Source: Strigamia acuminata | Taxonomy: Eukaryota > Arthropoda > Chilopoda > Geophilomorpha > Linotaeniidae | Reading direction: 5' to 3' | DNA: 64,000 nt | Assembly: GCA_949358305.1 (NCBI GenBank) | Contig: OX442315.1 | Span: forward strand, 2,232,001 to 2,296,000 | Part shown: positions 1 through 64,000 of the stretch, piece after piece | Layout of the letters: the number at the start of each line of letters is the position of its first letter | How positions within the stretch are numbered: the stretch's first letter is position 1 | Translations under genes and position numbers: made by a program | The notes under the pieces: generated by a model | Seen by the model: only the letters and a program-made list of their open reading frames with translations | The model's database searches: none | Told to the model about the DNA's origin: nothing

Positions 1-358
1 CAACAATTGAATTAAATTTGTCAATTTATTTGTATTTATTTTTGTTTTGTTTTAGCATGGATAATTCGGGGATGGACCTGTCAAATGTCGCGGCCATCAG
101 TCGACACGACAGTCGTAAGTCCACCGTCACCTGTCAAATGTCAACCGCTGCGGCTGACGGTCGACATTTGACGGCTGTGACAGTCGACGTCCGACGGACG
201 CGACATTCGACAGCTGACGGTCGAAAGTCGACGGCTGATGGCCGCGACATTCGACAGGTGACAGCAGACAGCTGCCGATTAGTCCATCCCTGAATTAACC
301 ATGCTAAAACAAAACAAAACTAAATAAAAATTAATTGACAAATTTAATTCAATTGTTG
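1..358. mobile_element. MITE-like element with long terminal inverted repeats
   Basis: The first about 65 bases (beginning caacaattgaattaaa) reappear as an imperfect reverse complement at about 289-358 (ending aattcaattgttg), giving a short non-autonomous DNA-transposon-like unit. The interior (about 75-285) is built from degenerate copies of a module around GACGGTCGAC and CATTTGACGGCTG. An internal frame without real gene features crosses it. The left target site lies outside the window, so no TSD can be checked. No transposase is present. Confidence 0.7.
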
Positions 359-407
359 AATACGCGTATACGCCGGCGCTTCGATCGCGTACAACGAACG
401 TTGTGTT

Positions 408-568
408 GTTGCGATATTGCGATTATTGAGATTATGTGCGATTATTGCGATTATTTGCGATTATTGCGATTATATCGCGATATGCGATATATCGCAAACA
501 ACAGCTAGCAACTTAACTAGTTGCGATATTCGCCAAAAAAAAATCGCAATGCGATTAATCGCAAATTC
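408..568. repeat. GCGATT/GCGATAT-rich degenerate simple repeat
   Basis: Short units of gcgatt, gcgatat and tcgcaa alternate on both strands, making a partly palindromic low-complexity tract. The BEL-derived reading frame of element H runs into it and terminates there, so the tract marks a breakpoint of that element. Confidence 0.75.
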
Positions 569-3041
569 GCACAGGCCTACCGTGCAGTGTCCACCCCAGC
601 ATCGTTTCGACTGCTATCAAATTGTCTTCGATGACCTCCGTATGCTGTGTCATTAGCTTCCAGTAATTGTCTGTACCAATGAGAAGTGCAATTTTATCTG
701 AGTGCAGTACGGCTTGCCTGTAATGCACGTTGATATTTTTCTTCTTTAATTTGAGCATCAGTTTGTCATTTGGGACTTCTGTCGGAGTTGACGTCATCTT
801 TGTTGATTCGATTGCTATTATTTCAATCGTTTGGGATGCGTCGATTGTTGATTGCAAGCTGACTCGTACTTGACGACAAACTTCAGACGTCGGATCCTGT
901 GCAAAAACTTCAAGGTTTAATTTTTCAGTGCCCACCTGTTTTAGTTGAAGTTTCCTTGAAATATCGGTCCGAATAAATGTTTTTTGTGCGCCTCCATCGA
1001 AGAAAGCAATGCCAGTCGTTGATTCGTTTCTCCCATGCAGATTTGTCATTGCTATTTTCAGAAATTCGAATTCGGGCTCCTTTTTGGTTATTACTGCACT
1101 CGCATGGCTGATTTTTTGGTTTTCTTTGGTCGGTTCCTTCTCGATGCATACGTATGTGTGGTGCTCCCCTTCGCAGCGATAACATTTCATTTTTGTCCTA
1201 CAATCTTCGGTTTCGTGAGGTACGCGTCCTAAACACTTCAAGCAGGTGTTTTTCAATTTTAATTTTTCTCTACGCTCCTCTCCGGTTAGTGGGCAAATTT
1301 TCCTATCATGCTGTTTTGAGTTGCAAAATTGACACAATTTTATAGTCACCGATAGCACCGCCAATGAACTTTTGCGAGTAGATTTTCTCCTTTTTTCAAA
1401 CTTTTTCTTCTTGTCCGAGTGTTTCTCCGTGTTGTTCGGTTGATTTGGCCTTGCACTCGGATTTGTTGGTTTTGCTTGGGTAATCATCATTTCGTATTTT
1501 GCCTCCTTTATGACGAATTCCTGTAACCATGACATTAATAATGCAACAGATTGCTCACCATTGTTCATTCGATCGTATTCGCGAATGAGGCTTCTCGGTA
1601 GAGCTGCTGCTAAAGCTGGAAATAACGTTCGTTTATATTCATCCAATACCACGCCTATATTGTTTAGATTTTCGATATTAATTTCGACAAATCTATGCAG
1701 TTTTTGAAGTCTTTGGTAGTCCTTATCGTCCTTTACTGCAGGTAAAACGGTCAAATTACTCAAAAACCTGTTTTCCAAGATGATTTTGTCGCCATATTTC
1801 TTTTTCAGTCGTTCAATGGCAGTGGTATAATTTTGCGCAGTTATTTCAAGCGCACGGATGTCATCTAGGGCTTCTCCTACTAAATAATTTCGTAAATGTA
1901 ATAATTTATGTTCATTATTCAACGTTGGATCGTCCCCATATTGCACTCCAAAAGTTTTCCAAAAACTAGTCCAGTCTTCCGGTCTTTTTCCATCAAATGT
2001 CGGCACTTCTAACGCTTTTCTCTTGATTGTTGATTGAGCGTTGTGTACGAGTGCAGCGGCGGCGATGGGAGGCGGAATTGGAGCGGGTGCATGATGTCTA
2101 TTGTTATAATTTTTTATGGAATTTCTTACTGTCACAAGGCGGTCTTCTAATGCGTCCATTCCGTCAGTGTTCTCGTCGATTTCGGTGTCCGAATCATCCC
2201 GGTTTGAGTTCTTGTTGCGTTTGCGGCTTGAACTCCTCGGCTTCCTTTGGAGTGAAGCTGCCGGTTGATTTTTGTCATCTCGGCGCGATGGTAATGGACA
2301 TTTATTTGCGTAATGGCCAAATTCCTGGCAATTAAAACACTGCACCGAAGATAACGGTCGAGAGGGACGAGAACGATTTCTCCCACGTTGCTGTTTTTCA
2401 CCAGTATAGGCACGTGGAGGTTTAGAATTGTCTATGTCGCGCGAATCCATAGCTTTGAGTCGCATATGTTCCGCGAGCAACTGTTCAGACACTTTCTTTG
2501 GTGTAAATTCTCCTTTGGGCAAGTGATATGTCGTGAATGAAATTTGTGAATATTCACGAGGTAATAAGTCCAAGTATTGGTAAGCGTGATGATTAGGCGT
2601 AGTTATCTCTCCGATATCCTTCATTTGGCGGACATGATAGTCTACGCGTCCTAAGAAGTCGGCCATATCTTCGCCCTGCTCCAGGCGCAAATTCAAAAAT
2701 TCGCGGCGCATGGCTGCCTGTCGCGCACGAGATGATGGCGCATAAATGTTGGCTAAGATGTCTTATGCTTCCTTCGGGGTTTTACAATCATCTAGCGCAA
2801 ACTTCTTCGCCTCGCTTACAGAACAGTATATTAAACCTAAAGCTTTGGCTTTACGACGCTTGTATTTCTTCTTCTCCTTATCTCCGGCGGTTTTAAGGAA
2901 ATCTGCCTCTTCTTCTTCCGTCACATGTTCCCACAATTCTTCACTTCTCAGCATCATGCGCATTGAGTGCTGCCATAGTTCGTAGTTTCCTACGCTGAGA
3001 ATGGGAAGTCGCCCGGAGTTTCCTTCGACGGACTTGGACAT
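555..3041 (-). pseudogene. Chimeric Copia Gag fused to BEL/Pao Gag-protease (element H)
   Basis: The ATG at 3041 opens a Copia Gag (UBN2-type domain, motif VGNYELWQHSM) closely related to the gag of B1. An in-frame TAA at 2763-2765 replaces a Trp codon conserved in B1 and E. After it the frame continues through the capsid-like region and a CCHC knuckle (CFNCQEFGHYANKC) into a basic tail ending RKRN at about 2214. The same frame then becomes BEL/Pao: a DUF1759-type Gag (PTFDGKRPEDW), cysteine-rich knuckles (CQFCNSKQHDRKIC, CLKCLGRVPHETEDC), and a DUF1758-like aspartic protease with FFDGGA where DSG is usual, ending at MLGWTLHGR. RT and integrase are missing; the frame runs into the GCGATT tract. 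There is no LTR, TSD or frameshift at the Copia/BEL junction, so I read it as a true fusion rather than a nested insertion. The stop makes it a pseudogene. Confidence 0.8.
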
Positions 3042-3883
3042 GATGACGTGAAGTTACGAAACTATCCGTAGCAAAACACACTGGATGGAGAATGGTACAA
3101 TTGGAGCACTTGACGATCTCGTAGCACAATATCGCGTTGCACAACACAAATACGGCGCACTGATCGAAGCACTGTCAAAGCGGATATCAATCGAATTGGG
3201 CAACCACTTCTGAAGTGGTCAGATAACCCTAGCCAGCCAACACACAGGGGTCCATTCGCCTACCTGGAGGCGCGGGAGTACCTGTTGGCCGCGGTAAGCA
3301 CTGGCTAGGAATGAGTTAATGCGGTGGTTCCGACTGGAACCGAAGAGCAAAAACTATTCTAAGGGACCCACAAAAACTTAATACGACCTTAAATACTAAC
3401 AAGCTAATTACGACAACTGAAAAGCAATTTTTAATTAGTATGATGAGACGTTGCGCCAATCTAGAGATGAAAATGGCGTAGTTGCGCATTTAAATGCGAA
3501 AATCGTCGAAAATCGTTGTTTCTTCGAGAAAAATCGTCGATACAACGACCGTACACGGTGTACGAGGTCGGGAATTAGTCCAAATCGTCGTTCACGCTGT
3601 GTGAAGCGGGTTTCCAACGTTGATTCTCGTTAGAAAACGGCGAAAATCTGAAAATATACAAAATTCGCTTCGAAAATCGCGAAACTCGCGGAAATTCGAG
3701 CGAAATTAAATAACAAAATCGTAGAGCTGGTCGTCCAGACTGCGTGAGAACGTCGGCGTGTCGTCTCGAACGTTCTAGAGACGAAAATCGTCGCGAAAAT
3801 CTGGAAATAGAAAATTTATCGCAAATTCGCGAATTTCGCGAAAATAACGATAAAATTAGCGGTTTCGGTGGGCTGCAAGGATA
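3042..3883 (-). other. Element H 5' leader with repeated CG-rich modules
   Basis: Untranslated leader between the primer site and gag. On the minus strand it has at least two modules built as an AATTTCGCG-type palindromic stretch, then a pyrimidine run ending TTTTCAG or TTTCCAG, then ATTTTCG. The same modules occur in the leaders of B1 and E. I see no supported coding region in it. Confidence 0.6.
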
Positions 3884-3903
3884 GAAACCATCCTCTGCTA
3901 CCA
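3884..3903 (-). other. Primer-binding site, initiator tRNA-Met (element H)
   Basis: The minus strand reads TGGTAGCAGAGGATGGTTTC, complementary to the 3' end of initiator tRNA-Met including CCA. It lies 2 nt inside the LTR end, which fixes the element's orientation as minus. Confidence 0.85.
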
Positions 3904-3905
3904 CT

Positions 3906-4410
3906 TGTAGCAGAGGAGGAGGCGCAGAGCGGTCAATTAGACCGTGTGGAAGCGTGAAACACGCACGAAAAACAAAGTGCGTGGCCGTAATGGCGGGCGC
4001 ACGCGAATACCGCTAATGGCAGGTCAAATGCAAGCTGCCGCACGTGGAAAACGTGCTTATATGCAGCAAAAGACAACTACACAATGTAAAAATAATAAAT
4101 GTTTACTCTAAAATAAAACAACTTACAAATTGAGACCATTTTGGTGTGGAAAACATGGTTATGCTTGCACAGCCTGCAAGCAGCCATCTTGGAATGAGGA
4201 AAATATACAATGACACCATCTGGTGTTAGGAATTATCAACTTAATACAATTGAGCTGTGGGCAGCATTATACCCAATGATAAATAATTATATAAAGACAA
4301 AATAAATACAAAAAGCTGCTTAGTGCAGATAAACACTAGGAAATATCCGTAATGAGTACGGAGGACTATTTGGCATTGGAAAACAACAATTGCGTTATCC
4401 CAGTATAACA
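3906..4410 (-). repeat. Copia-type LTR of element H (5' LTR)
   Basis: The minus strand starts TGTTATACTGGG at 4410 and ends CTGCTACA at 3906, directly before the primer site. It contains a TATA-like catataagc box (about 4055) and a CCAAGATGGCTGC motif shared with other Copia LTRs in the window. It abuts the truncated pol of element G on the right, so H probably inserted into G. No second H LTR is in the window. Confidence 0.75.
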
Positions 4411-4979
4411 ATTATTATAACAAGACCCACATTCGCGCACTCCTCCAAGTTCTTCGATATGTCGCGAATTCGCCGGATCTTGCGATTGAACTGTCCGGAT
4501 GCACGACAAGCCAGTTATGGGCATTTACCGACGCTTCCTGGGCCTCCGACACCGAAACCTCGCTTAGCTTCAGAGGATTCATCACGTACATCGGCAGCGT
4601 CCCCATCGGCTGGTCGTGTAAAAAGCAGTCTTCGGTTGCGTGCTCGACGATGGAAGCGGAGTTCATCGCCCTCGTCGAGTGCGTAAAAGAACTCTACTGG
4701 CTCGACTACATATTCGCTCAACTCCCGTTCTTGAACCGCATCTCTCGTCCCATCGTTTATTCGGATGCACTCGCGTCCATTCAGTTCACTTCGAACGATG
4801 TGGAAAATGCGAAGACCAAACACATACGTGTGAAGTACCATTGGTTGCGGGAGTGGTACGTGGCAAAAGTATTCGAATTACGAAAGATCCCGGGTGAAGA
4901 CAACGTAGCGGACATTTTTACAAAATGGCTACCATCTGATCGACTTCGGAAGCTCACTTCGGGAATCTTCTGCCAGTAA
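4411..4979 (+). pseudogene. Copia RNase H C-terminal fragment (element G)
   Basis: An open frame homologous to the end of Copia pol. It starts inside the stretch equivalent to YNKTHIRALLQVLQ of B1 and covers the RNase H domain: FTDASW, then MEAEFIALVECVKELYWLD, YSDALASIQFTSNDVE and DIFTKWLP, ending in TAA. Gag, protease, integrase and RT are missing because the left side is occupied by the LTR of H. The surviving frame has no stop or frameshift. Inference: the remnant of an element cut by the insertion of H or an associated deletion. Confidence 0.85.
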
Positions 4980-5212
4980 CCGATTATGACTTTTGTTTTT
5001 CAATCGTAGTTTTTGGACATTCCTTATTTATTTTCACCGGATTCGAGGTTTTATCGTGTAGTTAGATTGGGAATTATGAGCTTAGTTAAGTGATGTAAAC
5101 AAAAGTACCCGACACGATAATTCCGAAATTTATTGTTTACCTTTCTTACCAGACACCGAAAGTCCCGTGTTCTGTTTTATTTATTCATTGATTTGTAAAA
5201 CCCATTTTATAG

Positions 5213-5224
5213 CATGGGGGGATT
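5213..5224 (+). other. Polypurine tract of element G
   Basis: The purine run atggggggatt lies immediately before a TGTTGG LTR start, the usual plus-strand priming site of a Copia element. The 4980-5212 stretch before it is the 3' untranslated region of the element and holds no gene. Confidence 0.65.
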
Positions 5225-5797
5225 TGTTGGTGTGCAATGCACTATTTGCTATAATATGGGTTATGATATTATTGTCCATTTATATCTTCAGATATTTGAC
5301 TATCTAATTATTATATCTCGATGTATTCTTTCAGTTAATCACGTTTTGCGGGGTTTTATTATCTAGTTGTGCCTTTGGCATAATGCACTTGCTTATTTAT
5401 TGTTTAGCATTGAGCACAATGCATTCTTTATCATATTTGATACTAATAATATGTTATTCCGCCACTAGTTGGCGTACACTTGTTCACTTGTTTTTCCAAC
5501 ATGGCGACACACGGTCGCAATTGTATCTCTCATCCAGAAATGGATTCAATGTGTAAGTTATGATTTCCCAATTAAACTTTTATATTATTTTAAGTATTTA
5601 GTCTCTTTGCACGCCTACTATAAGTGCAAACAGTTGTCACGGCGTTTTCTATCGCCGTATTTGTGCACGTCGTGCAGACGTCGCCGCCAGTTACGGTAAC
5701 GCGCGCCCGGGTCGGTCGCCGCCATTACCGTTTCGTGTCTCGTCGTTTTGCCTTTGCTTGCACGATAATTCGTGCCAGTTTTTCGTCCTCTGCTACA
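5225..5797 (+). repeat. 3' LTR of Copia element G
   Basis: Starts TGTTGGTGTGCAATG and ends CTGCTACA; 573 bp. It carries a CCAACATGGCGAC motif equivalent to the CCAAGATGGC motif of the sister LTRs. It ends directly against codons for KLLGVEF of element F pol, which indicates that G inserted into F pol. The expected 5-bp TSD (caaac on the right) cannot be confirmed because the left end is gone. Confidence 0.75.
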
Positions 5798-6635
5798 CAA
5801 ACTGCTAGGAGTCGAGTTTATCCGCGAGATGGGACGCACTTACATTTCTCAACGTGCGTACATCGCTAAACTCGTGCAAAAATATGGAACATTGACCAAT
5901 CGACTCGTGAAAGTACAAGTCACAACCGGAACAACATTAGTTCGAGCATCGACCGAGGACCTGATCGATTTTCCCTACCGCTCACTCATCGGGTCACTGC
6001 TGTTTCTGGCATCACAAACGCGCCCCGACATCTTATTTTCAGTCATCTCGCTTTCACAATTCAACACGTGCTACGACAATTCACATATTCGTGCCCTTCT
6101 ACAAGTTCTCCAATATGTAGCCAATACTTCGGACTATTGCATCGAACTTTCCAACTGTGTATCGAGTCAGTTATGGGCTTATGTGGATGCCTCGTGGGCT
6201 AGCGACCTGGCGACATCTTTAAGTTTCGGCGGCTTCATAACATATATCGGGAATGTGCCAATTGGCTGGTCGTGTCGAAAACAATCGACTGTCGCGTGTT
6301 CAACTATGGAAGCCGAATTCCTCGCCCTAGTTGAATGCGTGAAGGAAACCTTTTGGCTCGACAACATCTTCACCGAATTCCCGATTCTTAACCGCCTGTC
6401 TCGTCCGATTATTTACTCCGATGCCCTAGCCAGCATACAATTCACATCTAACGACGTGGAAAACTCGAAGACGAAGCATATCCGCGTCAAGTATCACTGG
6501 CTCAGGAAATGGTATACGGCAAGCTGTTTCGATCTCCGAAAAGTGTCCAGCGAGCACAACGTCGCGGACATCTTCACTAAGTGGCTCAGTTCTGAGCGTC
6601 TTCAGTCGTTGATCTCTCGTGTGTTCCGACTTTAG
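5798..6635 (+). pseudogene. Copia RT C-terminus and RNase H fragment (element F)
   Basis: The frame opens at the conserved KLLGVEFIREMGRTYISQR region of Copia reverse transcriptase, downstream of the YVDD box. It runs through the RT connection (FPYRSLIGSLLFLASQTRPD) and RNase H (VDASWASDLATSLSFGG, STMEAEFLALVECVKE, DIFTKWLS) to TAA at 6635. It is very close to B1 pol over the same span. Everything upstream is missing at the G LTR. No internal stops. Context: F is the host of two insertions, G on its left and B1 in its LTR. Confidence 0.88.
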
Positions 6636-6835
6636 ACTTTATCGTGACATTCTTTGGTTATTTACCCGACTTCGAGGATCGCCAAGTTTCTGCGGGAATA
6701 TTCGGGCCTACGTGGCGTTCTCAATAACAGTACCTGGCTCGGCGATTCGACCTTTTGTTTATTTTCGACTATCTACTGTAATTCCAGTAACCGTGTTTCT
6801 TTTCCCCTGATTCTATTTCCATCGAAAGGGGGAAT
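6636..6835 (+). other. 3' untranslated region and polypurine tract of element F
   Basis: Non-coding sequence ending in cgaaagggggaatt directly before the LTR start TGTTGG at 6836. I see no gene. Confidence 0.65.
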
Positions 6836-7005
6836 TGTTGGTCTAAGGAACCAAATGATATGTGTGTCGATGTGATATAGAATCACATTATGATCTATTG
6901 TTTTATTATATTCGTTTATTTATTCCGACATTGATTATATTCAATTATGTATATCTTTTCCAAGTTTTTACATTATGTTATTGTGTTTCTGCATGAGGTA
7001 CCATG
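6836..7005 (+). repeat. 3' LTR of element F, left part (split by B1)
   Basis: Starts TGTTGGTCTAAGGAACC. It matches the start of the 5' LTR of element E on the minus strand (TGTTGGTCTATAGGACC). It is interrupted after ccatg (7001-7005); the remainder resumes after the second ccatg at 27050-27054. The two parts together give an LTR of about 549 bp. Confidence 0.85.
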
Positions 7006-7564
7006 TGTTGGTCTAAGAACCACTCATGTTGTCGATATCAAATGTTTATTTACTATATGTTTTGTGTTCAAACACATTGTATTGATATTTGATCATTTAT
7101 TTACTGTTTTCTCTATTTGGATTTTTCTGCTGTCCAGTATGTAATTCCATACTTTGCTTATGTTTTACTTAGATGATTTGTTCTTTAATTTAAAATTTAA
7201 TGTTAATAACTGTCGCCAGGGTGCTGTGACACTCTTATCCCTAATCCAAGATGGCAGCGCACACAGGTGTGTGCACTTTCACATCTTTTCACCTTTGGAA
7301 ATCCATTTATGTAAGATATGGTTTACTTTTCATTAAACTTTTATGTTTTTAAGTGTTTACCTTCACTTTAGAGCACCTTCAGTGCTATTTAAGCGCATAT
7401 AAGCGACCATAAGTCGCGCGCTCGCTCGAATCGCATCACGCGCTCGCTCGAATCGCATCACGCGATTCTGTTATCGGAATTAACCGTCGCGCATTTGCGA
7501 ACCGCTTTATTTCACGCTTCCACATCGGTTTATTTGCCGATTATTTGCGCACCACTCACCTACA
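7006..7564 (+). repeat. 5' LTR of Copia B1
   Basis: Starts TGTTGGTCTAAGAACC and ends CACCTACA; 559 bp. It matches the 3' LTR (26488-27049) by eye except for a 3-nt indel near 7122. It includes a TATA-like catataag box at 7396-7403, a CCAAGATGGCAGC motif near 7248, and a direct duplication of gcgctcgctcgaatcgcatc at about 7418-7462. Confidence 0.92.
7396..7403 (+). promoter_or_regulatory. TATA-like box of B1 LTR
   Basis: catataag in the downstream third of the LTR. The equivalent cATATAAGC or gtATAAGC sequence is present in the F, E and H LTRs. It is a likely pol II core promoter element; the transcription start is not determined. Confidence 0.5.
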
Positions 7565-7565
7565 G

Positions 7566-8450
7566 TGGTAGCAGAGGTCTGGGGACGATCTGCTCTTATT
7601 TTTCACCTAATTTTCGGCGTAATTTTCGCGGGATTCGCGATTTTTGCGGCGAAATTCATTTTATTTTCAGATTTCGCCGATTTCGACGATTTTCGCCCGA
7701 ATCTTCGCTTCGAAACGTTCGATCGACGTTCTGGACTGCCAGGGCAGTCTATTTCACCATTGCTTCGTTAATTTTGTCCGAAATTTCGCGGGATTCGCGA
7801 ATTTCGCGACAAATTTTTGTTTTTTTCAGGTTTTTCGTCAATCTGGATTCACTTCTCCGCTTAGCACGTTGCGGCGGATACAACGAGAATCCAATACTAG
7901 ATTATTGGCCGCTTAGTTCCCCGGTGAACGGCGGTTATCACCGATCTTTTCAAGCGGACGAAGAGCCTCGAATTTTCGAGAAGAATTCGGACATTGACGT
8001 CCGAATTGCGCTTTCTCCAGCTTTTCGAGAAAGCTGCGCCGTGCCTTCATTTGCACGAGGATTGCACCCGCGATCGATTCATCTATTTCTCCTTGTGTCG
8101 AAATTACTTGTTAGCATTAAGATAATATTTAAGGCTTTTGGGGGACATTTAGCATCGTATTCGCCCTTCGATCGAATCCGATCAAGCGATTACGTATTCT
8201 CCGGTAGTGCTTGTCGTGGTACAAGTGAGGTTTCCCGCGGGCCCAGGTGCACCGATCGGACCCTCTCAGACTGGCTACCGGAGGTTTTTGAATTCCTTCA
8301 GAAGGAATTGCCCAATTTGACGGTTTCCGCCTCGAAAGTGCTTCGCATCGAGTGTTGTGCTTCGTTTTCGTGCAGTGCTACGGTGTCTCCTGTGTGCCAT
8401 TTTCCTGAGCCTGTGTTTTCGTCGCAAAGTGTCGAGTTTTCCACGCCACG
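7566..8450 (+). other. B1 primer-binding site and 5' leader
   Basis: tggtagcagagg at 7566-7577 matches the initiator tRNA-Met 3' end, one base after the LTR. The leader then holds two similar modules, each with a CGCGGGATTCGCG-type palindrome followed by a pyrimidine run ending TTTTCAG (about 7669 and 7830). A long frame at 7495-8541 crosses the leader, but it begins without ATG and contains no Met, so I do not call it a gene. Confidence 0.75.
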
Positions 8451-10139
8451 ATGCACAAATCCGGAGATTCATCGAGCAAAATTCCCGTACTCGGAGTTGG
8501 AAACTACGAGCAGTGGCAACGATCGATGCGGATGCTCTTAAAGTCCGAGGGCCTTTGGAGGCATGTTACCGAAGAGAAGGAAGTCGAACATTTAGCTACC
8601 TTGACGGAAAAAGAAAAGGATCGGTACATGACCAAGAAAGATAAAGCCCTCGGTCACATCTATATCCAAGTCAGCGAGCCCAAACGATCAGTGTTGGACA
8701 CGTGCAACACGCCGAAAGAGGCGTGGGACGCGCTGGCTAAGATTTATGCGCCAAGCTCACGGGCCAGAAGAGCAGCCATGCGTTGGGAGTTTTTAAATCT
8801 CCAGATTGGACCCAACGAGGATATGCCGGATTTTATTGCCAGAGTCGATCACTACGTGAGGCAATTAAAGGACGTTAAGGAGGAAACTTCGCCCGACCAC
8901 CACGCATATCAGTATCTTAAGGGATTGCCACCTGAGTATGCCCAGGCAACGTTCGCAATTTACCATTGGCCGGATGACAAATTTACACCGACTTTGGTTG
9001 CCGAACAGTTGATATCCGAACAATCTCGTTTAAGATCGGCGGGTCTGCTTCGAACAACTCCACCGTCGGCTCATACTTCTGCGAAAGGACAGTTTCGCCC
9101 GCGTAATAAATCCGGTGCCCGTGATTTGTCAACTATTCGGTGTTTCAATTGCGACCAGATGGGCCACTACGCGAATAAGTGCCCCCACCCTCGACGTGAG
9201 AATCCGAACCCGAATCAGTCGACGGCTTCCGTACAACGCTCCTCGAGAAGTAAGATTCGAAGACGGAATAAGACCGCCGTCGCCAAGGTCGAAGACACTC
9301 GTCCTCGAGGGAGCTCACGTCCAATTCGGAAAGGGACATTTTTCTGCAGTGCACCGCAAGTCGTTGAGCGCCCAGTTGCCCACTTTATGCAATCCAATGA
9401 GTGGATTGTTGACTGTGGCGCTACCGACCATGTGACCCATGTGCGAGCTTTATTCACCGATTTCACGAACATTCCGCCTTTCGATATCGAGTTAGGACAA
9501 GGGAAATCGCAAGTCACTGGACGAGGAACGGTTCAACTTCTCACGTCAGTTGATGATGCAGATTGCGTTTTGGATTTGACCAACGTTCTATATGCACCGA
9601 ATTTCGAAGCCAATTTGATTTCGGTGTCGAAAATCGATAAAACGCGACATCATATCCACATTTTCAACGGAGAAGTTAATGTTTATGAATCGGACTATCG
9701 TTTGCCAATCATTCGTGCAAAGGAACGTGGTGGCTTGTATTATTTGGACGGTTTGTGTTCGGTTCCCATCAGTTCGACAACGGTTTCGACGGCCACTCCA
9801 CCGGTAATTCAACCTGTCAAAACACTGGTCACGACAGAAGTGGATTTCGACAATGTACCGAAACCGGCTAAAGGAAAACAAAAGCAACGGGAAATTACAG
9901 ACTATCGTTTCGAACTGCCAGCGGTTGAGAGTGTGAAGGCAATTCCCACCCAACCAATTCCAAACCTGACCGATCCCACTCATTTTCCCGTCCTTACTCC
10001 CGTTTCTTCACCGGTCATTGTCAATCCGACCACACAGTCCTATTCCAATGCTCTGCAATTCCTGCCAACTTCCCCTCCTCCTGGCAATTTACCTCCGTCA
10101 CAGAAGAAGGTAATTGCTAATCCTGCTTCGGTTAAAGAC
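8451..10139 (+). CDS. Copia Gag-Pol of B1, first part (Gag, protease, start of pre-integrase region)
   Basis: ATG at 8451 starts a single Copia polyprotein. Visible domains: a UBN2-type Gag (about 10-190; VGNYEQWQRSM, LPPEYAQATFAIYHWP), a CCHC knuckle CFNCDQMGHYANKC (about 228-241), a basic tail (KIRRRNK), and an aspartic protease with IVDCGATDHV at about 320. Copia proteases usually read DSGA; Cys at the second position is unusual. After 563 codons the frame is cut by Gypsy A at 10140 and resumes in phase at 23010. Together the two parts make about 1,652 codons without a stop. The start is supported by homology to the ATG-started gags of H and E. Confidence 0.92.
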
Positions 10140-10958
10140 TGTCGCGTCCTACTTGGTATAGGTTTAAATAGCGCTAACGTGTAATACTTTACCTGTGATC
10201 AATTATGTAAATACCCAAATGAATACCAAATGTATGTAAATAAACAGGTAATTTATTCACCAGGCTTTATGCCTTTAAAATACACTCAGTAATAATTCTA
10301 GAGTCGACGTGGTCAGCGTCGAACAAAGGATTTCTCAAGATGGCGTCGTCGATTCCGCGTGGTCGGCGGAACAAAGGCGGCGTCTCGAGTTGTCGTTAAT
10401 TCGTCACGGATTCGTCTTCACGGACGCGGTGGAATGCTCTTTCGAGTCTTCTATCCGTGCCTGTTGTCTAGGGTTTGTTTAGCGTCGCAGAGGCCTCGTC
10501 TAGGAACTTTGGGGTTCCCTACAAAGCACTCGGACACTTACTTCGGCGAATAATCGTCTGGGCGATTATTCTGGGTGATTTCACAAGGGCTATTCTCGTG
10601 CTTTCGCAGGAATAGCTCGCAAGTGACTTCGTGAGAGTTACAGTTTGCACTTTACTCAGCGATCCTCGATCAATCCTAACTTGTAGTTGAAGTTGGCCTG
10701 ACGGTGAGGTAGTTGCTGTGTTCTTGGTGTCGTTTGTGTAAGTTCTTCCTTTAGGCGGGAAACACAGCCTTTTATGCAGTGGGGTGAAGGGCCGGCGATC
10801 AACCAATGGGGGCTGACCACCAGCCGCTTCCTCCCCCTCGGGGCACACACCTGCCATGGGGAGGTGGAGCCAACTCGGGGGGAACGACTCTTTAATCATA
10901 GTGACTCATAGGACAAGTATCCGCCCTGGGGGGACACTTATCCAACTGGGTCACCACA
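10140..10958 (-). repeat. 3' LTR of Gypsy A
   Basis: The minus strand starts TGTGGTGACCCAG (10958) and ends GGACGCGACA (10140). Same length as, and by eye identical to, 22187-23005. A purine-rich stretch (ggaggaggga, 10959-10975 on the minus strand) precedes it as a polypurine tract. It contains a TATA-like cataaaagg and an AATAAA signal on the minus strand. Confidence 0.93.
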
Positions 10959-11005
10959 CGTCCCTCCTCCAGCTTCGATCTCGGATCGGAGCGATCTCAA
11001 TTTTC

Positions 11006-13792
11006 TCATCGCTCTCCTCTGCGAAGAGCCGGCAGCACTCCTCTGCATGGGCGGAGGATCACGGGTGGCACTGCCGGTGGCGGCGGTGGTAAATCCGGGG
11101 GCAGAGAGGTTGTCAGATCCGCAGGATTTTGTCGCTCGTTGATGAAGTACTGCGGGTGACTGCCGGCTGGCTCGCCAACCAACCCCGTACGCTCATGGAT
11201 CCAAATCCGGGTAGACGCGGGGAATCGATCGGGGACGAGTCGGATCCTTCGCGACTCGGCGCTCGATCCGGGTTTCCTGTGGGCCCGTAGGATACGGCGA
11301 TGGAAGACGGCGTCCATGGTGGATCGGGCTTCTCTGTTTAGCCATTTGAGGATTGATTCGCCGTGATCGTCGGAGTCAATGATGCGTTGTCGCGTGAACT
11401 CCGACATCTGAAGGAAGGGGTATTCCACTCCCAGCCTCAAATAAAGCTGCGCTGCTGGGGGCGGCGGAGGCGATGGTGGGAGCGGAATCTCCATTGGGCT
11501 CTCCAACGGTGGCGTAGCCGGCTCTGCAGAGAGAGCGGCCAGCCCTGCCGCTGGTGGTGAAGGAGAGGGCAGCGGAGGAGTTCGGGGTCCTCGCTTGGAA
11601 CGCTTCGGAATCAATATGGGTCGATTCGCGTGTCGCTTCTCCTTCGGGAATACCGGCTTTGGGGTCGGTATGTATGGTTGGACCGCCGCCTCTGGGGGGG
11701 CGGTCTCGATGGCCTGTGGAAGGCTCGCCGCCGTTCCCGGTATCTCCGGAACCTCCCGAATTGTTCGCAACAAGGAAGGGTGGACTCCGGGGTTCCGGTA
11801 GCGGAATGCTAACGAACGCATCTTTGAAAACTGTAGGCCTGGGTTTTCCGTATTTCTGGCCAGGTCGAAGCGCAGCGAGGCGGGCTCAGGAGTCCATCCG
11901 GCCCATACCTGGTACAACGCCCGAGGAAGGTGAACTCCCTCACGGTCGACGATTGTCCAGGCCGCCATAGCTTGCCGACTGTCCAAGAAGACGCCCAGGG
12001 ATAGCAGCTGGGCCAGTACGTTCGTCACAGCCAAATTCAAACTGCTCCGATGGCAGGGGTGAGCGCGGTCCGGATTGTCACTGAATTGCTGTGACAACGT
12101 CCGCATCTGTTCGATCGCCCAGTTGATGTGGTGAGTTTGGGCGGCGTCGGCCTGTCGTATGGCCAACTCGGCAATCGCGGGGTTCTCGTATTCGGCCAGA
12201 TATTCTTGTAACTCGCTGAGTGGGGGATAGGCCGCTTCACGCCGGCATCGAGCGTCCATCTCTCGCTGGGCGTACCATTCGGCGTTGCGATAAGGTCGAC
12301 ACACTCGTGGCGTTGGGGGTGACGGTGGACGGCCCAGCCCGGGTAGATTATCGTATCTGACCCGCTTCGGAGCTGGATCCCCCACCGGAATCATCCGGGG
12401 AGGGGTCCAAGCGGTCACGGCTGGGTTTGTACCCTCGAGGAGTGGCGGCCATCGCGATTGCACTTGTGGGGGCACAAGCGCGGTGGGCACAGCCGGTGTT
12501 GAGCCCGACGGCCGGTTGGCCGCGTATCCTCGGAAGGCGTTCTTCAATGCTACGGCCAGATCCTGTTTTGTAACCGGCCCATCTTTGTCCGACTCATCTG
12601 GGGACATTTGCTCTTCCGTCAACTCTCCCAAATCAATCTCTGCTTGGCGCCTGGACGGTCCAGCCGTGGGTCCGAGACTCTGGGGTTCGGACCGTTTCGC
12701 GGCGGCCATCTCTCGCTCCTTCTCTAATCCCTTAGCTATCAGGGATTGTGCTCGCAACTTCTGACGTACTTTGCGCTTTCGATTCCTCCGGGTGCTGGCT
12801 GCGACGGATCTTCGTTGGGCCGTCCTCTGGGGGACGTCCGTCGGAGAATTCGGTCTCTGGTGTGATGAGACGGTTCGTCGCGACGAGGATTGATCTGACG
12901 ACTGTGTGGTAATCGCCATGAACAACGAGGATCTTTTCTTTCCTCGATCTTGGTGTGTCTCGGTCCTCGCAGCCCAGTGGGCGGAAGATTCGACTGTTCG
13001 CTCAGCCCGCGCGTCGTCTGGCGAGGCAGGCTCGAGCGTTACTACTCGGCGACACTCCGAGCGCACGACAACTCGAGTTCGGGAACTGGAGCTGCTCGAG
13101 CGGCTGCGGTAGTCGCGGCTCGTTGACGGGCCGGCCTCTATTGGGGAGACGGCCTGTCTTCTTCGTGCGGGTCCGCGTGGGGCGGACTCCGCCGGACGCT
13201 TCGATCTTCTGTGATGGCGGCGACTTCCCAGGATACCAGCGTGGTATAACTGCCACATCTCAGACTGCGTGGCCGTAAAATTCGCCGGCGGTATCCATCT
13301 GGGTGTCAGATGATCTTCTTCGATGTCGCGAAGCCATCTACGGATTTCTTCGGGGGAGAAACCGTTTCTCTCGAGAACTCGGGTTACTCCGTGAGTCTCG
13401 GTGCGCTTTAAGCGTTTGATCTCGTCGTCCACTATTCTCTGGCGGGCTGCCAAGGTCGGGGCCTCGCTCCACCTATGGGAGGTGTGCAGCTCGGCCACCG
13501 TGCCTGGGTAAGCCTCTTCCAGGTACCCGGAGTAAACGGGGCTCGGCGGATCCGCATCGGGTGGGATCCGCGGCCCCACTCGCTCCCTCATCTCCTTCGT
13601 CATGCACTCGACCAGCGTTTTTGATCGCTCGAATTTTTCCTCGAGGGTCCTGGAATACATCAATCGGATTTTCCAGGCGCTGGTCTCTGCAGGATAGGCC
13701 TGCCGCAGGTAAATCGGCAGGGCTCCGCGAAAGATGTTGTTGGCGGTTGACGCCGTCGGAGGCAGGGCGTCCCACGATTCTAGCGGGTCGAC
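11006..13792 (-). CDS. Gypsy A ORF3, main exon: unknown Pro/Arg-rich protein
   Basis: A 928-codon open exon downstream of pol. I do not recognise the product. It is rich in Pro, Arg and Ser with low-complexity runs (SSSSSRTR, PPSPPPPPAA), an acidic patch near the middle, and no signal peptide or clear membrane helix, so it does not look like a Gypsy envelope protein. The frame is open upstream of its first Met to 13792. There the minus strand reads TTATTCAG before GTCGAC, a good 3' splice site. Joining to the ATG exon at 14471-14355 keeps the frame and gives about 967 codons. The length of the open frame argues that it is under coding constraint. Function unknown. Confidence 0.78.
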   Translation of the reverse strand, partial: VDPLESWDALPPTASTANNIFRGALPIYLRQAYPAETSAWKIRLMYSRTLEEKFERSKTLVECMTKEMRERVGPRIPPDADPPSPVYSGYLEEAYPGTVAELHTSHRWSEAPTLAARQRIVDDEIKRLKRTETHGVTRVLERNGFSPEEIRRWLRDIEEDHLTPRWIPPANFTATQSEMWQLYHAGILGSRRHHRRSKRPAESAPRGPARRRQAVSPIEAGPSTSRDYRSRSSSSSSRTRVVVRSECRRVVTLEPASPDDARAERTVESSAHWAARTETHQDRGKKRSSLFMAITTQSSDQSSSRRTVSSHQRPNSPTDVPQRTAQRRSVAASTRRNRKRKVRQKLRAQSLIAKGLEKEREMAAAKRSEPQSLGPTAGPSRRQAEIDLGELTEEQMSPDESDKDGPVTKQDLAVALKNAFRGYAANRPSGSTPAVPTALVPPQVQSRWPPLLEGTNPAVTAWTPPRMIPVGDPAPKRVRYDNLPGLGRPPSPPTPRVCRPYRNAEWYAQREMDARCRREAAYPPLSELQEYLAEYENPAIAELAIRQADAAQTHHINWAIEQMRTLSQQFSDNPDRAHPCHRSSLNLAVTNVLAQLLSLGVFLDSRQAMAAWTIVDREGVHLPRALYQVWAGWTPEPASLRFDLARNTENPGLQFSKMRSLAFRYRNPGVHPSLLRTIREVPEIPGTAASLPQAIETAPPEAAVQPYIPTPKPVFPKEKRHANRPILIPKRSKRGPRTPPLPSPSPPAAGLAALSAEPATPPLESPMEIPLPPSPPPPPAAQLYLRLGVEYPFLQMSEFTRQRIIDSDDHGESILKWLNREARSTMDAVFHRRILRAHRKPGSSAESRRIRLVPDRFPASTRIWIHERTGLVGEPAGSHPQYFINERQNPADLTTSLPPDLPPPPPAVPPVILRPCRGVLPALRRGER

Positions 13793-14354
13793 CTGAATAA
13801 TTTTAGATCACAAGATTAATATAATAAATCCCAGTTAACGATGGGGATCAGAAATATGCTCAAGATCGACGGTGGCAGCAACTCCTTTCTTTTGTTGCGG
13901 CCGTCGGTCTTATTTTCTTGTTTCGCAGTTCTGCGATGATCTCCGCCGTCGTAGCGCTGATCCAACACTACTTTTGAACTCAGGTGATCCGCTTTTTTGG
14001 AAGGGGTCGCAGGCAAAACCGATCGTTAAATTTTAATTTCTTACGTTAAACTTTTTTATTTTAACTCTAATCGTATTTTAATTTATTACGATGTTTAAAT
14101 TTAAAAGAAAGAAAAACCTTTAGTTTTGGTTTTGGTTTGCCACGACGCCATTCCGCGAACACTTCCTTTGTTCTAGTTTTTTGGCGGCCTTGACTCCGAG
14201 GTGAATCTGGGTCCACTCTCGGGTTTTTAGCCAGCCTTAAATCAACAATAAAACAGAAAGAAATATATCAGTCACAAGTCACGCTCCAATCTGGGTTGGA
14301 TGCAACAGATTCAAAGAATTATGTGATTTCTCTGGGGAAATCACACTAATTTAC
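13793..14354 (-). other. Predicted intron of Gypsy A ORF3
   Basis: The donor is TTGCAG/GTAAAT (cut at 14355/14354) and the acceptor is TTATTCAG/GTC (cut at 13793/13792); the intron is 562 nt. Without splicing the first exon reaches a TAG two codons past the donor. The pyrimidine content before the acceptor is modest. Confidence 0.65.
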
Positions 14355-14471
14355 CTGCAACGGCGGTTGTTCGTCCCAATTCTCATCTTCTTCTGCATTT
14401 ACGATTAGGCCGTCGCTCTCGTCTCTCGACGATGCGCTCGGCTCTAATCGTGGGTTGCGTCGATCGGCCAT
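14355..14471 (-). CDS. Gypsy A ORF3, first exon
   Basis: ATG at 14471 opens 39 codons (MADRRNPRLEPS at the start, acidic afterwards), ending exactly on a codon boundary at a consensus splice donor. It lies 378 nt after the pol stop. It is too short to stand out alone; the evidence is the phase match with the main exon and the consensus donor and acceptor. The transcript presumably begins in the 5' LTR and reaches this exon by another splice or by internal initiation, which I cannot see. Confidence 0.6.
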
Positions 14472-14848
14472 TTCAATTTAGGAAAGTGAAGTTTTTTGAG
14501 AGGTCTTTGTTTTCTCTTTGGGGAGAAGCAAAAAACACGTCTCGTCGTGTTAAAAACAGTCGGAAACTGGGCCCATCGACGCTGAGAATTGTGGGTCTCG
14601 AACGCGTCTCGTATTTTGCGAGATCCGCCGTGCTGGCAATGATGCTACGGGGTCGACCGCGTGGTTTCATTGTCACGTGGTCGCCCGATACGTCATAACT
14701 TCTCGTCTGTTAGTGGTGACTGCGACAATTCGTTGCGAAGTTTGGACTTAGCCAAATTTTCGCGTCTCAACATGTGCAGCAGCTCTCGTAAGTAAATCTT
14801 TTTATTTTACAAGGCCTCCGCTCCATGTTATCACATTTTCTTTTATTT

Positions 14849-17800
14849 TTAGTTCTTCCCCACGACTTTGCCGTCCCGAATGAACGGATTATTGCTTCGT
14901 CGTGGTCGAAGGTTGATTTTCGACGTGCTCGTAGATCGTGACTCTACTTGCTCGTTCATCTCCGATGTGTTGGCATTTTTCTCATTATTAATTTTTTTAT
15001 TTTCCATTTCAGAAGTACATTCTTCTGCTTCCTCCCTCTCCGAAATTGCTTGCTCCGGCTGAGCTGGAGCCTCGTCGGCTGGGGATTCGGCGTCGAAGAA
15101 TTCATCCTCGCTCTCCGCTATATTTTCAGCTTCATTTGTTTTTTGGAACGTGTCGACCACGGTGCCCCCTTGGCCGCTGTGTGTCTGACCTTCCAGCCAA
15201 ATTTCCTGTGGAAATTCTGGCAGATATGGCCTTAAATCTCGGCCATGTATCGACTGAAAATTTTTGTTGTCCTCTAAGCGGCGCAGTTGGTATGCGTTGC
15301 CTCCGTGTTCGGCCACAATTACATAGGGACCGTCCCTCTTGTCGGCTAAACCTGCGGCGATGCCCCTCGCTGCATTGGACAACGTGTGTGCCTCCTTCCA
15401 CACTAGATCATTCACTTTAAAGTTCGCGAAAGCGAGATCGCCTTCTTTATCTGCGATTCTTTCTCTCATGTTGAAAATATGCGCCATCATATGCTGGTAT
15501 GTGTCGGATATAGTCTGTTCCAACCGGCACACGTACTCGTGTGGGCTCGATGGGTCTAATACGTTAACAGCTTCGGCAACGCGTGGGTCCCATGGCATCC
15601 TTAATTCGCGGGCGAAGTTGAGGTACGCCGGTGAGAATTCGCGTGTTCTTGACACGGTTGAGCGAATGCTGAAAGCGATTTCTCGCAGGTATTCGTCCCA
15701 TCGATTGTGAATATCGGTGAATACTGTCAGCGCATATTTTATGTCTTTATTTAATCTCTCGACTGGGTTTGTCTGAGGATTATACGTGGAGGTGTTTGAT
15801 GCATCCATTTTAAATTTTCTACAGAAGTCCTTATATATTCTCGATCGGAATTGGGGGCCGTTATCCGAAATGAGTTTTCTGGGAAACCCAAATCGCATTG
15901 CCACGTCGTAAAGGCACTCGACTATGTTTTCAGCCGAGGGCTTCGCGAGGGCGTACAGCTCCGGCCATCGGGTGGCCACGTCCATAATTACGAGAATATA
16001 CATGTTCTTGTTTCCCGTTGTGGGCTTGGGGCCCATCAAGTCTATGCTTAAGCAGTCAAACGGTGCGTAGGGTCCGAGAGACATGGCGTTTCTGGCCACT
16101 TTATCTCGCGGTCTGCACGCTTGGCACCGGGGGCAGTGTCGGATAAATTTCGTTATCTTTTGCCGCGCGCCCGGCCAGAAGAAAAGTTGTTTTACTCGAT
16201 AAAGGGTCCTCGCCACGCCAGAATGGCTGGCGAGCGGGTGTCCGTGCATCAGCCACAACAGTCGGGTGTGCAGCGATGCCGGCACGACCACTTTAACCGA
16301 GTTTCCCGCTCCGCTGAGGTCATCTTGAAACGTCGGGTGGTATTTTACCAGGAGTTCATCATCTATGAGGTAGCTTGTTGCTTCTTTGACGAACTGTTTC
16401 CGGCGGTGTGGGTTTGTCATCCCTTCCGGAAATTCGCCGTTCAGCAAATATTGCGTTATAATTTGACATTTTGTGTCTGCTGCCTGGTGTTCGACGAACT
16501 CACGTCTCGTGGGTGGAGCGTATTGTGTTTTTTCTTCAATTTTTGCTGTGAAGGCGCGTAGTAGTGTTTTGTGGGTTTCTCCGGGGGGCGGAGATTGAAT
16601 TTCGGATGTTGAATTGTTTGTCCCAGCTGGCTGGTATGTTCGAGTCCAAAAACCACAAAACGTTCTATCTTCAGGCTCCATCACTGGTAGCTCGTTCGCC
16701 TTTCGCAAACGCCATATTCTCCGTGGAGTCGGGCAGTACAAGAGGTGGGTGTCGTCCTCGCCGTCGTCGTCTGGTCCTTGGGGGTCAGAGGCTGGGGCTC
16801 TCGAGAGGGCGTCGGCCACATGATTGTACTTCCCGGGGCGGTACGTAATTGTTATATCGCACGCCATTAACTCCAGTTGCCATCGTGCGAGTCGGCCGGA
16901 GGGTTCCTTGAGCTTCATCAACCAGCTTAGTGCCTGGTGATCTGTCTGAACCTCGAAGTTCGTGTACTCCAGATAGTCGCGAAATTTCCGAACTGCCCAA
17001 ATTACGGCTAGGCATTCTAGTTCCGTTGCCGTATAATTTTTCTCCGCGCCCTGTATTTTTCTGCTTATAAACATACAGGGTACTTCTTGCGAGATTCCGT
17101 TGTACACGTGGGTCTGCAGAAGGGCTGCACCCAGTCCGATTTTACTCGCGTCGGTGTGCAACACGAACGGTCGGTTTAGGTCCGGCAATGGCATCTTTTC
17201 GACGTCAGCCAGCATTTGCTTGATAGTGCTAAATGCGGCCTCGCACTGGACCGTCCACTCAAACTCTTTATCCGTTCGTAAGAGATCCGTTATAGGCGCG
17301 GCCACTTCAGCCAGACCAGAGAGTAGTCGGCCGAAGAAATTAACCATGCCCATGAATCTCTGGACACCTTTTATATCTTCGGGGGCGGGGAATCCGTTTA
17401 TTGCTTTGACTTTTTCGGGGTCAATCGCGATTCCCTCGACTCCTATTCGATATCCTAGGAAGGCAAGCTCTTTCCTGCAAAACTTGCTCTTCCCTGGATG
17501 GATGTGGAGTCCTGCCTTGGCTAGGCGAGAGACCACTCTATCGATGTGGTCTATATGTTCTTCGAATGTGTCCGACGTTATTATGATGTCGTCGAGATAC
17601 GCCCACACGAAGTCGTGCAGCATATCTCCCAACACGCTTTCGATCAGTTTCTGGAACGTGCTCGGGGCGTTTACAAGCCCGAACGGCATCACGTTGAACA
17701 TTAGTCTTCCTATCGGGGAGTAGAAAGCCGTTTTCAGTTTGTCTTCGGGTTTTAGCTCCACTTGCCAATACCCCTTTGACAGGTCCATGGTGGTTACCCA

Positions 17801-18880
17801 CTTGAACGGGCTCAGTTCCCGGAGGATCGAGTCTATAGACGGCATCTGAATCGGGTCTATAACCGTTATCGCGTTCAGGGGGCGATAATCAATGCATAGT
17901 CGAGGTTCCGAGCCTGGACGCATCACCAGGACGATCCGCATGGCGTATTCGCCCAGGGCTTGCGTTACTATGCCCTTGTCGAGCATGTCTTGGCACATTT
18001 GCGTCACGATGTCTCTTTTCTGGGGGTTCATCCCCTTGTAAGGCACTCGAATCGGCTTGTCTGTGGTTAAGACTATTTCGTGTGTTGCTTCCGTCGTTCG
18101 ACCAGGTGTCTTGGTCAGAATTCTTTCATGCTTTCGAAGCACTCGCCTTAGTAGCGATGCCTCGTTAACACGCAGTGCTGCCTCCTCGACCAGGGTGTCC
18201 ACGACGTTACTCCTCTGTAATTCCAGAGTGAAGGCTGCGAAATCGTAATCTTGGACGAATTTTCGCAATCCTCTTCCGTATTCCTCTTTGTCCTTGGCTT
18301 CGTCCAGTAATTTTTGGGGAACTACGGGGACTGACCGTTCTCCCTCGGGACTTATCCAGTTCCATGAACGGGTTATCGGGTTTGGCTGAATTTTCAGTTT
18401 CGCCATGATGTCCATCCCTAGGAGGAATACTTTGTCGTGGGATGGCAAGACTATGAAGGGGTGGGACAGGTTCCCCCCCGTCCAGTCGATCATGATGCGA
18501 ACTACGCCCTTCGGCTTGACGTAGCCGTTGGCGGTGAGCAATTCTACGTTCGCGTTCACTTGTGCCACCTTTTTTTCAATATCCAAGTCCTTTACTATAT
18601 CTTCGGATATGAATGAACGATCTGCTCCTGAATCCAGCAGACCGAACAATTTTTGGTTTTCGATCTCCACTGGCAGCATACACAGAGTTTCGCAATGTGT
18701 TTTCGTGACATTGCAGTGAAAAACGCGTAATGTTTGGGGCTCAACCTCCAGATTGAACGGGAGGTCCGTCCAATCTATGTCGACCTCCGGCTTCGTTCTC
18801 ACTTGCATACTTGTCAGCGTCACTGTTTCTTCCTTCTTCGGAATGGTCTGCATGTGATCTTTGATCTGTGCCTCTGCCAA
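14849..18880 (-). CDS. Gypsy A Pol: protease, RT, RNase H, integrase
   Basis: A long open frame in the -1 phase relative to gag. There is no ATG near its start; the frame is open upstream to the slippery site at 18985, so it is made as Gag-Pol. Counting from the TTG codon at 18880: aspartic protease LLDSGADRSF (about 81-90), RT with LCIDYRPLNAI (about 328) and YLDD at 428-431, RNase H (LHTDASKIGLGA, TATELECLAVIWA), integrase zinc finger (H-H-C-C through CPRCQAC), and the D,D,E core (SIDLMGPKP, ISDNGPQF, NPVERLNKD). The C-terminal tail is acidic then basic and ends before a short AT-rich stretch. No stops or frameshifts. It is related to element B pol (shared DLMGPKP). Confidence 0.95.
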   Translation of the reverse strand: MAEAQIKDHMQTIPKKEETVTLTSMQVRTKPEVDIDWTDLPFNLEVEPQTLRVFHCNVTKTHCETLCMLPVEIENQKLFGLLDSGADRSFISEDIVKDLDIEKKVAQVNANVELLTANGYVKPKGVVRIMIDWTGGNLSHPFIVLPSHDKVFLLGMDIMAKLKIQPNPITRSWNWISPEGERSVPVVPQKLLDEAKDKEEYGRGLRKFVQDYDFAAFTLELQRSNVVDTLVEEAALRVNEASLLRRVLRKHERILTKTPGRTTEATHEIVLTTDKPIRVPYKGMNPQKRDIVTQMCQDMLDKGIVTQALGEYAMRIVLVMRPGSEPRLCIDYRPLNAITVIDPIQMPSIDSILRELSPFKWVTTMDLSKGYWQVELKPEDKLKTAFYSPIGRLMFNVMPFGLVNAPSTFQKLIESVLGDMLHDFVWAYLDDIIITSDTFEEHIDHIDRVVSRLAKAGLHIHPGKSKFCRKELAFLGYRIGVEGIAIDPEKVKAINGFPAPEDIKGVQRFMGMVNFFGRLLSGLAEVAAPITDLLRTDKEFEWTVQCEAAFSTIKQMLADVEKMPLPDLNRPFVLHTDASKIGLGAALLQTHVYNGISQEVPCMFISRKIQGAEKNYTATELECLAVIWAVRKFRDYLEYTNFEVQTDHQALSWLMKLKEPSGRLARWQLELMACDITITYRPGKYNHVADALSRAPASDPQGPDDDGEDDTHLLYCPTPRRIWRLRKANELPVMEPEDRTFCGFWTRTYQPAGTNNSTSEIQSPPPGETHKTLLRAFTAKIEEKTQYAPPTRREFVEHQAADTKCQIITQYLLNGEFPEGMTNPHRRKQFVKEATSYLIDDELLVKYHPTFQDDLSGAGNSVKVVVPASLHTRLLWLMHGHPLASHSGVARTLYRVKQLFFWPGARQKITKFIRHCPRCQACRPRDKVARNAMSLGPYAPFDCLSIDLMGPKPTTGNKNMYILVIMDVATRWPELYALAKPSAENIVECLYDVAMRFGFPRKLISDNGPQFRSRIYKDFCRKFKMDASNTSTYNPQTNPVERLNKDIKYALTVFTDIHNRWDEYLREIAFSIRSTVSRTREFSPAYLNFARELRMPWDPRVAEAVNVLDPSSPHEYVCRLEQTISDTYQHMMAHIFNMRERIADKEGDLAFANFKVNDLVWKEAHTLSNAARGIAAGLADKRDGPYVIVAEHGGNAYQLRRLEDNKNFQSIHGRDLRPYLPEFPQEIWLEGQTHSGQGGTVVDTFQKTNEAENIAESEDEFFDAESPADEAPAQPEQAISEREEAEECTSEMENKKINNEKNANTSEMNEQVESRSTSTSKINLRPRRSNNPFIRDGKVVGKN

Positions 18881-18933
18881 GGCATGACCTGCGGGTCCAG
18901 TGTGATATTTCTTCTTTTTAATTTCCGCGGCTG

Positions 18934-18985
18934 GCGCAGACGAAGCTGAATTTATTTCGGCGACGCCTGCGCTTGGGAGTTTTTT
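18934..18985 (-). promoter_or_regulatory. -1 ribosomal frameshift signal, gag/pol of Gypsy A
   Basis: The minus strand has the canonical heptamer A AAA AAC in gag phase (18985-18979), a 6-nt spacer, then GCGCAG (18972-18967) that can pair perfectly with CTGCGC (18939-18934); a small GGC/GCC hairpin lies in the loop. Shifting -1 here enters a frame that is open into pol. Geometry matches known retroviral frameshift signals; activity is inferred. Confidence 0.8.
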
Positions 18986-21900
18986 GCTAGATTAGTATTT
19001 AACTCCATCATCATTTTCATCAAGGTTTGCATGATGCCTTTTTCTTTGACGGTTTTTTCGCATTTGTCGGAGTAGTGACCGTATTCTCCGCAGCTGTAAC
19101 ATTTGATGTTACTTTTATCCCCTGTGGGAGTGAATCCCGGTTTTTTCGGGACGAAGGGCGTCGGGAATCGTCTTTTTCCTCCCAATGCCCCTCTCGCTTT
19201 TGTTGCCTGCACGTGTGCTCTGAATTGTGCGATTGCTAAGGCCCGGTGTGCATGGTGCAAATAGGGACCTTGATCGTCGCATCCCGTCGACAAGTTTTCG
19301 AGGTGCTCATTTAGGGCTTCCTCGTCGCTTGATGCTGGCTCCTCTTCTTTAGCCGTGGCGAGAGGTGTTGTCTCTTCGACTTTCTCCATCTGGGTGGAGT
19401 CCGTCGAGGTCACCTGCATCGCCGTTGCTGCCGGTGCTTTCTTTGGGGCAGCTATCGGGTTGGCTGGAAGAATACTGCCTGCTTTAGGCGTCAGCATTCG
19501 TCCGAAGGATGCTTCGGTGAGACTCATTATGCCGCTCAAATATTCACTTGGCCTCATTAATTTCTCTGAGGTCTTGTGACGTTCGGCGCTCGTCTGCAAC
19601 CGTTTCTCGTGCGCGTCAGCTTCCTCCGGGGGCAGAGTGGCGTAATACCGCTGTTCTATTTCTAACGTGTTTGTTAGAAGATAGTTACTGACATCTTGGT
19701 AATCGCCAGTGCGGGGTGCACGCATGTCTAGCAGAATTCTTTGCGAGTGGGCCGATAATCCTCCGTAAAAGATCATCGTAAAACCAGCGGGGTTTATTTC
19801 GTACGGCGCTCTTGCAAACAGGAGTTTCGCTCGGGCGTCGTAGTCGGCTAATGTTTCTCCTGGGGCTTGTCGTAGACCCCGTAATTTGTTACTGATCTCG
19901 TCTGGAGTCTCGCCGTATCGGAGATCGAAACGGACGAGAAAATCGTCCCAGGTTGGGTTTTTCAGTCCCTGGTACCATTCTCGAGCTGACCCCGTAGTTA
20001 GCTCCACTAGCCCGTGGGTTAGCATGTCGGCGACGGTGGCTTTTGTCGCTTTCTTGATACGCATTACTTCGTCCAGGAAGCGGTCTCCGGCCTTCCACGA
20101 ACCGTCAAATCGCGTTTGAATATAGTGTTGCCAGCGGATGTTACCCGTGGCTTCACTGCTTGGTTCGTTTCGTACGCCATATTTGCGCTTAACCCTCTCT
20201 CCAGCGCGATTATGTTCGTCGCCTGGATGGCCTAGATCGATTCCTTCTCTTCTGAAAGAGTTCAGCAGGGCTCGGCCTAGCTCAGACATCGTGTAATGTC
20301 GGCCAGATGAGTCCTGAAAGTTCCCTTCCTCTGAACGAGGGTTGGAGCTCCGGGAAGAGCGGTCTGAAGCATTCGGCCGGTTCGACCGGTGCCCATCGCT
20401 GTCTTCTTGACTCCTCCCTGTAGACGGTCGACTCGGATGGTCGTCGTCCGACGAATCGGAGGGCTCGGAGGGATCTCCTTGGGGGTGAAACCTCGGCCCT
20501 CTCGGTGGGGTCTTTCCGCCAGCCTTCTTCTGTTTCGAGCCTCCGGATGGCGGCGGCTCCCCTCCGTCGTTGTTCTCGTAAAAAGAATGCCATCTGTTTT
20601 CCTCGCTTTCGGGGCGTTCCCGATTTTTATTTGCGTTTTTCTTTTCGAGTAACGCGTCGATGGCTGCTCCCGTCTCGGATCTTTTTGAGGGGTGACGGTC
20701 CTTTGTTTTTGGGACCGACTCGTCTCTCTTTTGAGATTTCCCCCTTTTCGCCGTTTTTGCCGGCTTTGTTGCACCTTCTCCTGTGTCGGTATCAGAGCCG
20801 CTGGAGGGTTCTGGTTTCCGTTTCAGGTTTTCTTCATTTTTCTTCCTGTCCGAGACGTCTTGTTCGTACTCTTTCTGGAACTTTTCTGTCTCCTTCTCCC
20901 AGTTTTCGGCTTCCCATCTTTTTTGCTCATCTATTATAGCTTGTTTCTTCGCTTTGTACTCTTCGGTCCATCTGACTCGATCCCACTCTTCTTTCTCTTT
21001 CAGAAACTGTTCTTTTTCTTTTCTGGCTTCCTCTTCTCTCAACCTCTCGCGATGTTGTTCTTCCCATTTCTGATGTTGTAGAATGGCCTCTTTTCGCAAC
21101 ATTTGTAGTTTTTCTGTTTTTCTTTGAGCTATTAGCGCTTGAAATTGGTCCTCGTACTCTTGAGCTTCTCGATGTCGCCCTTCTACTGTTGCGTTCCATT
21201 CTTTTCGAATTTTAGCTTCTCGTTCTTCCCTCATTTTTTGGACCAGTTTCTCTGTTCTCTCGGTGGTTCTTCTCTCGCGTTGCTCCCTTTCTTCCTCTTC
21301 CTTCCAGAGTTCTCGCCGCTCTGCGCTCAGCCTTCGTTGGCGACTAGTCGCTTCTTGTCTGGCTTCCTCGCGGGCCTTCTCTCTGGATTCGTGAAGTGTT
21401 CGGTTGGGGTCTGGCGCGAAACCTCCGGTGTCACTGGGCGTTACCTGGGGCATGGGCGTCTCCGCTGCTGGTCTTGCGACCGGCGTCGGGGCTTGTGCCG
21501 CACAGATAGCGTCAGTGAGTAGGGTAATCGATTCCCAGACTGACGTTCCTACTGGAATGTCTATCATCGCTTTCAGTCGGGCAGCTTGCCGTGTCAACCG
21601 AATTAGGTGAGATACCTCGAAGGAAACAACTGCAGGACTCGCCGTAACTCGGGGGGTTATCGGGGTCCCGCCGTCGTTTTTTCGTGGGGTTTGCTCCACG
21701 GACGTCTGAGCCGTGGGTGGCGATGGGTTCGTGCCGACCGTGACCGTTATTTTCGGAGCTTCATTCGTCTCCTCGGTCATCAATATCGATACTCGTCCTG
21801 GTGATATCTCGCGAATTTCTTCTCGATTTTCTATGGCTTCCGGATCGGTATCTTCGAAGGGTTGCATATTCAAGGGAACCCGCTCTCGCTCTGGCCCGTC

Positions 21901-22092
21901 TAGGGCCGCGAGCGATGCAGCTTGCTCCTCTTTCTGCGCCTTCGCTCTCCTTTTATTCGCTCGGGCTTTCGCCTTTGCGGACATTTCAGGGACGGGACCA
22001 TCCGACCTTAGGTGGTAGTCGGAGGTCCTTTTTCCCTTCTCGGGCATTCTCTGCTCGGTGTCAGACGTGGATTGCTCATCTTTGTCTGACAT
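18952..22092 (-). CDS. Gypsy A Gag (very long, coiled-coil)
   Basis: ATG at 22092; 1,046 aa, roughly twice a usual Gypsy Gag. The order is: a charged N-terminus, a Ser/Pro/Thr region, a long Glu/Arg/Lys-rich helical stretch (about 240-430) that should form a coiled coil, a basic disordered section, and a retrotransposon Gag capsid-like domain (about 665-810; SAREWYQGLKNPTWDDF). A single CCHC knuckle CYSCGEYGHYSDKC lies at about 998-1011. The last codons hold the slippery heptamer and then TAA. It would form the particle and bind RNA. The N-terminal coiled-coil extension has no assigned role. Confidence 0.93.
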   Translation of the reverse strand: MSDKDEQSTSDTEQRMPEKGKRTSDYHLRSDGPVPEMSAKAKARANKRRAKAQKEEQAASLAALDGPERERVPLNMQPFEDTDPEAIENREEIREISPGRVSILMTEETNEAPKITVTVGTNPSPPTAQTSVEQTPRKNDGGTPITPRVTASPAVVSFEVSHLIRLTRQAARLKAMIDIPVGTSVWESITLLTDAICAAQAPTPVARPAAETPMPQVTPSDTGGFAPDPNRTLHESREKAREEARQEATSRQRRLSAERRELWKEEEEREQRERRTTERTEKLVQKMREEREAKIRKEWNATVEGRHREAQEYEDQFQALIAQRKTEKLQMLRKEAILQHQKWEEQHRERLREEEARKEKEQFLKEKEEWDRVRWTEEYKAKKQAIIDEQKRWEAENWEKETEKFQKEYEQDVSDRKKNEENLKRKPEPSSGSDTDTGEGATKPAKTAKRGKSQKRDESVPKTKDRHPSKRSETGAAIDALLEKKNANKNRERPESEENRWHSFYENNDGGEPPPSGGSKQKKAGGKTPPRGPRFHPQGDPSEPSDSSDDDHPSRPSTGRSQEDSDGHRSNRPNASDRSSRSSNPRSEEGNFQDSSGRHYTMSELGRALLNSFRREGIDLGHPGDEHNRAGERVKRKYGVRNEPSSEATGNIRWQHYIQTRFDGSWKAGDRFLDEVMRIKKATKATVADMLTHGLVELTTGSAREWYQGLKNPTWDDFLVRFDLRYGETPDEISNKLRGLRQAPGETLADYDARAKLLFARAPYEINPAGFTMIFYGGLSAHSQRILLDMRAPRTGDYQDVSNYLLTNTLEIEQRYYATLPPEEADAHEKRLQTSAERHKTSEKLMRPSEYLSGIMSLTEASFGRMLTPKAGSILPANPIAAPKKAPAATAMQVTSTDSTQMEKVEETTPLATAKEEEPASSDEEALNEHLENLSTGCDDQGPYLHHAHRALAIAQFRAHVQATKARGALGGKRRFPTPFVPKKPGFTPTGDKSNIKCYSCGEYGHYSDKCEKTVKEKGIMQTLMKMMMELNTNLAKNSQAQASPK

Positions 22093-22166
22093 TTTCTTTC
22101 GGTAATTCTACGATTTGGGTTATCTTATTGAGAGATCACAAGTTCAGATTTGAGATTTATTTCTAA

Positions 22167-22184
22167 ATCCCGGCCAGGCCCCCA
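22167..22184 (-). other. Primer-binding site of Gypsy A
   Basis: The minus strand reads TGGGGGCCTGGCCGGGAT, 2 nt after the 5' LTR end. It starts TGG as a tRNA 3'-end complement must. The T-arm half resembles tRNA-Pro, but the acceptor part does not match a tRNA I can name with confidence. Confidence 0.7.
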
Positions 22185-22186
22185 CG

Positions 22187-23005
22187 TGTCGCGTCCTACT
22201 TGGTATAGGTTTAAATAGCGCTAACGTGTAATACTTTACCTGTGATCAATTATGTAAATACCCAAATGAATACCAAATGTATGTAAATAAACAGGTAATT
22301 TATTCACCAGGCTTTATGCCTTTAAAATACACTCAGTAATAATTCTAGAGTCGACGTGGTCAGCGTCGAACAAAGGATTTCTCAAGATGGCGTCGTCGAT
22401 TCCGCGTGGTCGGCGGAACAAAGGCGGCGTCTCGAGTTGTCGTTAATTCGTCACGGATTCGTCTTCACGGACGCGGTGGAATGCTCTTTCGAGTCTTCTA
22501 TCCGTGCCTGTTGTCTAGGGTTTGTTTAGCGTCGCAGAGGCCTCGTCTAGGAACTTTGGGGTTCCCTACAAAGCACTCGGACACTTACTTCGGCGAATAA
22601 TCGTCTGGGCGATTATTCTGGGTGATTTCACAAGGGCTATTCTCGTGCTTTCGCAGGAATAGCTCGCAAGTGACTTCGTGAGAGTTACAGTTTGCACTTT
22701 ACTCAGCGATCCTCGATCAATCCTAACTTGTAGTTGAAGTTGGCCTGACGGTGAGGTAGTTGCTGTGTTCTTGGTGTCGTTTGTGTAAGTTCTTCCTTTA
22801 GGCGGGAAACACAGCCTTTTATGCAGTGGGGTGAAGGGCCGGCGATCAACCAATGGGGGCTGACCACCAGCCGCTTCCTCCCCCTCGGGGCACACACCTG
22901 CCATGGGGAGGTGGAGCCAACTCGGGGGGAACGACTCTTTAATCATAGTGACTCATAGGACAAGTATCCGCCCTGGGGGGACACTTATCCAACTGGGTCA
23001 CCACA
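22187..23005 (-). repeat. 5' LTR of Gypsy A
   Basis: 819 bp, identical in length and by eye in sequence to 10140-10958. The minus strand starts at 23005 and ends at 22187. A TATA-like cataaaag lies at about 22816-22824 on the minus strand. This is the promoter copy for gag, pol and ORF3. Confidence 0.93.
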
Positions 23006-23009
23006 AGAC

Positions 23010-26000
23010 GCCACCGGTCTATGGCATAGTCGACTCGGTCATCTGCATACTAATGCAATGAAGCTTCTGGCAGCTAACGACCAGGTTTATGGTTTGCAAC
23101 CAGCTGAAGTTCGACAGGAATTGTCGTGTAACGACTGCAGAATTGCTAAATCGACCAGAGCTTCACATAAACCGGACCCGAATCCCTGTACATCGAAACC
23201 ATTGGATCTTCTACACATGGATTTGTGGGGACCAGCCCCGCTCACGTCACTGGGCGGTTCGGATTATGTTTTTACCATCATCGACGATGCCACGCGTTAC
23301 ACGTGGATTATCCCGTTGGCGCAGAAATCCCAGACCTTTGGGGCATTTAAGGACTTCGTCGCCCGAGTCGAACGAATTCAGAACACTCGCGTGAAAGCGA
23401 TCAGATCCGACCGTGGCGGCGAATTCATGTCAAATGAATTCTTGAACTACCTCAAAGAAAAGGGCATCCAAGGGCAGAGGACCAATCCCGCATCACCTCA
23501 AATGAACGGGACTGCAGAACGCATAAATCGAACAATGGCCGACAGTGTCCGATCTCTTATCTCCGAAACTCAACTCCCGGATGACCTTTGGGCAGAACTC
23601 GCAGTCACTTTCGCGTATGTGAAGAACCGAAGTCCGCATTCGAGATTGAATAACCAAATTCCCTATATCCTATGGCGACAACGAGCATTGTCTTTACGAC
23701 ACCTACGCAAAATGGGGTCCAAATGCTGGGTGCATTACACCGCGCCAGGCCGCAAGAAACTAGATCCGCGTGCATGGGAGGGATATCTCGTTGGTTACGC
23801 GACTGGTACCCGCGGATATAGAGTTTGGAATCCGGTAGAAGATCGAGTTTACGAAACGGTTCACGTCAAGATCGATGAACGCCAATCATATCGGAAATCT
23901 CTTCGTGGCGCATCTCAACGGCCCGAAGAAACTTTTTCTGATGTCGGACAGCAATCGGTTTCGTTTAACGACAACGTCCAGTTCCATGACTGGCCAAGAG
24001 GATCCGATTCCGAACATTCTGATCATTCCGACGACGATTCCGATAATGGTGGAGCTAGCCATGTCAGCGGCGTATCGACATCTCACTCTGTTCATACACC
24101 GGTCATCCAATTGCCGCCTCCGACAACGCCAGAGCAGTTATTGTTGGATGCGTGTGCACTCCAATTACCGAGTTCGGCAAGTTTGGGTCATTCTCAGTCA
24201 TATCCCATCCTCTATCAGGAAGGAGATACAGATGACGATATTGCTGACTTTGATGACCAAGCCATTCTTCCAAGAACATCTGATTTCACTGGGACATCTG
24301 CAGAGCAGTCTCCTCGCCAATCACCGCCTGGTTCTCCAGCTAGATACATCACATATCGCCGGAAAACCCGTGGAGCAGATCTTTCTCATACAGTTTCGGT
24401 ATTTGACGTTACTCCAATGTCTCCTGCTCCAATTCAGCACATAGTCGGGACAGAAGTCTTGCCTGCTACGGATCGCCATACTGCATATATTTGGCGACCC
24501 ATTGGGGGAGATTCCGAGTGCAGTGACTGGAGACGCGAGGAACACCTCCGGAAGGATCAAGTCCCGGGATCGATTAAAACGGACGTTTACTACTTTCCGA
24601 TGCCCGGCATTCGACTTAGATCTCAGAGAGATGTTGAGGAATATTGTATGCTCAACAATATCGATTATGAGCCAGAACTGTTTATTTGGAGCAACATTGA
24701 GTACACATTGCCGACTATTCCGGGTGTTCGTCATGCCGCTCATCTCTGTAGAACGGAACCAGCTTCCTACGCTGAAATCCCGAAATTCTCCGACGCTCCG
24801 AAATGGCGCGAAGCCATTAAGGAAGAGCTCGACACATTTACCGAAAGAGAAGTTTATCTCGAAGTTCCAAGGCCACCGGACACTACGATTCTTGGCTGCA
24901 AATGGCTTTTTAAGCTGAAGACCGATGCAGCAGGGACGATCACCAGATATCGAGCTCGTTTAGTCGCCCAGGGTTTTCGTCAAACTCTCGGAGTCGACTA
25001 CGATGAAGTTTTTAGTCCGGTGGTGAATTTCGTCTTAATCCGTTTATTCTTCTGTCTTCTCGTCGTGTTGCGTGGTTGGAAGGATGCACACTTAGATGTG
25101 AAATGTGCGTACCTGTATGGCGAACTTAAACACAAAGTCTACATGCGGATCCCTGCAGGTGCCACATGTTCCAACCCCAACAATGTGTGGCTACTCGTTA
25201 AATCCCTTTACGGCCTCCACCAGTCGGGAAGACAATGGTTCGAAAAGTTAGACGAGACGCTTCGAGACCTCGGATTCCGAAGAATGCCAGCTTGCAACTG
25301 TGTTTACGTTTTTGGAAATTCCGCTATCATGTTAGTCTATGTGGACGATATTATTTTATTCTACGCATCCGACAGTGTTTTCGACCAATTGATCCGACTT
25401 ATCAGTTCGAAATTCCAAATCGTCAATCTCGGTCCGATTACGAAATTGTTAGGCGTCGAGTTCATTCGTGATATGGGGCGCACATTCATCTCCCAACGTG
25501 CTTATATCGCGAAGATCATCAAGAAGTTCGGAACCTCGACCAACAAGCTCGTGAAAGTTCCCGTGACACCCGGGACGACACTCGTCAGAGGATCGACCGA
25601 GAATTTGGAAGATTTCCCATACCGCTCGCTGATAGGATCGCTGTTATTCTTGGCTTCGAGGACGCGCCCCGATATACTTTACTCCGTTATCCATTTATCG
25701 CAATACAACACCTGCTATAATAAGACCCACATTCGAGCATTACTTCAAGTTCTACAGTACGTCGCTAACACCGCGCACTTTTGCATCGAATTATCCGGCT
25801 GTACATCTTCACAATTGTGGGCTTACACCGACGCTTCGTGGGCATGCGATCCGGAGACATCATTAAGTTTCGGCGGTTATATTACTTTCATCGGCAACAT
25901 TCCAATCGGCTGGTCTTGCCGAAAACAGTCCACCGTGGCGTGCTCAACAATGGAAGCGGAATTCATCGCCCTTGTTGAGTGCGTCAAGGAACTTTACTGG

Positions 26001-26279
26001 TTGGACCACGTTTATCTTCAGTTTCCGGTCCTCAACCGATTATCGCGACCCGTCATCTATTCCGACGCTCTCTCGGCCATACAGTTTACTTCCAACGATG
26101 TCGAAACTTCGAAAACTCGACATATTCGTGTACGTTATCATTGGCTCAGGGAGTGGTATACGGCGGGACGTTTCGAACTCCGCAAAGTGCCCGGCGATCT
26201 CAACGTCGCCGACATCTTCACGAAGTGGCTCGGATCGGAACGTTTACAATCGTTGATTTCTCGGATTTTCCGATTGTGA
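23010..26279 (+). CDS. Copia Gag-Pol of B1, second part (integrase, RT, RNase H)
   Basis: Continues the B1 polyprotein in phase after the Gypsy A insertion. It begins at the GAG-pre-integrase motif LWHSRLGHLHTNAM, then has an integrase zinc-binding CNDCRIAK, the DDE core (HMDLWGPAP, RSDRGGEF, NGTAERINR), a disordered linker, Copia RT (KWLFKLK, RARLVAQGF, VKSLYGLHQSGRQW, LVYVDDIILF) and RNase H (YTDASWACDPETS, MEAEFIALVECV, DIFTKWLGS), with TGA at 26279. 1,089 codons without disruption. Since only A interrupts it, B1 was apparently intact when A landed. Confidence 0.93.
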   Translation, partial: ATGLWHSRLGHLHTNAMKLLAANDQVYGLQPAEVRQELSCNDCRIAKSTRASHKPDPNPCTSKPLDLLHMDLWGPAPLTSLGGSDYVFTIIDDATRYTWIIPLAQKSQTFGAFKDFVARVERIQNTRVKAIRSDRGGEFMSNEFLNYLKEKGIQGQRTNPASPQMNGTAERINRTMADSVRSLISETQLPDDLWAELAVTFAYVKNRSPHSRLNNQIPYILWRQRALSLRHLRKMGSKCWVHYTAPGRKKLDPRAWEGYLVGYATGTRGYRVWNPVEDRVYETVHVKIDERQSYRKSLRGASQRPEETFSDVGQQSVSFNDNVQFHDWPRGSDSEHSDHSDDDSDNGGASHVSGVSTSHSVHTPVIQLPPPTTPEQLLLDACALQLPSSASLGHSQSYPILYQEGDTDDDIADFDDQAILPRTSDFTGTSAEQSPRQSPPGSPARYITYRRKTRGADLSHTVSVFDVTPMSPAPIQHIVGTEVLPATDRHTAYIWRPIGGDSECSDWRREEHLRKDQVPGSIKTDVYYFPMPGIRLRSQRDVEEYCMLNNIDYEPELFIWSNIEYTLPTIPGVRHAAHLCRTEPASYAEIPKFSDAPKWREAIKEELDTFTEREVYLEVPRPPDTTILGCKWLFKLKTDAAGTITRYRARLVAQGFRQTLGVDYDEVFSPVVNFVLIRLFFCLLVVLRGWKDAHLDVKCAYLYGELKHKVYMRIPAGATCSNPNNVWLLVKSLYGLHQSGRQWFEKLDETLRDLGFRRMPACNCVYVFGNSAIMLVYVDDIILFYASDSVFDQLIRLISSKFQIVNLGPITKLLGVEFIRDMGRTFISQRAYIAKIIKKFGTSTNKLVKVPVTPGTTLVRGSTENLEDFPYRSLIGSLLFLASRTRPDILYSVIHLSQYNTCYNKTHIRALLQVLQYVANTAHFCIELSGCTSSQLWAYTDASWACDPETSLSFGGYITFIGNIPIGWSCRKQSTVACSTMEAEFIALVECVKELYWLDHVYLQFPVLNRLSRPVIYSDALSAIQFTSNDVETSKTRHIRVRYHWLREWYTAGRFELRKVPGDLNVADIFTKWLGSERLQSLISRIFRL

Positions 26280-26487
26280 CTTTATCGTGACATTCCTGTG
26301 TTAGTTTTTCCCGATTGTGAGAATCATCGAGATCAGTGGGAATATTCGGGCTTTCGTAGAGTTTTACAATTATAGTACCCGGCTCGGTGATTCGACTTTA
26401 TAATTTACCTTTTGAATTAATGTTTATGCTATAATTCTAGTATCTGTTCGTATTTTCCCCTGAACATTTAAGATCGAAGGGGGGATT
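26280..26487 (+). other. B1 3' untranslated region and polypurine tract
   Basis: Non-coding, ending in gatcgaaggggggatt directly before the LTR start at 26488. No gene seen. Confidence 0.8.
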
Positions 26488-27049
26488 TGTTGGTCTAAGA
26501 ACCACTCATGTTGTCGATATCAAATGTTTATTTACTATATGTTTTGTGTTCAAACACATTGTATTGATATTTGATCATTTATTTACTGTTTTCTCTATTT
26601 GGATTTAATTTCTGCTGTCCAGTATGTAATTCCATACTTTGCTTATGTTTTACTTAGATGATTTGTTCTTTAATTTAAAATTTAATGTTAATAACTGTCG
26701 CCAGGGTGCTGTGACACTCTTATCCCTAATCCAAGATGGCAGCGCACACAGGTGTGTGCACTTTCACATCTTTTCACCTTTGGAAATCCATTTATGTAAG
26801 ATATGGTTTACTTTTCATTAAACTTTTATGTTTTTAAGTGTTTACCTTCACTTTAGAGCACCTTCAGTGCTATTTAAGCGCATATAAGCGACCATAAGTC
26901 GCGCGCTCGCTCGAATCGCATCACGCGCTCGCTCGAATCGCATCACGCGATTCTGTTATCGGAATTAACCGTCGCGCATTTGCGAACCGCTTTATTTCAC
27001 GCTTCCACATCGGTTTATTTGCCGATTATTTGCGCACCACTCACCTACA
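26488..27049 (+). repeat. 3' LTR of Copia B1
   Basis: 562 bp, TGTTGG to CTACA, matching 7006-7564 except for three extra bases near 26607. It is followed by TSD ccatg. Confidence 0.92.
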
Positions 27050-27054
27050 CCATG

Positions 27055-27433
27055 CAGGTCTTAATGCTTTGTTAAGCTTTACGGAATTTCTCAATTCCGT
27101 AACGCCAATTCACGACACCAGGTGTCGTTAGTGTTCTTATCACCTTCCAAGATGGCGGCGGCCATCGTTTTGGCTCTCGCCTCTCGTTTTTCACTATGTA
27201 ATTGCTTCATTTGTAAGTATTTTCGTTTAGTAAATTTGTTTTTATGCTTTTAAGCACTTGTTTATCATTTGTCACGGCGTATAAGCGAATATCGCGGCTG
27301 TTTTATTTGTTTTCCGTCGTCGACGTCGCCCACACGTTCGCACGAGTAGTGCGACGCCTGTGCGACGTTTTCGCCGTGTTTCACTCGACGTTTCGAGTGA
27401 TTCTTGGTCGTTTTCCTCTGCTACCGACCTACA
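27055..27433 (+). repeat. 3' LTR of element F, right part
   Basis: Resumes the LTR interrupted at 7005. It contains CCAAGATGGCGGCGG (about 27147), a gtataagcg box (about 27280), and ends CTACCGACCTACA. Its sequence (for example cgacaccaggtgtcg) is closely matched by the minus-strand E 5' LTR. Confidence 0.85.
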
Positions 27434-27777
27434 AAGCGCACCTCTTTCGAGGCTACAAAGCTTAAAGTAGAATGAATCATTGTTAACAGACAAAGATTCA
27501 TTCTTTACATAACAGAAGTGAAGCAACGGCATAAATAATCGATAATGTAAACAAAAGCTATGAAAAACTAAAGGATAAGCGCTTATATTCGAGCAGACGG
27601 CATATAAGCATGTCATTGCTAATAAGCACATTGGTTGCGGCACTTAGCACAGGAATAAGGGTTTAAAAGTCAATATCAACCAATGTAACACGGATACAGA
27701 ATTGCAATGACACACACGTTGCATTTAACCGGAAACATGCAACCGAGAAGATCAAACAGTTGGGCATTTTTCTAACA
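27434..27777 (-). repeat. Probable 3' LTR or 3' end of element E, unlike its 5' LTR
   Basis: A polypurine-like run (minus strand gcaaaggggga) precedes TGTTAGAAAAATGCCC at 27777, as expected for a Copia LTR start, and a tataagcgc box lies inside. However, the sequence does not resemble the E 5' LTR (31243-31779). The far end is unresolved: it meets the end of the F LTR at 27433. A 9-bp hairpin stem (gaatgaatc/gattcattc) lies at about 27470-27506. Confidence 0.5.
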
Positions 27778-27794
27778 AATCCCCCTTTGCGCAA

Positions 27795-29332
27795 CTATTT
27801 GACTACAACAAAAATATGCTCACAGAGCTGACATAATCTGGGGCGCGGCAACCACTTCGTCATCAAATCCGCGATGTTTAATTCACCAGGCACATGTTTG
27901 ATGTTAAACACCCCTCTTTCAAACCAATCGCGGAGAAAGTGCAATTTAACATCTATATGTTTATTTGCACGATTTTCGATTTTGTTCTTCGCGTAGTTGA
28001 TTGCCGGCATACTATCGGCGTAAACACAAGGGACGCTTCTTCCAAAACACAAGATGATATCGGCATCGTATAAACGTTCTAGCCATATCACCTCTCTCAC
28101 GCCATCGACAACTGCGAGAAACTCGCTTTCCATGATACTCAGTGAAGTCATGGATTGTTTTCGACAATTCCATGAAATCGGAACCCCTCCTAAATAAACT
28201 ATGTGACCACCAAAGCTTCTCCTACTGTCTTGGTCCAAAGCAAAGGATGCGTCGGTGTAAACCGTTAAATTGTTGTTCTTACAATTTGCTAGGTTGATAA
28301 CATAGTTGGGGGTATTCGCCAGATATCTCAACACTTGTATTAGCATTTTAACATGCCTGTTAGAGTGGGTCTCATTGTATTGAGATAATACAATAACGCT
28401 GAAGAGGATATCTGGACGCGTTCTATTCGCGATAAATAGTAAACTCCCTACTAGGGACCTGTATGGGAACGTCGAGTTTATCTGTTCGCCCGGTTGTACC
28501 TTCTGTATCATGGTACCGACTGTGACTGGGATTTTAATTTTATGGCACGGATCAATGTCGTATTTCTCGACTAATTTCGCAATATAACTCTTTTGATGTA
28601 CTAAAATGTCCCCATTTTTCCTTTCAAAATGAATCCCTAATAAAAGAGTCACCGGTCCAAGGTTGACAATTTCAAAGCTCTCTTGAATCCAATCGACGAT
28701 ACATTGTTCAACGAAAGCATCACGACTAAACAAAACAATGTCGTCCACGTAAAACAAAAGGACGGCATCTGAGCCGTAATTATATACGCAATTCAACCCT
28801 AAGACTGGAGTGAATCCTATTTCCAATAATCGTTCGTGGAGCTTGAAATACCACATCCTTCCGGACTGGTGAAGTCCGTACAAGGATTTGACCAACCGCC
28901 AACACTTGTGTTGGTTCTCCTTGGTCCGGAAGCCCTTCGGGATATTGATGTATTGTGGCACATCAAGGTCTCCGTACAAGTACGCAGACTTGATGTCGAG
29001 ATGTGTATCTCGCCAGCCTTGTAGAACCACAAGAGAACAAAAGAATATCAGTACGAGAACAAAGTTGACCACTGGTGAAAATATCTCAGTGAAGTCAACT
29101 CCTTCTTTCTGCCCAAAACCTTGCGCGACTAAACGTGCTCTCCAACGTTTAATTGCCCCAGTATGGTCACGTTTGATTTTATAAATCCATTTTGTTCCCA
29201 GTAAATTCGTCCCTTCGGTTTTATCAACTTCTTCGTAAACTTTTCTGTCATTAAAGATATTAATTTCATCATCCATGGCATCCTGCCAGTCGGATTTGTT
29301 GGGATTGGACATAGCCTCTTCAAATGTCCGGT
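27795..29332 (-). CDS. Copia RT-RNase H of element E, without protease or integrase
   Basis: The frame covers Copia RT from TFEEAMSNP through GTKWIYKIKR, RARLVAQGFGQ, VKSLYGLHQSGRMW and YVDD (LLFYVDDIVLF), then RNase H (YTDASFALDQD, SIMESEFLAVVDGV, DLMTKWLP), with the stop at 27795. It is clearly more distant from B1, F and G than the E Gag is. Protease and integrase are absent: Gag sequence ends and RT begins at about 29332/29333. The RT frame is -1 relative to E gag, and I see no canonical slippery heptamer, so expression as a fusion is uncertain. RT catalytic residues are intact. Confidence 0.82.
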
Positions 29333-30151
29333 GTTGCGCTTCTTGCTCTTGCTTCGAGAGCGTTGAAAAGAAGCCGAGGCCTGGGGTTGATTGCGATCCT
29401 CCCGCCGTGGATGGGGACACTTGTTCGCGTAGTGGCCCATCTCAATACAGTTGAAACATTTAATTTCCGATAACGGTCGACGAGGACGAGAATTCTTCCG
29501 GGATTGTTGGCCTTTTACAGACGAATGCACAGAAGACGAGTGTACATTATGTAATCCCATCGGCTTTAATCGTAGATATTCAGCAATCAACTGTTCAGCA
29601 ACCTTGGTCGGTGTGAATTCTGGATCGGGCCAATGATATATGGCGAACGTTGCTTGAGCGTATTCGGGCGGGAGTCGGTTGAGGTATTGATATGCATGAT
29701 GATCGGGTGTCGTAACTTCTTTGATATCTGCCAATTGACGGACGAAGTGATCCACTCGATTGATAAAATCCTGCATTTCCTCATTGGGTTCTAGATGTAG
29801 GGTCAAGAACTCAGACCGTAATGCCGCCCGTCGTGCCCGCGAACTAGGCGCGTACGCTTTAGCCAGGACGTCCCATGCCTGTTTGGGAGTATCACAATTG
29901 TCCAGGGCTGAACGTTTCGGTTCGCTGACATACATGTAGATGTGTCCGAGAGCTTTGTCCTTTTTAACCATGTAACGTTCTTTTTCTTTGTCCGTTAAAG
30001 TCAAAAGATGATCGGCCTCCTTCTCTTCCGTTACATGCCTCCAAAGGCCCTCGGATTTCAAAAGCATCCGCATCGCTCTCTGCCAGGGCTCGTAATTCCC
30101 AACAGAGAGGATGGGAATCCTGCTGACCGTCGTTTCCGTTGTCTTTTGCAT
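29333..30151 (-). CDS. Copia Gag of element E
   Basis: ATG at 30151. UBN2-type Gag with VGNYEPWQRAM and LPPEYAQATFAIYHWP, a CCHC knuckle CFNCIEMGHYANKC, and a basic Arg/Ser/Lys tail ending KKRN at 29333. It is closely similar to B1 gag along its whole length. The frame runs on to 29129 only as out-of-frame RT sequence. Unlike H gag it has no internal stop. It would supply capsid; with no protease in the element, processing would need help from another Copia. Confidence 0.85.
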
Positions 30152-31222
30152 CGTTGCGAAGATTCAGCGCACCACGCAAAACACACGGACTCAGGAAATG
30201 GTATAACGGCGATCGAAGCACTTCACTAAGGCACAAAAAGGTGTGGACGAATGTTTGTTCACACAAAATCGTTGCACTATTCACTAAATTACCTCCCACG
30301 TGGTTCAAAGCGGATATCACCAGAAGGGGAGCCGATGCTACAATCGGCTGAGAACCTAAAGCAAGTGTCCCCCTAGCTTCCTTTATAGCCACCTGGGGCT
30401 GCGGGAGTGCTAGGTGGCGCAGGGCTCAGCCTTGCTTTAGAATACGAACACCGCTTGGACAGACTTGTCCGTAGGGCAGTGTCGATGCTAAAGGATCCCT
30501 TCCAAAATACCCACTTAAAACTAACAATATAATAAACGACAGGAAGGAGAAATAGATGAATCCCCCGTGGAAGGTCACACGGGCTCGCGGCAAAGCACGA
30601 GACGGGTTTTCTCGAAAAACCCGCTAGAAAAGCGCAATTCGGCTTCGAAAAACCGAATTCTTCTCGATTAAATCGAGGCTCTTCACTTAAAGCGTTGAAA
30701 ACGTCGTAATAATCAAAAATCGGCGATACTACATGCACGCAGGGGTGCATGAAGCGAGAATCGTCTCGTTTCTCGTTGTAAAACGTCTCGTCGACGTTGT
30801 CGCAAAAGAAAATCGTCGAAATTCTGAAAAATACAAAAATTCGCCTCGAAATTTGCGAGACCGCACAATTTCGGACGAAATTAGCCGGAGAGTCGTGTGG
30901 TGTGCAGTACAAACTGCCTGGGAACGTCGTTGACACGTTGTCGACGTTCAAAACGCGAAAATCCAGCTCGAAAATGACGAAAAATCTGAAAATGTTAATT
31001 CGCCGCAAAATTCGCGAAATTCGCGGAATAATTAACGTAAATAATCGGTGTACAACGTCGTCGGAACGTTGTAGCAATCCAGGGTTGATCTCGAGGCGTG
31101 AAATGTCTCGAAAAAGGCGAAAATCGGCGCGAATACCTGGAAATACAAAAATTGCCGCGAAAATCGCGAAAAAACGCAAATTTTCGACAGCGGTTAGTGG
31201 AAATAAAGCGTGCAGAGGATTA
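30152..31222 (-). other. Element E 5' leader with three CG-rich modules
   Basis: About 1.07 kb between primer site and gag. On the minus strand three modules each show a CGCGAATTTCGCG-like stretch and a pyrimidine run ending TTTTTCAG, TTTTCAG or TTTCCAG, as in H and B1. A 325-codon frame (31350-30373) crosses LTR and leader but begins with TTG, not ATG; I do not call it. Confidence 0.6.
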
Positions 31223-31240
31223 AACCATCCTCTGCTACCA
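31223..31240 (-). other. Primer-binding site, initiator tRNA-Met (element E)
   Basis: Minus strand TGGTAGCAGAGGATGGTT, 2 nt from the LTR end. Same primer as H and B1. Confidence 0.85.
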
Positions 31241-31242
31241 AT

Positions 31243-31779
31243 TGTAGGTCGGTAGCAGAGGAAAAACAACCAAAAATGCTCGAAATCTCGGGCGCAAATG
31301 AGCAAAAACGCGTCGTACGCCTCGTACGCGCGTATGGGCGACTTCGGCAATAATGAGCGGACGAAACGGCCGCGAAACCTCGCTTATATGCCGGGAATTA
31401 AACGTACAAGTGCTTAAAAACATAAAAGCAATTTAATCAAAGGAAAATACTCACATACAAGTGGGAAAACATATGAAAAACCATGAGGCGAGAGCCAGGC
31501 GCTGGTCGCCGCCATCTTGGAAAAGCAAGTGATACAAGAACGACACCTGGTGTCGTGAATTGGAATTATATAATCAAATAAATTGAGAATTAATAGGAAA
31601 CACTGGACACAGCATGATACTGTGTGTTAAACAGTAATAAACAAATGTAAAATAGCTAAATAAACAAATATCATCGGATATAAATAAAAACGAGATAAAT
31701 ACATCGGAGTTAAATAATTAACCAATAAGAATATGATTTTATGTCACATCGACATAACTGGCGGTCCTATAGACCAACA
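31243..31779 (-). repeat. 5' LTR of element E
   Basis: The minus strand starts TGTTGGTCTATAGG at 31779 and ends CCGACCTACA at 31243; 537 bp. It is homologous to the F LTR along its length, including the CCAAGATGGCGGCG motif and a catataagc box. It abuts BEL coding sequence at 31780. Confidence 0.85.
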
Positions 31780-33618
31780 AATCCACCAATTAAGTTCTGG
31801 ACAGACTCACAAATCTGCCTCCACTGGATCACCAACACGGGAAAAAGAGCGCCTACATTCATCAACAACCGAGTCATCGAGATCCGAGAGAAGTCCAACA
31901 TCGAAATGTGGCGACACATTGCTGGCGTAGACAACCCAGCAGACCGACTGACCCGAGGTTTGAACGCCGACGAACTCATCGCCGACCAACTCTGGTGGAA
32001 GGGACCGACGTGGCTCGAGAGAGATGAAGCGGAATGGCCAGACAGCAAAATAGAGTTCACAGACAGCGAGGACGAGCAGACCGAACCCGTCCATATCGAA
32101 GCGTCGCAGATGAACTGCATCGAAATTAATATTGCCAAATTTAGCTCTTTCCAGAAATTATATCGAGTTAGGGGATGGATCAACCGTTTCATTCACAACA
32201 CTCGATGTGGAAAGCAAAAAGACAATCGTCAAGAGGGCCCGCTGACCGCAGACGAATTACAGCAGGCGCAACTCGATTTAATCATCACTGCCCAACATCA
32301 ATTTTACGGTGCGGAGATGAAGAGGTTGAGCGAACAAAAACCCCTGCCAACAGGATCCAAACTACGAGATTTGAATTTGTTTGTCGACCAACAGGGTGTA
32401 CTTCGCTTAAAAACCAGACTACAAAACTCACACGATTTCAACACAAGCATAAAACCAATTGTTTTGCCGCCAAAAGACATTTTGACTAATTTGATTTTGC
32501 TTTTTTGCCATTCCCGAGTCCTCCACTGCGGATTGACAGCCACACTAGCCTACTTTCGGAAGAAATATTGGACTTCATCAGCTAGGAGGACTTTGAAATC
32601 ACTTTTGGCCAAATGCGTAACTTGCAAGCGTGTGCACGGAAAACTGATGTCAGAAGTCCCAGGTCAACTCCCCTCAGACAGAATTTCGCGATGCCAACCA
32701 TTTGCCGTGACAGGAGTAGACTTTGCGGGACCCATTCTCATCCGAGGAAAAAAGACAAAAGCATACATTGCTTTATTTACTTGCGCAACCATTAGAGCCG
32801 TGCATTTAGAATTGGTGCCATCATTGAACACCGAGGACTTCATCGGCGCGTTTGAACGATTTATTAGCCGTAGAGGGATTCCACACACCATCTACAGCGA
32901 TAATGGCACAACATTCCGACGAACGGACCGAGAATTGGCTGCACTACTCATAGGATCTAAGGACCATGAACTGAAAAACTATTTTTCTGAAAAAGGGATA
33001 AATTGGAAATTTATTGTGGAACACGCTCCGTGGTGGGGTGGATTTTGGGAGAGGATGGTCAAGACAGTGAAAAATTGTTTGAAAAAAATTATTGGACCAG
33101 CCTCGCTCAATTTCTTCCAACTCGGAACGTTTCTTACACAAGTTGAGGCCGTAGTGAATGCACGTCCCATAACCTACATTTATGAGACACCTGATGAGCC
33201 TCTTCCTCTCACACCAGCCCATTTTTTCACGGGCAAACGATTGACCACCCTACCAGACTCTGCTTATTCAACATTGCAACCAACTCAAATTGAATTTGTT
33301 AAGCAGTGGAAACACCGTCAGAAAATTTTGATGGCTTTTTGGATGAGGTGGAGTTGTGAATACCCTGTGGAACTTAAAACTCAATCTTCTCGTGCTAACA
33401 GAGTGGACATTCGTGTCAATGACGTCGTTTTGATCGAGGAATTGTTTAAACCTCGATTGAAGTGGAAGTTGGCTCGAGTGACCGATGTACGATTGGGTCG
33501 AGATGGAAAGATCCGCTCTTGCGAGCTTATTACTAAGGATGGCATCAAAATGAGACGTCCAATTCAACGCCTTGTAAATTTGGAGGTGACTCCATCCAAT
33601 TCGCCCGCGGGATTGTGA
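31780..33618 (+). pseudogene. BEL/Pao Pol fragment: RNase H end, integrase, DUF5641
   Basis: Opens at the BEL RNase H motif FWTDSQICLHWI and includes VDNPADRLTRG. It continues through the integrase zinc-binding domain (H-H then CVTCKRVHG), the DDE core (GVDFAGPI, YSDNGTTF, and WWGGFWERMVK with the catalytic Glu), and a DUF5641-type C-terminus (KLARVTDVRLGRDG, RPIQRLVNLE). Ends TGA at 33618. The frame is open but the Gag, protease, RT and most of RNase H are missing on the left, where the E LTR begins. The first 13 codons of the larger open frame at 31741 are LTR sequence. Opposite strand to the BEL part of H. Confidence 0.9.
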
Positions 33619-33884
33619 AAACTGACCGTTTTACATGTGCTATTTTTCTCATTTTCTAATTTCCTTCACTTTCCCTTTAATCAGTTATTTTATTGTATTT
33701 TATTTCGTTCTATTTTTGTGTTATCTATTTTAAATATTGTATTCAATATTTGTATTTTGTTTGATTTGATTTGGCTTTATAATATTTAGTATTACTAACC
33801 TTTATTTTATATTTAGATAATAATTAAATGTTATATTTTATTTCTCATTTGCACTAGTTTTGGCCTCAGCCCCCAACTTTGGAA
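33619..33884 (+). other. BEL 3' untranslated region
   Basis: AT-rich non-coding stretch ending ctcagcccccaactttggaa before a possible LTR start. No gene seen. Confidence 0.6.
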
Positions 33885-34231
33885 TGTGGCTGGGGCAATA
33901 AAGTTAGGAGTGTTTGCTCCAATGGGAGCTTCTTTGTATATACTGTATGTTTTCAGAGGGTAATAAAAGAGTCACCCTAGTGTACATTACATCTGCAAGC
34001 TGAATAGTCGTGTTTTTTCAACTCTCTACACCATTTTTGACATTTATATTTCATCACACCTTCAGAACAATAATTTATAATCACAGATTTTAGAACACGT
34101 GAATTGTAGCATTAGCTGGAGGCAATTAAAGCGTGGACTAATAGAGATTGAAGTAATAAGTAAAATTTTTGTTTAATTACTTTGATATGTTTGATTATTT
34201 GTTCTGTTAACACCGTGTTCGGATTCCAACA
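33885..34231 (+). repeat. Candidate 3' LTR of the BEL element
   Basis: Starts TGTGGCTGGGGCAATAAAG after the BEL pol, contains AATAAA and AATAAAAG signals, and could end at GGATTCCAACA (34231). There is no second copy in the window, so both ends are inferred from TG...CA and position. Confidence 0.5.
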
Positions 34232-34563
34232 ATCCGCGACCGTCACGGCCGTCATTCGAATTGTAGAGCAAATTTTACTTGAGATTTGTTAGTCAGCATC
34301 CACTTCAAATCGGCGGGAAAGAGCGTAATCAAATTATGTTGGTTTTTCGTCGCATCGGACAACTTGTTTAAAAGCTCATCGACAAAGCGATCTGGTCGAC
34401 AAGACGGCGTCTTGTCGACGCCGACCTGTCTTGTCGACGCCGACAAACTATTAATTTTAATGTTTTTTTTCAATATTTTTTCCAATATTTTTTTTAATTT
34501 ATTTTCCAAAACGCATAGTGTCGTCAGCGGACCTCACTGCCGACCACTGCGCGTCTGCAAGTC
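34232..34563. other. Non-coding stretch with a duplicated CTTGTCGACGCCGAC
   Basis: No gene. A short direct repeat cttgtcgacgccgac occurs twice at about 34410-34445, next to an inverted form (gtcgacaagacgg). A poly-T-rich tract follows. Confidence 0.4.
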
Positions 34564-34565
34564 GC

Positions 34566-34703
34566 CCCTGCAACCGCGTGCAATTTGCTCGTACGACCGC
34601 GTGCAATTTGCTCGTACCACCGCGTGCACGTCGCTCGTACGACCGCGGGCACGTCGCTCGTGCGACCGCGTGCACGTCACTCGTGCGACCACGTGCAGAT
34701 TGC
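34566..34703 (+). repeat. 23-bp tandem array, about six copies
   Basis: Units of the form ctcgtacgaccgcgtgcaat plus 3 bases, with divergence between copies (gcacgtcg in place of gcaatttg in later units). Because 23 is not a multiple of 3, it is unlikely to be a protein repeat. Confidence 0.8.
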
Positions 34704-35339
34704 GCAGTAGTCGGCGGTGAAGTCGTTGTTGCGGTCAGTCAACAGGAACAGAGAAGAACTGAGATGTGGCGATTTGAAACTCCCGCCAACAAACTCAAAC
34801 GATCGTATAGTGAAATTCGTACGTGTACCTGTGTGATGATTACAAATCAGTATTTATCAATGTTCACAATAGATGGCGCTGTTTAATAAACGCGCGTAAT
34901 TTCAAAACTCGATGAAACTAAAAAGTGTAATAAATAATTATTTAGACACGGTGAATAAAATATAACTATTTTATTCGACATATACTAAGTATTAATTACT
35001 TGATGATGTTGATTCTGTTGAATCAATATCCACGCTACTTACCTGTCGAAGGGAACCAACTGGACCCTTCCGGACCCCAACTGGGCCCATCTGGACATAG
35101 TCATATATTAGGTCCGGACTAGTGACCCACGAATCCGCCGATTCGTATACTGATTGGCTGTCGCCAATCTAGTAGTTCTACAGAACTATATAAGCATCAG
35201 TTTTTCACCCTCTCATCCCCCTGGCTTGATAACTGTAAATGTCTGTAATTGAATTGTTGTTATCGTTTGATTTCACTTTCTTATCGACACATCAGGCCAC
35301 CTCAGCTCTCCACAATCGGTATTCATTACTATTGTTATT
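34704..35339. other. Unassigned sequence with a possible promoter
   Basis: No gene seen. An AGATGGCGCTGT motif lies at about 34871, and actatataagcatcagt at about 35185-35201 resembles the TATA region of an LTR, so this may be an old solo LTR, but I find no matching partner. Confidence 0.3.
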
Positions 35340-36120
35340 GTTGTTGTAGGGCCTTTTCGGGAAGGCTAACTCCGGTAATAGACATGTTTCACACATGAAA
35401 TGGCCCCGTAACGTTAGCCAGCTGTTCTACGGGACAGTAGGATTTCGTACGGTGGCTTAATATAACGGTCGTATACAGTACGACCTTGCTAAATGAAAGT
35501 AGGTCCCTCAGCTAACTGGCCTCAGTCCGCTGCAGGATGGCTGTTGTAAAAGCCCTCGCAGGTTCCCGTCTTTCTACGATTGGTCCTTCCGCTCGTTAAA
35601 AGTCGGTAAAGGCCTAATGCACAGGTGACACGCCGGGTTGGTAGCCCGTGAGTAATATCTTCAAGATATTGCGAGAAACAACTACCTGGATAATGGTAAT
35701 CCAACGGCAGTGGCCAAGTAATATTTTACCCGGTGCTCGATCAGTGGATCCCGCCATCGTAAGGCATGCTGGCGGATGGAGGAGTCAAATCCTCCCGCGA
35801 TGGTTCTCTCGACCGTCGTGACGGTCCCCGCCCCATCGTACCCTCCGGGTTAGTAACCTGTGAACGATATATAAAATATATCGTGTTAAGCAAATTACTC
35901 GGGCATTGGTAATCCTGTATTGGCAATATCTTTTAAACCCGGTAAGTCCATAGAAATGTTTACCTGGTGGTTGGTACCACCGATAGCGAGTTAAAGCACA
36001 CAATTAAATACTCGGCGCCTGATCACGAGATCTTGTCGTCGTAAGGCATGCTGGCGGATGGAGTCTCAACAACTCCCGCGACGTTCTCTCAATTGTCGTG
36101 ACGGTCCCCGCCCAATTAAT
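35340..36120. repeat. Duplicated hairpin-bearing segment of unknown class
   Basis: Two copies, about 280 bp apart, of taaggcatgctggcggatgg followed by gtcgtgacggtccccgccc (35760-35832 and 36041-36111). Each is preceded by a gggtt-gtaacc-type block with an AT hairpin (aatatcttcaagatatt; cgatatataaaatatatcg). No coding frame of note. Not recognised. Confidence 0.55.
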
Positions 36121-36470
36121 ATTTATACCACAATTCATTTGTTGTATTCCACTAATTACTTTACTTTTATTCATTTGGAACATGGAATATTCTGCTGAAT
36201 ATTCCTACTTATGCGAAGGACTCTTCGCATTTTTAGATACTCGAGCTGCGGACCAAATACGTCTCCGTAGCGATATTTGTGACAATGCCGCAAGTCAGCC
36301 GTATCCCTCTGGCTTCGCCCGGATCCTCAACCAGTTGATGCCGCCCGTTTACACGCGTCAAGAACCCATCTTTGTTATTGTTAATATTTAGTAATAAATA
36401 TGTTATGTCACACTAAAACTGTAAGTTATTTCTATTCGATCACGTGCCATGTTTGTAAAGACTTCCGTAG
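36121..36470. other. Unassigned sequence left of element D
   Basis: No supported gene. It is the left flank of D; the right flank continues at 44864 into the LTR end of element B, so part of it may be the 5' LTR of B. I could not find a matching 3' LTR to prove this. Confidence 0.4.
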
Positions 36471-37042
36471 TGTCACGTGTACGAACCGTGCCAATTGATG
36501 CGCGATTCGTAGCACGTAATTCGAATCATTATTAGGTTAAATGTTGCTAAATTTCGGCCACAGATGGCGCTGACGGCTTGGACTCCGTCATCGCCATGTG
36601 ATGGACCGATCAATTCAATTATGGGGTTTATGGCAGATTTGCTATAAATAAGGAGCCCGCACTAAGACAGGTCTCTAATCACTTTTGCTTTTCAGAACTA
36701 GAGAGTCTGATGTCGCCTCAATAAAGAGCGCGGCTGATGACTATAAAACCAATTTAATTACATCGCAATTAAGTTATCACACAGTAGTTCATAACCCAAT
36801 TAATAAAGGTTGTACATTTGACAAATGTAAGAAGTGACAATTTATCCAAAATAACATTCTGACCTGTTGAGAATAAATGTATCTGAATTTATAAGGGATC
36901 GAACAAACTTTGTTTGTCCGGTCAAATAAATCTGAATTGAATTTAAAGCATAAATGAATCTCATTCTTTCCTTTCACACTCACTAAACCCCAATTAAACA
37001 TAGTTGCGTGGAGACCTGATTAGGCCCGGATTCCACGTAACA
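36471..37042 (+). repeat. 5' LTR of Gypsy D
   Basis: Starts TGTCACGTGTACG and ends CCACGTAACA. TATAAATA at 36643-36650 precedes a likely start in agcccgcactaagac. CCACAGATGGCGCTGACG at about 36559 is an insulator-like motif. Matches 44288-44859. Confidence 0.93.
36643..36650 (+). promoter_or_regulatory. TATA box of Gypsy D LTR
   Basis: TATAAATA, repeated at the same place in the 3' LTR (44460-44467). Likely core promoter for the D genomic RNA. Confidence 0.6.
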
Positions 37043-37044
37043 AA

Positions 37045-37977
37045 TGGTGGAGATCGCGGTTCTTTCCCCGGGACCAAAAATTAGAATAAAAAACCCCGAA
37101 ATTAGAGTTAAAAATCATTAAAATTGTAAAATCTAGAGTAAAATGAGTGAAATTGGAATTAAAATCACATAAAATTGGCAAATTTAGCTTAAAAATAGCT
37201 TTGAAATCATATAAAATTTAGAGAGATCCCAACCTAATTTGAATATGAGTGAGTCATTTGTGAAATTGATAGGAATGTGAGAGTGAGTCATTGCTAAAGA
37301 ATAAATAGGTCAATTAGATTGAAAATTGGCAAGATTAAAAAAATAAAATAAAATAGAATAGAAGCTTTGAAGGTTTAAATTGGATAAATTTGCATTTGAG
37401 TATTATTTATTGTGATATTTGACTTTTAATTGAATTGATATAGTATTATTGATTGAACTTTGATAAAATTAAATGAAAGTGTATAGTAATGAAGAATTTA
37501 ATTGTGAATGTAAGATAAAATTGAATAATAATAGAGAATATATTGTTTATATTTATTAATGAATTTATTTTCTTTCCAGAGCATTTTTGTAAAGTGTTAT
37601 TAATAAGAAGTTTTTCCTTGAATAGTTTTGATGAAATTTTGTAATTATGACCGTGAAAATGAATTGTTTTTGATATTTTTGTAAAAAATGATGACCGTGA
37701 AAGTGTTTTTTTTTTTTTCCTTGAATTCTTTTGTGGAAATTTTGAGATTTGATTGTGAAGATTGAATTGTTCTAGTATTTTGAAATATTTCTGTGAAAAT
37801 TGAAGTGTTTAATCACTGATTTATTTTTCAGAAAGTGAAAAGTGTTCTGTGTGCTAAAGAGTTATAGTGTTATTTATAACTGGAAAAGTGAATTAAAAGT
37901 GCTTCAAGTCAAAGGATTGTGTCTTCGAATTTAATTATTTAACAATTGCGGAATCCAAACGTTATAACTTTTCACAA
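37045..37977 (+). other. Gypsy D primer-binding site and leader
   Basis: TGGTGGAGATCGCGGTTC at 37045-37062, 2 nt after the LTR; the tRNA is not identified. The AT-rich leader has two acceptor-like sequences, tttctttccag (AG at 37578-37579) and ttatttttcag (AG at 37830-37831). Element C has a comparable pair. Confidence 0.65.
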
Positions 37978-39432
37978 GTGGTAACGGATTATTTGTTTTC
38001 ATCAAAAGATCCGGGAGCACTTGAATCACTGGATGATAAGGTGACTGACCGGAAAAAGAGATCAAAATCCAAAGGAGAAGAAAAAATTCAAAAAAGGGAA
38101 GATTTTGAAACCCCGGAACAGCGCCATAAAAGAATAATCGATCCAAGTGTGTACAATTTGTTGTTGCCTGACGAAGCTACGGAATTAGGCAATCTCCTGG
38201 ATAAAGTGCAAGCAAATTTGGACGACGCATTTGAGGACGCAACTGACAATATTGAGGACCAAAAGGAATTAATTCAACCAATATTGGCAATTAAAAACGA
38301 ACAATTTCCAGATAATATGGCAAATGCTTCACCAGAACTAGTAGCAATACAGACGGTATTACAAAATTTAGTGGTCAATAGAAGAAATCCAGTTGACTTT
38401 GATCCGGCTACAGGGAATATTGACACATGGTTGATCGGATATGAAGATACGATCGCCGATGACACTGAAAGGATTAAACATCTGTCAATTGTGCTGAAAT
38501 CCTCCGCATCATCGTGGTATCTAGATCAACTTCCACAACATCCGACTAGAACATGGAGTCAATGGAAAGATGCGTTGAAGGCAAAATTCAGGCGACAAAT
38601 AACAACAATTTTGTCGAAATTACAGGCAATGCAGCACAAAGATGGGACAGCAATGGAACATATGCAGAAAATATTAAAAGAATGTTCTTTTGCGAGACCA
38701 GCATTTACTGAAGAACAAAAGATATTTCATGTGTTTCAAGGACTTAAAAAGGTGACTAGAGATAAATTAGTAGTCAATTTTCCAAAGACATTGGATCAGT
38801 TAACATCTCAACTTGGACTATTGGAAGCTCATGCATTCAGCGAGGATCCTGCAGAAGTTTTGCTAACCCTACTGCAAAAAGCTGTTGATACAACAGGCGA
38901 GGTGAAACCAAGTTTGTTAGTTGAACCGAGCGACGTCAATAAATCAAAAGACGAGTTGTTAGCAGAGGTCAAAGTGCTAAGGCAACAGCAGCAGTTTGGG
39001 GAAGTTCAATATGCAGAGGTTACTCCAGTCTTCTATCAAAATCAATGGTATACACCACATCCAAACCAGGCCCAGTTCTACAATAGAGGTAACTTTAGAG
39101 GACGATCTGGACAACAACGTGGATGGTGGAATGACAATAATAGGAACCAAGGAAGAGGATGGAGTGACAATAGAGGTCAAAACAGAGGTAATTGGAGTAA
39201 TCAGTGGAATAACTCAGGTCAAGGATTCCAACAGCAAAATCCACAACAGCAGTGGAATCCACCACAACAGCAATGGAATCCACCACAAGGACAAAGACCA
39301 CAGGGGAATCCAAATAACCAAGGCCATCCTAAAAATCCAAATTATAAAGGTAAAAATTTCATTGAAAATTACCAAGGCCGAGGTCAACGAGGAGCCCCAC
39401 GTGGTGGACCGCCTAATGCATCGGGAAACTAG
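37978..39432 (+). CDS. Gypsy D Gag
   Basis: The frame is open from 37897, but the first ATG is at 38317. The 5' part has no ATG; the frame as given starts at a GTG. The core (about 125-330) is a retrotransposon Gag domain (GNIDTWLIGYEDT, ASSWYLDQLPQHPTRTWSQWKDALKAKF). The C-terminal third is rich in Arg, Gly, Asn and Gln (RGNFRGRSGQQRGWW) and has no CCHC knuckle, so RNA binding probably relies on RGG-type sequence. It ends GGA AAC TAG, with a slippery heptamer. Paired with a homologous Gag in C. Confidence 0.88.
   Translation: MVTDYLFSSKDPGALESLDDKVTDRKKRSKSKGEEKIQKREDFETPEQRHKRIIDPSVYNLLLPDEATELGNLLDKVQANLDDAFEDATDNIEDQKELIQPILAIKNEQFPDNMANASPELVAIQTVLQNLVVNRRNPVDFDPATGNIDTWLIGYEDTIADDTERIKHLSIVLKSSASSWYLDQLPQHPTRTWSQWKDALKAKFRRQITTILSKLQAMQHKDGTAMEHMQKILKECSFARPAFTEEQKIFHVFQGLKKVTRDKLVVNFPKTLDQLTSQLGLLEAHAFSEDPAEVLLTLLQKAVDTTGEVKPSLLVEPSDVNKSKDELLAEVKVLRQQQQFGEVQYAEVTPVFYQNQWYTPHPNQAQFYNRGNFRGRSGQQRGWWNDNNRNQGRGWSDNRGQNRGNWSNQWNNSGQGFQQQNPQQQWNPPQQQWNPPQGQRPQGNPNNQGHPKNPNYKGKNFIENYQGRGQRGAPRGGPPNASGN
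39423..39429 (+). promoter_or_regulatory. -1 frameshift heptamer of Gypsy D
   Basis: G GGA AAC in gag phase, directly followed by the gag stop TAG. The -1 frame from here is open into pol. It is a canonical retroviral-type slippery sequence. Confidence 0.75.
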
Positions 39433-39503
39433 AATGGCCACAAAGACGAAATAACAAGAAGAAAAGAAGAAAGAGAAAATTAGAAATCATCGAGTTACAC
39501 GCT

Positions 39504-42500
39504 ATGGACGAACTTTTACAGATTCCAGTAGTATTAAATGGTATGGAAATCACTGGTGTCTTGGATTCTGGAGGTTTTCGCAATATCATTAGTGAAGATT
39601 TGGTGAGAACTCTGCAGCTCAAATATCAGCCTTGTCCAGGTGTTCGATTGAGAGTTGTGGATGGCTCATTGATAGTCCCAGAAGGAAAAACCAGGATTAC
39701 CATTGATGTTGGACAACAACAACACACCATCGACGTATTGATCGTTAATGGATTTGGACGCCACTTACTACTGGGAGATAATTTCTTAAGATCTGCAAAG
39801 TGTAAACTCGACTATGACCAACAGAAGATCTTTGTAGGCCCAAAAAATGAACAACAAGAAGTTTTCCCAATGTCAAAGAATTATACTGATGTAAACTACA
39901 TAGCCCGAGTTTTAAAACCGATAACAATTCCAGCATTACATGAATGTGTAGTTCCAATTAAAATTGCAAAGAAAGTAGATGATGAACTATTTATAGAACC
40001 ACTCAGTGGAGTAATTGATCGCTTTGGAGTAATTTGTTGCAAAACATTGACTAAATTCAGAAAAGGTGAAGGAGTTCTGCGAGTTGCAAATCCAACTAAA
40101 AAGACAATCTATTTAGGAAAAAACTCAGCAATTGCAAAGGCCTTTTATGTAATTGAGTCTGGCGTGCTTGATGAAAACAGAGTTAATCAATTTGACTTTA
40201 GCACGGCCATGGCGAATGACAACATGACGCCATCACAACAAGGGCTAATGTTGCGGTTGCTGGAGAAAAATTCGGATAGATTTGCGAAGACTGACAATGA
40301 TTTAGGCAGAGCTCATACGATTAAACATCGAATTGATACTGGAGATTCTCCTCCAATCCATTTACAACCTTATAGACGATCGATTAAGGAAAAAGAAATC
40401 GAGGATGCTGAAACAAAGAAGTTACTTGAGCAAGGAGTCATTAGAGAATCTGAGAGCCCATGGAGTGCACCAGTACTACTCGTCAAGAAAAGAGACGGCA
40501 AATGGAGATTTTGTGTTGATTGGAGACGGTTAAACGCGGTAACAAAGAAAATGGTTTATCCCTTACCACGTATTGATGACACCCTAGATCAATTAGCGGG
40601 TGCGAAGTATTTTTCAATGATGGATCTTATCCAGGGATATCACCAAGTCGAAATAGACGAACAAGATCGTGAAAAGACAGCGTTTACCACGTCTAGTGGA
40701 CATTATGAGTTTAATGTCCTTGGAATGGGATTATGTAACAGCCCGGCCGCCTTTCAAAAATTGATGAACAAAGTACTTGGTAACCTCCTGGGAAAAGTAT
40801 GTATTGCATATCTGGACGATTTGATAGTGTTTTCGAAGACTTTCGATCAGCATCTTGTTGATTTGGAGGCAGTTTTCCAAAAGCTTAGAACAGCGAATCT
40901 CAAAGTCAAACTGAGTAAATGTACGTTTGCGACACACACCATACGATATCTCGGACATGTGGTTGATGCTGAAGGTATTTCACCGGATCCCAGGAATCTG
41001 GATTCAGTAGCTAAGTTTCCAATTCCTGTGAACGTTAAACAACTACGTGGTTTTTTAGGATTATGCTCGTATTACCGGAAATTTATTAAAGGTTTTGCGG
41101 ACATTTCCAAACCTCTGGTGAATTTAACCAAAAAGGATGAAAAGTTTGACTGGGGACCACCCCACGACAAAGCATTCCACACGCTCCGAAATGCATTAAT
41201 AACAGTGCCGGTGTTAGCGCATCCAGATTTTACTCAGCCCTTCATGATTTCATGCGATGCAAGTGCCTATGGATTAGGAGCTATTTTGAAGCAAAAAGTC
41301 AACAATCAAGAGCGTGTTATCGCTTATGCAAGTCGTATGATGAGCACAGCAGAAATGAATTACACTGCAACTGATAGGGAAATGTTAGCAATCATTTTTG
41401 CTATTGAAAAGTTTAGACCGTACTTATATGGACAGAAATTCCAAATTATTACCGACCATTCTGCCCTCCAATGGCTGAAAGGAGTCCGAAATCCAAATGG
41501 ACGTCTAGCCAGGTGGGCGCTGCAATTAGCTGAGTATGATTTTGAAATATTTCATAAAAGCGGCAAGAAACATACAGATGCCGATGCTTTAAGTAGGATC
41601 CAGGAAGAATTAAGTGAAGAAGAAATAGAAAAATTACCTTCGCTTTTCTTAGAAAACTTGGACCTCCCTGTTGAACAGAGGAAGGATCCCAAATTACTGG
41701 ACCTCATAACAGCGCTAGAAAACCAAGAGCAACTTCCAAGAAAAAGAAGACGACCACTAAAGCAGTTCGTTCTTCAAAACAAAACATTGTTCAGGAAGAA
41801 AAAACTTAACAGTTCCCTGAACATGGAAGATTTATTACTAGTAGTTCCAAAACAACTTCAAAAAGATGTATTGTATGAAATGCACGATGGATTACTAGGA
41901 GCTCATTTGGGATTGGCAAAAACGTGGAAACGAATAAGAACACGATTTTTCTGGACAAGAATCTATAAAGATGTTAGAAATTACGTCTTGTCCTGCCAAC
42001 ACTGCGCAAAAGCAAAAACAATGACAACGCCAGCTAAAGGATTAATGCAGCCATGGTCAACAGTCTCAAAACCTTTTGAGCGAATTGGAATAGACACACT
42101 AGGACCATTTCCATTGTCACGACTTGGAAATAAACATGTTTTTGTTGTAACTGATTATCTTTCTAGAAATGCAATAGCTAGACCAGCAGCAGCAGCTACA
42201 GCGTTAGAAGCAGCAAAAACATTGCTTTATGAAGTTATTCTGAAAGAAGGCAGTCCGAGAGAAATCCTAAGCGACCGTGGAACGGAATACAGGAACAAAA
42301 TGGTTGAGGAGGTCTCAAATATGTTTAAAAGTTTGCATAAAACTACGTCAGGATACCATCCAAGAACAAATGGATTAACTGAGAGATTTAATGCGACATT
42401 CGCAAAAATGTTGCAAAGTTACGTCAATGATGAACACACTGACTGGGACGAATTTCTTCCATTTCTCCTGTTTTCATATAACACGGCCGTTCATGAAACA

Positions 42501-43229
42501 ACAGGATATACACCACACTATTTACTTCGTGGATATGATGTGGATTTGACAGTAGATGTTAATTTGGACTTGCCACAGAAAGAATATACATTAAGAACAG
42601 CAAAATTCATTCGAGCAGCCAGGAAAATTGCAAATGAGAGACTTGAAAAACAATCTGCAAAAAGTAAGAAAAGATTTGATGAAGACAGAGTCAACAAAGA
42701 ATTTGAACCAGGTGAATTGGTTTATCTAAAAACCATCAACAGAAAAGTTGGCCTGTCAGAGAAGCTTTTACCCCAATTTTCCGGCCCGTATGAAATTGTG
42801 CGAAGAACTGCACCTAATGACTATGAAATCATCAATTCTACAAGAAAGAAAAGTGACATAGTGAATGTAGAAAGGTTAAAACCATATAAGGAACGAATTG
42901 AAGAAGAAATAGATGAAGTTCTGAAAGATATGCCAGAAAAGAAAGTGAAATTTGCTGATAAAGTGAAAAAAATCAGTAAAAAAGGTGAAATTGTAGTTGA
43001 AAACACAGAAAAACTAGTGAGAACAACGAAAATTAAGCCAAAAGAACGTTATATAGATGATACAGAACAGATTTCTCTAAAATCACTATTTGAACCACAG
43101 CCTACGGTGAAAACGAATGAAAATCAACTTCAAAACCCGCCACTAGATGGCGCAAGTCCACAAACCAACGATTTCCGGTCGCGCAGACTCAGACCGCGTA
43201 AGCGAAAAGACTATCGCCATTTCTACTGA
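39504..43229 (+). CDS. Gypsy D Pol: protease, RT, RNase H, integrase
   Basis: In the -1 phase to gag and open upstream through the heptamer, so the ATG at 39504 is probably internal to a Gag-Pol. Protease motif VLDSGGFRNII (21-24 DSGG rather than DSGA), RT with FCVDWRRLNAVTKK and YLDD at about 436-439, RNase H (SCDASAYGLGA, TATDREMLAIIFAIEKFRPYL), integrase zinc finger (H-H-C-C through CQHCAKAK), DDE core (IGIDTLGPF, LSDRGTEYRN, NGLTERFNATF), and a GPY/F-like C-terminus (FSGPYEIVRR). 1,241 codons, no disruption. Very close to element C pol. Confidence 0.95.
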   Translation: MDELLQIPVVLNGMEITGVLDSGGFRNIISEDLVRTLQLKYQPCPGVRLRVVDGSLIVPEGKTRITIDVGQQQHTIDVLIVNGFGRHLLLGDNFLRSAKCKLDYDQQKIFVGPKNEQQEVFPMSKNYTDVNYIARVLKPITIPALHECVVPIKIAKKVDDELFIEPLSGVIDRFGVICCKTLTKFRKGEGVLRVANPTKKTIYLGKNSAIAKAFYVIESGVLDENRVNQFDFSTAMANDNMTPSQQGLMLRLLEKNSDRFAKTDNDLGRAHTIKHRIDTGDSPPIHLQPYRRSIKEKEIEDAETKKLLEQGVIRESESPWSAPVLLVKKRDGKWRFCVDWRRLNAVTKKMVYPLPRIDDTLDQLAGAKYFSMMDLIQGYHQVEIDEQDREKTAFTTSSGHYEFNVLGMGLCNSPAAFQKLMNKVLGNLLGKVCIAYLDDLIVFSKTFDQHLVDLEAVFQKLRTANLKVKLSKCTFATHTIRYLGHVVDAEGISPDPRNLDSVAKFPIPVNVKQLRGFLGLCSYYRKFIKGFADISKPLVNLTKKDEKFDWGPPHDKAFHTLRNALITVPVLAHPDFTQPFMISCDASAYGLGAILKQKVNNQERVIAYASRMMSTAEMNYTATDREMLAIIFAIEKFRPYLYGQKFQIITDHSALQWLKGVRNPNGRLARWALQLAEYDFEIFHKSGKKHTDADALSRIQEELSEEEIEKLPSLFLENLDLPVEQRKDPKLLDLITALENQEQLPRKRRRPLKQFVLQNKTLFRKKKLNSSLNMEDLLLVVPKQLQKDVLYEMHDGLLGAHLGLAKTWKRIRTRFFWTRIYKDVRNYVLSCQHCAKAKTMTTPAKGLMQPWSTVSKPFERIGIDTLGPFPLSRLGNKHVFVVTDYLSRNAIARPAAAATALEAAKTLLYEVILKEGSPREILSDRGTEYRNKMVEEVSNMFKSLHKTTSGYHPRTNGLTERFNATFAKMLQSYVNDEHTDWDEFLPFLLFSYNTAVHETTGYTPHYLLRGYDVDLTVDVNLDLPQKEYTLRTAKFIRAARKIANERLEKQSAKSKKRFDEDRVNKEFEPGELVYLKTINRKVGLSEKLLPQFSGPYEIVRRTAPNDYEIINSTRKKSDIVNVERLKPYKERIEEEIDEVLKDMPEKKVKFADKVKKISKKGEIVVENTEKLVRTTKIKPKERYIDDTEQISLKSLFEPQPTVKTNENQLQNPPLDGASPQTNDFRSRRLRPRKRKDYRHFY

Positions 43230-44287
43230 TTTTGTCTACGGTGAACGCGAACTAATAGCGTGACCCGGAAAACAAGAACTTCCGACATTTAAGTTGACAT
43301 TTTGTGTTTGAAATTGTGTTACAAAAGGTTGTGTAAGTGTGTTAAATAATTATAGGTGATTTTTTTGGAATGAAATGTGAAGTTTTAAACGTTTTTATAA
43401 GCGGACTGCGCGAAACGAAACTAATCGCGATCTTCGTCGATTTGCTTTGAATTTTTATAGCATTTAATAAGTTAGATAAAATTTTGAAATAATTTGAAAT
43501 TGAATTTAGTAGTGTAATAGTTTAATTTAAAAATAGTTTTAAAGAATAAATTGGAAAAATTTAATTTGAATAATGCGAATTGACTGAGGACGCGAGTGGA
43601 ATCTATCGCGAATTTTGCTTGAAAATATAATGTGTTGAAAATTTTGATAAATTTAATGTAAATATTTCACAGCATAATTTTGATTGAATGTTAGAAGGAG
43701 TTAATTATTGTAAATAATTGAAATAAGTTGATGTTTTAACGGTATTGTTAATTTTAAAGAAAATTAGAGAAATAGGAAAAATATTTTTTGAATTTGTTTA
43801 TTCCCATTTTGGAAAATTGTTAAGAGTTGTAATTTATTATGAAAATGCTTGTTTTTTAATGTGAATAGTTTTGAATATTGAGTGACAGAATAATTTATAT
43901 TTATTTTTCATCTTGTTTTAATTTAAAATGTGAACTTTGATTTTGATAATTTAATTTTGACAAAATTTTCTTTTGACTTACGTTTTTTTGTTAGACTTTT
44001 CAAATATGTAAAGATGAACAATGGAAAAGCAAATATTGTATTAGTGATATTAAGTTAGTTTAAGTTGAATTATTTTATGATTTGATCAGAATGGTAACAT
44101 TGGAATAAAAGGGAGTAAAGTTAACTCCAGAATAATTTAAGTTTGTGTGATAACTATGAAACAGCTGAGTGATAACTTATGAAAGGTAGAAATAGCCGAA
44201 CATTCCTTAAGAATGTCCGATTTAAAAGACACCTGTCTGGTATCGAAATTTGTATTTTGGGGTCCAAAACACAGCAAAAAAGGGAGT
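43230..44287 (+). other. Gypsy D 3' non-coding region
   Basis: AT-rich, with no supported ORF. It ends in caaaaaagggagt before the 3' LTR, a weak polypurine tract. In C the equivalent interval is about 1.1 kb longer and holds the C48 protease ORF. Confidence 0.7.
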
Positions 44288-44859
44288 TGTCACGTGTACG
44301 AACCGTGCCAATTGATGCGCGATTCGTAGCACGTAATTCGAATCATTATTAGGTTAAATGTTGCTAAATTTCGGCCACAGATGGCGCTGACGGCTTGGAC
44401 TCCGTCATCGCCATGTGATGGACCGATCAATTCAATTATGGGGTTTATGGCAGATTTGCTATAAATAAGGAGCCCGCACTAAGACAGGTCTCTAATCACT
44501 TTTGCTTTTCAGAACTAGAGAGTCTGATGTCGCCTCAATAAAGAGCGCGGCTGATGACTATAAAACCAATTTAATTACATCGCAATTAAGTTATCACACA
44601 GTAGTTCATAACCCAATTAATAAAGGTTGTACATTTGACAAATGTAAGAAGTGACAATTTATCCAAAATAACATTCTGACCTGTTGAGAATAAATGTATC
44701 TGAATTTATAAGGGATCGAACAAACTTTGTTTGTCCGGTCAAATAAATCTGAATTGAATTTAAAGCATAAATGAATCTCATTCTTTCCTTTCACACTCAC
44801 TAAACCCCAATTAAACATAGTTGCGTGGAGACCTGATTAGGCCCGGATTCCACGTAACA
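44288..44859 (+). repeat. 3' LTR of Gypsy D
   Basis: 572 bp, TGTCACGTG to CACGTAACA, same as 36471-37042. Followed by TSD gtag. Confidence 0.93.
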
Positions 44860-44863
44860 GTAG

Positions 44864-44966
44864 CTTATCTTGGTTAGGTTGTTGCTAAACTTAGCAACGT
44901 CTTGTATAAACCGAATTATCTATCTCAAAAGGACTAATAAATTAGCCCAAAAGTAGAATCGTCACA
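44864..44966 (+). repeat. 3' end of the 5' LTR of Gypsy B
   Basis: The stretch ends gaatcgtcaca 2 nt before a tRNA-Gln primer site, so it must be the end of an LTR. Its start is not visible, probably because D inserted into it. No second copy is found in the window. Confidence 0.55.
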
Positions 44967-44968
44967 AG

Positions 44969-44986
44969 TGGAGGTTCTACCGAGAT
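44969..44986 (+). other. Primer-binding site, tRNA-Gln (Gypsy B)
   Basis: TGGAGGTTCTACCGAGAT complements the 3' end of tRNA-Gln with one mismatch (T in place of C at position 10). Confidence 0.7.
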
Positions 44987-46088
44987 AGGCTGCCAAATTT
45001 TAAATAAAATTTGAAGTTTTGTATGTCTATGGTGAATTCGAGTAGTGTAACGTTTATGGTGATTTTTGTGTGTAAAAATAAATTTCGTTTGAGATTTATA
45101 AGTGTTTAATATATTTTAGTTTTGTCTTAAAGCTTGTTGTAAAGATAATAAGTGTTACTCACTTTATTCTGTTTTCTCCGCAGTGGAAATTGTTTGTTTT
45201 AACAAAATAATAATTTCTACCGCGTGGTCAGGCCTAAAGGCCTAACCCCGAGAACGGAAAAATCTTGCCCGAACTTGTTAAAGTTGGTCCCGCCCGGGTA
45301 GCGTCATTTTGTCGTCGACAATGTGACAAAACCACGCGGTTGGGCCTAATTTTGAAAAAGTTCAACTTTGACGGAATTCTTAAAGAATTCTATCAATTTA
45401 ACAGTTGACTTATTTTTTAGAATATTCTAAATAAGTAATTTTGCTTGAGACTTCAAGTTAAACCTAAATTTATTTGTCTAAATAAATAGAAAGAAAATTG
45501 ACATTTGTCGAAGGAATTAAAATTTATATTTTATTTCAAAATGGTTTACTTTATTTTACAAACGTAATCTACATTTAAATGTTGGTTAAAAATCGTGATT
45601 TCAAGGCGTTGGAATCAAAATTTTCGAATGGAGTACCGTTCGGATTTTAGCGAAGAAAAACTCTCACTGTCGTGTTGCCTAGCAACCAAGTTGTGCGGAG
45701 AAGCCGTCGATTCAAACGATTCGACGCGTCTTATAAAATTGTGGGTTTTAATAATTTAAAATTCTCATAAAGATCATTTTTATTAAAATAAATTTGATAA
45801 TGTTTTAGAGTACTTTGAAAAGTATCCATATTGTTTCGCGACTACGTCATAACCCTGAAAATCTGACCAGATTAAGGTTCCACGAACTTAGTGATTTCCA
45901 CCAATCTCGGATGAGATTGGACTCTCGCGAGACTAGCGTTGATGCTTGACCAATCATAGAGGTGTCTTGAAGCACCCATACTTCCTTTCGAATAGTGTGA
46001 CCACTGCTTCGTTTGCGACCCTCCTGAACGTTTGCAACTTCATCGTTATCTCTCAGACTTAGGAAATTTTCTTAGTTTAAGTTTAGTT
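44987..46088 (+). other. Gypsy B leader
   Basis: About 1.1 kb, AT-rich, no supported gene. It contains ttttgttttctccgcag (near 45182), acceptor-like. It ends at the gag ATG. Confidence 0.5.
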
Positions 46089-48314
46089 ATGACTAGTAAC
46101 CAGCATCATATGAACACCCGCGGTAAGGAAAGAACTTGTTTGACCGGTGGAATGAATCTATCCGGGTTTGTACCTGTTACTAATGGAATGGAAGAAGTGG
46201 GAAACCACGCGGTCCACAATGGCGTTTCAAATGAAACAGCCGGACCATCTGGTGAAAATAGGATTCCACGTGAACCCACTCCGCCTGGAGAAGAGGAATG
46301 CATTCCTGAAGGTTCTCATTTAGGCCGAGGCGGTCTATTATTTTGTCAGGATCACGGTTTGAACCCAAACCAATTTAGATCTTTGACCGAAGTATTAGAT
46401 TTCGTGCACGCACGTCGTGCTACGTCGGAGCATCCTAATTCCCCAGCCAGCCAAAGAATAAATAATTTTAGTCCCACTCCTTCGACGCCTATTTCTAGAT
46501 ATAGAAATAAAAATGCACAACCTCCTCGTCAAGATCAGTCGAATTTGACACCAGGAGATTTTAATCGTGCTTTCCAACAACGATTACGAGCGAATAACTT
46601 CGCTCGCAACCAACAAAGAGGATTTACAAATCCAGAGAACTTTGAGAATACGTTCAACAGAGCGAATTTGGGTCCGCCTAATATGGCCAACCCTAATCCA
46701 AGTTTTCCAAACGGATCAAATAGTTGTCCGAATCTCGCTGGAAATTTGAACCCAAATTCAGGTGCGACAAGAGGTCCAAACCGCCGTTTTGACCCAAATT
46801 CTAGATTTGCAAACAATTCTAGTCCAGCACCTAACATGCAAAGGGGTCACCCAGTTCCTCCGAACTCGAATAACCCAATTGATATGAATGATTTAAATAA
46901 TCCTTCTAATCCTGAAACGCAAGGAGATTCCAATAATTATTTGAATCACGGTACACCAAGCAATTCGAACAATCGTCCGAATTTTGGTGGCCCGGGAAGT
47001 TCGAACAATCGTCCGAATTTTGACAATCGGGGTAATTCTTATAATCATTCGAATTATGGGAACCAAGGTAATCCGAACTTTGGTAACCACAGTAGACCAA
47101 ATCAGGGAGGGTCGAATAATTTCAACCCCAACAATGGTGGCTCAAGTCAAAATAACTCGAGACAATCAAACACTGGTGGATCGTCGAATGACCATTCGCG
47201 TCCTCCAAGTAGCTTTGGAATGACGGCTGATGACCTCGCGTCAATTGCCACGACCATGCATACTTTGATGCAGGCAGGAAAAAGTTCCGCCATTGTCCCT
47301 CAAACTAACAGTTTGAAGCCCCCAGATATTCCTGTATTCTCCGGAAAGGCAGATGAAAGCGAACGCTTTCTCACAATTGTAAAAAATGTCGCTTTCTTGC
47401 GAAACATGTCACTCGATGACATGCTTATTAAAGGCGTTGCTGGTTATCTAACCGAGCAAGCGCATGGTTGGTTCCATGAAAGGAGAGGAGATTTCACATC
47501 TTGGGATATATTTGAACAAGCGTTCAAAGAAAGGTTCGTGGCCACTCGACAAGAGCGGACGAACCAACTGACCAAGTTGAGACAACTTGAAACAGAAAGT
47601 CTTTACGACTTTATGCACAAATATTACCAGTTATGGATATTACAAGACAACCTCGATGTGAAAGGGGCTGGAAGTCTTTTTATCGGGAGTGTAACTCCTG
47701 CTAACGATTTGCTTTTGCATATGCAAGGTCTAGCGGACTTACCTCTAACAGAGATTTATACCGCTGTAACAAAAAGCAAAAGCTTGTACAGTCGTACAGC
47801 TAATGGAGTAAAGGAAAATAATTCCAATCCAGTCGTTTTCCCACCTCGGAAAACTGATAACCGTCCTCAACCGAAGACGAATGCTAAATCACTAACTGTG
47901 GATTCACAAGAACAACTTAATTTTTGTGATGAGGAGTTACCCGAGGAATGTGAAGCTGTTTATTTAATAAACGGAGTAGTAGATCAGACCAGACGTGGTC
48001 AATTAGTTTGTTATAACTGTAAGCAGCCCGGACATATGCGTCGGGAATGTACAAATCCAAAACCACGTACAAATTTCAACTCTGAAGAGTTACAAAAACG
48101 TGGTACTCCGGATTCTCCGACTGTGGATCCGACTTCTAAACGACCTAATAATAGGTGGATAACTCAAGAAGTGTTGGATGCAACACTTGATGCGAAATTA
48201 AATACTTTTGAAAATAAGTTACAAACTTCGCTGACCAACTCGTTGGCAGAAATGGTCAAAACTTTGATCAAGCCCGAATCGACAGATTCAGGTGCTACTA
48301 GTTCAAAAAACTAG
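46089..48314 (+). CDS. Gypsy B Gag with Asn/Pro/Gly-rich low-complexity region
   Basis: ATG at 46089 (MTSNQHHMNTRGKE); the frame is open 19 codons further up but without ATG. From about residue 100 to 370 the protein is a long Asn, Pro, Ser and Gly-rich section with loose repeats (NSNNRPNFGG, NPNSGATRGPNRRFDPNS). Then follow a Gag capsid-like domain (PPDIPVFSGKADESERFL, AHGWFHERRGDFTSWDIFEQAFKERF), a CCHC knuckle CYNCKQPGHMRREC and a short tail. It ends TCA AAA AAC TAG, a slippery heptamer at the stop. The low-complexity section is unusual and prion-like in composition. Confidence 0.92.
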   Translation: MTSNQHHMNTRGKERTCLTGGMNLSGFVPVTNGMEEVGNHAVHNGVSNETAGPSGENRIPREPTPPGEEECIPEGSHLGRGGLLFCQDHGLNPNQFRSLTEVLDFVHARRATSEHPNSPASQRINNFSPTPSTPISRYRNKNAQPPRQDQSNLTPGDFNRAFQQRLRANNFARNQQRGFTNPENFENTFNRANLGPPNMANPNPSFPNGSNSCPNLAGNLNPNSGATRGPNRRFDPNSRFANNSSPAPNMQRGHPVPPNSNNPIDMNDLNNPSNPETQGDSNNYLNHGTPSNSNNRPNFGGPGSSNNRPNFDNRGNSYNHSNYGNQGNPNFGNHSRPNQGGSNNFNPNNGGSSQNNSRQSNTGGSSNDHSRPPSSFGMTADDLASIATTMHTLMQAGKSSAIVPQTNSLKPPDIPVFSGKADESERFLTIVKNVAFLRNMSLDDMLIKGVAGYLTEQAHGWFHERRGDFTSWDIFEQAFKERFVATRQERTNQLTKLRQLETESLYDFMHKYYQLWILQDNLDVKGAGSLFIGSVTPANDLLLHMQGLADLPLTEIYTAVTKSKSLYSRTANGVKENNSNPVVFPPRKTDNRPQPKTNAKSLTVDSQEQLNFCDEELPEECEAVYLINGVVDQTRRGQLVCYNCKQPGHMRRECTNPKPRTNFNSEELQKRGTPDSPTVDPTSKRPNNRWITQEVLDATLDAKLNTFENKLQTSLTNSLAEMVKTLIKPESTDSGATSSKN
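48305..48311 (+). promoter_or_regulatory. -1 frameshift heptamer of Gypsy B
   Basis: A AAA AAC in gag phase immediately before TAG (48312-48314). The -1 frame is open from here into pol. Confidence 0.78.
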
Positions 48315-48331
48315 ATCCGGGGGACGAAGGT

Positions 48332-50224
48332 TTGTTCCATCCCCCAGAAGTAACTAATGCTACATCGGAGATTTTATTTATGGATGTAGACACAACTTGT
48401 CTTGAAATAGCCACTAGTCATAGTGGCGGAGTAGATGAGAACTTGCAAGAAATGACAGAACAATTAAAAAATCTGACATTATTTCCTCACAAGTGCTACA
48501 CGAAGAAATTCTGTAGACTTCGCCGACTCAACAGAGTCATAGGTGGTAATAATTTGCACAATATTACTTTGGGTAATAATAAAGATGATCCTCGAATGAA
48601 GATCACAATTGGTGGACTCACCTACAACGCGCTCATGGATACAGGAGCATCTCAATGTTACATTGGAGAACAACTTTTGTCTGAAACTCAGGCTCTGCCA
48701 GAATTCTTACAAGAAGCTCCCAGAAACATGTTGGTTAACGCTGTAGGCGTAGCACACAAGCCTGTCGGACAAATAACTTTGTGCGTACAGTGGGCTGATG
48801 AATTTACGCCAATGAATTTCATCGTTTTAGCAAAACGAGTTTGTGGCTTGATATTGGGTCACAATTTCATGCGTAGGCAGAAGATCAGCCCACACCCCCA
48901 CCTCCAAGAGTTCTCTTGTGCAGATAAACCCAATTGGTCCGCCCCTTATGAGTTGGAAGAAACCAATTTGGCCCTTGCCCCGTTGAATCGAATTACTTTC
49001 GAGTATTTAGAAAGTCTAACGACTGCAGTTGACTCAATCGAGCTAACAGACACTCCCGTGTTACCATGGGATGAGAAATTAGTTGAGGAGAGCGACTGCA
49101 CTCCAGAACAACGACTAGCACTTCGCGAAGTGATCAACGCGATACCAAATGTATTTCGTGATCAAGTTGGGTGCACTAACGTGACTCAGCATCGAATCAA
49201 GTTCAAAGAAGGGCATTCATTGCCCAAAATGCAGTATAGAATGTATAACCCGGCCAAGAGAGCCATCATGACCAAACTTGCTGCAGAACTTGAACAGGAT
49301 GGACTTATTGAAAAAGCCAAAGGGCCATTTATAAGTCATCCAGTCATTGTTGCGAAGCCTGACGGCTCGTATAGGATGTGCATCGACTACAGGTGGCTAA
49401 ATGCCATCACCGAAGTCGAAGTAATACAAATGCCAAGTATTGACCTTTTATTGCATAATACTGGTCCTGCTAGGTATTTTACGTCAATCGACCTTGTCAA
49501 AGGTTACTACCAAGTCGAGATGTGTAAAGAAGATCGTCCAAAGACGGCATTTTATACGCCAAATGGTCCATATCAGTTTGTGCGAATGCCGTTTGGCCTT
49601 TGCAATGCGCCTTGTACTTTCCAGCGTCTGATGGAAGGCATTTTAGGCTCAGCTTTACAAGACTACGCGTTAGTCTATTTGGATGACGTAATTGTATATT
49701 CAGATAATTGGGATGATCATCTCAAACACGTTCGAGATGTTCTAGAAAGGCTTAACCAAGCCAACATGACAATAAATAAAGCGAAATCTCGTTTTGGGCG
49801 TACAGAATTAAAATTCTTGGGCCACTGGATTAAACCCGAAGGTCTCTTCGGTGATCCCGATAAAATATCGGCGATTATGAAATTTCCCACCCCCACGTGT
49901 GCTAAAGACATTCAGCGCTTTCACGGCATGACTAACTTCTTCAGGAAGTTTGTTCCAAATCACGGAACTATTGCCGCACCATACACACGTATGATGAATG
50001 AGAAAACTCCATTTGAATGGGGAGATGAGCAGACAGAAGCGTTTAATAAAATTAAAGAGCTACTTTGTGGTGACAACTGTCTACACAAACCAGACATGAC
50101 TCTGCCGTTTGTCGTCATGACTGACGCCTCTCATGAAGGCTTAGGAGCTGTCCTTTGCCAAGACGTCGATATATTCGACGAAAAGAAGCAGAAAAACATT
50201 TCTGTACCCAGACCTGTAGCATAT
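48332..50224 (+). CDS. Gypsy B Pol, first part: protease and RT
   Basis: In the -1 frame to gag; its first listed codon is TTG, and the frame is open back to the heptamer, so it is made by frameshift. Protease NALMDTGASQCYI (DTGA about 103-106), RT with MCIDYRWLNAIT, MPFGLCNAPCTFQRLM and YLDD at about 449-452, then the start of RNase H (VMTDASHEGLGAVL) up to PVAY. The frame is cut at 50225 by the C LTR and resumes at 59236 in phase. Related to A pol. No internal stop. Confidence 0.93.
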
Positions 50225-50717
50225 TGTTACGCGGTAGAGCCGTACCGTGTATCGGCTGGCTCTGCTCGCTCTGTTTAGGCATTTAATGCAATGAATTCTC
50301 ACTAGACGGCGCTGTGCACCTAATTAGATGCACAGACCGTTCAACTTAGTTAATAGGGGGAATAGGAGTTTACTTAGTGAGTTGATTAAGCCAGAGAGCT
50401 CAGATCTCTTTTGAGTCTCAAACTGTTACCTTCACCTACTACTGCCAGCCGGTTGACGGTCAGGCAGGACTAGGTTTCCTAAACTGAATTGAATAAACAA
50501 CAGCATCATCCTTATTTGATTTGAATGAACCATTTATGTGTTTTAGGTTTAATAAATGAACAAATGTAATAAGAGCTGATGACCGAACATTTACATTAGT
50601 AAATGTCCGACTTTGAACAATAAAGCCAACAGGCATTTTACATATAAAACCCTGTGTCATTCTTGAGTGAATTCATGTCACGTAGGACTAAATCAATCCC
50701 CATTTAGCCACGTAACA
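50225..50717 (+). repeat. 5' LTR of Gypsy C
   Basis: TGTTACGCGGTAG to GCCACGTAACA, same as 58739-59231. Contains CACTAGACGGCGCTG (about 50300), a hairpin tgtgca/tgcaca (50313-50334) and AATAAA signals. No clear TATA box. Confidence 0.93.
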
Positions 50718-50719
50718 AC

Positions 50720-51262
50720 TGGTGGAGATGCGGTCTCGATTGTAGCCCGTTTAGATTTAAAATCCCATTAAAATTGGATTAAAATTGCCAAAATAATTTA
50801 ATAAAAATCTAGAAATAAAAACTTGAAAATTGCTGATTTTATAGCAATTATCTTGAATGACTCAGAGTTGGTAAAGATAAGTGAAGTCACAGCTTGAATA
50901 TTTAATGTCATTGTGTGAAATAATTTGCATTTTGGAAATGAAAATAGAGTTTAATTGTTTATTAGGGATTAATAAATTGATTTACAATTGTTATAATTGG
51001 AATAAATAAAATATATAGTGTATAAATACTAATTTTGATATTTATTTACAGGAAATTTTGTGAATTTATAGGAATTGAAAAAATTGTTTTGAAATGTTAT
51101 TGATGGATTATTTTCTTTGTAATTTTGAGTGTAATATTTATGTATTATATGCTAATAACACTTTAAGTTTTCAGGTAATGAATTCGTGTTAGTGTATTCA
51201 GTGTTTAGAAAGTGAATCAGTGCTAGTGAAAGTGATAAAAAGCGCAATATAAAGGCTTTAGT
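50720..51262 (+). other. Gypsy C primer-binding site and leader
   Basis: TGGTGGAGATGCGGTCTC at 50720-50737, sharing its first 10 bases with the D site; the tRNA is not identified. AT-rich leader with acceptor-like tttatttacag (AG at 51050-51051) and aagttttcag (AG at 51173-51174). Confidence 0.6.
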
Positions 51263-52594
51263 GTGGCTAAGCCAATAAAATTGTCGCAGTTCAATACGGA
51301 TAATCTTCAAGATTTACAAAATTGGGAATTGCCCGAACCGGATTTGAAATTTATCGCTACTAGAAAGAAAAGGAACACTGGATCTGAATCTGACACTGAA
51401 CCTCAGAAGGAAGATAGAGAAGTCCGATCTCAACCTCAATCAATCCTACAGAAGTTGGATTTCGCTACTCCGTTAATAAAATTAATTCCACAAAAAGGTT
51501 TAGAAGAAATAATAAAGACATTTACACCAGTAAAGACTAAACCAGTTCCAACACCAATTGAACCAAATTTTCCAAAAATGACATCATCACAGACTCCAAC
51601 GGACGTATTGACCGACTTATTGAAGAGTTTGGTAGTGCAGAAGCGACCTGTTGTCACTTATGATACAGAAAAGGGCAACATCGACCAATGGCTTGTGGCA
51701 TATGAAGCTACAATAGGAACAGATGATGAGAGGGTAAAACATCTAGCATTAGCCTTAAAGACTGATGGATTGGCATGGTTTGTGGAACAACTAAAGAAGA
51801 ATCCGACATGGAAATGGACGGATTGGAAACCACAGATCGAGAAAAAATTTAGAAGAAGCCAAGAAAATGTTTACAATACTCTCCACTTCATGAAACATAA
51901 AGAGGGTACAGCAGATGCCTTCATGAAGAAAGTCTTGGCCGAATGTGCGTTTATTCTACCAGAAATGACTGAAATTCAGAAAATAAATTATGTTTACCAA
52001 GGTTTGAAGCCTGCAATGCAGAAGATGATGATAACAGTATTTCCATCGACGTTAGAAGAAATGGAACAGAGACTTAAATTGTATGAAAGTCACAAAACAG
52101 AAGAACCAGCGGATCTACTGCTCACAATGTTCAAAAAAGTTGTAGATGAAAAGGTGAACCCTACGACAACAGGTATACTGTCTGGAATAGGGGGATCCCC
52201 AGTAAGCTACGCCGAGTTATTAGCTGAAAATATTAAATTAAAACAGCAAAAGCTCGTAAGTGAGTCAGTAGAGCCACAACAATCGGTTCCATTATTCATA
52301 CAAGGCGAGTGGTATATTCCAGCATCGCAGCGCGGACAGAACTTTAGAGGTAGATATAACAGAGGTAGACAACGGTCAAATAGCAGTCCGACAACAACGC
52401 GTTCATGTGGATGTTGGCATCGTTATGGTTGTGAACATAACACATCAGCGCCACAGGAGCAACAACCTCAAGAGAATAGAGGGAACCCAAACAACAAAAG
52501 GTGGTTTAAGAAGAAAAGGACACAAGGGGGTGGTAAAACTAACCCTAATCCTAAGCAGAACCCACAACAAGGTCAACAAGAAGAGGAAAACTAG
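51263..52594 (+). CDS. Gypsy C Gag
   Basis: Homologous to D Gag: GNIDQWLVAYEAT, LAWFVEQLKKNPTWKWTDWKPQIEKKF. The frame is open from 51239 but has no ATG until 51578; as given it starts with GTG (AKPIKLSQ). The roughly 105 codons before the first ATG match the position of a similar ATG-less stretch in D. The C-terminus is basic and Gly/Gln-rich (RGRYNRGRQRS) and has no standard CCHC knuckle. Ends GAG GAA AAC TAG. Confidence 0.86.
   Translation: MAKPIKLSQFNTDNLQDLQNWELPEPDLKFIATRKKRNTGSESDTEPQKEDREVRSQPQSILQKLDFATPLIKLIPQKGLEEIIKTFTPVKTKPVPTPIEPNFPKMTSSQTPTDVLTDLLKSLVVQKRPVVTYDTEKGNIDQWLVAYEATIGTDDERVKHLALALKTDGLAWFVEQLKKNPTWKWTDWKPQIEKKFRRSQENVYNTLHFMKHKEGTADAFMKKVLAECAFILPEMTEIQKINYVYQGLKPAMQKMMITVFPSTLEEMEQRLKLYESHKTEEPADLLLTMFKKVVDEKVNPTTTGILSGIGGSPVSYAELLAENIKLKQQKLVSESVEPQQSVPLFIQGEWYIPASQRGQNFRGRYNRGRQRSNSSPTTTRSCGCWHRYGCEHNTSAPQEQQPQENRGNPNNKRWFKKKRTQGGGKTNPNPKQNPQQGQQEEEN
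52585..52591 (+). promoter_or_regulatory. Degenerate -1 frameshift site of Gypsy C
   Basis: G GAA AAC before TAG, one base different from the canonical G GGA AAC at the same place in D. The -1 frame is open from 52555 into pol. A-site slippage is still possible; P-site re-pairing would have a mismatch. Confidence 0.5.
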
Positions 52595-55500
52595 TGGGTC
52601 GGCCACAAAGAAGATGTCACCATCAACAAGGAAGATGTTGTCATTCAAAGAAGAAAAGAAAAAGTAGAAAAGAAAAGATAATCGTAGTCAATATGAACAT
52701 TTCAGAATCTCTATTGGAAATTCCAGTAATAGTGAACAACATGGAAGTCAAGGCAGTTATGGACACTGGAGGAAAACGCAATGTTATCAGCGAAGAGCTT
52801 GCTGAAGCTTTACAGTTGAAGTACCCGCCAAGCCCAAATATACGATTACAAGGGGTAAGCGGAGAACTTGTGACTCCAATAGGAAAAACCAAGATGAACA
52901 TTACAATTGGTGAATTAACATACAGGATCGAGGTCCTGATTGTTAAAGGATTTCATTATGAATTACTGCTAAGTGACCCATTCATGCTGTTCGCGAAGTG
53001 TGTGTTAGACTACGACAAACAAAAAATCTTTGTGGGCCGAACTAGTGGAAAGGAAGTGTCATTTCCAATGAATAAAACTTTTGTTGATCAGAATTATGTT
53101 GCGAGGGTAATGAAAAACATCACTATACCACCAATGCACGAATGCATTGTTCCCATCTATTTGAATAAAGCAATAACATTGGACATGTTTGTGCAACCAT
53201 TGCATAATGTTACTGATAGATTTGCTGTGATAGGTTGTAAAACTTTGACAGATTTCAAGAATGGCAAAGGCATCATTCGAGTGGCTAACCCAACCAAGAA
53301 GACAGTCTTTCTGAAGGAGAAGTCAGCAATCGCAAAAGCTTATTATGTGGTTGATGTTGGGGTGTTTGATGAAAAACAGGTACACTGTTTTGACTTTGAC
53401 GCCTCAATAGCAAAAGACAAAATGAATAAAGACCAACAAGAGCAAATGCGACAACTTCTTCAAAAGAATCAAGACAGATTTGCTGTTTCTGACAAGGATT
53501 TGGGAAGAGTTCAAGTGTATAAGCATAAAATCGATACTGGAGACCATGACCCAATACATTTGCAACCGTATCGTCGTTCTATGAAGGAAAAAGAAGTCGA
53601 AGCTGAGGAAACAAAGAAATTGCTTGATATGGGAGTGATAAGGGAATCAGAAAGTCCCTGGAGCGCGCCTGTATTGCTAATAAAGAAAAGAGATGGTAAG
53701 TGGAGATTTTGTGTCGACTGGAGACGTTTGAATGCGATAACAAAGAAAATGGTGTACCCATTGCCAAGAATAGATGACACTTTAGATCAGCTGGCAGGTG
53801 CACAGTTCTTCTCCATGATGGACCTTATTCAAGGATATTATCAAGTCGAAATAGATGAACAAGATCGCGAAAAAACAGCATTTACCACTTCAAGCGGACA
53901 TTTTGAGTTTAACGTCCTAGGAATGGGATTATGCAATAGTCCAGCAGCTTTTCAAAAGTTAATGAACAAAGTTTTAGGCAACCTCCTAGGCAAAGTCTGT
54001 ATAGCGTATATTGACGACCTTATCATTTTCTCTAAAACATTCGATCAGCATTTGAAAGATCTAGACAACGTTTTCGACAAGCTAAGACAATCTAACTTAA
54101 AGGTGAAGTTGAGCAAGTGCACATTTGGGACAAACACCATTAAGTATTTGGGACATGTCGTGGACTCTGAGGGTATATCACCAGACCCTAGGAACTTGGA
54201 ATCAGTCGCAAAGTTTCCAGTTCCTACTAACCTCAAACTTCTTCGAGGATTCATAGGGCTCTGTTCGTATTACAGGAAGTTTATTCCAGGTTTTGCGGAC
54301 ATATCCAAGCCCTTAGTCAATTTGACGAAGAAGGACGAGAAATTCGATTGGGGCCCACCTCATGACAAGGCCTTTAAAACATTAAGGACCGCCCTTATCA
54401 CCGTGCCAGTGCTTGCGCACCCTAATTTTGAAGAACCCTTCATGGTATCGACTGACGCGAGCGCATATGGTCTTGGAGCAGTGTTGAAACAGAAGATAAA
54501 CAAACAAGAACATGTGATAGCTTATGCCAGTAGACTTCTCAGCCAAGCAGAACAGAATTACACAGCCACAGAAAGGGAATGTCTGGCTATTCTGTTTGGA
54601 ATTGAAAAGTACCGACCTTATCTGTATGGTAAGAAGTTCCAGATAATTACAGACCATTCGGCACTCCAATGGCTAAAATCAGTCAAAAACCCCAATGGCA
54701 GACTAGCTAGATGGAGCCTACAGCTAGTAGATTTTGATTTCGATGTGATCTACAAGAGCGGAAAAGCGCACAAAGATGCCGACGCCTTGAGCAGAATTCC
54801 AGAAGATTTAAGCGAGGAAGAAAACGAAATAGTTCCCTCACTTTTACTCGAACAGCTCGACCTTCCTGCTGAGCAGCGTAAGGACAAGAAGCTACTGGAA
54901 TTGATCACCGCAATGAATCAAGTAGAGCAACTTCCGAAGAAGAGAAGACGTCCTCTAAAGCAGTTCGTCCTTCTCGATAACGTGTTGTTTAGGAAGAAAA
55001 ATTCTTTGAATTCCCTAGACACGGAAGTAAATCTGTTATACGTTCCACAGCATTTGAAAACGGCCGTTCTTGAAGAAATGCATGATGGACTGACGGGTGC
55101 TCACTTGGGCCTAAACAAAACATGGAAGAGAATGAGAACAAGATTCTTCTGGCCCCGGATATATAAAGACGTTAGAAATTACGTACTTTCTTGTCCACAT
55201 TGCGCGAGCTCGAAATCAATGACGACAGCGCCAAAAGGTTTAATGCAGCCGTGGTCTACGATATCTAAGCCTTTCGAGAGGATTGGAATCGACACACTGG
55301 GAAGTTTTCCAACCTCCGAAAAGGGCAACAAGTATGTTTTCGTAATGACAGATTATTTGTCGCGGACAGTGATTGCTAGAGCAGCTCCAGCATCAACAGC
55401 GTTGGAAGCAGCTAGAACCTTGCTTTATGAGTTAATGTTGAAGGAAGGCAGTCCGAGAGAAATCCTGAGCGATAGAGGCACAGAATACAGAAACAAAATG

Positions 55501-56538
55501 GTGGAAGAAGTATCAAATATGTTTAAAGCCCTACACAAAACCACTTCAGGGTACCATCCAAGGACCAATGGACTTACTGAGCGTTTTAATGCGACGTTTG
55601 CAAAAATGTTGCAGATTTATGTTGATAAGGACCAGAGGGACTGGGATGATTTTTTGCCATTTTTGCTTTTCTCGTATAATACCGGTGTGCACGAGACGAC
55701 AGGATATACACCTTATTATCTTTTGAAAGGATATGAAGTTGATTTGAACGTGGACGTAAACCTCAACTTACCTCAAAAAGAATTTACCTTGCGAACCTCA
55801 AAATTCATCAGAGAAGCTAGGAAAATAGCAAATGAAAGGTTGGAGTGGCAAGGAGAAAAAAGCAGAAAAAGATTCGATCAAGGCCGAGTTCATGTGGAAT
55901 TTGACCCAGGAGAATTAGTATATCTCAAAACACCCAATAGAAAAGTTGGGTTAAGTGAAAAACTCCTACCACAGTTCTCAGGCCCATACGAAATAGTAAG
56001 AAGAACCGCGCCAAATGACTATGAAATTAGAAGCTCAAAGGGAAAGAAAACAGATATTGTTAATATTGAACGATTAAAACCGTATAAACCCAGAGAAGAA
56101 ATTCCAGCGGAGATATTAGAAGAATTGACGGCTAAAAAAGTCACATTTGCTGATGAAACTGCAACACAGAGTGAAAAACAACAAGAAATTGAAGAAAACA
56201 CGTCAATTTCGCCAATTCCGATCGCTAAAGAACGATTCATTAGCGATGACGACCAAATTTCGTTAAAAACACTCTTTGAACCTGAAGAAAATACAACAAA
56301 AGTGTCAAATTTCCCAATTCCAAGCGAAAAAGAGCGATTAAAAGCGCTCTATGGACCGAAAGAAATTATGGAAAGATGGCAAAACGAAGACGAACGGAAA
56401 AACAAAGAAAATCAATTGCGAAAACCGCCGACAGGTGTCGCTGACGCAGTCGATGACGCGTCGCCGCCTGAAATCGAGAGTTTCCGGTCACGTCGCCTTC
56501 GCAAACAGGCTCGTCGTGACTACAGTGGATTGTGTTAA
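52594..56538 (+). CDS. Gypsy C Pol: protease, RT, RNase H, integrase
   Basis: -1 phase to gag; the GTG at 52594 is just the first start-like codon, and the frame is open across the gag stop. Protease AVMDTGGKRNVI (DTGG at about 57-60), RT with FCVDWRRLNAITKK and YIDD at about 471-474, RNase H (STDASAYGLGAVL, TATERECLAILFGIEKYRPYL), integrase zinc finger (CPHCASSK), DDE core (IGIDTLGSF, LSDRGTEYRN, NGLTERFNATF), a FSGPYEIVRR C-terminal motif and a charged tail. 1,314 codons, no stop. Close to D pol throughout except the tail. Confidence 0.95.
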   Translation: MGRPQRRCHHQQGRCCHSKKKRKSRKEKIIVVNMNISESLLEIPVIVNNMEVKAVMDTGGKRNVISEELAEALQLKYPPSPNIRLQGVSGELVTPIGKTKMNITIGELTYRIEVLIVKGFHYELLLSDPFMLFAKCVLDYDKQKIFVGRTSGKEVSFPMNKTFVDQNYVARVMKNITIPPMHECIVPIYLNKAITLDMFVQPLHNVTDRFAVIGCKTLTDFKNGKGIIRVANPTKKTVFLKEKSAIAKAYYVVDVGVFDEKQVHCFDFDASIAKDKMNKDQQEQMRQLLQKNQDRFAVSDKDLGRVQVYKHKIDTGDHDPIHLQPYRRSMKEKEVEAEETKKLLDMGVIRESESPWSAPVLLIKKRDGKWRFCVDWRRLNAITKKMVYPLPRIDDTLDQLAGAQFFSMMDLIQGYYQVEIDEQDREKTAFTTSSGHFEFNVLGMGLCNSPAAFQKLMNKVLGNLLGKVCIAYIDDLIIFSKTFDQHLKDLDNVFDKLRQSNLKVKLSKCTFGTNTIKYLGHVVDSEGISPDPRNLESVAKFPVPTNLKLLRGFIGLCSYYRKFIPGFADISKPLVNLTKKDEKFDWGPPHDKAFKTLRTALITVPVLAHPNFEEPFMVSTDASAYGLGAVLKQKINKQEHVIAYASRLLSQAEQNYTATERECLAILFGIEKYRPYLYGKKFQIITDHSALQWLKSVKNPNGRLARWSLQLVDFDFDVIYKSGKAHKDADALSRIPEDLSEEENEIVPSLLLEQLDLPAEQRKDKKLLELITAMNQVEQLPKKRRRPLKQFVLLDNVLFRKKNSLNSLDTEVNLLYVPQHLKTAVLEEMHDGLTGAHLGLNKTWKRMRTRFFWPRIYKDVRNYVLSCPHCASSKSMTTAPKGLMQPWSTISKPFERIGIDTLGSFPTSEKGNKYVFVMTDYLSRTVIARAAPASTALEAARTLLYELMLKEGSPREILSDRGTEYRNKMVEEVSNMFKALHKTTSGYHPRTNGLTERFNATFAKMLQIYVDKDQRDWDDFLPFLLFSYNTGVHETTGYTPYYLLKGYEVDLNVDVNLNLPQKEFTLRTSKFIREARKIANERLEWQGEKSRKRFDQGRVHVEFDPGELVYLKTPNRKVGLSEKLLPQFSGPYEIVRRTAPNDYEIRSSKGKKTDIVNIERLKPYKPREEIPAEILEELTAKKVTFADETATQSEKQQEIEENTSISPIPIAKERFISDDDQISLKTLFEPEENTTKVSNFPIPSEKERLKALYGPKEIMERWQNEDERKNKENQLRKPPTGVADAVDDASPPEIESFRSRRLRKQARRDYSGLC

Positions 56539-56953
56539 GGTTTTCTGAGACGAACCGGGTTTACTGTGTGACTCAAAGAAACCTAAAGCATTAATAACAG
56601 CAGCAGTTGATTTGTGTGTGATTCCGTAAGTGAAAGGAGTGGATTTTGAACGAATTTGGCGAACAAATAGCTTAAAAACGAAACGAATTTATCGCGAATT
56701 TTGTGAGAAAATAACATCGCGAAATGGAAATTTAGGCTTAAATAATTGTGTTAAATCTTCAAAATGAAATTTTAGTGTGTGCATATATTATCAAGTGACT
56801 AATTAGTTGAAAAATTGTTAAATTTAGTGTAATTTAGTGCAACATGAAATGTTATATGAAATAATGAATGGAAATTGGAATAATTTTGTGAATATTTTGA
56901 ATTAATGAATTAATTTATTTTATTTTCTTTTCAAATAATATATTAGAATCCGA
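56539..56953 (+). other. Pol to ORF3 interval of Gypsy C
   Basis: AT-rich, no gene. It ends ttttcttttcaaataatatattag 7 nt before the ORF3 ATG, which could serve as a 3' splice site for a subgenomic mRNA. Confidence 0.45.
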
Positions 56954-58327
56954 ATGGACGAAATGGCAAGCAAATTTGATCGGATGGATGTGCGTAGTGA
57001 CAGTGACAGCGATGCGGATTCGGTTTGCTCGATGCAAGTGGGCGATCTTTTGGAACGTCAACTTAAGAAAGGCGATGACTTGGAAATTTATTTAGCAAAT
57101 AAGCCGAGCACAAGTAAAACTTTGGACGAATTGGTTAACTGCCCACGCCCGTTTACAGAAGGAAAACAAAAGGCGGAGGAAGACAAAAAGAAATATGCAG
57201 GACCATTAACAAAGGGTGAAGAAGGCTTATTGCGTCGTCGTCGTAAGAATCGACAATTGAAACGAGATAAGAAAGCACAAAAGAAGAAAGTGTTTGACGA
57301 GCAATCAAAAAGAATCCGGGAAGAAGAAATGCGTCACACCGTTGATCGAAACAAACGCCGATTAAATGATTTGCGAATGGAGCACCGGAATATGGTCAAC
57401 GCCATTAGAGCCAGGAAATTAAAAGGAGTGATGGGATTGCCCGACTATCAGTTGTGGAGAACAGGGGCGAATGCTTTGCTGATCCAGGAGGCGAAAATAA
57501 GAAAAAATATTTTAAAAGCCATCGCCCTAGCGAGAAGAGAGTCCTTCCAGGACCCTAGTGTAGTATTTCCTACTCCTATACGGGTATACCGTGTGGAGTT
57601 GGACGCTGCACGACAGGTCCAGGCTCTCGGACTTGCATTAGACTATAGTAATGCGCCAAAATATGACTTAGCATTCGACGCCGTGGGTTGTCCGCCGATT
57701 AAAGTCATGAACTATCAGATGGCAGCATTAGGCGATCTAACGCCGGGACGACAGAGCTGGACGTATGACAGCGTCGTTGATCACTACCTCCAACTGTTAG
57801 AAGAGCGATATCCCATATTGGCACCAATTCAATCTGAGTGGGTCTTCAAAATGGTAGACCCAGCTAAACGAAAAGAAGCGATCTATTGGCTAATGAAGAG
57901 ACTTCCAAGTGCTCAAAAGAAGATTTGGGTGTTTCCAGTTCCTATTGAAGAGCATTGGCAGCTTTTCATAGTGGATTGGCGGAAAAAGCCAACCCAATAC
58001 GTGCTTTACGACCCAAGCGGACCAATAGAGCGCACATATCCAAAGTGGGAATCTTTAAGATACTCGTTGATGGATGCAGGAGTAAAGTTTCCAAACAAAT
58101 TCATACGTTGGGACCCGCCACGTATGCACCAATTGGATAATGACAGCTGTGGCCCAACCATACTCTACTTCACTAGAAGATATGTTGAAGACCGTGACTT
58201 AATGCAGTTTGGGGAGCCGTGTGAGTTACGCTTACGATTTGTGTACGAGATTGCAAATCGTGAAATTCTCCCATTCGAATTGATCAAGGAAGAAGATAAG
58301 AAGGATCAAGCGGAAGGAGGAGAGTGA
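56954..58327 (+). CDS. Gypsy C ORF3: Ulp1-like (C48, clan CE) cysteine protease
   Basis: ATG at 56954, 457 aa. The N-terminal half is charged: an acidic Ser/Asp stretch (about 12-25), then a basic Lys/Arg-rich helical region (about 70-145; GLLRRRRKNRQLKRDKK). The C-terminal half (about 255-440) has the full clan CE signature: EEHWQLFIVDW with His334, VLYDPSG with Asp353, and MHQLDNDSCGP with Gln393 and Cys399. The Gln-to-Cys spacing of six equals that of yeast Ulp1. The family cleaves SUMO or related conjugates, or viral polyproteins. In the cell it could remove SUMO from host proteins or process the Gag of the element; both are inference. It lies between pol and the 3' LTR, on the same strand, inside the TSDs. 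D lacks it. Open along its full length, so probably selected. Confidence 0.9.
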   Translation: MDEMASKFDRMDVRSDSDSDADSVCSMQVGDLLERQLKKGDDLEIYLANKPSTSKTLDELVNCPRPFTEGKQKAEEDKKKYAGPLTKGEEGLLRRRRKNRQLKRDKKAQKKKVFDEQSKRIREEEMRHTVDRNKRRLNDLRMEHRNMVNAIRARKLKGVMGLPDYQLWRTGANALLIQEAKIRKNILKAIALARRESFQDPSVVFPTPIRVYRVELDAARQVQALGLALDYSNAPKYDLAFDAVGCPPIKVMNYQMAALGDLTPGRQSWTYDSVVDHYLQLLEERYPILAPIQSEWVFKMVDPAKRKEAIYWLMKRLPSAQKKIWVFPVPIEEHWQLFIVDWRKKPTQYVLYDPSGPIERTYPKWESLRYSLMDAGVKFPNKFIRWDPPRMHQLDNDSCGPTILYFTRRYVEDRDLMQFGEPCELRLRFVYEIANREILPFELIKEEDKKDQAEGGE

Positions 58328-58738
58328 AGTGAACTTTAACTTCTTTAAGTGAATAAGTGTAAAATCAACACGAACTTTGAACATTTTTTTTTGTGTGTGT
58401 TTTTTTTTATTTTATAGAAAATTGAAAACTGGGAAAAAAAGTAATATAAAACAAAAAACCAAAAAGTGTTATTATTGATGAAAAGTGTTAATTTTATTTA
58501 ATTTTAAACTTTGAAAATTGTTTCCAATGTAAAAATGTAATAAAAAGTGACTATGACATTTATAAACATTGAAAAGTGTATCATATTATATTTTTGTAAA
58601 AATAAGGATGATGAAAAGAGATTCTCAAAATTGTAAAATTGAGTTTATGATTTGAATTTTTTTTTAATGTGAAAGGAGATGCGTTAGTTAGAACAATTCA
58701 TTGTTTTTCGAGAGACCGAAAAAATTAAAGGGGGGGGC
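58328..58738 (+). other. Gypsy C 3' non-coding region and polypurine tract
   Basis: AT-rich with several homopolymer runs, ending aaaattaaagggggggc directly before the 3' LTR. No gene seen. Confidence 0.75.
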
Positions 58739-59231
58739 TGTTACGCGGTAGAGCCGTACCGTGTATCGGCTGGCTCTGCTCGCTCTGTTTAGGCATTTAA
58801 TGCAATGAATTCTCACTAGACGGCGCTGTGCACCTAATTAGATGCACAGACCGTTCAACTTAGTTAATAGGGGGAATAGGAGTTTACTTAGTGAGTTGAT
58901 TAAGCCAGAGAGCTCAGATCTCTTTTGAGTCTCAAACTGTTACCTTCACCTACTACTGCCAGCCGGTTGACGGTCAGGCAGGACTAGGTTTCCTAAACTG
59001 AATTGAATAAACAACAGCATCATCCTTATTTGATTTGAATGAACCATTTATGTGTTTTAGGTTTAATAAATGAACAAATGTAATAAGAGCTGATGACCGA
59101 ACATTTACATTAGTAAATGTCCGACTTTGAACAATAAAGCCAACAGGCATTTTACATATAAAACCCTGTGTCATTCTTGAGTGAATTCATGTCACGTAGG
59201 ACTAAATCAATCCCCATTTAGCCACGTAACA
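58739..59231 (+). repeat. 3' LTR of Gypsy C
   Basis: 493 bp, same as 50225-50717 by eye. Followed by TSD atat. Confidence 0.93.
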
Positions 59232-59235
59232 ATAT

Positions 59236-61512
59236 GCAAGCAGAGTTTTACGTGGAGCGGAGAAACGTTATACAACGCCGGAACTCGAATGTCTCGCAGT
59301 CGTGTGGGCTATCGATCGATTTAAACCATATCTCGAATATGGTACGTTTACCTTGGAATCAGATGCTGAAGCACTGAAATGGTTGATGCGAACGCCTGAA
59401 CCATCTGGGAAATTTGGCCGATGGGCCTTAAGAATCCAATGTGGAAATTTTAAAATTGTTTTTCGAAAAGGTGCTGCTAATCAAGTTGCAGATGCACTTT
59501 CTAGAGCCCCACTAACAGAGGAAGACATTCCTCTTCGAGATCATGTGGAACCTGTCGAAATTAAACAATACTGGCCTGAATGGGACGGAAATCCTTCTGT
59601 TTCATTAAATCGTGCCCCAGAAAAACGAGAATTTTTGGCTAGTATGCGTTCCTATTTTTCAGAAAATTCTAAAGAATGTTCTGAAGAAAAGGAGGGGGAG
59701 GAAGTACAAGAAACCTTGTACAGTGCGTTGACTGAAGTTCTTAAAGAAGTCCCTCCTACAAGGAGAGAAATAATAGATGCTCAGTTGCTAGATACTGAAT
59801 GCAAACGCATTCGGGAATTTTTATTGAATGACAAGGTTGTTGGGATACCACAATCTGAAATAAAAGAGTGGAAAAACAAAGTCAAAAACTATTGTTTAGA
59901 CAAAAAAGAAGTTGATGGTGATCAAATGATCATCTATTTTAACCCTTCGTTCGAAGAGGAATTAAACGATTCGGGAAACGGCTTTAAAGCCGTTGTACCC
60001 AGTTCACTCGTAAAACGAGTACTCTTCGCTTGTCATGGCCACCCCCTAAGCGGTCACGCTGGGATGAGTAAGACTCGTTTAATATATTTCTGGCCTGGTA
60101 TGAGTAGAAGTGTCAGGAACTACGTCAAAAGCTGCACGCACTGTGCCCAGTACAAGCCTATTCAACAGAAAAGGCACGCAGCTCCTTACACACCGCATAA
60201 CATGACCAATCCTTGGGAATGTATTAACATGGACTTGATGGGCCCAAAACCCGCGGGAAGGTCCCAAAACCAGTATATCTTTGTCATTATTGACAATTGT
60301 ACCAAGTTCGTTGAAATTAAGGCTTTGACCAAAGCCACGAGCGCTAACTGCGTTCAAGAATTAAGATCTGTTACAAACAGATGGGGACACCCAAAAAAGA
60401 TTGTGAGCGATAACGGAAAACAATTTGTTTCCGATATTTACAATGAGTATTGCGAAATGTACAACATTTGCCCGTCTCATACGAGCACGTATCATGCCCA
60501 GGCGAACCCGACAGAGCGAGCCAATAGGGACATCAAAACCATGCTAGCTTTGTACACAGATGTGCACACGCAATGGCCACGTTATTTAGACGAATTCGCG
60601 TTCGCGATGCGAAATAATGTCTCAGCGGCAACGGGCTCAAGCCCAATGTTACTTAACACGGGGAGAATCGTAACATTACCCTTCGACCCCAGGATTATCA
60701 AACATGCTAATCCATTTGACAACAACAATCCAGAGAAATATGTCAGAGTACTATTGGATGTATTGCGCAGATCGCATCAAGAGATGCATCGCAGAATTCA
60801 ATTGAATTTTGAGCGGCATAGAAAAATACACGAACAAAAGTTCGTAATTACGGAGTTTGAAGTTGGAGATTTAGTTTGGAAACAAACTCACATTCTCTCG
60901 TGCGCAGATAAAAATATTTCTGCTGGTTTCGCAGAGAAGAGAGATGGTCCGTGGGAGATTACTAAAGTACTTCCAGGCGGAGCGTATAAATTACGCAAAT
61001 TAGCTGATGGTTCGATTGAAAAATCAGTGAATATCAAAGCGTTGTATCCCTATACGCCCTCATACCCGATTGAGACTTGGAAAGTAGGACAAAAGTCCGC
61101 CTCTTACTCGCCTCAAGAAAATCCTAAATGGATGGACGAAAGTAATCAACTTCTGGATACTGAAGAAATGGAATTAATTCCTGAAACTTCCTCAGAAATT
61201 CCAATGGAATTAGCCGACTCAACTTCAGTGCAAATTGACAAATCTGCGCCCATTAAGTCTAAACATAGACATAGACAACGCTTAACAGCTATAGAAAAGA
61301 AAGCGGCGTTGAAAAGAGGTGAAATTCCAAAGAAACCACTTCGAAAACCCCGTAAACCCCAACCGGTAGTTCCTCGAACTAGCACTCGTCCAAGACGAGA
61401 GAAAAAACCTAATCCCAAATATTCGGATGAAAATTTCGTGCGAAATATTTCCGCAATATTTAAAAAGCCTTACCAACAACGAGGCAAACTTGCAAAGTTC
61501 TGTTGGAATTGA
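59236..61512 (+). CDS. Gypsy B Pol, second part: RNase H and integrase
   Basis: Resumes B pol in phase after the C insertion (PVAY then ASRVLRGAEKRYTTPELECLAVVWAIDRF). RNase H end (GAANQVADALSRAP), integrase zinc-binding (HGHPLSGHAGMSKTR, CTHCAQYKP), DDE core (INMDLMGPKPA, VSDNGKQFVS, NPTERANRDIK), and a basic C-terminal tail. 758 codons to TGA at 61512. Together with part one, about 1,389 codons without a stop. Related to A pol. Confidence 0.93.
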   Translation, partial: ASRVLRGAEKRYTTPELECLAVVWAIDRFKPYLEYGTFTLESDAEALKWLMRTPEPSGKFGRWALRIQCGNFKIVFRKGAANQVADALSRAPLTEEDIPLRDHVEPVEIKQYWPEWDGNPSVSLNRAPEKREFLASMRSYFSENSKECSEEKEGEEVQETLYSALTEVLKEVPPTRREIIDAQLLDTECKRIREFLLNDKVVGIPQSEIKEWKNKVKNYCLDKKEVDGDQMIIYFNPSFEEELNDSGNGFKAVVPSSLVKRVLFACHGHPLSGHAGMSKTRLIYFWPGMSRSVRNYVKSCTHCAQYKPIQQKRHAAPYTPHNMTNPWECINMDLMGPKPAGRSQNQYIFVIIDNCTKFVEIKALTKATSANCVQELRSVTNRWGHPKKIVSDNGKQFVSDIYNEYCEMYNICPSHTSTYHAQANPTERANRDIKTMLALYTDVHTQWPRYLDEFAFAMRNNVSAATGSSPMLLNTGRIVTLPFDPRIIKHANPFDNNNPEKYVRVLLDVLRRSHQEMHRRIQLNFERHRKIHEQKFVITEFEVGDLVWKQTHILSCADKNISAGFAEKRDGPWEITKVLPGGAYKLRKLADGSIEKSVNIKALYPYTPSYPIETWKVGQKSASYSPQENPKWMDESNQLLDTEEMELIPETSSEIPMELADSTSVQIDKSAPIKSKHRHRQRLTAIEKKAALKRGEIPKKPLRKPRKPQPVVPRTSTRPRREKKPNPKYSDENFVRNISAIFKKPYQQRGKLAKFCWN

Positions 61513-62015
61513 TAAGTTTTATTTAAAACTTGGAGACAGTAATTATTTTACATGTCTAACAGGTGTAGTGATTGAAAATCTCAACACCGGGGGACACCTT
61601 GATACGAAGAGTATTGAATTTATATTAAAATATGAATTTGTTGCGATTAGTTAAAATATTCGATAGAGTATTTTATTATTTGGTCATATTTATATATGTA
61701 TTTTAACCAAATTACTTTGAAAAGTGATAATCTCGCGTAATTGCGAGGGTACGAGACTTACGAGGTGTGATTAAACCTCGAACCCGACAATTAATAGGGA
61801 ATAAAATGTTAGATTTAATCTATTGTTACAAATTATCAAAGGTTTTAACGTTATCAAATGTGTGAACGTTGCACGCACGTAATGCACGTGCAATTGGATT
61901 GTTGTAAAATTTACCGTAAAGTAAAGACGTGTTTTATGTTTCATCCTACCGTGTGCAACTCTCATTTCATTACTTGGACATTCGAAATCTTTGTGGAACC
62001 GAATAGGAACCAACA
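61513..62015 (+). other. Gypsy B 3' end, then LTR of Copia I
   Basis: tcaacaccgggggacac (about 61582-61597) is a possible polypurine tract for B. Further right the sequence must contain the 5' LTR of Copia I, which ends gaaccaaca at 62015, 2 nt before its primer site. I cannot place the LTR start or any B 3' LTR, since no second copy of either is in the window. Confidence 0.45.
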
Positions 62016-62017
62016 AG

Positions 62018-62030
62018 TGGTAGCAGAAGG
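62018..62030 (+). other. Primer-binding site of Copia I
   Basis: tggtagcagaagg, matching initiator tRNA-Met over the first ten bases, then diverging. The leader to the gag ATG is only about 110 nt, much shorter than in B1, E or H. Confidence 0.7.
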
Positions 62031-62142
62031 CCGGTTTTTCTTCGAAAAGAAGTATCCACGGCACTCAGACGACATTTTTCGAAGATTCGAGTGAGAACGA
62101 AGTGCGCACGTGACGGAATTCGAAAATCGAACGTCGTGAAAA

Positions 62143-64000
62143 ATGGCGGATGCGATTTCGGGCGGTTCGTTGAATCGAATTGATCTTCTTACACCGGAGA
62201 ACTACTTCATCTGGCAGTTTAAGGTTGGAACTTTATTAGCAGCTAAGAGTTTGAAAAATATGATAACGGATCCAGCAGTGGTCGAACCGGTGGTGGGCGC
62301 TGCGGGTTACGCAGATAATCTCGTGAAATATAACACTTGGGTGAAAAACAACAACGAGGCACTCGGCATCATTATTTTGACCGTTTCGAACGAGGAAGCG
62401 ACGAATTGCATGGGGAAAACCAGTGCAAAAGAAGTTTGGGATGCGTTAAAAGCGCTGTACGCCGGAACGACGGAGGAACGTCAAATCGACGCGGCGGCAG
62501 AATTGTGCGAATTACGTATGAAATACGACGAGGGAATTGACAGCTACTTAAACAGGGCGAAGTCGATTCAATCGAGAGCCAAGGCAGTCGGACGTGACAT
62601 AAAAGATCGCGAATTGATGATGTACGTGACGCGTGGTCTCGTGACAAGATTTTCCCACATTGCAAGGAATTTTCGATCGAATGCAGCCGCAACAATTGAA
62701 GAATTACGACGTGAACTCAAAATGGAGGACCAATGGTCAGCGTTTAATTCGAAAGGAGCAGCGACGGAAAGCGGGACAGTGGCGTTCAAGGCACAAGTCG
62801 GAAAAAATTCGGGAGGCAGGAAAACAAAAGGTGGGACAAAATTTGTTTGTTATGAGTGTGGCAAAAGTGGCCATATTGCCAAAGACTGTTGGCAGCGCCA
62901 TCCAGAGAAGCGCCCCGCGAAAATGGCGCAACGACCAAAGGAGGCGGCAAAAATGGCGCAGGCTGAAGTAGAATTTGCAACAATACAACACGCGCTAGTG
63001 GTTGAATTGGAATCGAGCGATCACCTTGACGACTGGATTTTAGATTCAGGAGCTTCTGTGCATATGTCGAGCAAGCGCGAGCTGTTTAAAACGTTTGTTG
63101 AGATGGAGACAACAATAACCACAGCCAAGAAAGGTGTGAAGCTTCTAGCGACGGGAAAAGGAAGCATAATTTTGGATTGTCAACTCGACGGAGCGGCAAC
63201 AATGAAGATTTTGCTGCAAGACGTGCTCTTTGTTCCAGAGCTGAAGGGGAACTTGCTCTCAATTCCGCGCTTGACGGCAAAGAATTACACCGTGCAATTC
63301 AGAGGAAACTGGGCGGACATTAATAGTCCAATTGGAGAGACGATTGGAAAGGGAGCGAAGTGTGGCACCATGTATTTATTGCAACTGAAAAAGGAAGAGC
63401 AAGCGAATGCGGTTGCCACGACAACTAAACAAACCAAGGAAATATGGCATAAACGATTGTGTCATGCAAACGAGCGAACAATCGACAAGATGACCAACAA
63501 GGAATTGGTTTACGGGTTGGAATACAACAATGCACCATTGGAGAAATGCACCGCGTGCATACTCGGAAAAATGACGAAGAGTCCGTACAAACGAATAAAC
63601 GAGAAGCAATCGGATGATGTTTTACAACTAATACACATGGATTTGATTGGACCATTCAAGACACCATCCATGGGAGGAAGCAGGTACGCTTTTGTAATTA
63701 CTGAAGACTTTACACGCAAGAAGTTTGCTTATTTCATGAGCGAGAAATCTCAAACATTTGATTTCTTCAAGTCATTTAAAGCAATGGCGGAAAAGCAAAC
63801 TGGGAACAAATTAAAGCGTATTAGAAGCGACAACGGAGGCGAGTTTGTCAACGAGAATTTTAAACGTTTATGCAACGATGAAGGCATATTGCACGAGCTC
63901 ACAGTGCCATTCAATGCAGCCAGCAACGGCATTGCGGAGCGTGCGAATCGAACGCTCGTAGAAGCGACACGGACATTACTTTTGGAATCGGGCCTACCGC
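62143..64000 (+). CDS. Copia I Gag-Pol, 5' part (runs off the window)
   Basis: ATG at 62143 (MADAISGGSLNR) starts a frame open to the window edge, about 619 codons. Gag (UBN2 type; LTPENYFIWQFKV, KEVWDALKALY, ELCELRMKYDEGIDSYL), CCHC knuckle CYECGKSGHIAKDC (about 238-251), aspartic protease WILDSGASVHMS (about 300), pre-integrase IWHKRLCHANERT with CTACILGK, and the integrase core (HMDLIGPF, RSDNGGEF, NGIAERANRT). No stop or frameshift. It is a different Copia lineage from B1, with a normal DSGA protease. RT and RNase H lie beyond the window. Confidence 0.93.
   Translation, partial: MADAISGGSLNRIDLLTPENYFIWQFKVGTLLAAKSLKNMITDPAVVEPVVGAAGYADNLVKYNTWVKNNNEALGIIILTVSNEEATNCMGKTSAKEVWDALKALYAGTTEERQIDAAAELCELRMKYDEGIDSYLNRAKSIQSRAKAVGRDIKDRELMMYVTRGLVTRFSHIARNFRSNAAATIEELRRELKMEDQWSAFNSKGAATESGTVAFKAQVGKNSGGRKTKGGTKFVCYECGKSGHIAKDCWQRHPEKRPAKMAQRPKEAAKMAQAEVEFATIQHALVVELESSDHLDDWILDSGASVHMSSKRELFKTFVEMETTITTAKKGVKLLATGKGSIILDCQLDGAATMKILLQDVLFVPELKGNLLSIPRLTAKNYTVQFRGNWADINSPIGETIGKGAKCGTMYLLQLKKEEQANAVATTTKQTKEIWHKRLCHANERTIDKMTNKELVYGLEYNNAPLEKCTACILGKMTKSPYKRINEKQSDDVLQLIHMDLIGPFKTPSMGGSRYAFVITEDFTRKKFAYFMSEKSQTFDFFKSFKAMAEKQTGNKLKRIRSDNGGEFVNENFKRLCNDEGILHELTVPFNAASNGIAERANRTLVEATRTLLLESGLP

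Follow-up and report, generated by a model that had tools for sequence, protein, structure and literature searches.

The window, that is, the whole 64-kb stretch of DNA analyzed, is rich in LTR elements as judged from Pfam searches. Among these we identified a Gypsy (Ty3) LTR retrotransposon of 9,007 bp (50225-59231), referred to as element C, the features of which are summarized in Table 1. Its two LTRs agree in 493 of 493 nucleotides and have TG...CA ends (TGTTAC...GTAACA); because they are identical, the insertion is suggested to be recent. In the Pfam searches, the domain order of pol was PR-RT-RNase H-INT, which is the Ty3/Gypsy order, and the integrase has an H2C2 domain, an Integrase_p58_C match above the cut-off, an SH3_Tf2-1 match just below it, and GPY in the translation. 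Element C is itself inserted in another Gypsy element, the pol frames of which flank it at 48332-50278 and 59302-61512. The initial annotation had placed a third open reading frame, ORF3, inside the TSD-bounded element and on the strand of its other genes. This was confirmed: ATAT is found on both sides of the paired LTRs, and ORF3 lies within element C, upstream of the polypurine tract and on the same strand as gag and pol. Element C is apparently an autonomous and intact Gypsy element (Ty3/Metaviridae) with a third gene in the env position.

Table 1. Features of element C and their coordinates in the window.
Feature	Position	Strand	Basis or remark
TSD ATAT, left copy	50221..50224	none
5' LTR, TGTTAC...GTAACA	50225..50717	+	identical to 3' LTR, 493 nt
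Putative primer binding site TGGTGGAGATGCGG	50720..50733	+	2 bases past 5' LTR; sequence
gag open frame, Ty3-capsid-like, weak	51263..52594	+	Pfam PF19259, E=0.0022, below cut-off
pol: aspartyl protease, reverse transcriptase, RNase H, integrase	52594..56538	+	Pfam; 69% identical to element B pol
A+T-rich spacer between pol and ORF3, 28% GC	56539..56953	+
Putative splice acceptor AG following pyrimidine-rich tract	56945..56946	+	home-made score
ORF3, 457 aa: N-terminal region with basic helix and C-terminal clan CE cysteine protease	56954..58327	+
Predicted long basic helix, residues 87-157	57212..57424	+	structure model, charge, motif
NLS-like RRRRKNRQLKR, residues 94-104	57233..57265	+	motif inspection
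C48-like catalytic domain, ~residues 254-440	57713..58273	+	phmmer against PDB; PF02902 below cut-off
Predicted catalytic His334 codon, motif HW	57953..57955	+	SENP1 alignment
Predicted catalytic Asp353 codon, motif YD	58010..58012	+	SENP1 alignment
Gln393 codon, oxyanion position	58130..58132	+	SENP1 alignment
Predicted catalytic Cys399 codon, motif CG	58148..58150	+	SENP1 alignment
Polypurine tract AAAGGGGGGGGC, adjoins 3' LTR	58727..58738	+	sequence
3' LTR	58739..59231	+
TSD ATAT, right copy	59232..59235	none

A second recent Gypsy element, element B, is found at 36471-44859, with 572-nt identical LTRs (36471-37042 and 44288-44859) and the TSD GTAG. The pol proteins of the two elements are 69% identical, and the gag proteins 38% over 300 columns. 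In element B, no counterpart of ORF3 was found in the interval from pol to the 3' LTR, where there is ~1 kb of A+T-rich non-coding sequence. Since this related element is without the gene, ORF3 was either gained in the line of element C or lost in the line of element B. Compared with the pol-ORF3 spacer of element C, the region following pol in element B gave at most a borderline match of 29 nt (score 38; highest score in 200 simulations, 39), and compared with the 3' UTR of element C it gave no match above chance (36 vs 50.5).

In neither gag frame (51263-52594 in element C and 37978-39432 in element B) was a CCHC zinc knuckle detected with Pfam (at E<=1 or E<=0.01). The first in-frame ATG is codon 106 of the open frame in element C and codon 114 in element B, and the gag leader of both may be spliced, or the upstream part of the frame may be untranslated. 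Another Gypsy element of the window, encoded on the minus strand (10140-23005), has LTRs that match over 819 nt (10140-10958 and 22187-23005) and pol at 14849-18880. Its 1,046-aa frame at 18952-22092 has only a weak zinc-knuckle match, and an 885-aa frame following pol (11006-13663), for which Pfam gave no match at E<=0.01, could likewise be a third ORF. In addition, a Copia pol frame (23058-26279) shows a weak match to the methyl-CpG binding domain PF01429 just before RT (residues 490-545, E=4.6e-4, below the cut-off), possibly by chance.

ORF3 as a gene

ORF3 (56954-58327, +) is open for 457 codons. The longest stop-free run between the pol stop and the 3' LTR is 462 codons (81 on the reverse strand), and the longest run obtained in 2,000 first-order Markov simulations of this stretch was 245 codons, which rules out ORF3 as a chance ORF. 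The nearest in-frame stop on the 5' side is the codon at 56936, and the ATG at 56954 is therefore near the start of the frame. The GC content by codon position is 0.537/0.365/0.45, with the first position highest, a pattern shared with gag and pol, while the leader, the pol-ORF3 spacer, and the 3' UTR of element C have 23-28% GC. The codon usage of ORF3 correlates with that of pol at r=0.76 and with that of gag at 0.63, compared to 0.87 between gag and pol. A tblastn search of the window with ORF3 (E<=1) returned only ORF3 itself.

The candidate splice acceptor is located 7 nt 5' of the ORF3 ATG and has the top score, 16, of the 673 AGs in element C; several others in the element score 15, and 17 of the 3,462 AGs scored across the window attain at least 16. 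In element B, the highest score in the interval from pol to the 3' LTR is 14. These scores are a simple measure of the pyrimidine tract, devised after the tract had been noticed. A donor-like CAG/GTAATG is found at 51172, 5' of gag, and together these putative sites suggest an env-style spliced mRNA for ORF3.

The predicted protein lacks transmembrane segments, with a maximum 19-residue Kyte-Doolittle mean of 0.72, and no env family was found in it with Pfam. The absence of a hydrophobic segment rules out an envelope glycoprotein of the errantivirus or insect endogenous retrovirus type. In the structure model, the basic helix has a mean pLDDT of 61-92 by block over residues 81-150 and of 46 over residues 151-160. 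Residues 80-160 have a net charge of +18, and the NLS-like cluster precedes the protease domain. The missing hydrophobic segment, the predicted basic helix, and the NLS-like cluster are more in keeping with a soluble enzyme, which may be nuclear, than with an envelope. Searched separately, the N-terminal 233 residues matched nothing in Pfam (E<=10) and gave a single row in PDB (E=0.46).

The protease domain of ORF3

In a phmmer search of PDB sequences with full-length ORF3 (E<=10), 18 rows were obtained, the first 14 of which are chains of SENP1, SENP2, Ulp1, SENP5, and SENP3. The best match was SENP1 with E=2.2e-4, and with residues 234-445 alone it was matched at E=6.8e-5. In six of the 14 SENP/Ulp1 rows (five of SENP1 and one of SENP5) the matched stretch passes Cys399; the other eight end short of it and hence support only the His-Asp half. 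SENP8, SENP6/7, bacterial deubiquitinases, and adenain are absent from the 18 rows. The alignment with SENP1 covers ~175 residues with 25.9 bits, in one stretch, which passes by itself (i-Evalue 1e-4). The initial annotation had read His334, Asp353, Gln393, and Cys399 as catalytic positions of the right order and spacing. All four are indeed present, and His334 (HW), Asp353 (YD), and Gln393 and Cys399 (Q-x5-CG) are collinear with SENP1, spacing included, in what we take to be the catalytic motifs of that enzyme. ORF3 Trp269 is aligned to a Trp of SENP1; two Trp positions presumably make up the Gly-Gly tunnel of the SENPs. The four-residue pattern, derived from ORF3 itself, occurs once in the six frames of the window.

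The Pfam results were weaker. No family was matched by full-length ORF3 at E<=1, and the profile of the C48 family, PF02902, which the initial annotation had named as a check, was found with trimmed pieces, chosen after the full-length search had missed, at E 0.014-0.027 (14.7-15.7 bits, below the cut-off of 20.7), in a match that includes Cys399. PF03290 (Peptidase_C57) came second at E 0.13-0.22, and these two, both of which we take to belong to clan CE, were the only families for the trimmed domain at E<=10. A clan CE profile was thus matched, below the Pfam cut-off. Neither PF02902 nor PF03290 was found in the other window ORFs (19 scanned of 24 of at least 150 aa, at E<=1 or E<=0.01).

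When the domain was reversed as a control, the search of PDB returned 11 rows, every one of them a designed TIM barrel. Their whole-sequence E-values went as low as 2e-7, below that of the true SENP1 match; whole-sequence E-values can mislead with such repeat-built designed chains. The control contained no stretch that passes alone. The SENP1 match differs from it because one stretch does so, because five different SENP/Ulp1 proteins are matched, and because the catalytic residues are in register. The catalytic domain was poorly modelled by AlphaFold2 from the single sequence (mean pLDDT 44.8 for full ORF3 and 40.4 for the domain), and a Foldseek search with the low-confidence ORF3 model gave 290 matches at E<=10, none at E<=0.001, with a best E of 0.31.

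By sequence, it is well supported that the C-terminal half of ORF3 encodes a cysteine protease of clan CE, closest to SENP1/SENP2/SENP5/Ulp1. Both the PDB and the Pfam ranking place SUMO proteases, not viral maturation proteases, as its closest relatives. The proposal of a Ulp1/C48-type protease ORF in an apparently intact Gypsy element was thereby upheld, with SUMO proteases as the nearest solved relatives. Transposon genes are often reused, and the fold could in principle have been kept as an adaptor that binds SUMO or Gag without catalysis mattering. We consider this most improbable, as the four catalytic positions are intact and the Q-x5-C spacing is that of SENP1.

Protein relatives of ORF3 were not found elsewhere, either with the full-length sequence among 7,997 candidates scored (E<=1e-3) or with residues 215-450 among 916 candidates (E<=10), two sets from which records of the window's own genome were possibly left out. 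Searches of viral contigs and prokaryote genome contigs gave no ORF3 relatives, and that of the viral contigs none of element C pol. In contrast, 2,039 of 7,988 scored proteins were relatives of element C pol at E<=1e-10, the best 120 of these 2,039 being 35-52% identical. Among the matches listed, many of which are unnamed, the named relatives are mostly from the pseudoscorpion Cordylochernes, with others from spiders (Trichonephila, Araneus), a tick (Amblyomma), Daphnia, a frog, and a plant. An arthropod host is likely; the insect host implied in the initial annotation was not confirmed, as the named relatives are mostly arachnids. By eye, PF02902, PF00770, and PF03290 are missing from the best 120 of the 2,039, a comparison in which a separate ORF3 would not appear.

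LTR elements can transduce host sequence, and ORF3 might be a passenger, a cellular SENP-like sequence captured once by this copy or subfamily that contributes nothing to the element's life cycle. Only one ORF3 copy is known here, the related element B is without the gene, and the GC3 (0.45) and codon usage of ORF3 are somewhat unlike those of gag and pol. However, the frame and the four catalytic positions are intact in a copy with zero LTR divergence, and ORF3 is flanked by a spacer of its own and by the polypurine tract, with the acceptor-like site a few nucleotides 5' of its ATG. The large distance from SENP1 (25.9 bits) also suggests a long history apart and not a recent capture, although the same picture would result if the captured gene had already diverged. 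We therefore regard a mere passenger as rather unlikely.

Possible role of the ORF3 product

The reading that we favour, tentatively, is that ORF3 is an accessory deSUMOylase-type protease of element C. The protein would be translated from a spliced subgenomic mRNA, via the acceptor 7 nt 5' of its ATG, in the manner of retroviral env, and the basic helix would direct it to the nucleus or chromatin. Once there, it could deconjugate SUMO, or a related modifier, from proteins of the host silencing machinery, as the initial annotation had suggested, or else from Gag or integrase of element C itself, which would raise expression or integration of the element. With an arthropod host, the most plausible arena would be SUMO-dependent co-transcriptional silencing in the piRNA pathway. 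In the excerpts of PMC13195609, transcriptional silencing by the piRNA effector Panx in a tethering assay in fly ovarian cells requires its SUMOylation, and a SUMO-Panx fusion is cleaved by endogenous deSUMOylating enzymes. As silencing by Panx needs SUMO and SUMO-Panx is cleavable, a retroelement deSUMOylase is plausible as an anti-silencing factor. With a SUMO-protease-like enzyme encoded in place of env, an LTR retrotransposon would be able to act catalytically on a pathway that serves its host in chromatin silencing.

Clan CE also includes deubiquitinases, deneddylases, and viral maturation proteases, and homology therefore does not imply that ORF3 is specific for SUMO. Several Ub-like modifiers are targets of clan CE enzymes, and the substrate of ORF3 might carry ubiquitin, NEDD8, or another modifier; the enzyme would then remove degradation tags from Gag, integrase, or RNA-protein particles, or alter repair after integration. 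Such a role would have a parallel in the Ginger1 transposases, which carry OTU or Ulp1 domains and have been linked to ubiquitin/SUMO control in the available part of PMC2836005. On the other hand, the clan CE matches in PDB are to SENP1, SENP2, SENP3, SENP5, and Ulp1 only, which is a hint rather than a test, and we judge another modifier to be unlikely.

The initial annotation had also suggested that ORF3 might process Gag. A particle-maturation protease like adenain or poxvirus I7, cutting Gag at Gly-Gly-like sites, would agree with the second Pfam match, Peptidase_C57 being the family of vaccinia I7. In addition, LSGIGG, at gag residues 306-311 of element C (52178-52195), is the only match in its gag and pol to the patterns tried, which we take to be of adenain type as applied here, and it is absent from the gag of element B. 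One short motif is weak evidence, the sequence matches are to SUMO proteases with adenain absent from the PDB rows, and pol has an aspartyl protease of its own. As this protease is retained (PR in the Pfam searches), the C48 domain is not needed to replace it in maturation. Replacement of the retroviral protease by ORF3 is thus unlikely, Gag processing has become less likely than first proposed, and a maturation protease is a very improbable explanation for ORF3.

For the favoured accessory deSUMOylase, a more far-reaching version would be that an arthropod Gypsy lineage has replaced, or never had, an envelope and carries a nuclear deSUMOylase, made from a spliced mRNA, by which SUMO is removed from the host transposon-silencing machinery. 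We consider this full scenario possible, on the doubtful side. If true, ORF3 would be a retrotransposon-encoded, catalytic anti-silencing factor.

Comparison with known systems

ORF3 resembles Ulp1/SENP (MEROPS C48, PF02902) in the collinear His, Asp, Gln, and Cys, and these enzymes are its nearest solved relatives. The SENPs consist of a variable N-terminal region and a C-terminal catalytic domain, and ORF3 has the same layout; it differs in being retrotransposon-encoded and in that its PF02902 match is below the cut-off. Animal Gypsy elements are usually seen as either envelope-less or provided with an envelope gene. Short accessory genes are also known in Gypsy elements according to the available part of PMC11952523, where the envelope-less MDG1 group is described with the accessory genes sORF1 and sORF2. 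These short ORFs are located 5' of gag, sORF2 is a transmembrane fusogen-like protein, and the same part of that paper mentions neither a protease nor SUMO.

A non-envelope enzyme gene after pol, as in element C, is found in the bdelloid rotifer LTR elements Vesta and Juno (PMC5408684, in part). Their ORF3 enzymes are different, a GDSL esterase/lipase and a DEDDy exonuclease, and C48 is not mentioned in the accessible text of that paper. The giant Burro Gypsy elements of planarians likewise carry domains of the ubiquitin/SUMO and apoptosis systems (PMC6431247, in part). Unlike element C, they have a SUMO-like domain, among others, in a giant polyprotein, and no C48 protease is mentioned in the excerpts of that source. 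No report of a C48 domain in an LTR retrotransposon was found in the literature searched, which consisted of open-licence text, seen in part, without Repbase, so that a precedent is possible. The term "C48" in the excerpt of PMC8127270 is a treatment label and not a protease domain.

C48 domains are found in other classes of mobile elements. The initial annotation had listed certain DNA transposons, to which the nematode non-LTR elements NeSL and Utopia-1_TSP (PMC4640811, in part) can be added. Ginger1 elements are DNA transposons with an OTU or Ulp1 domain in the transposase, which in the available part of PMC2836005 the authors link to ubiquitin/SUMO control of transposition and repair. They resemble element C in that a Gypsy-type integrase occurs in the same mobile element as a Ulp1 (or OTU) domain (PMC2836005, same part). 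However, as far as that part describes them, they are cut-and-paste elements with TIRs, with Ulp1 fused to the transposase and without RT, whereas element C has LTRs, gag, RT, and a separate ORF3; its LTRs, RT, and separate ORF3 rule out that element C is a Ginger1 transposon. Mutator-like elements with Ulp1 are likewise mobile elements with a C48 domain but, according to the same excerpts, DNA transposons (PMC2836005). NeSL and Utopia-1_TSP are, like element C, retrotransposons with a Ulp1-like cysteine protease domain; in the accessible text of PMC4640811 they differ in being non-LTR elements of nematodes with the domain located N-terminally in the protein. As C48 domains have already joined Mutator, Ginger1, and NeSL/Utopia (PMC2836005 and PMC4640811, both in part), their independent acquisition by an LTR element would suggest that control of Ub-like modifiers has been advantageous repeatedly.
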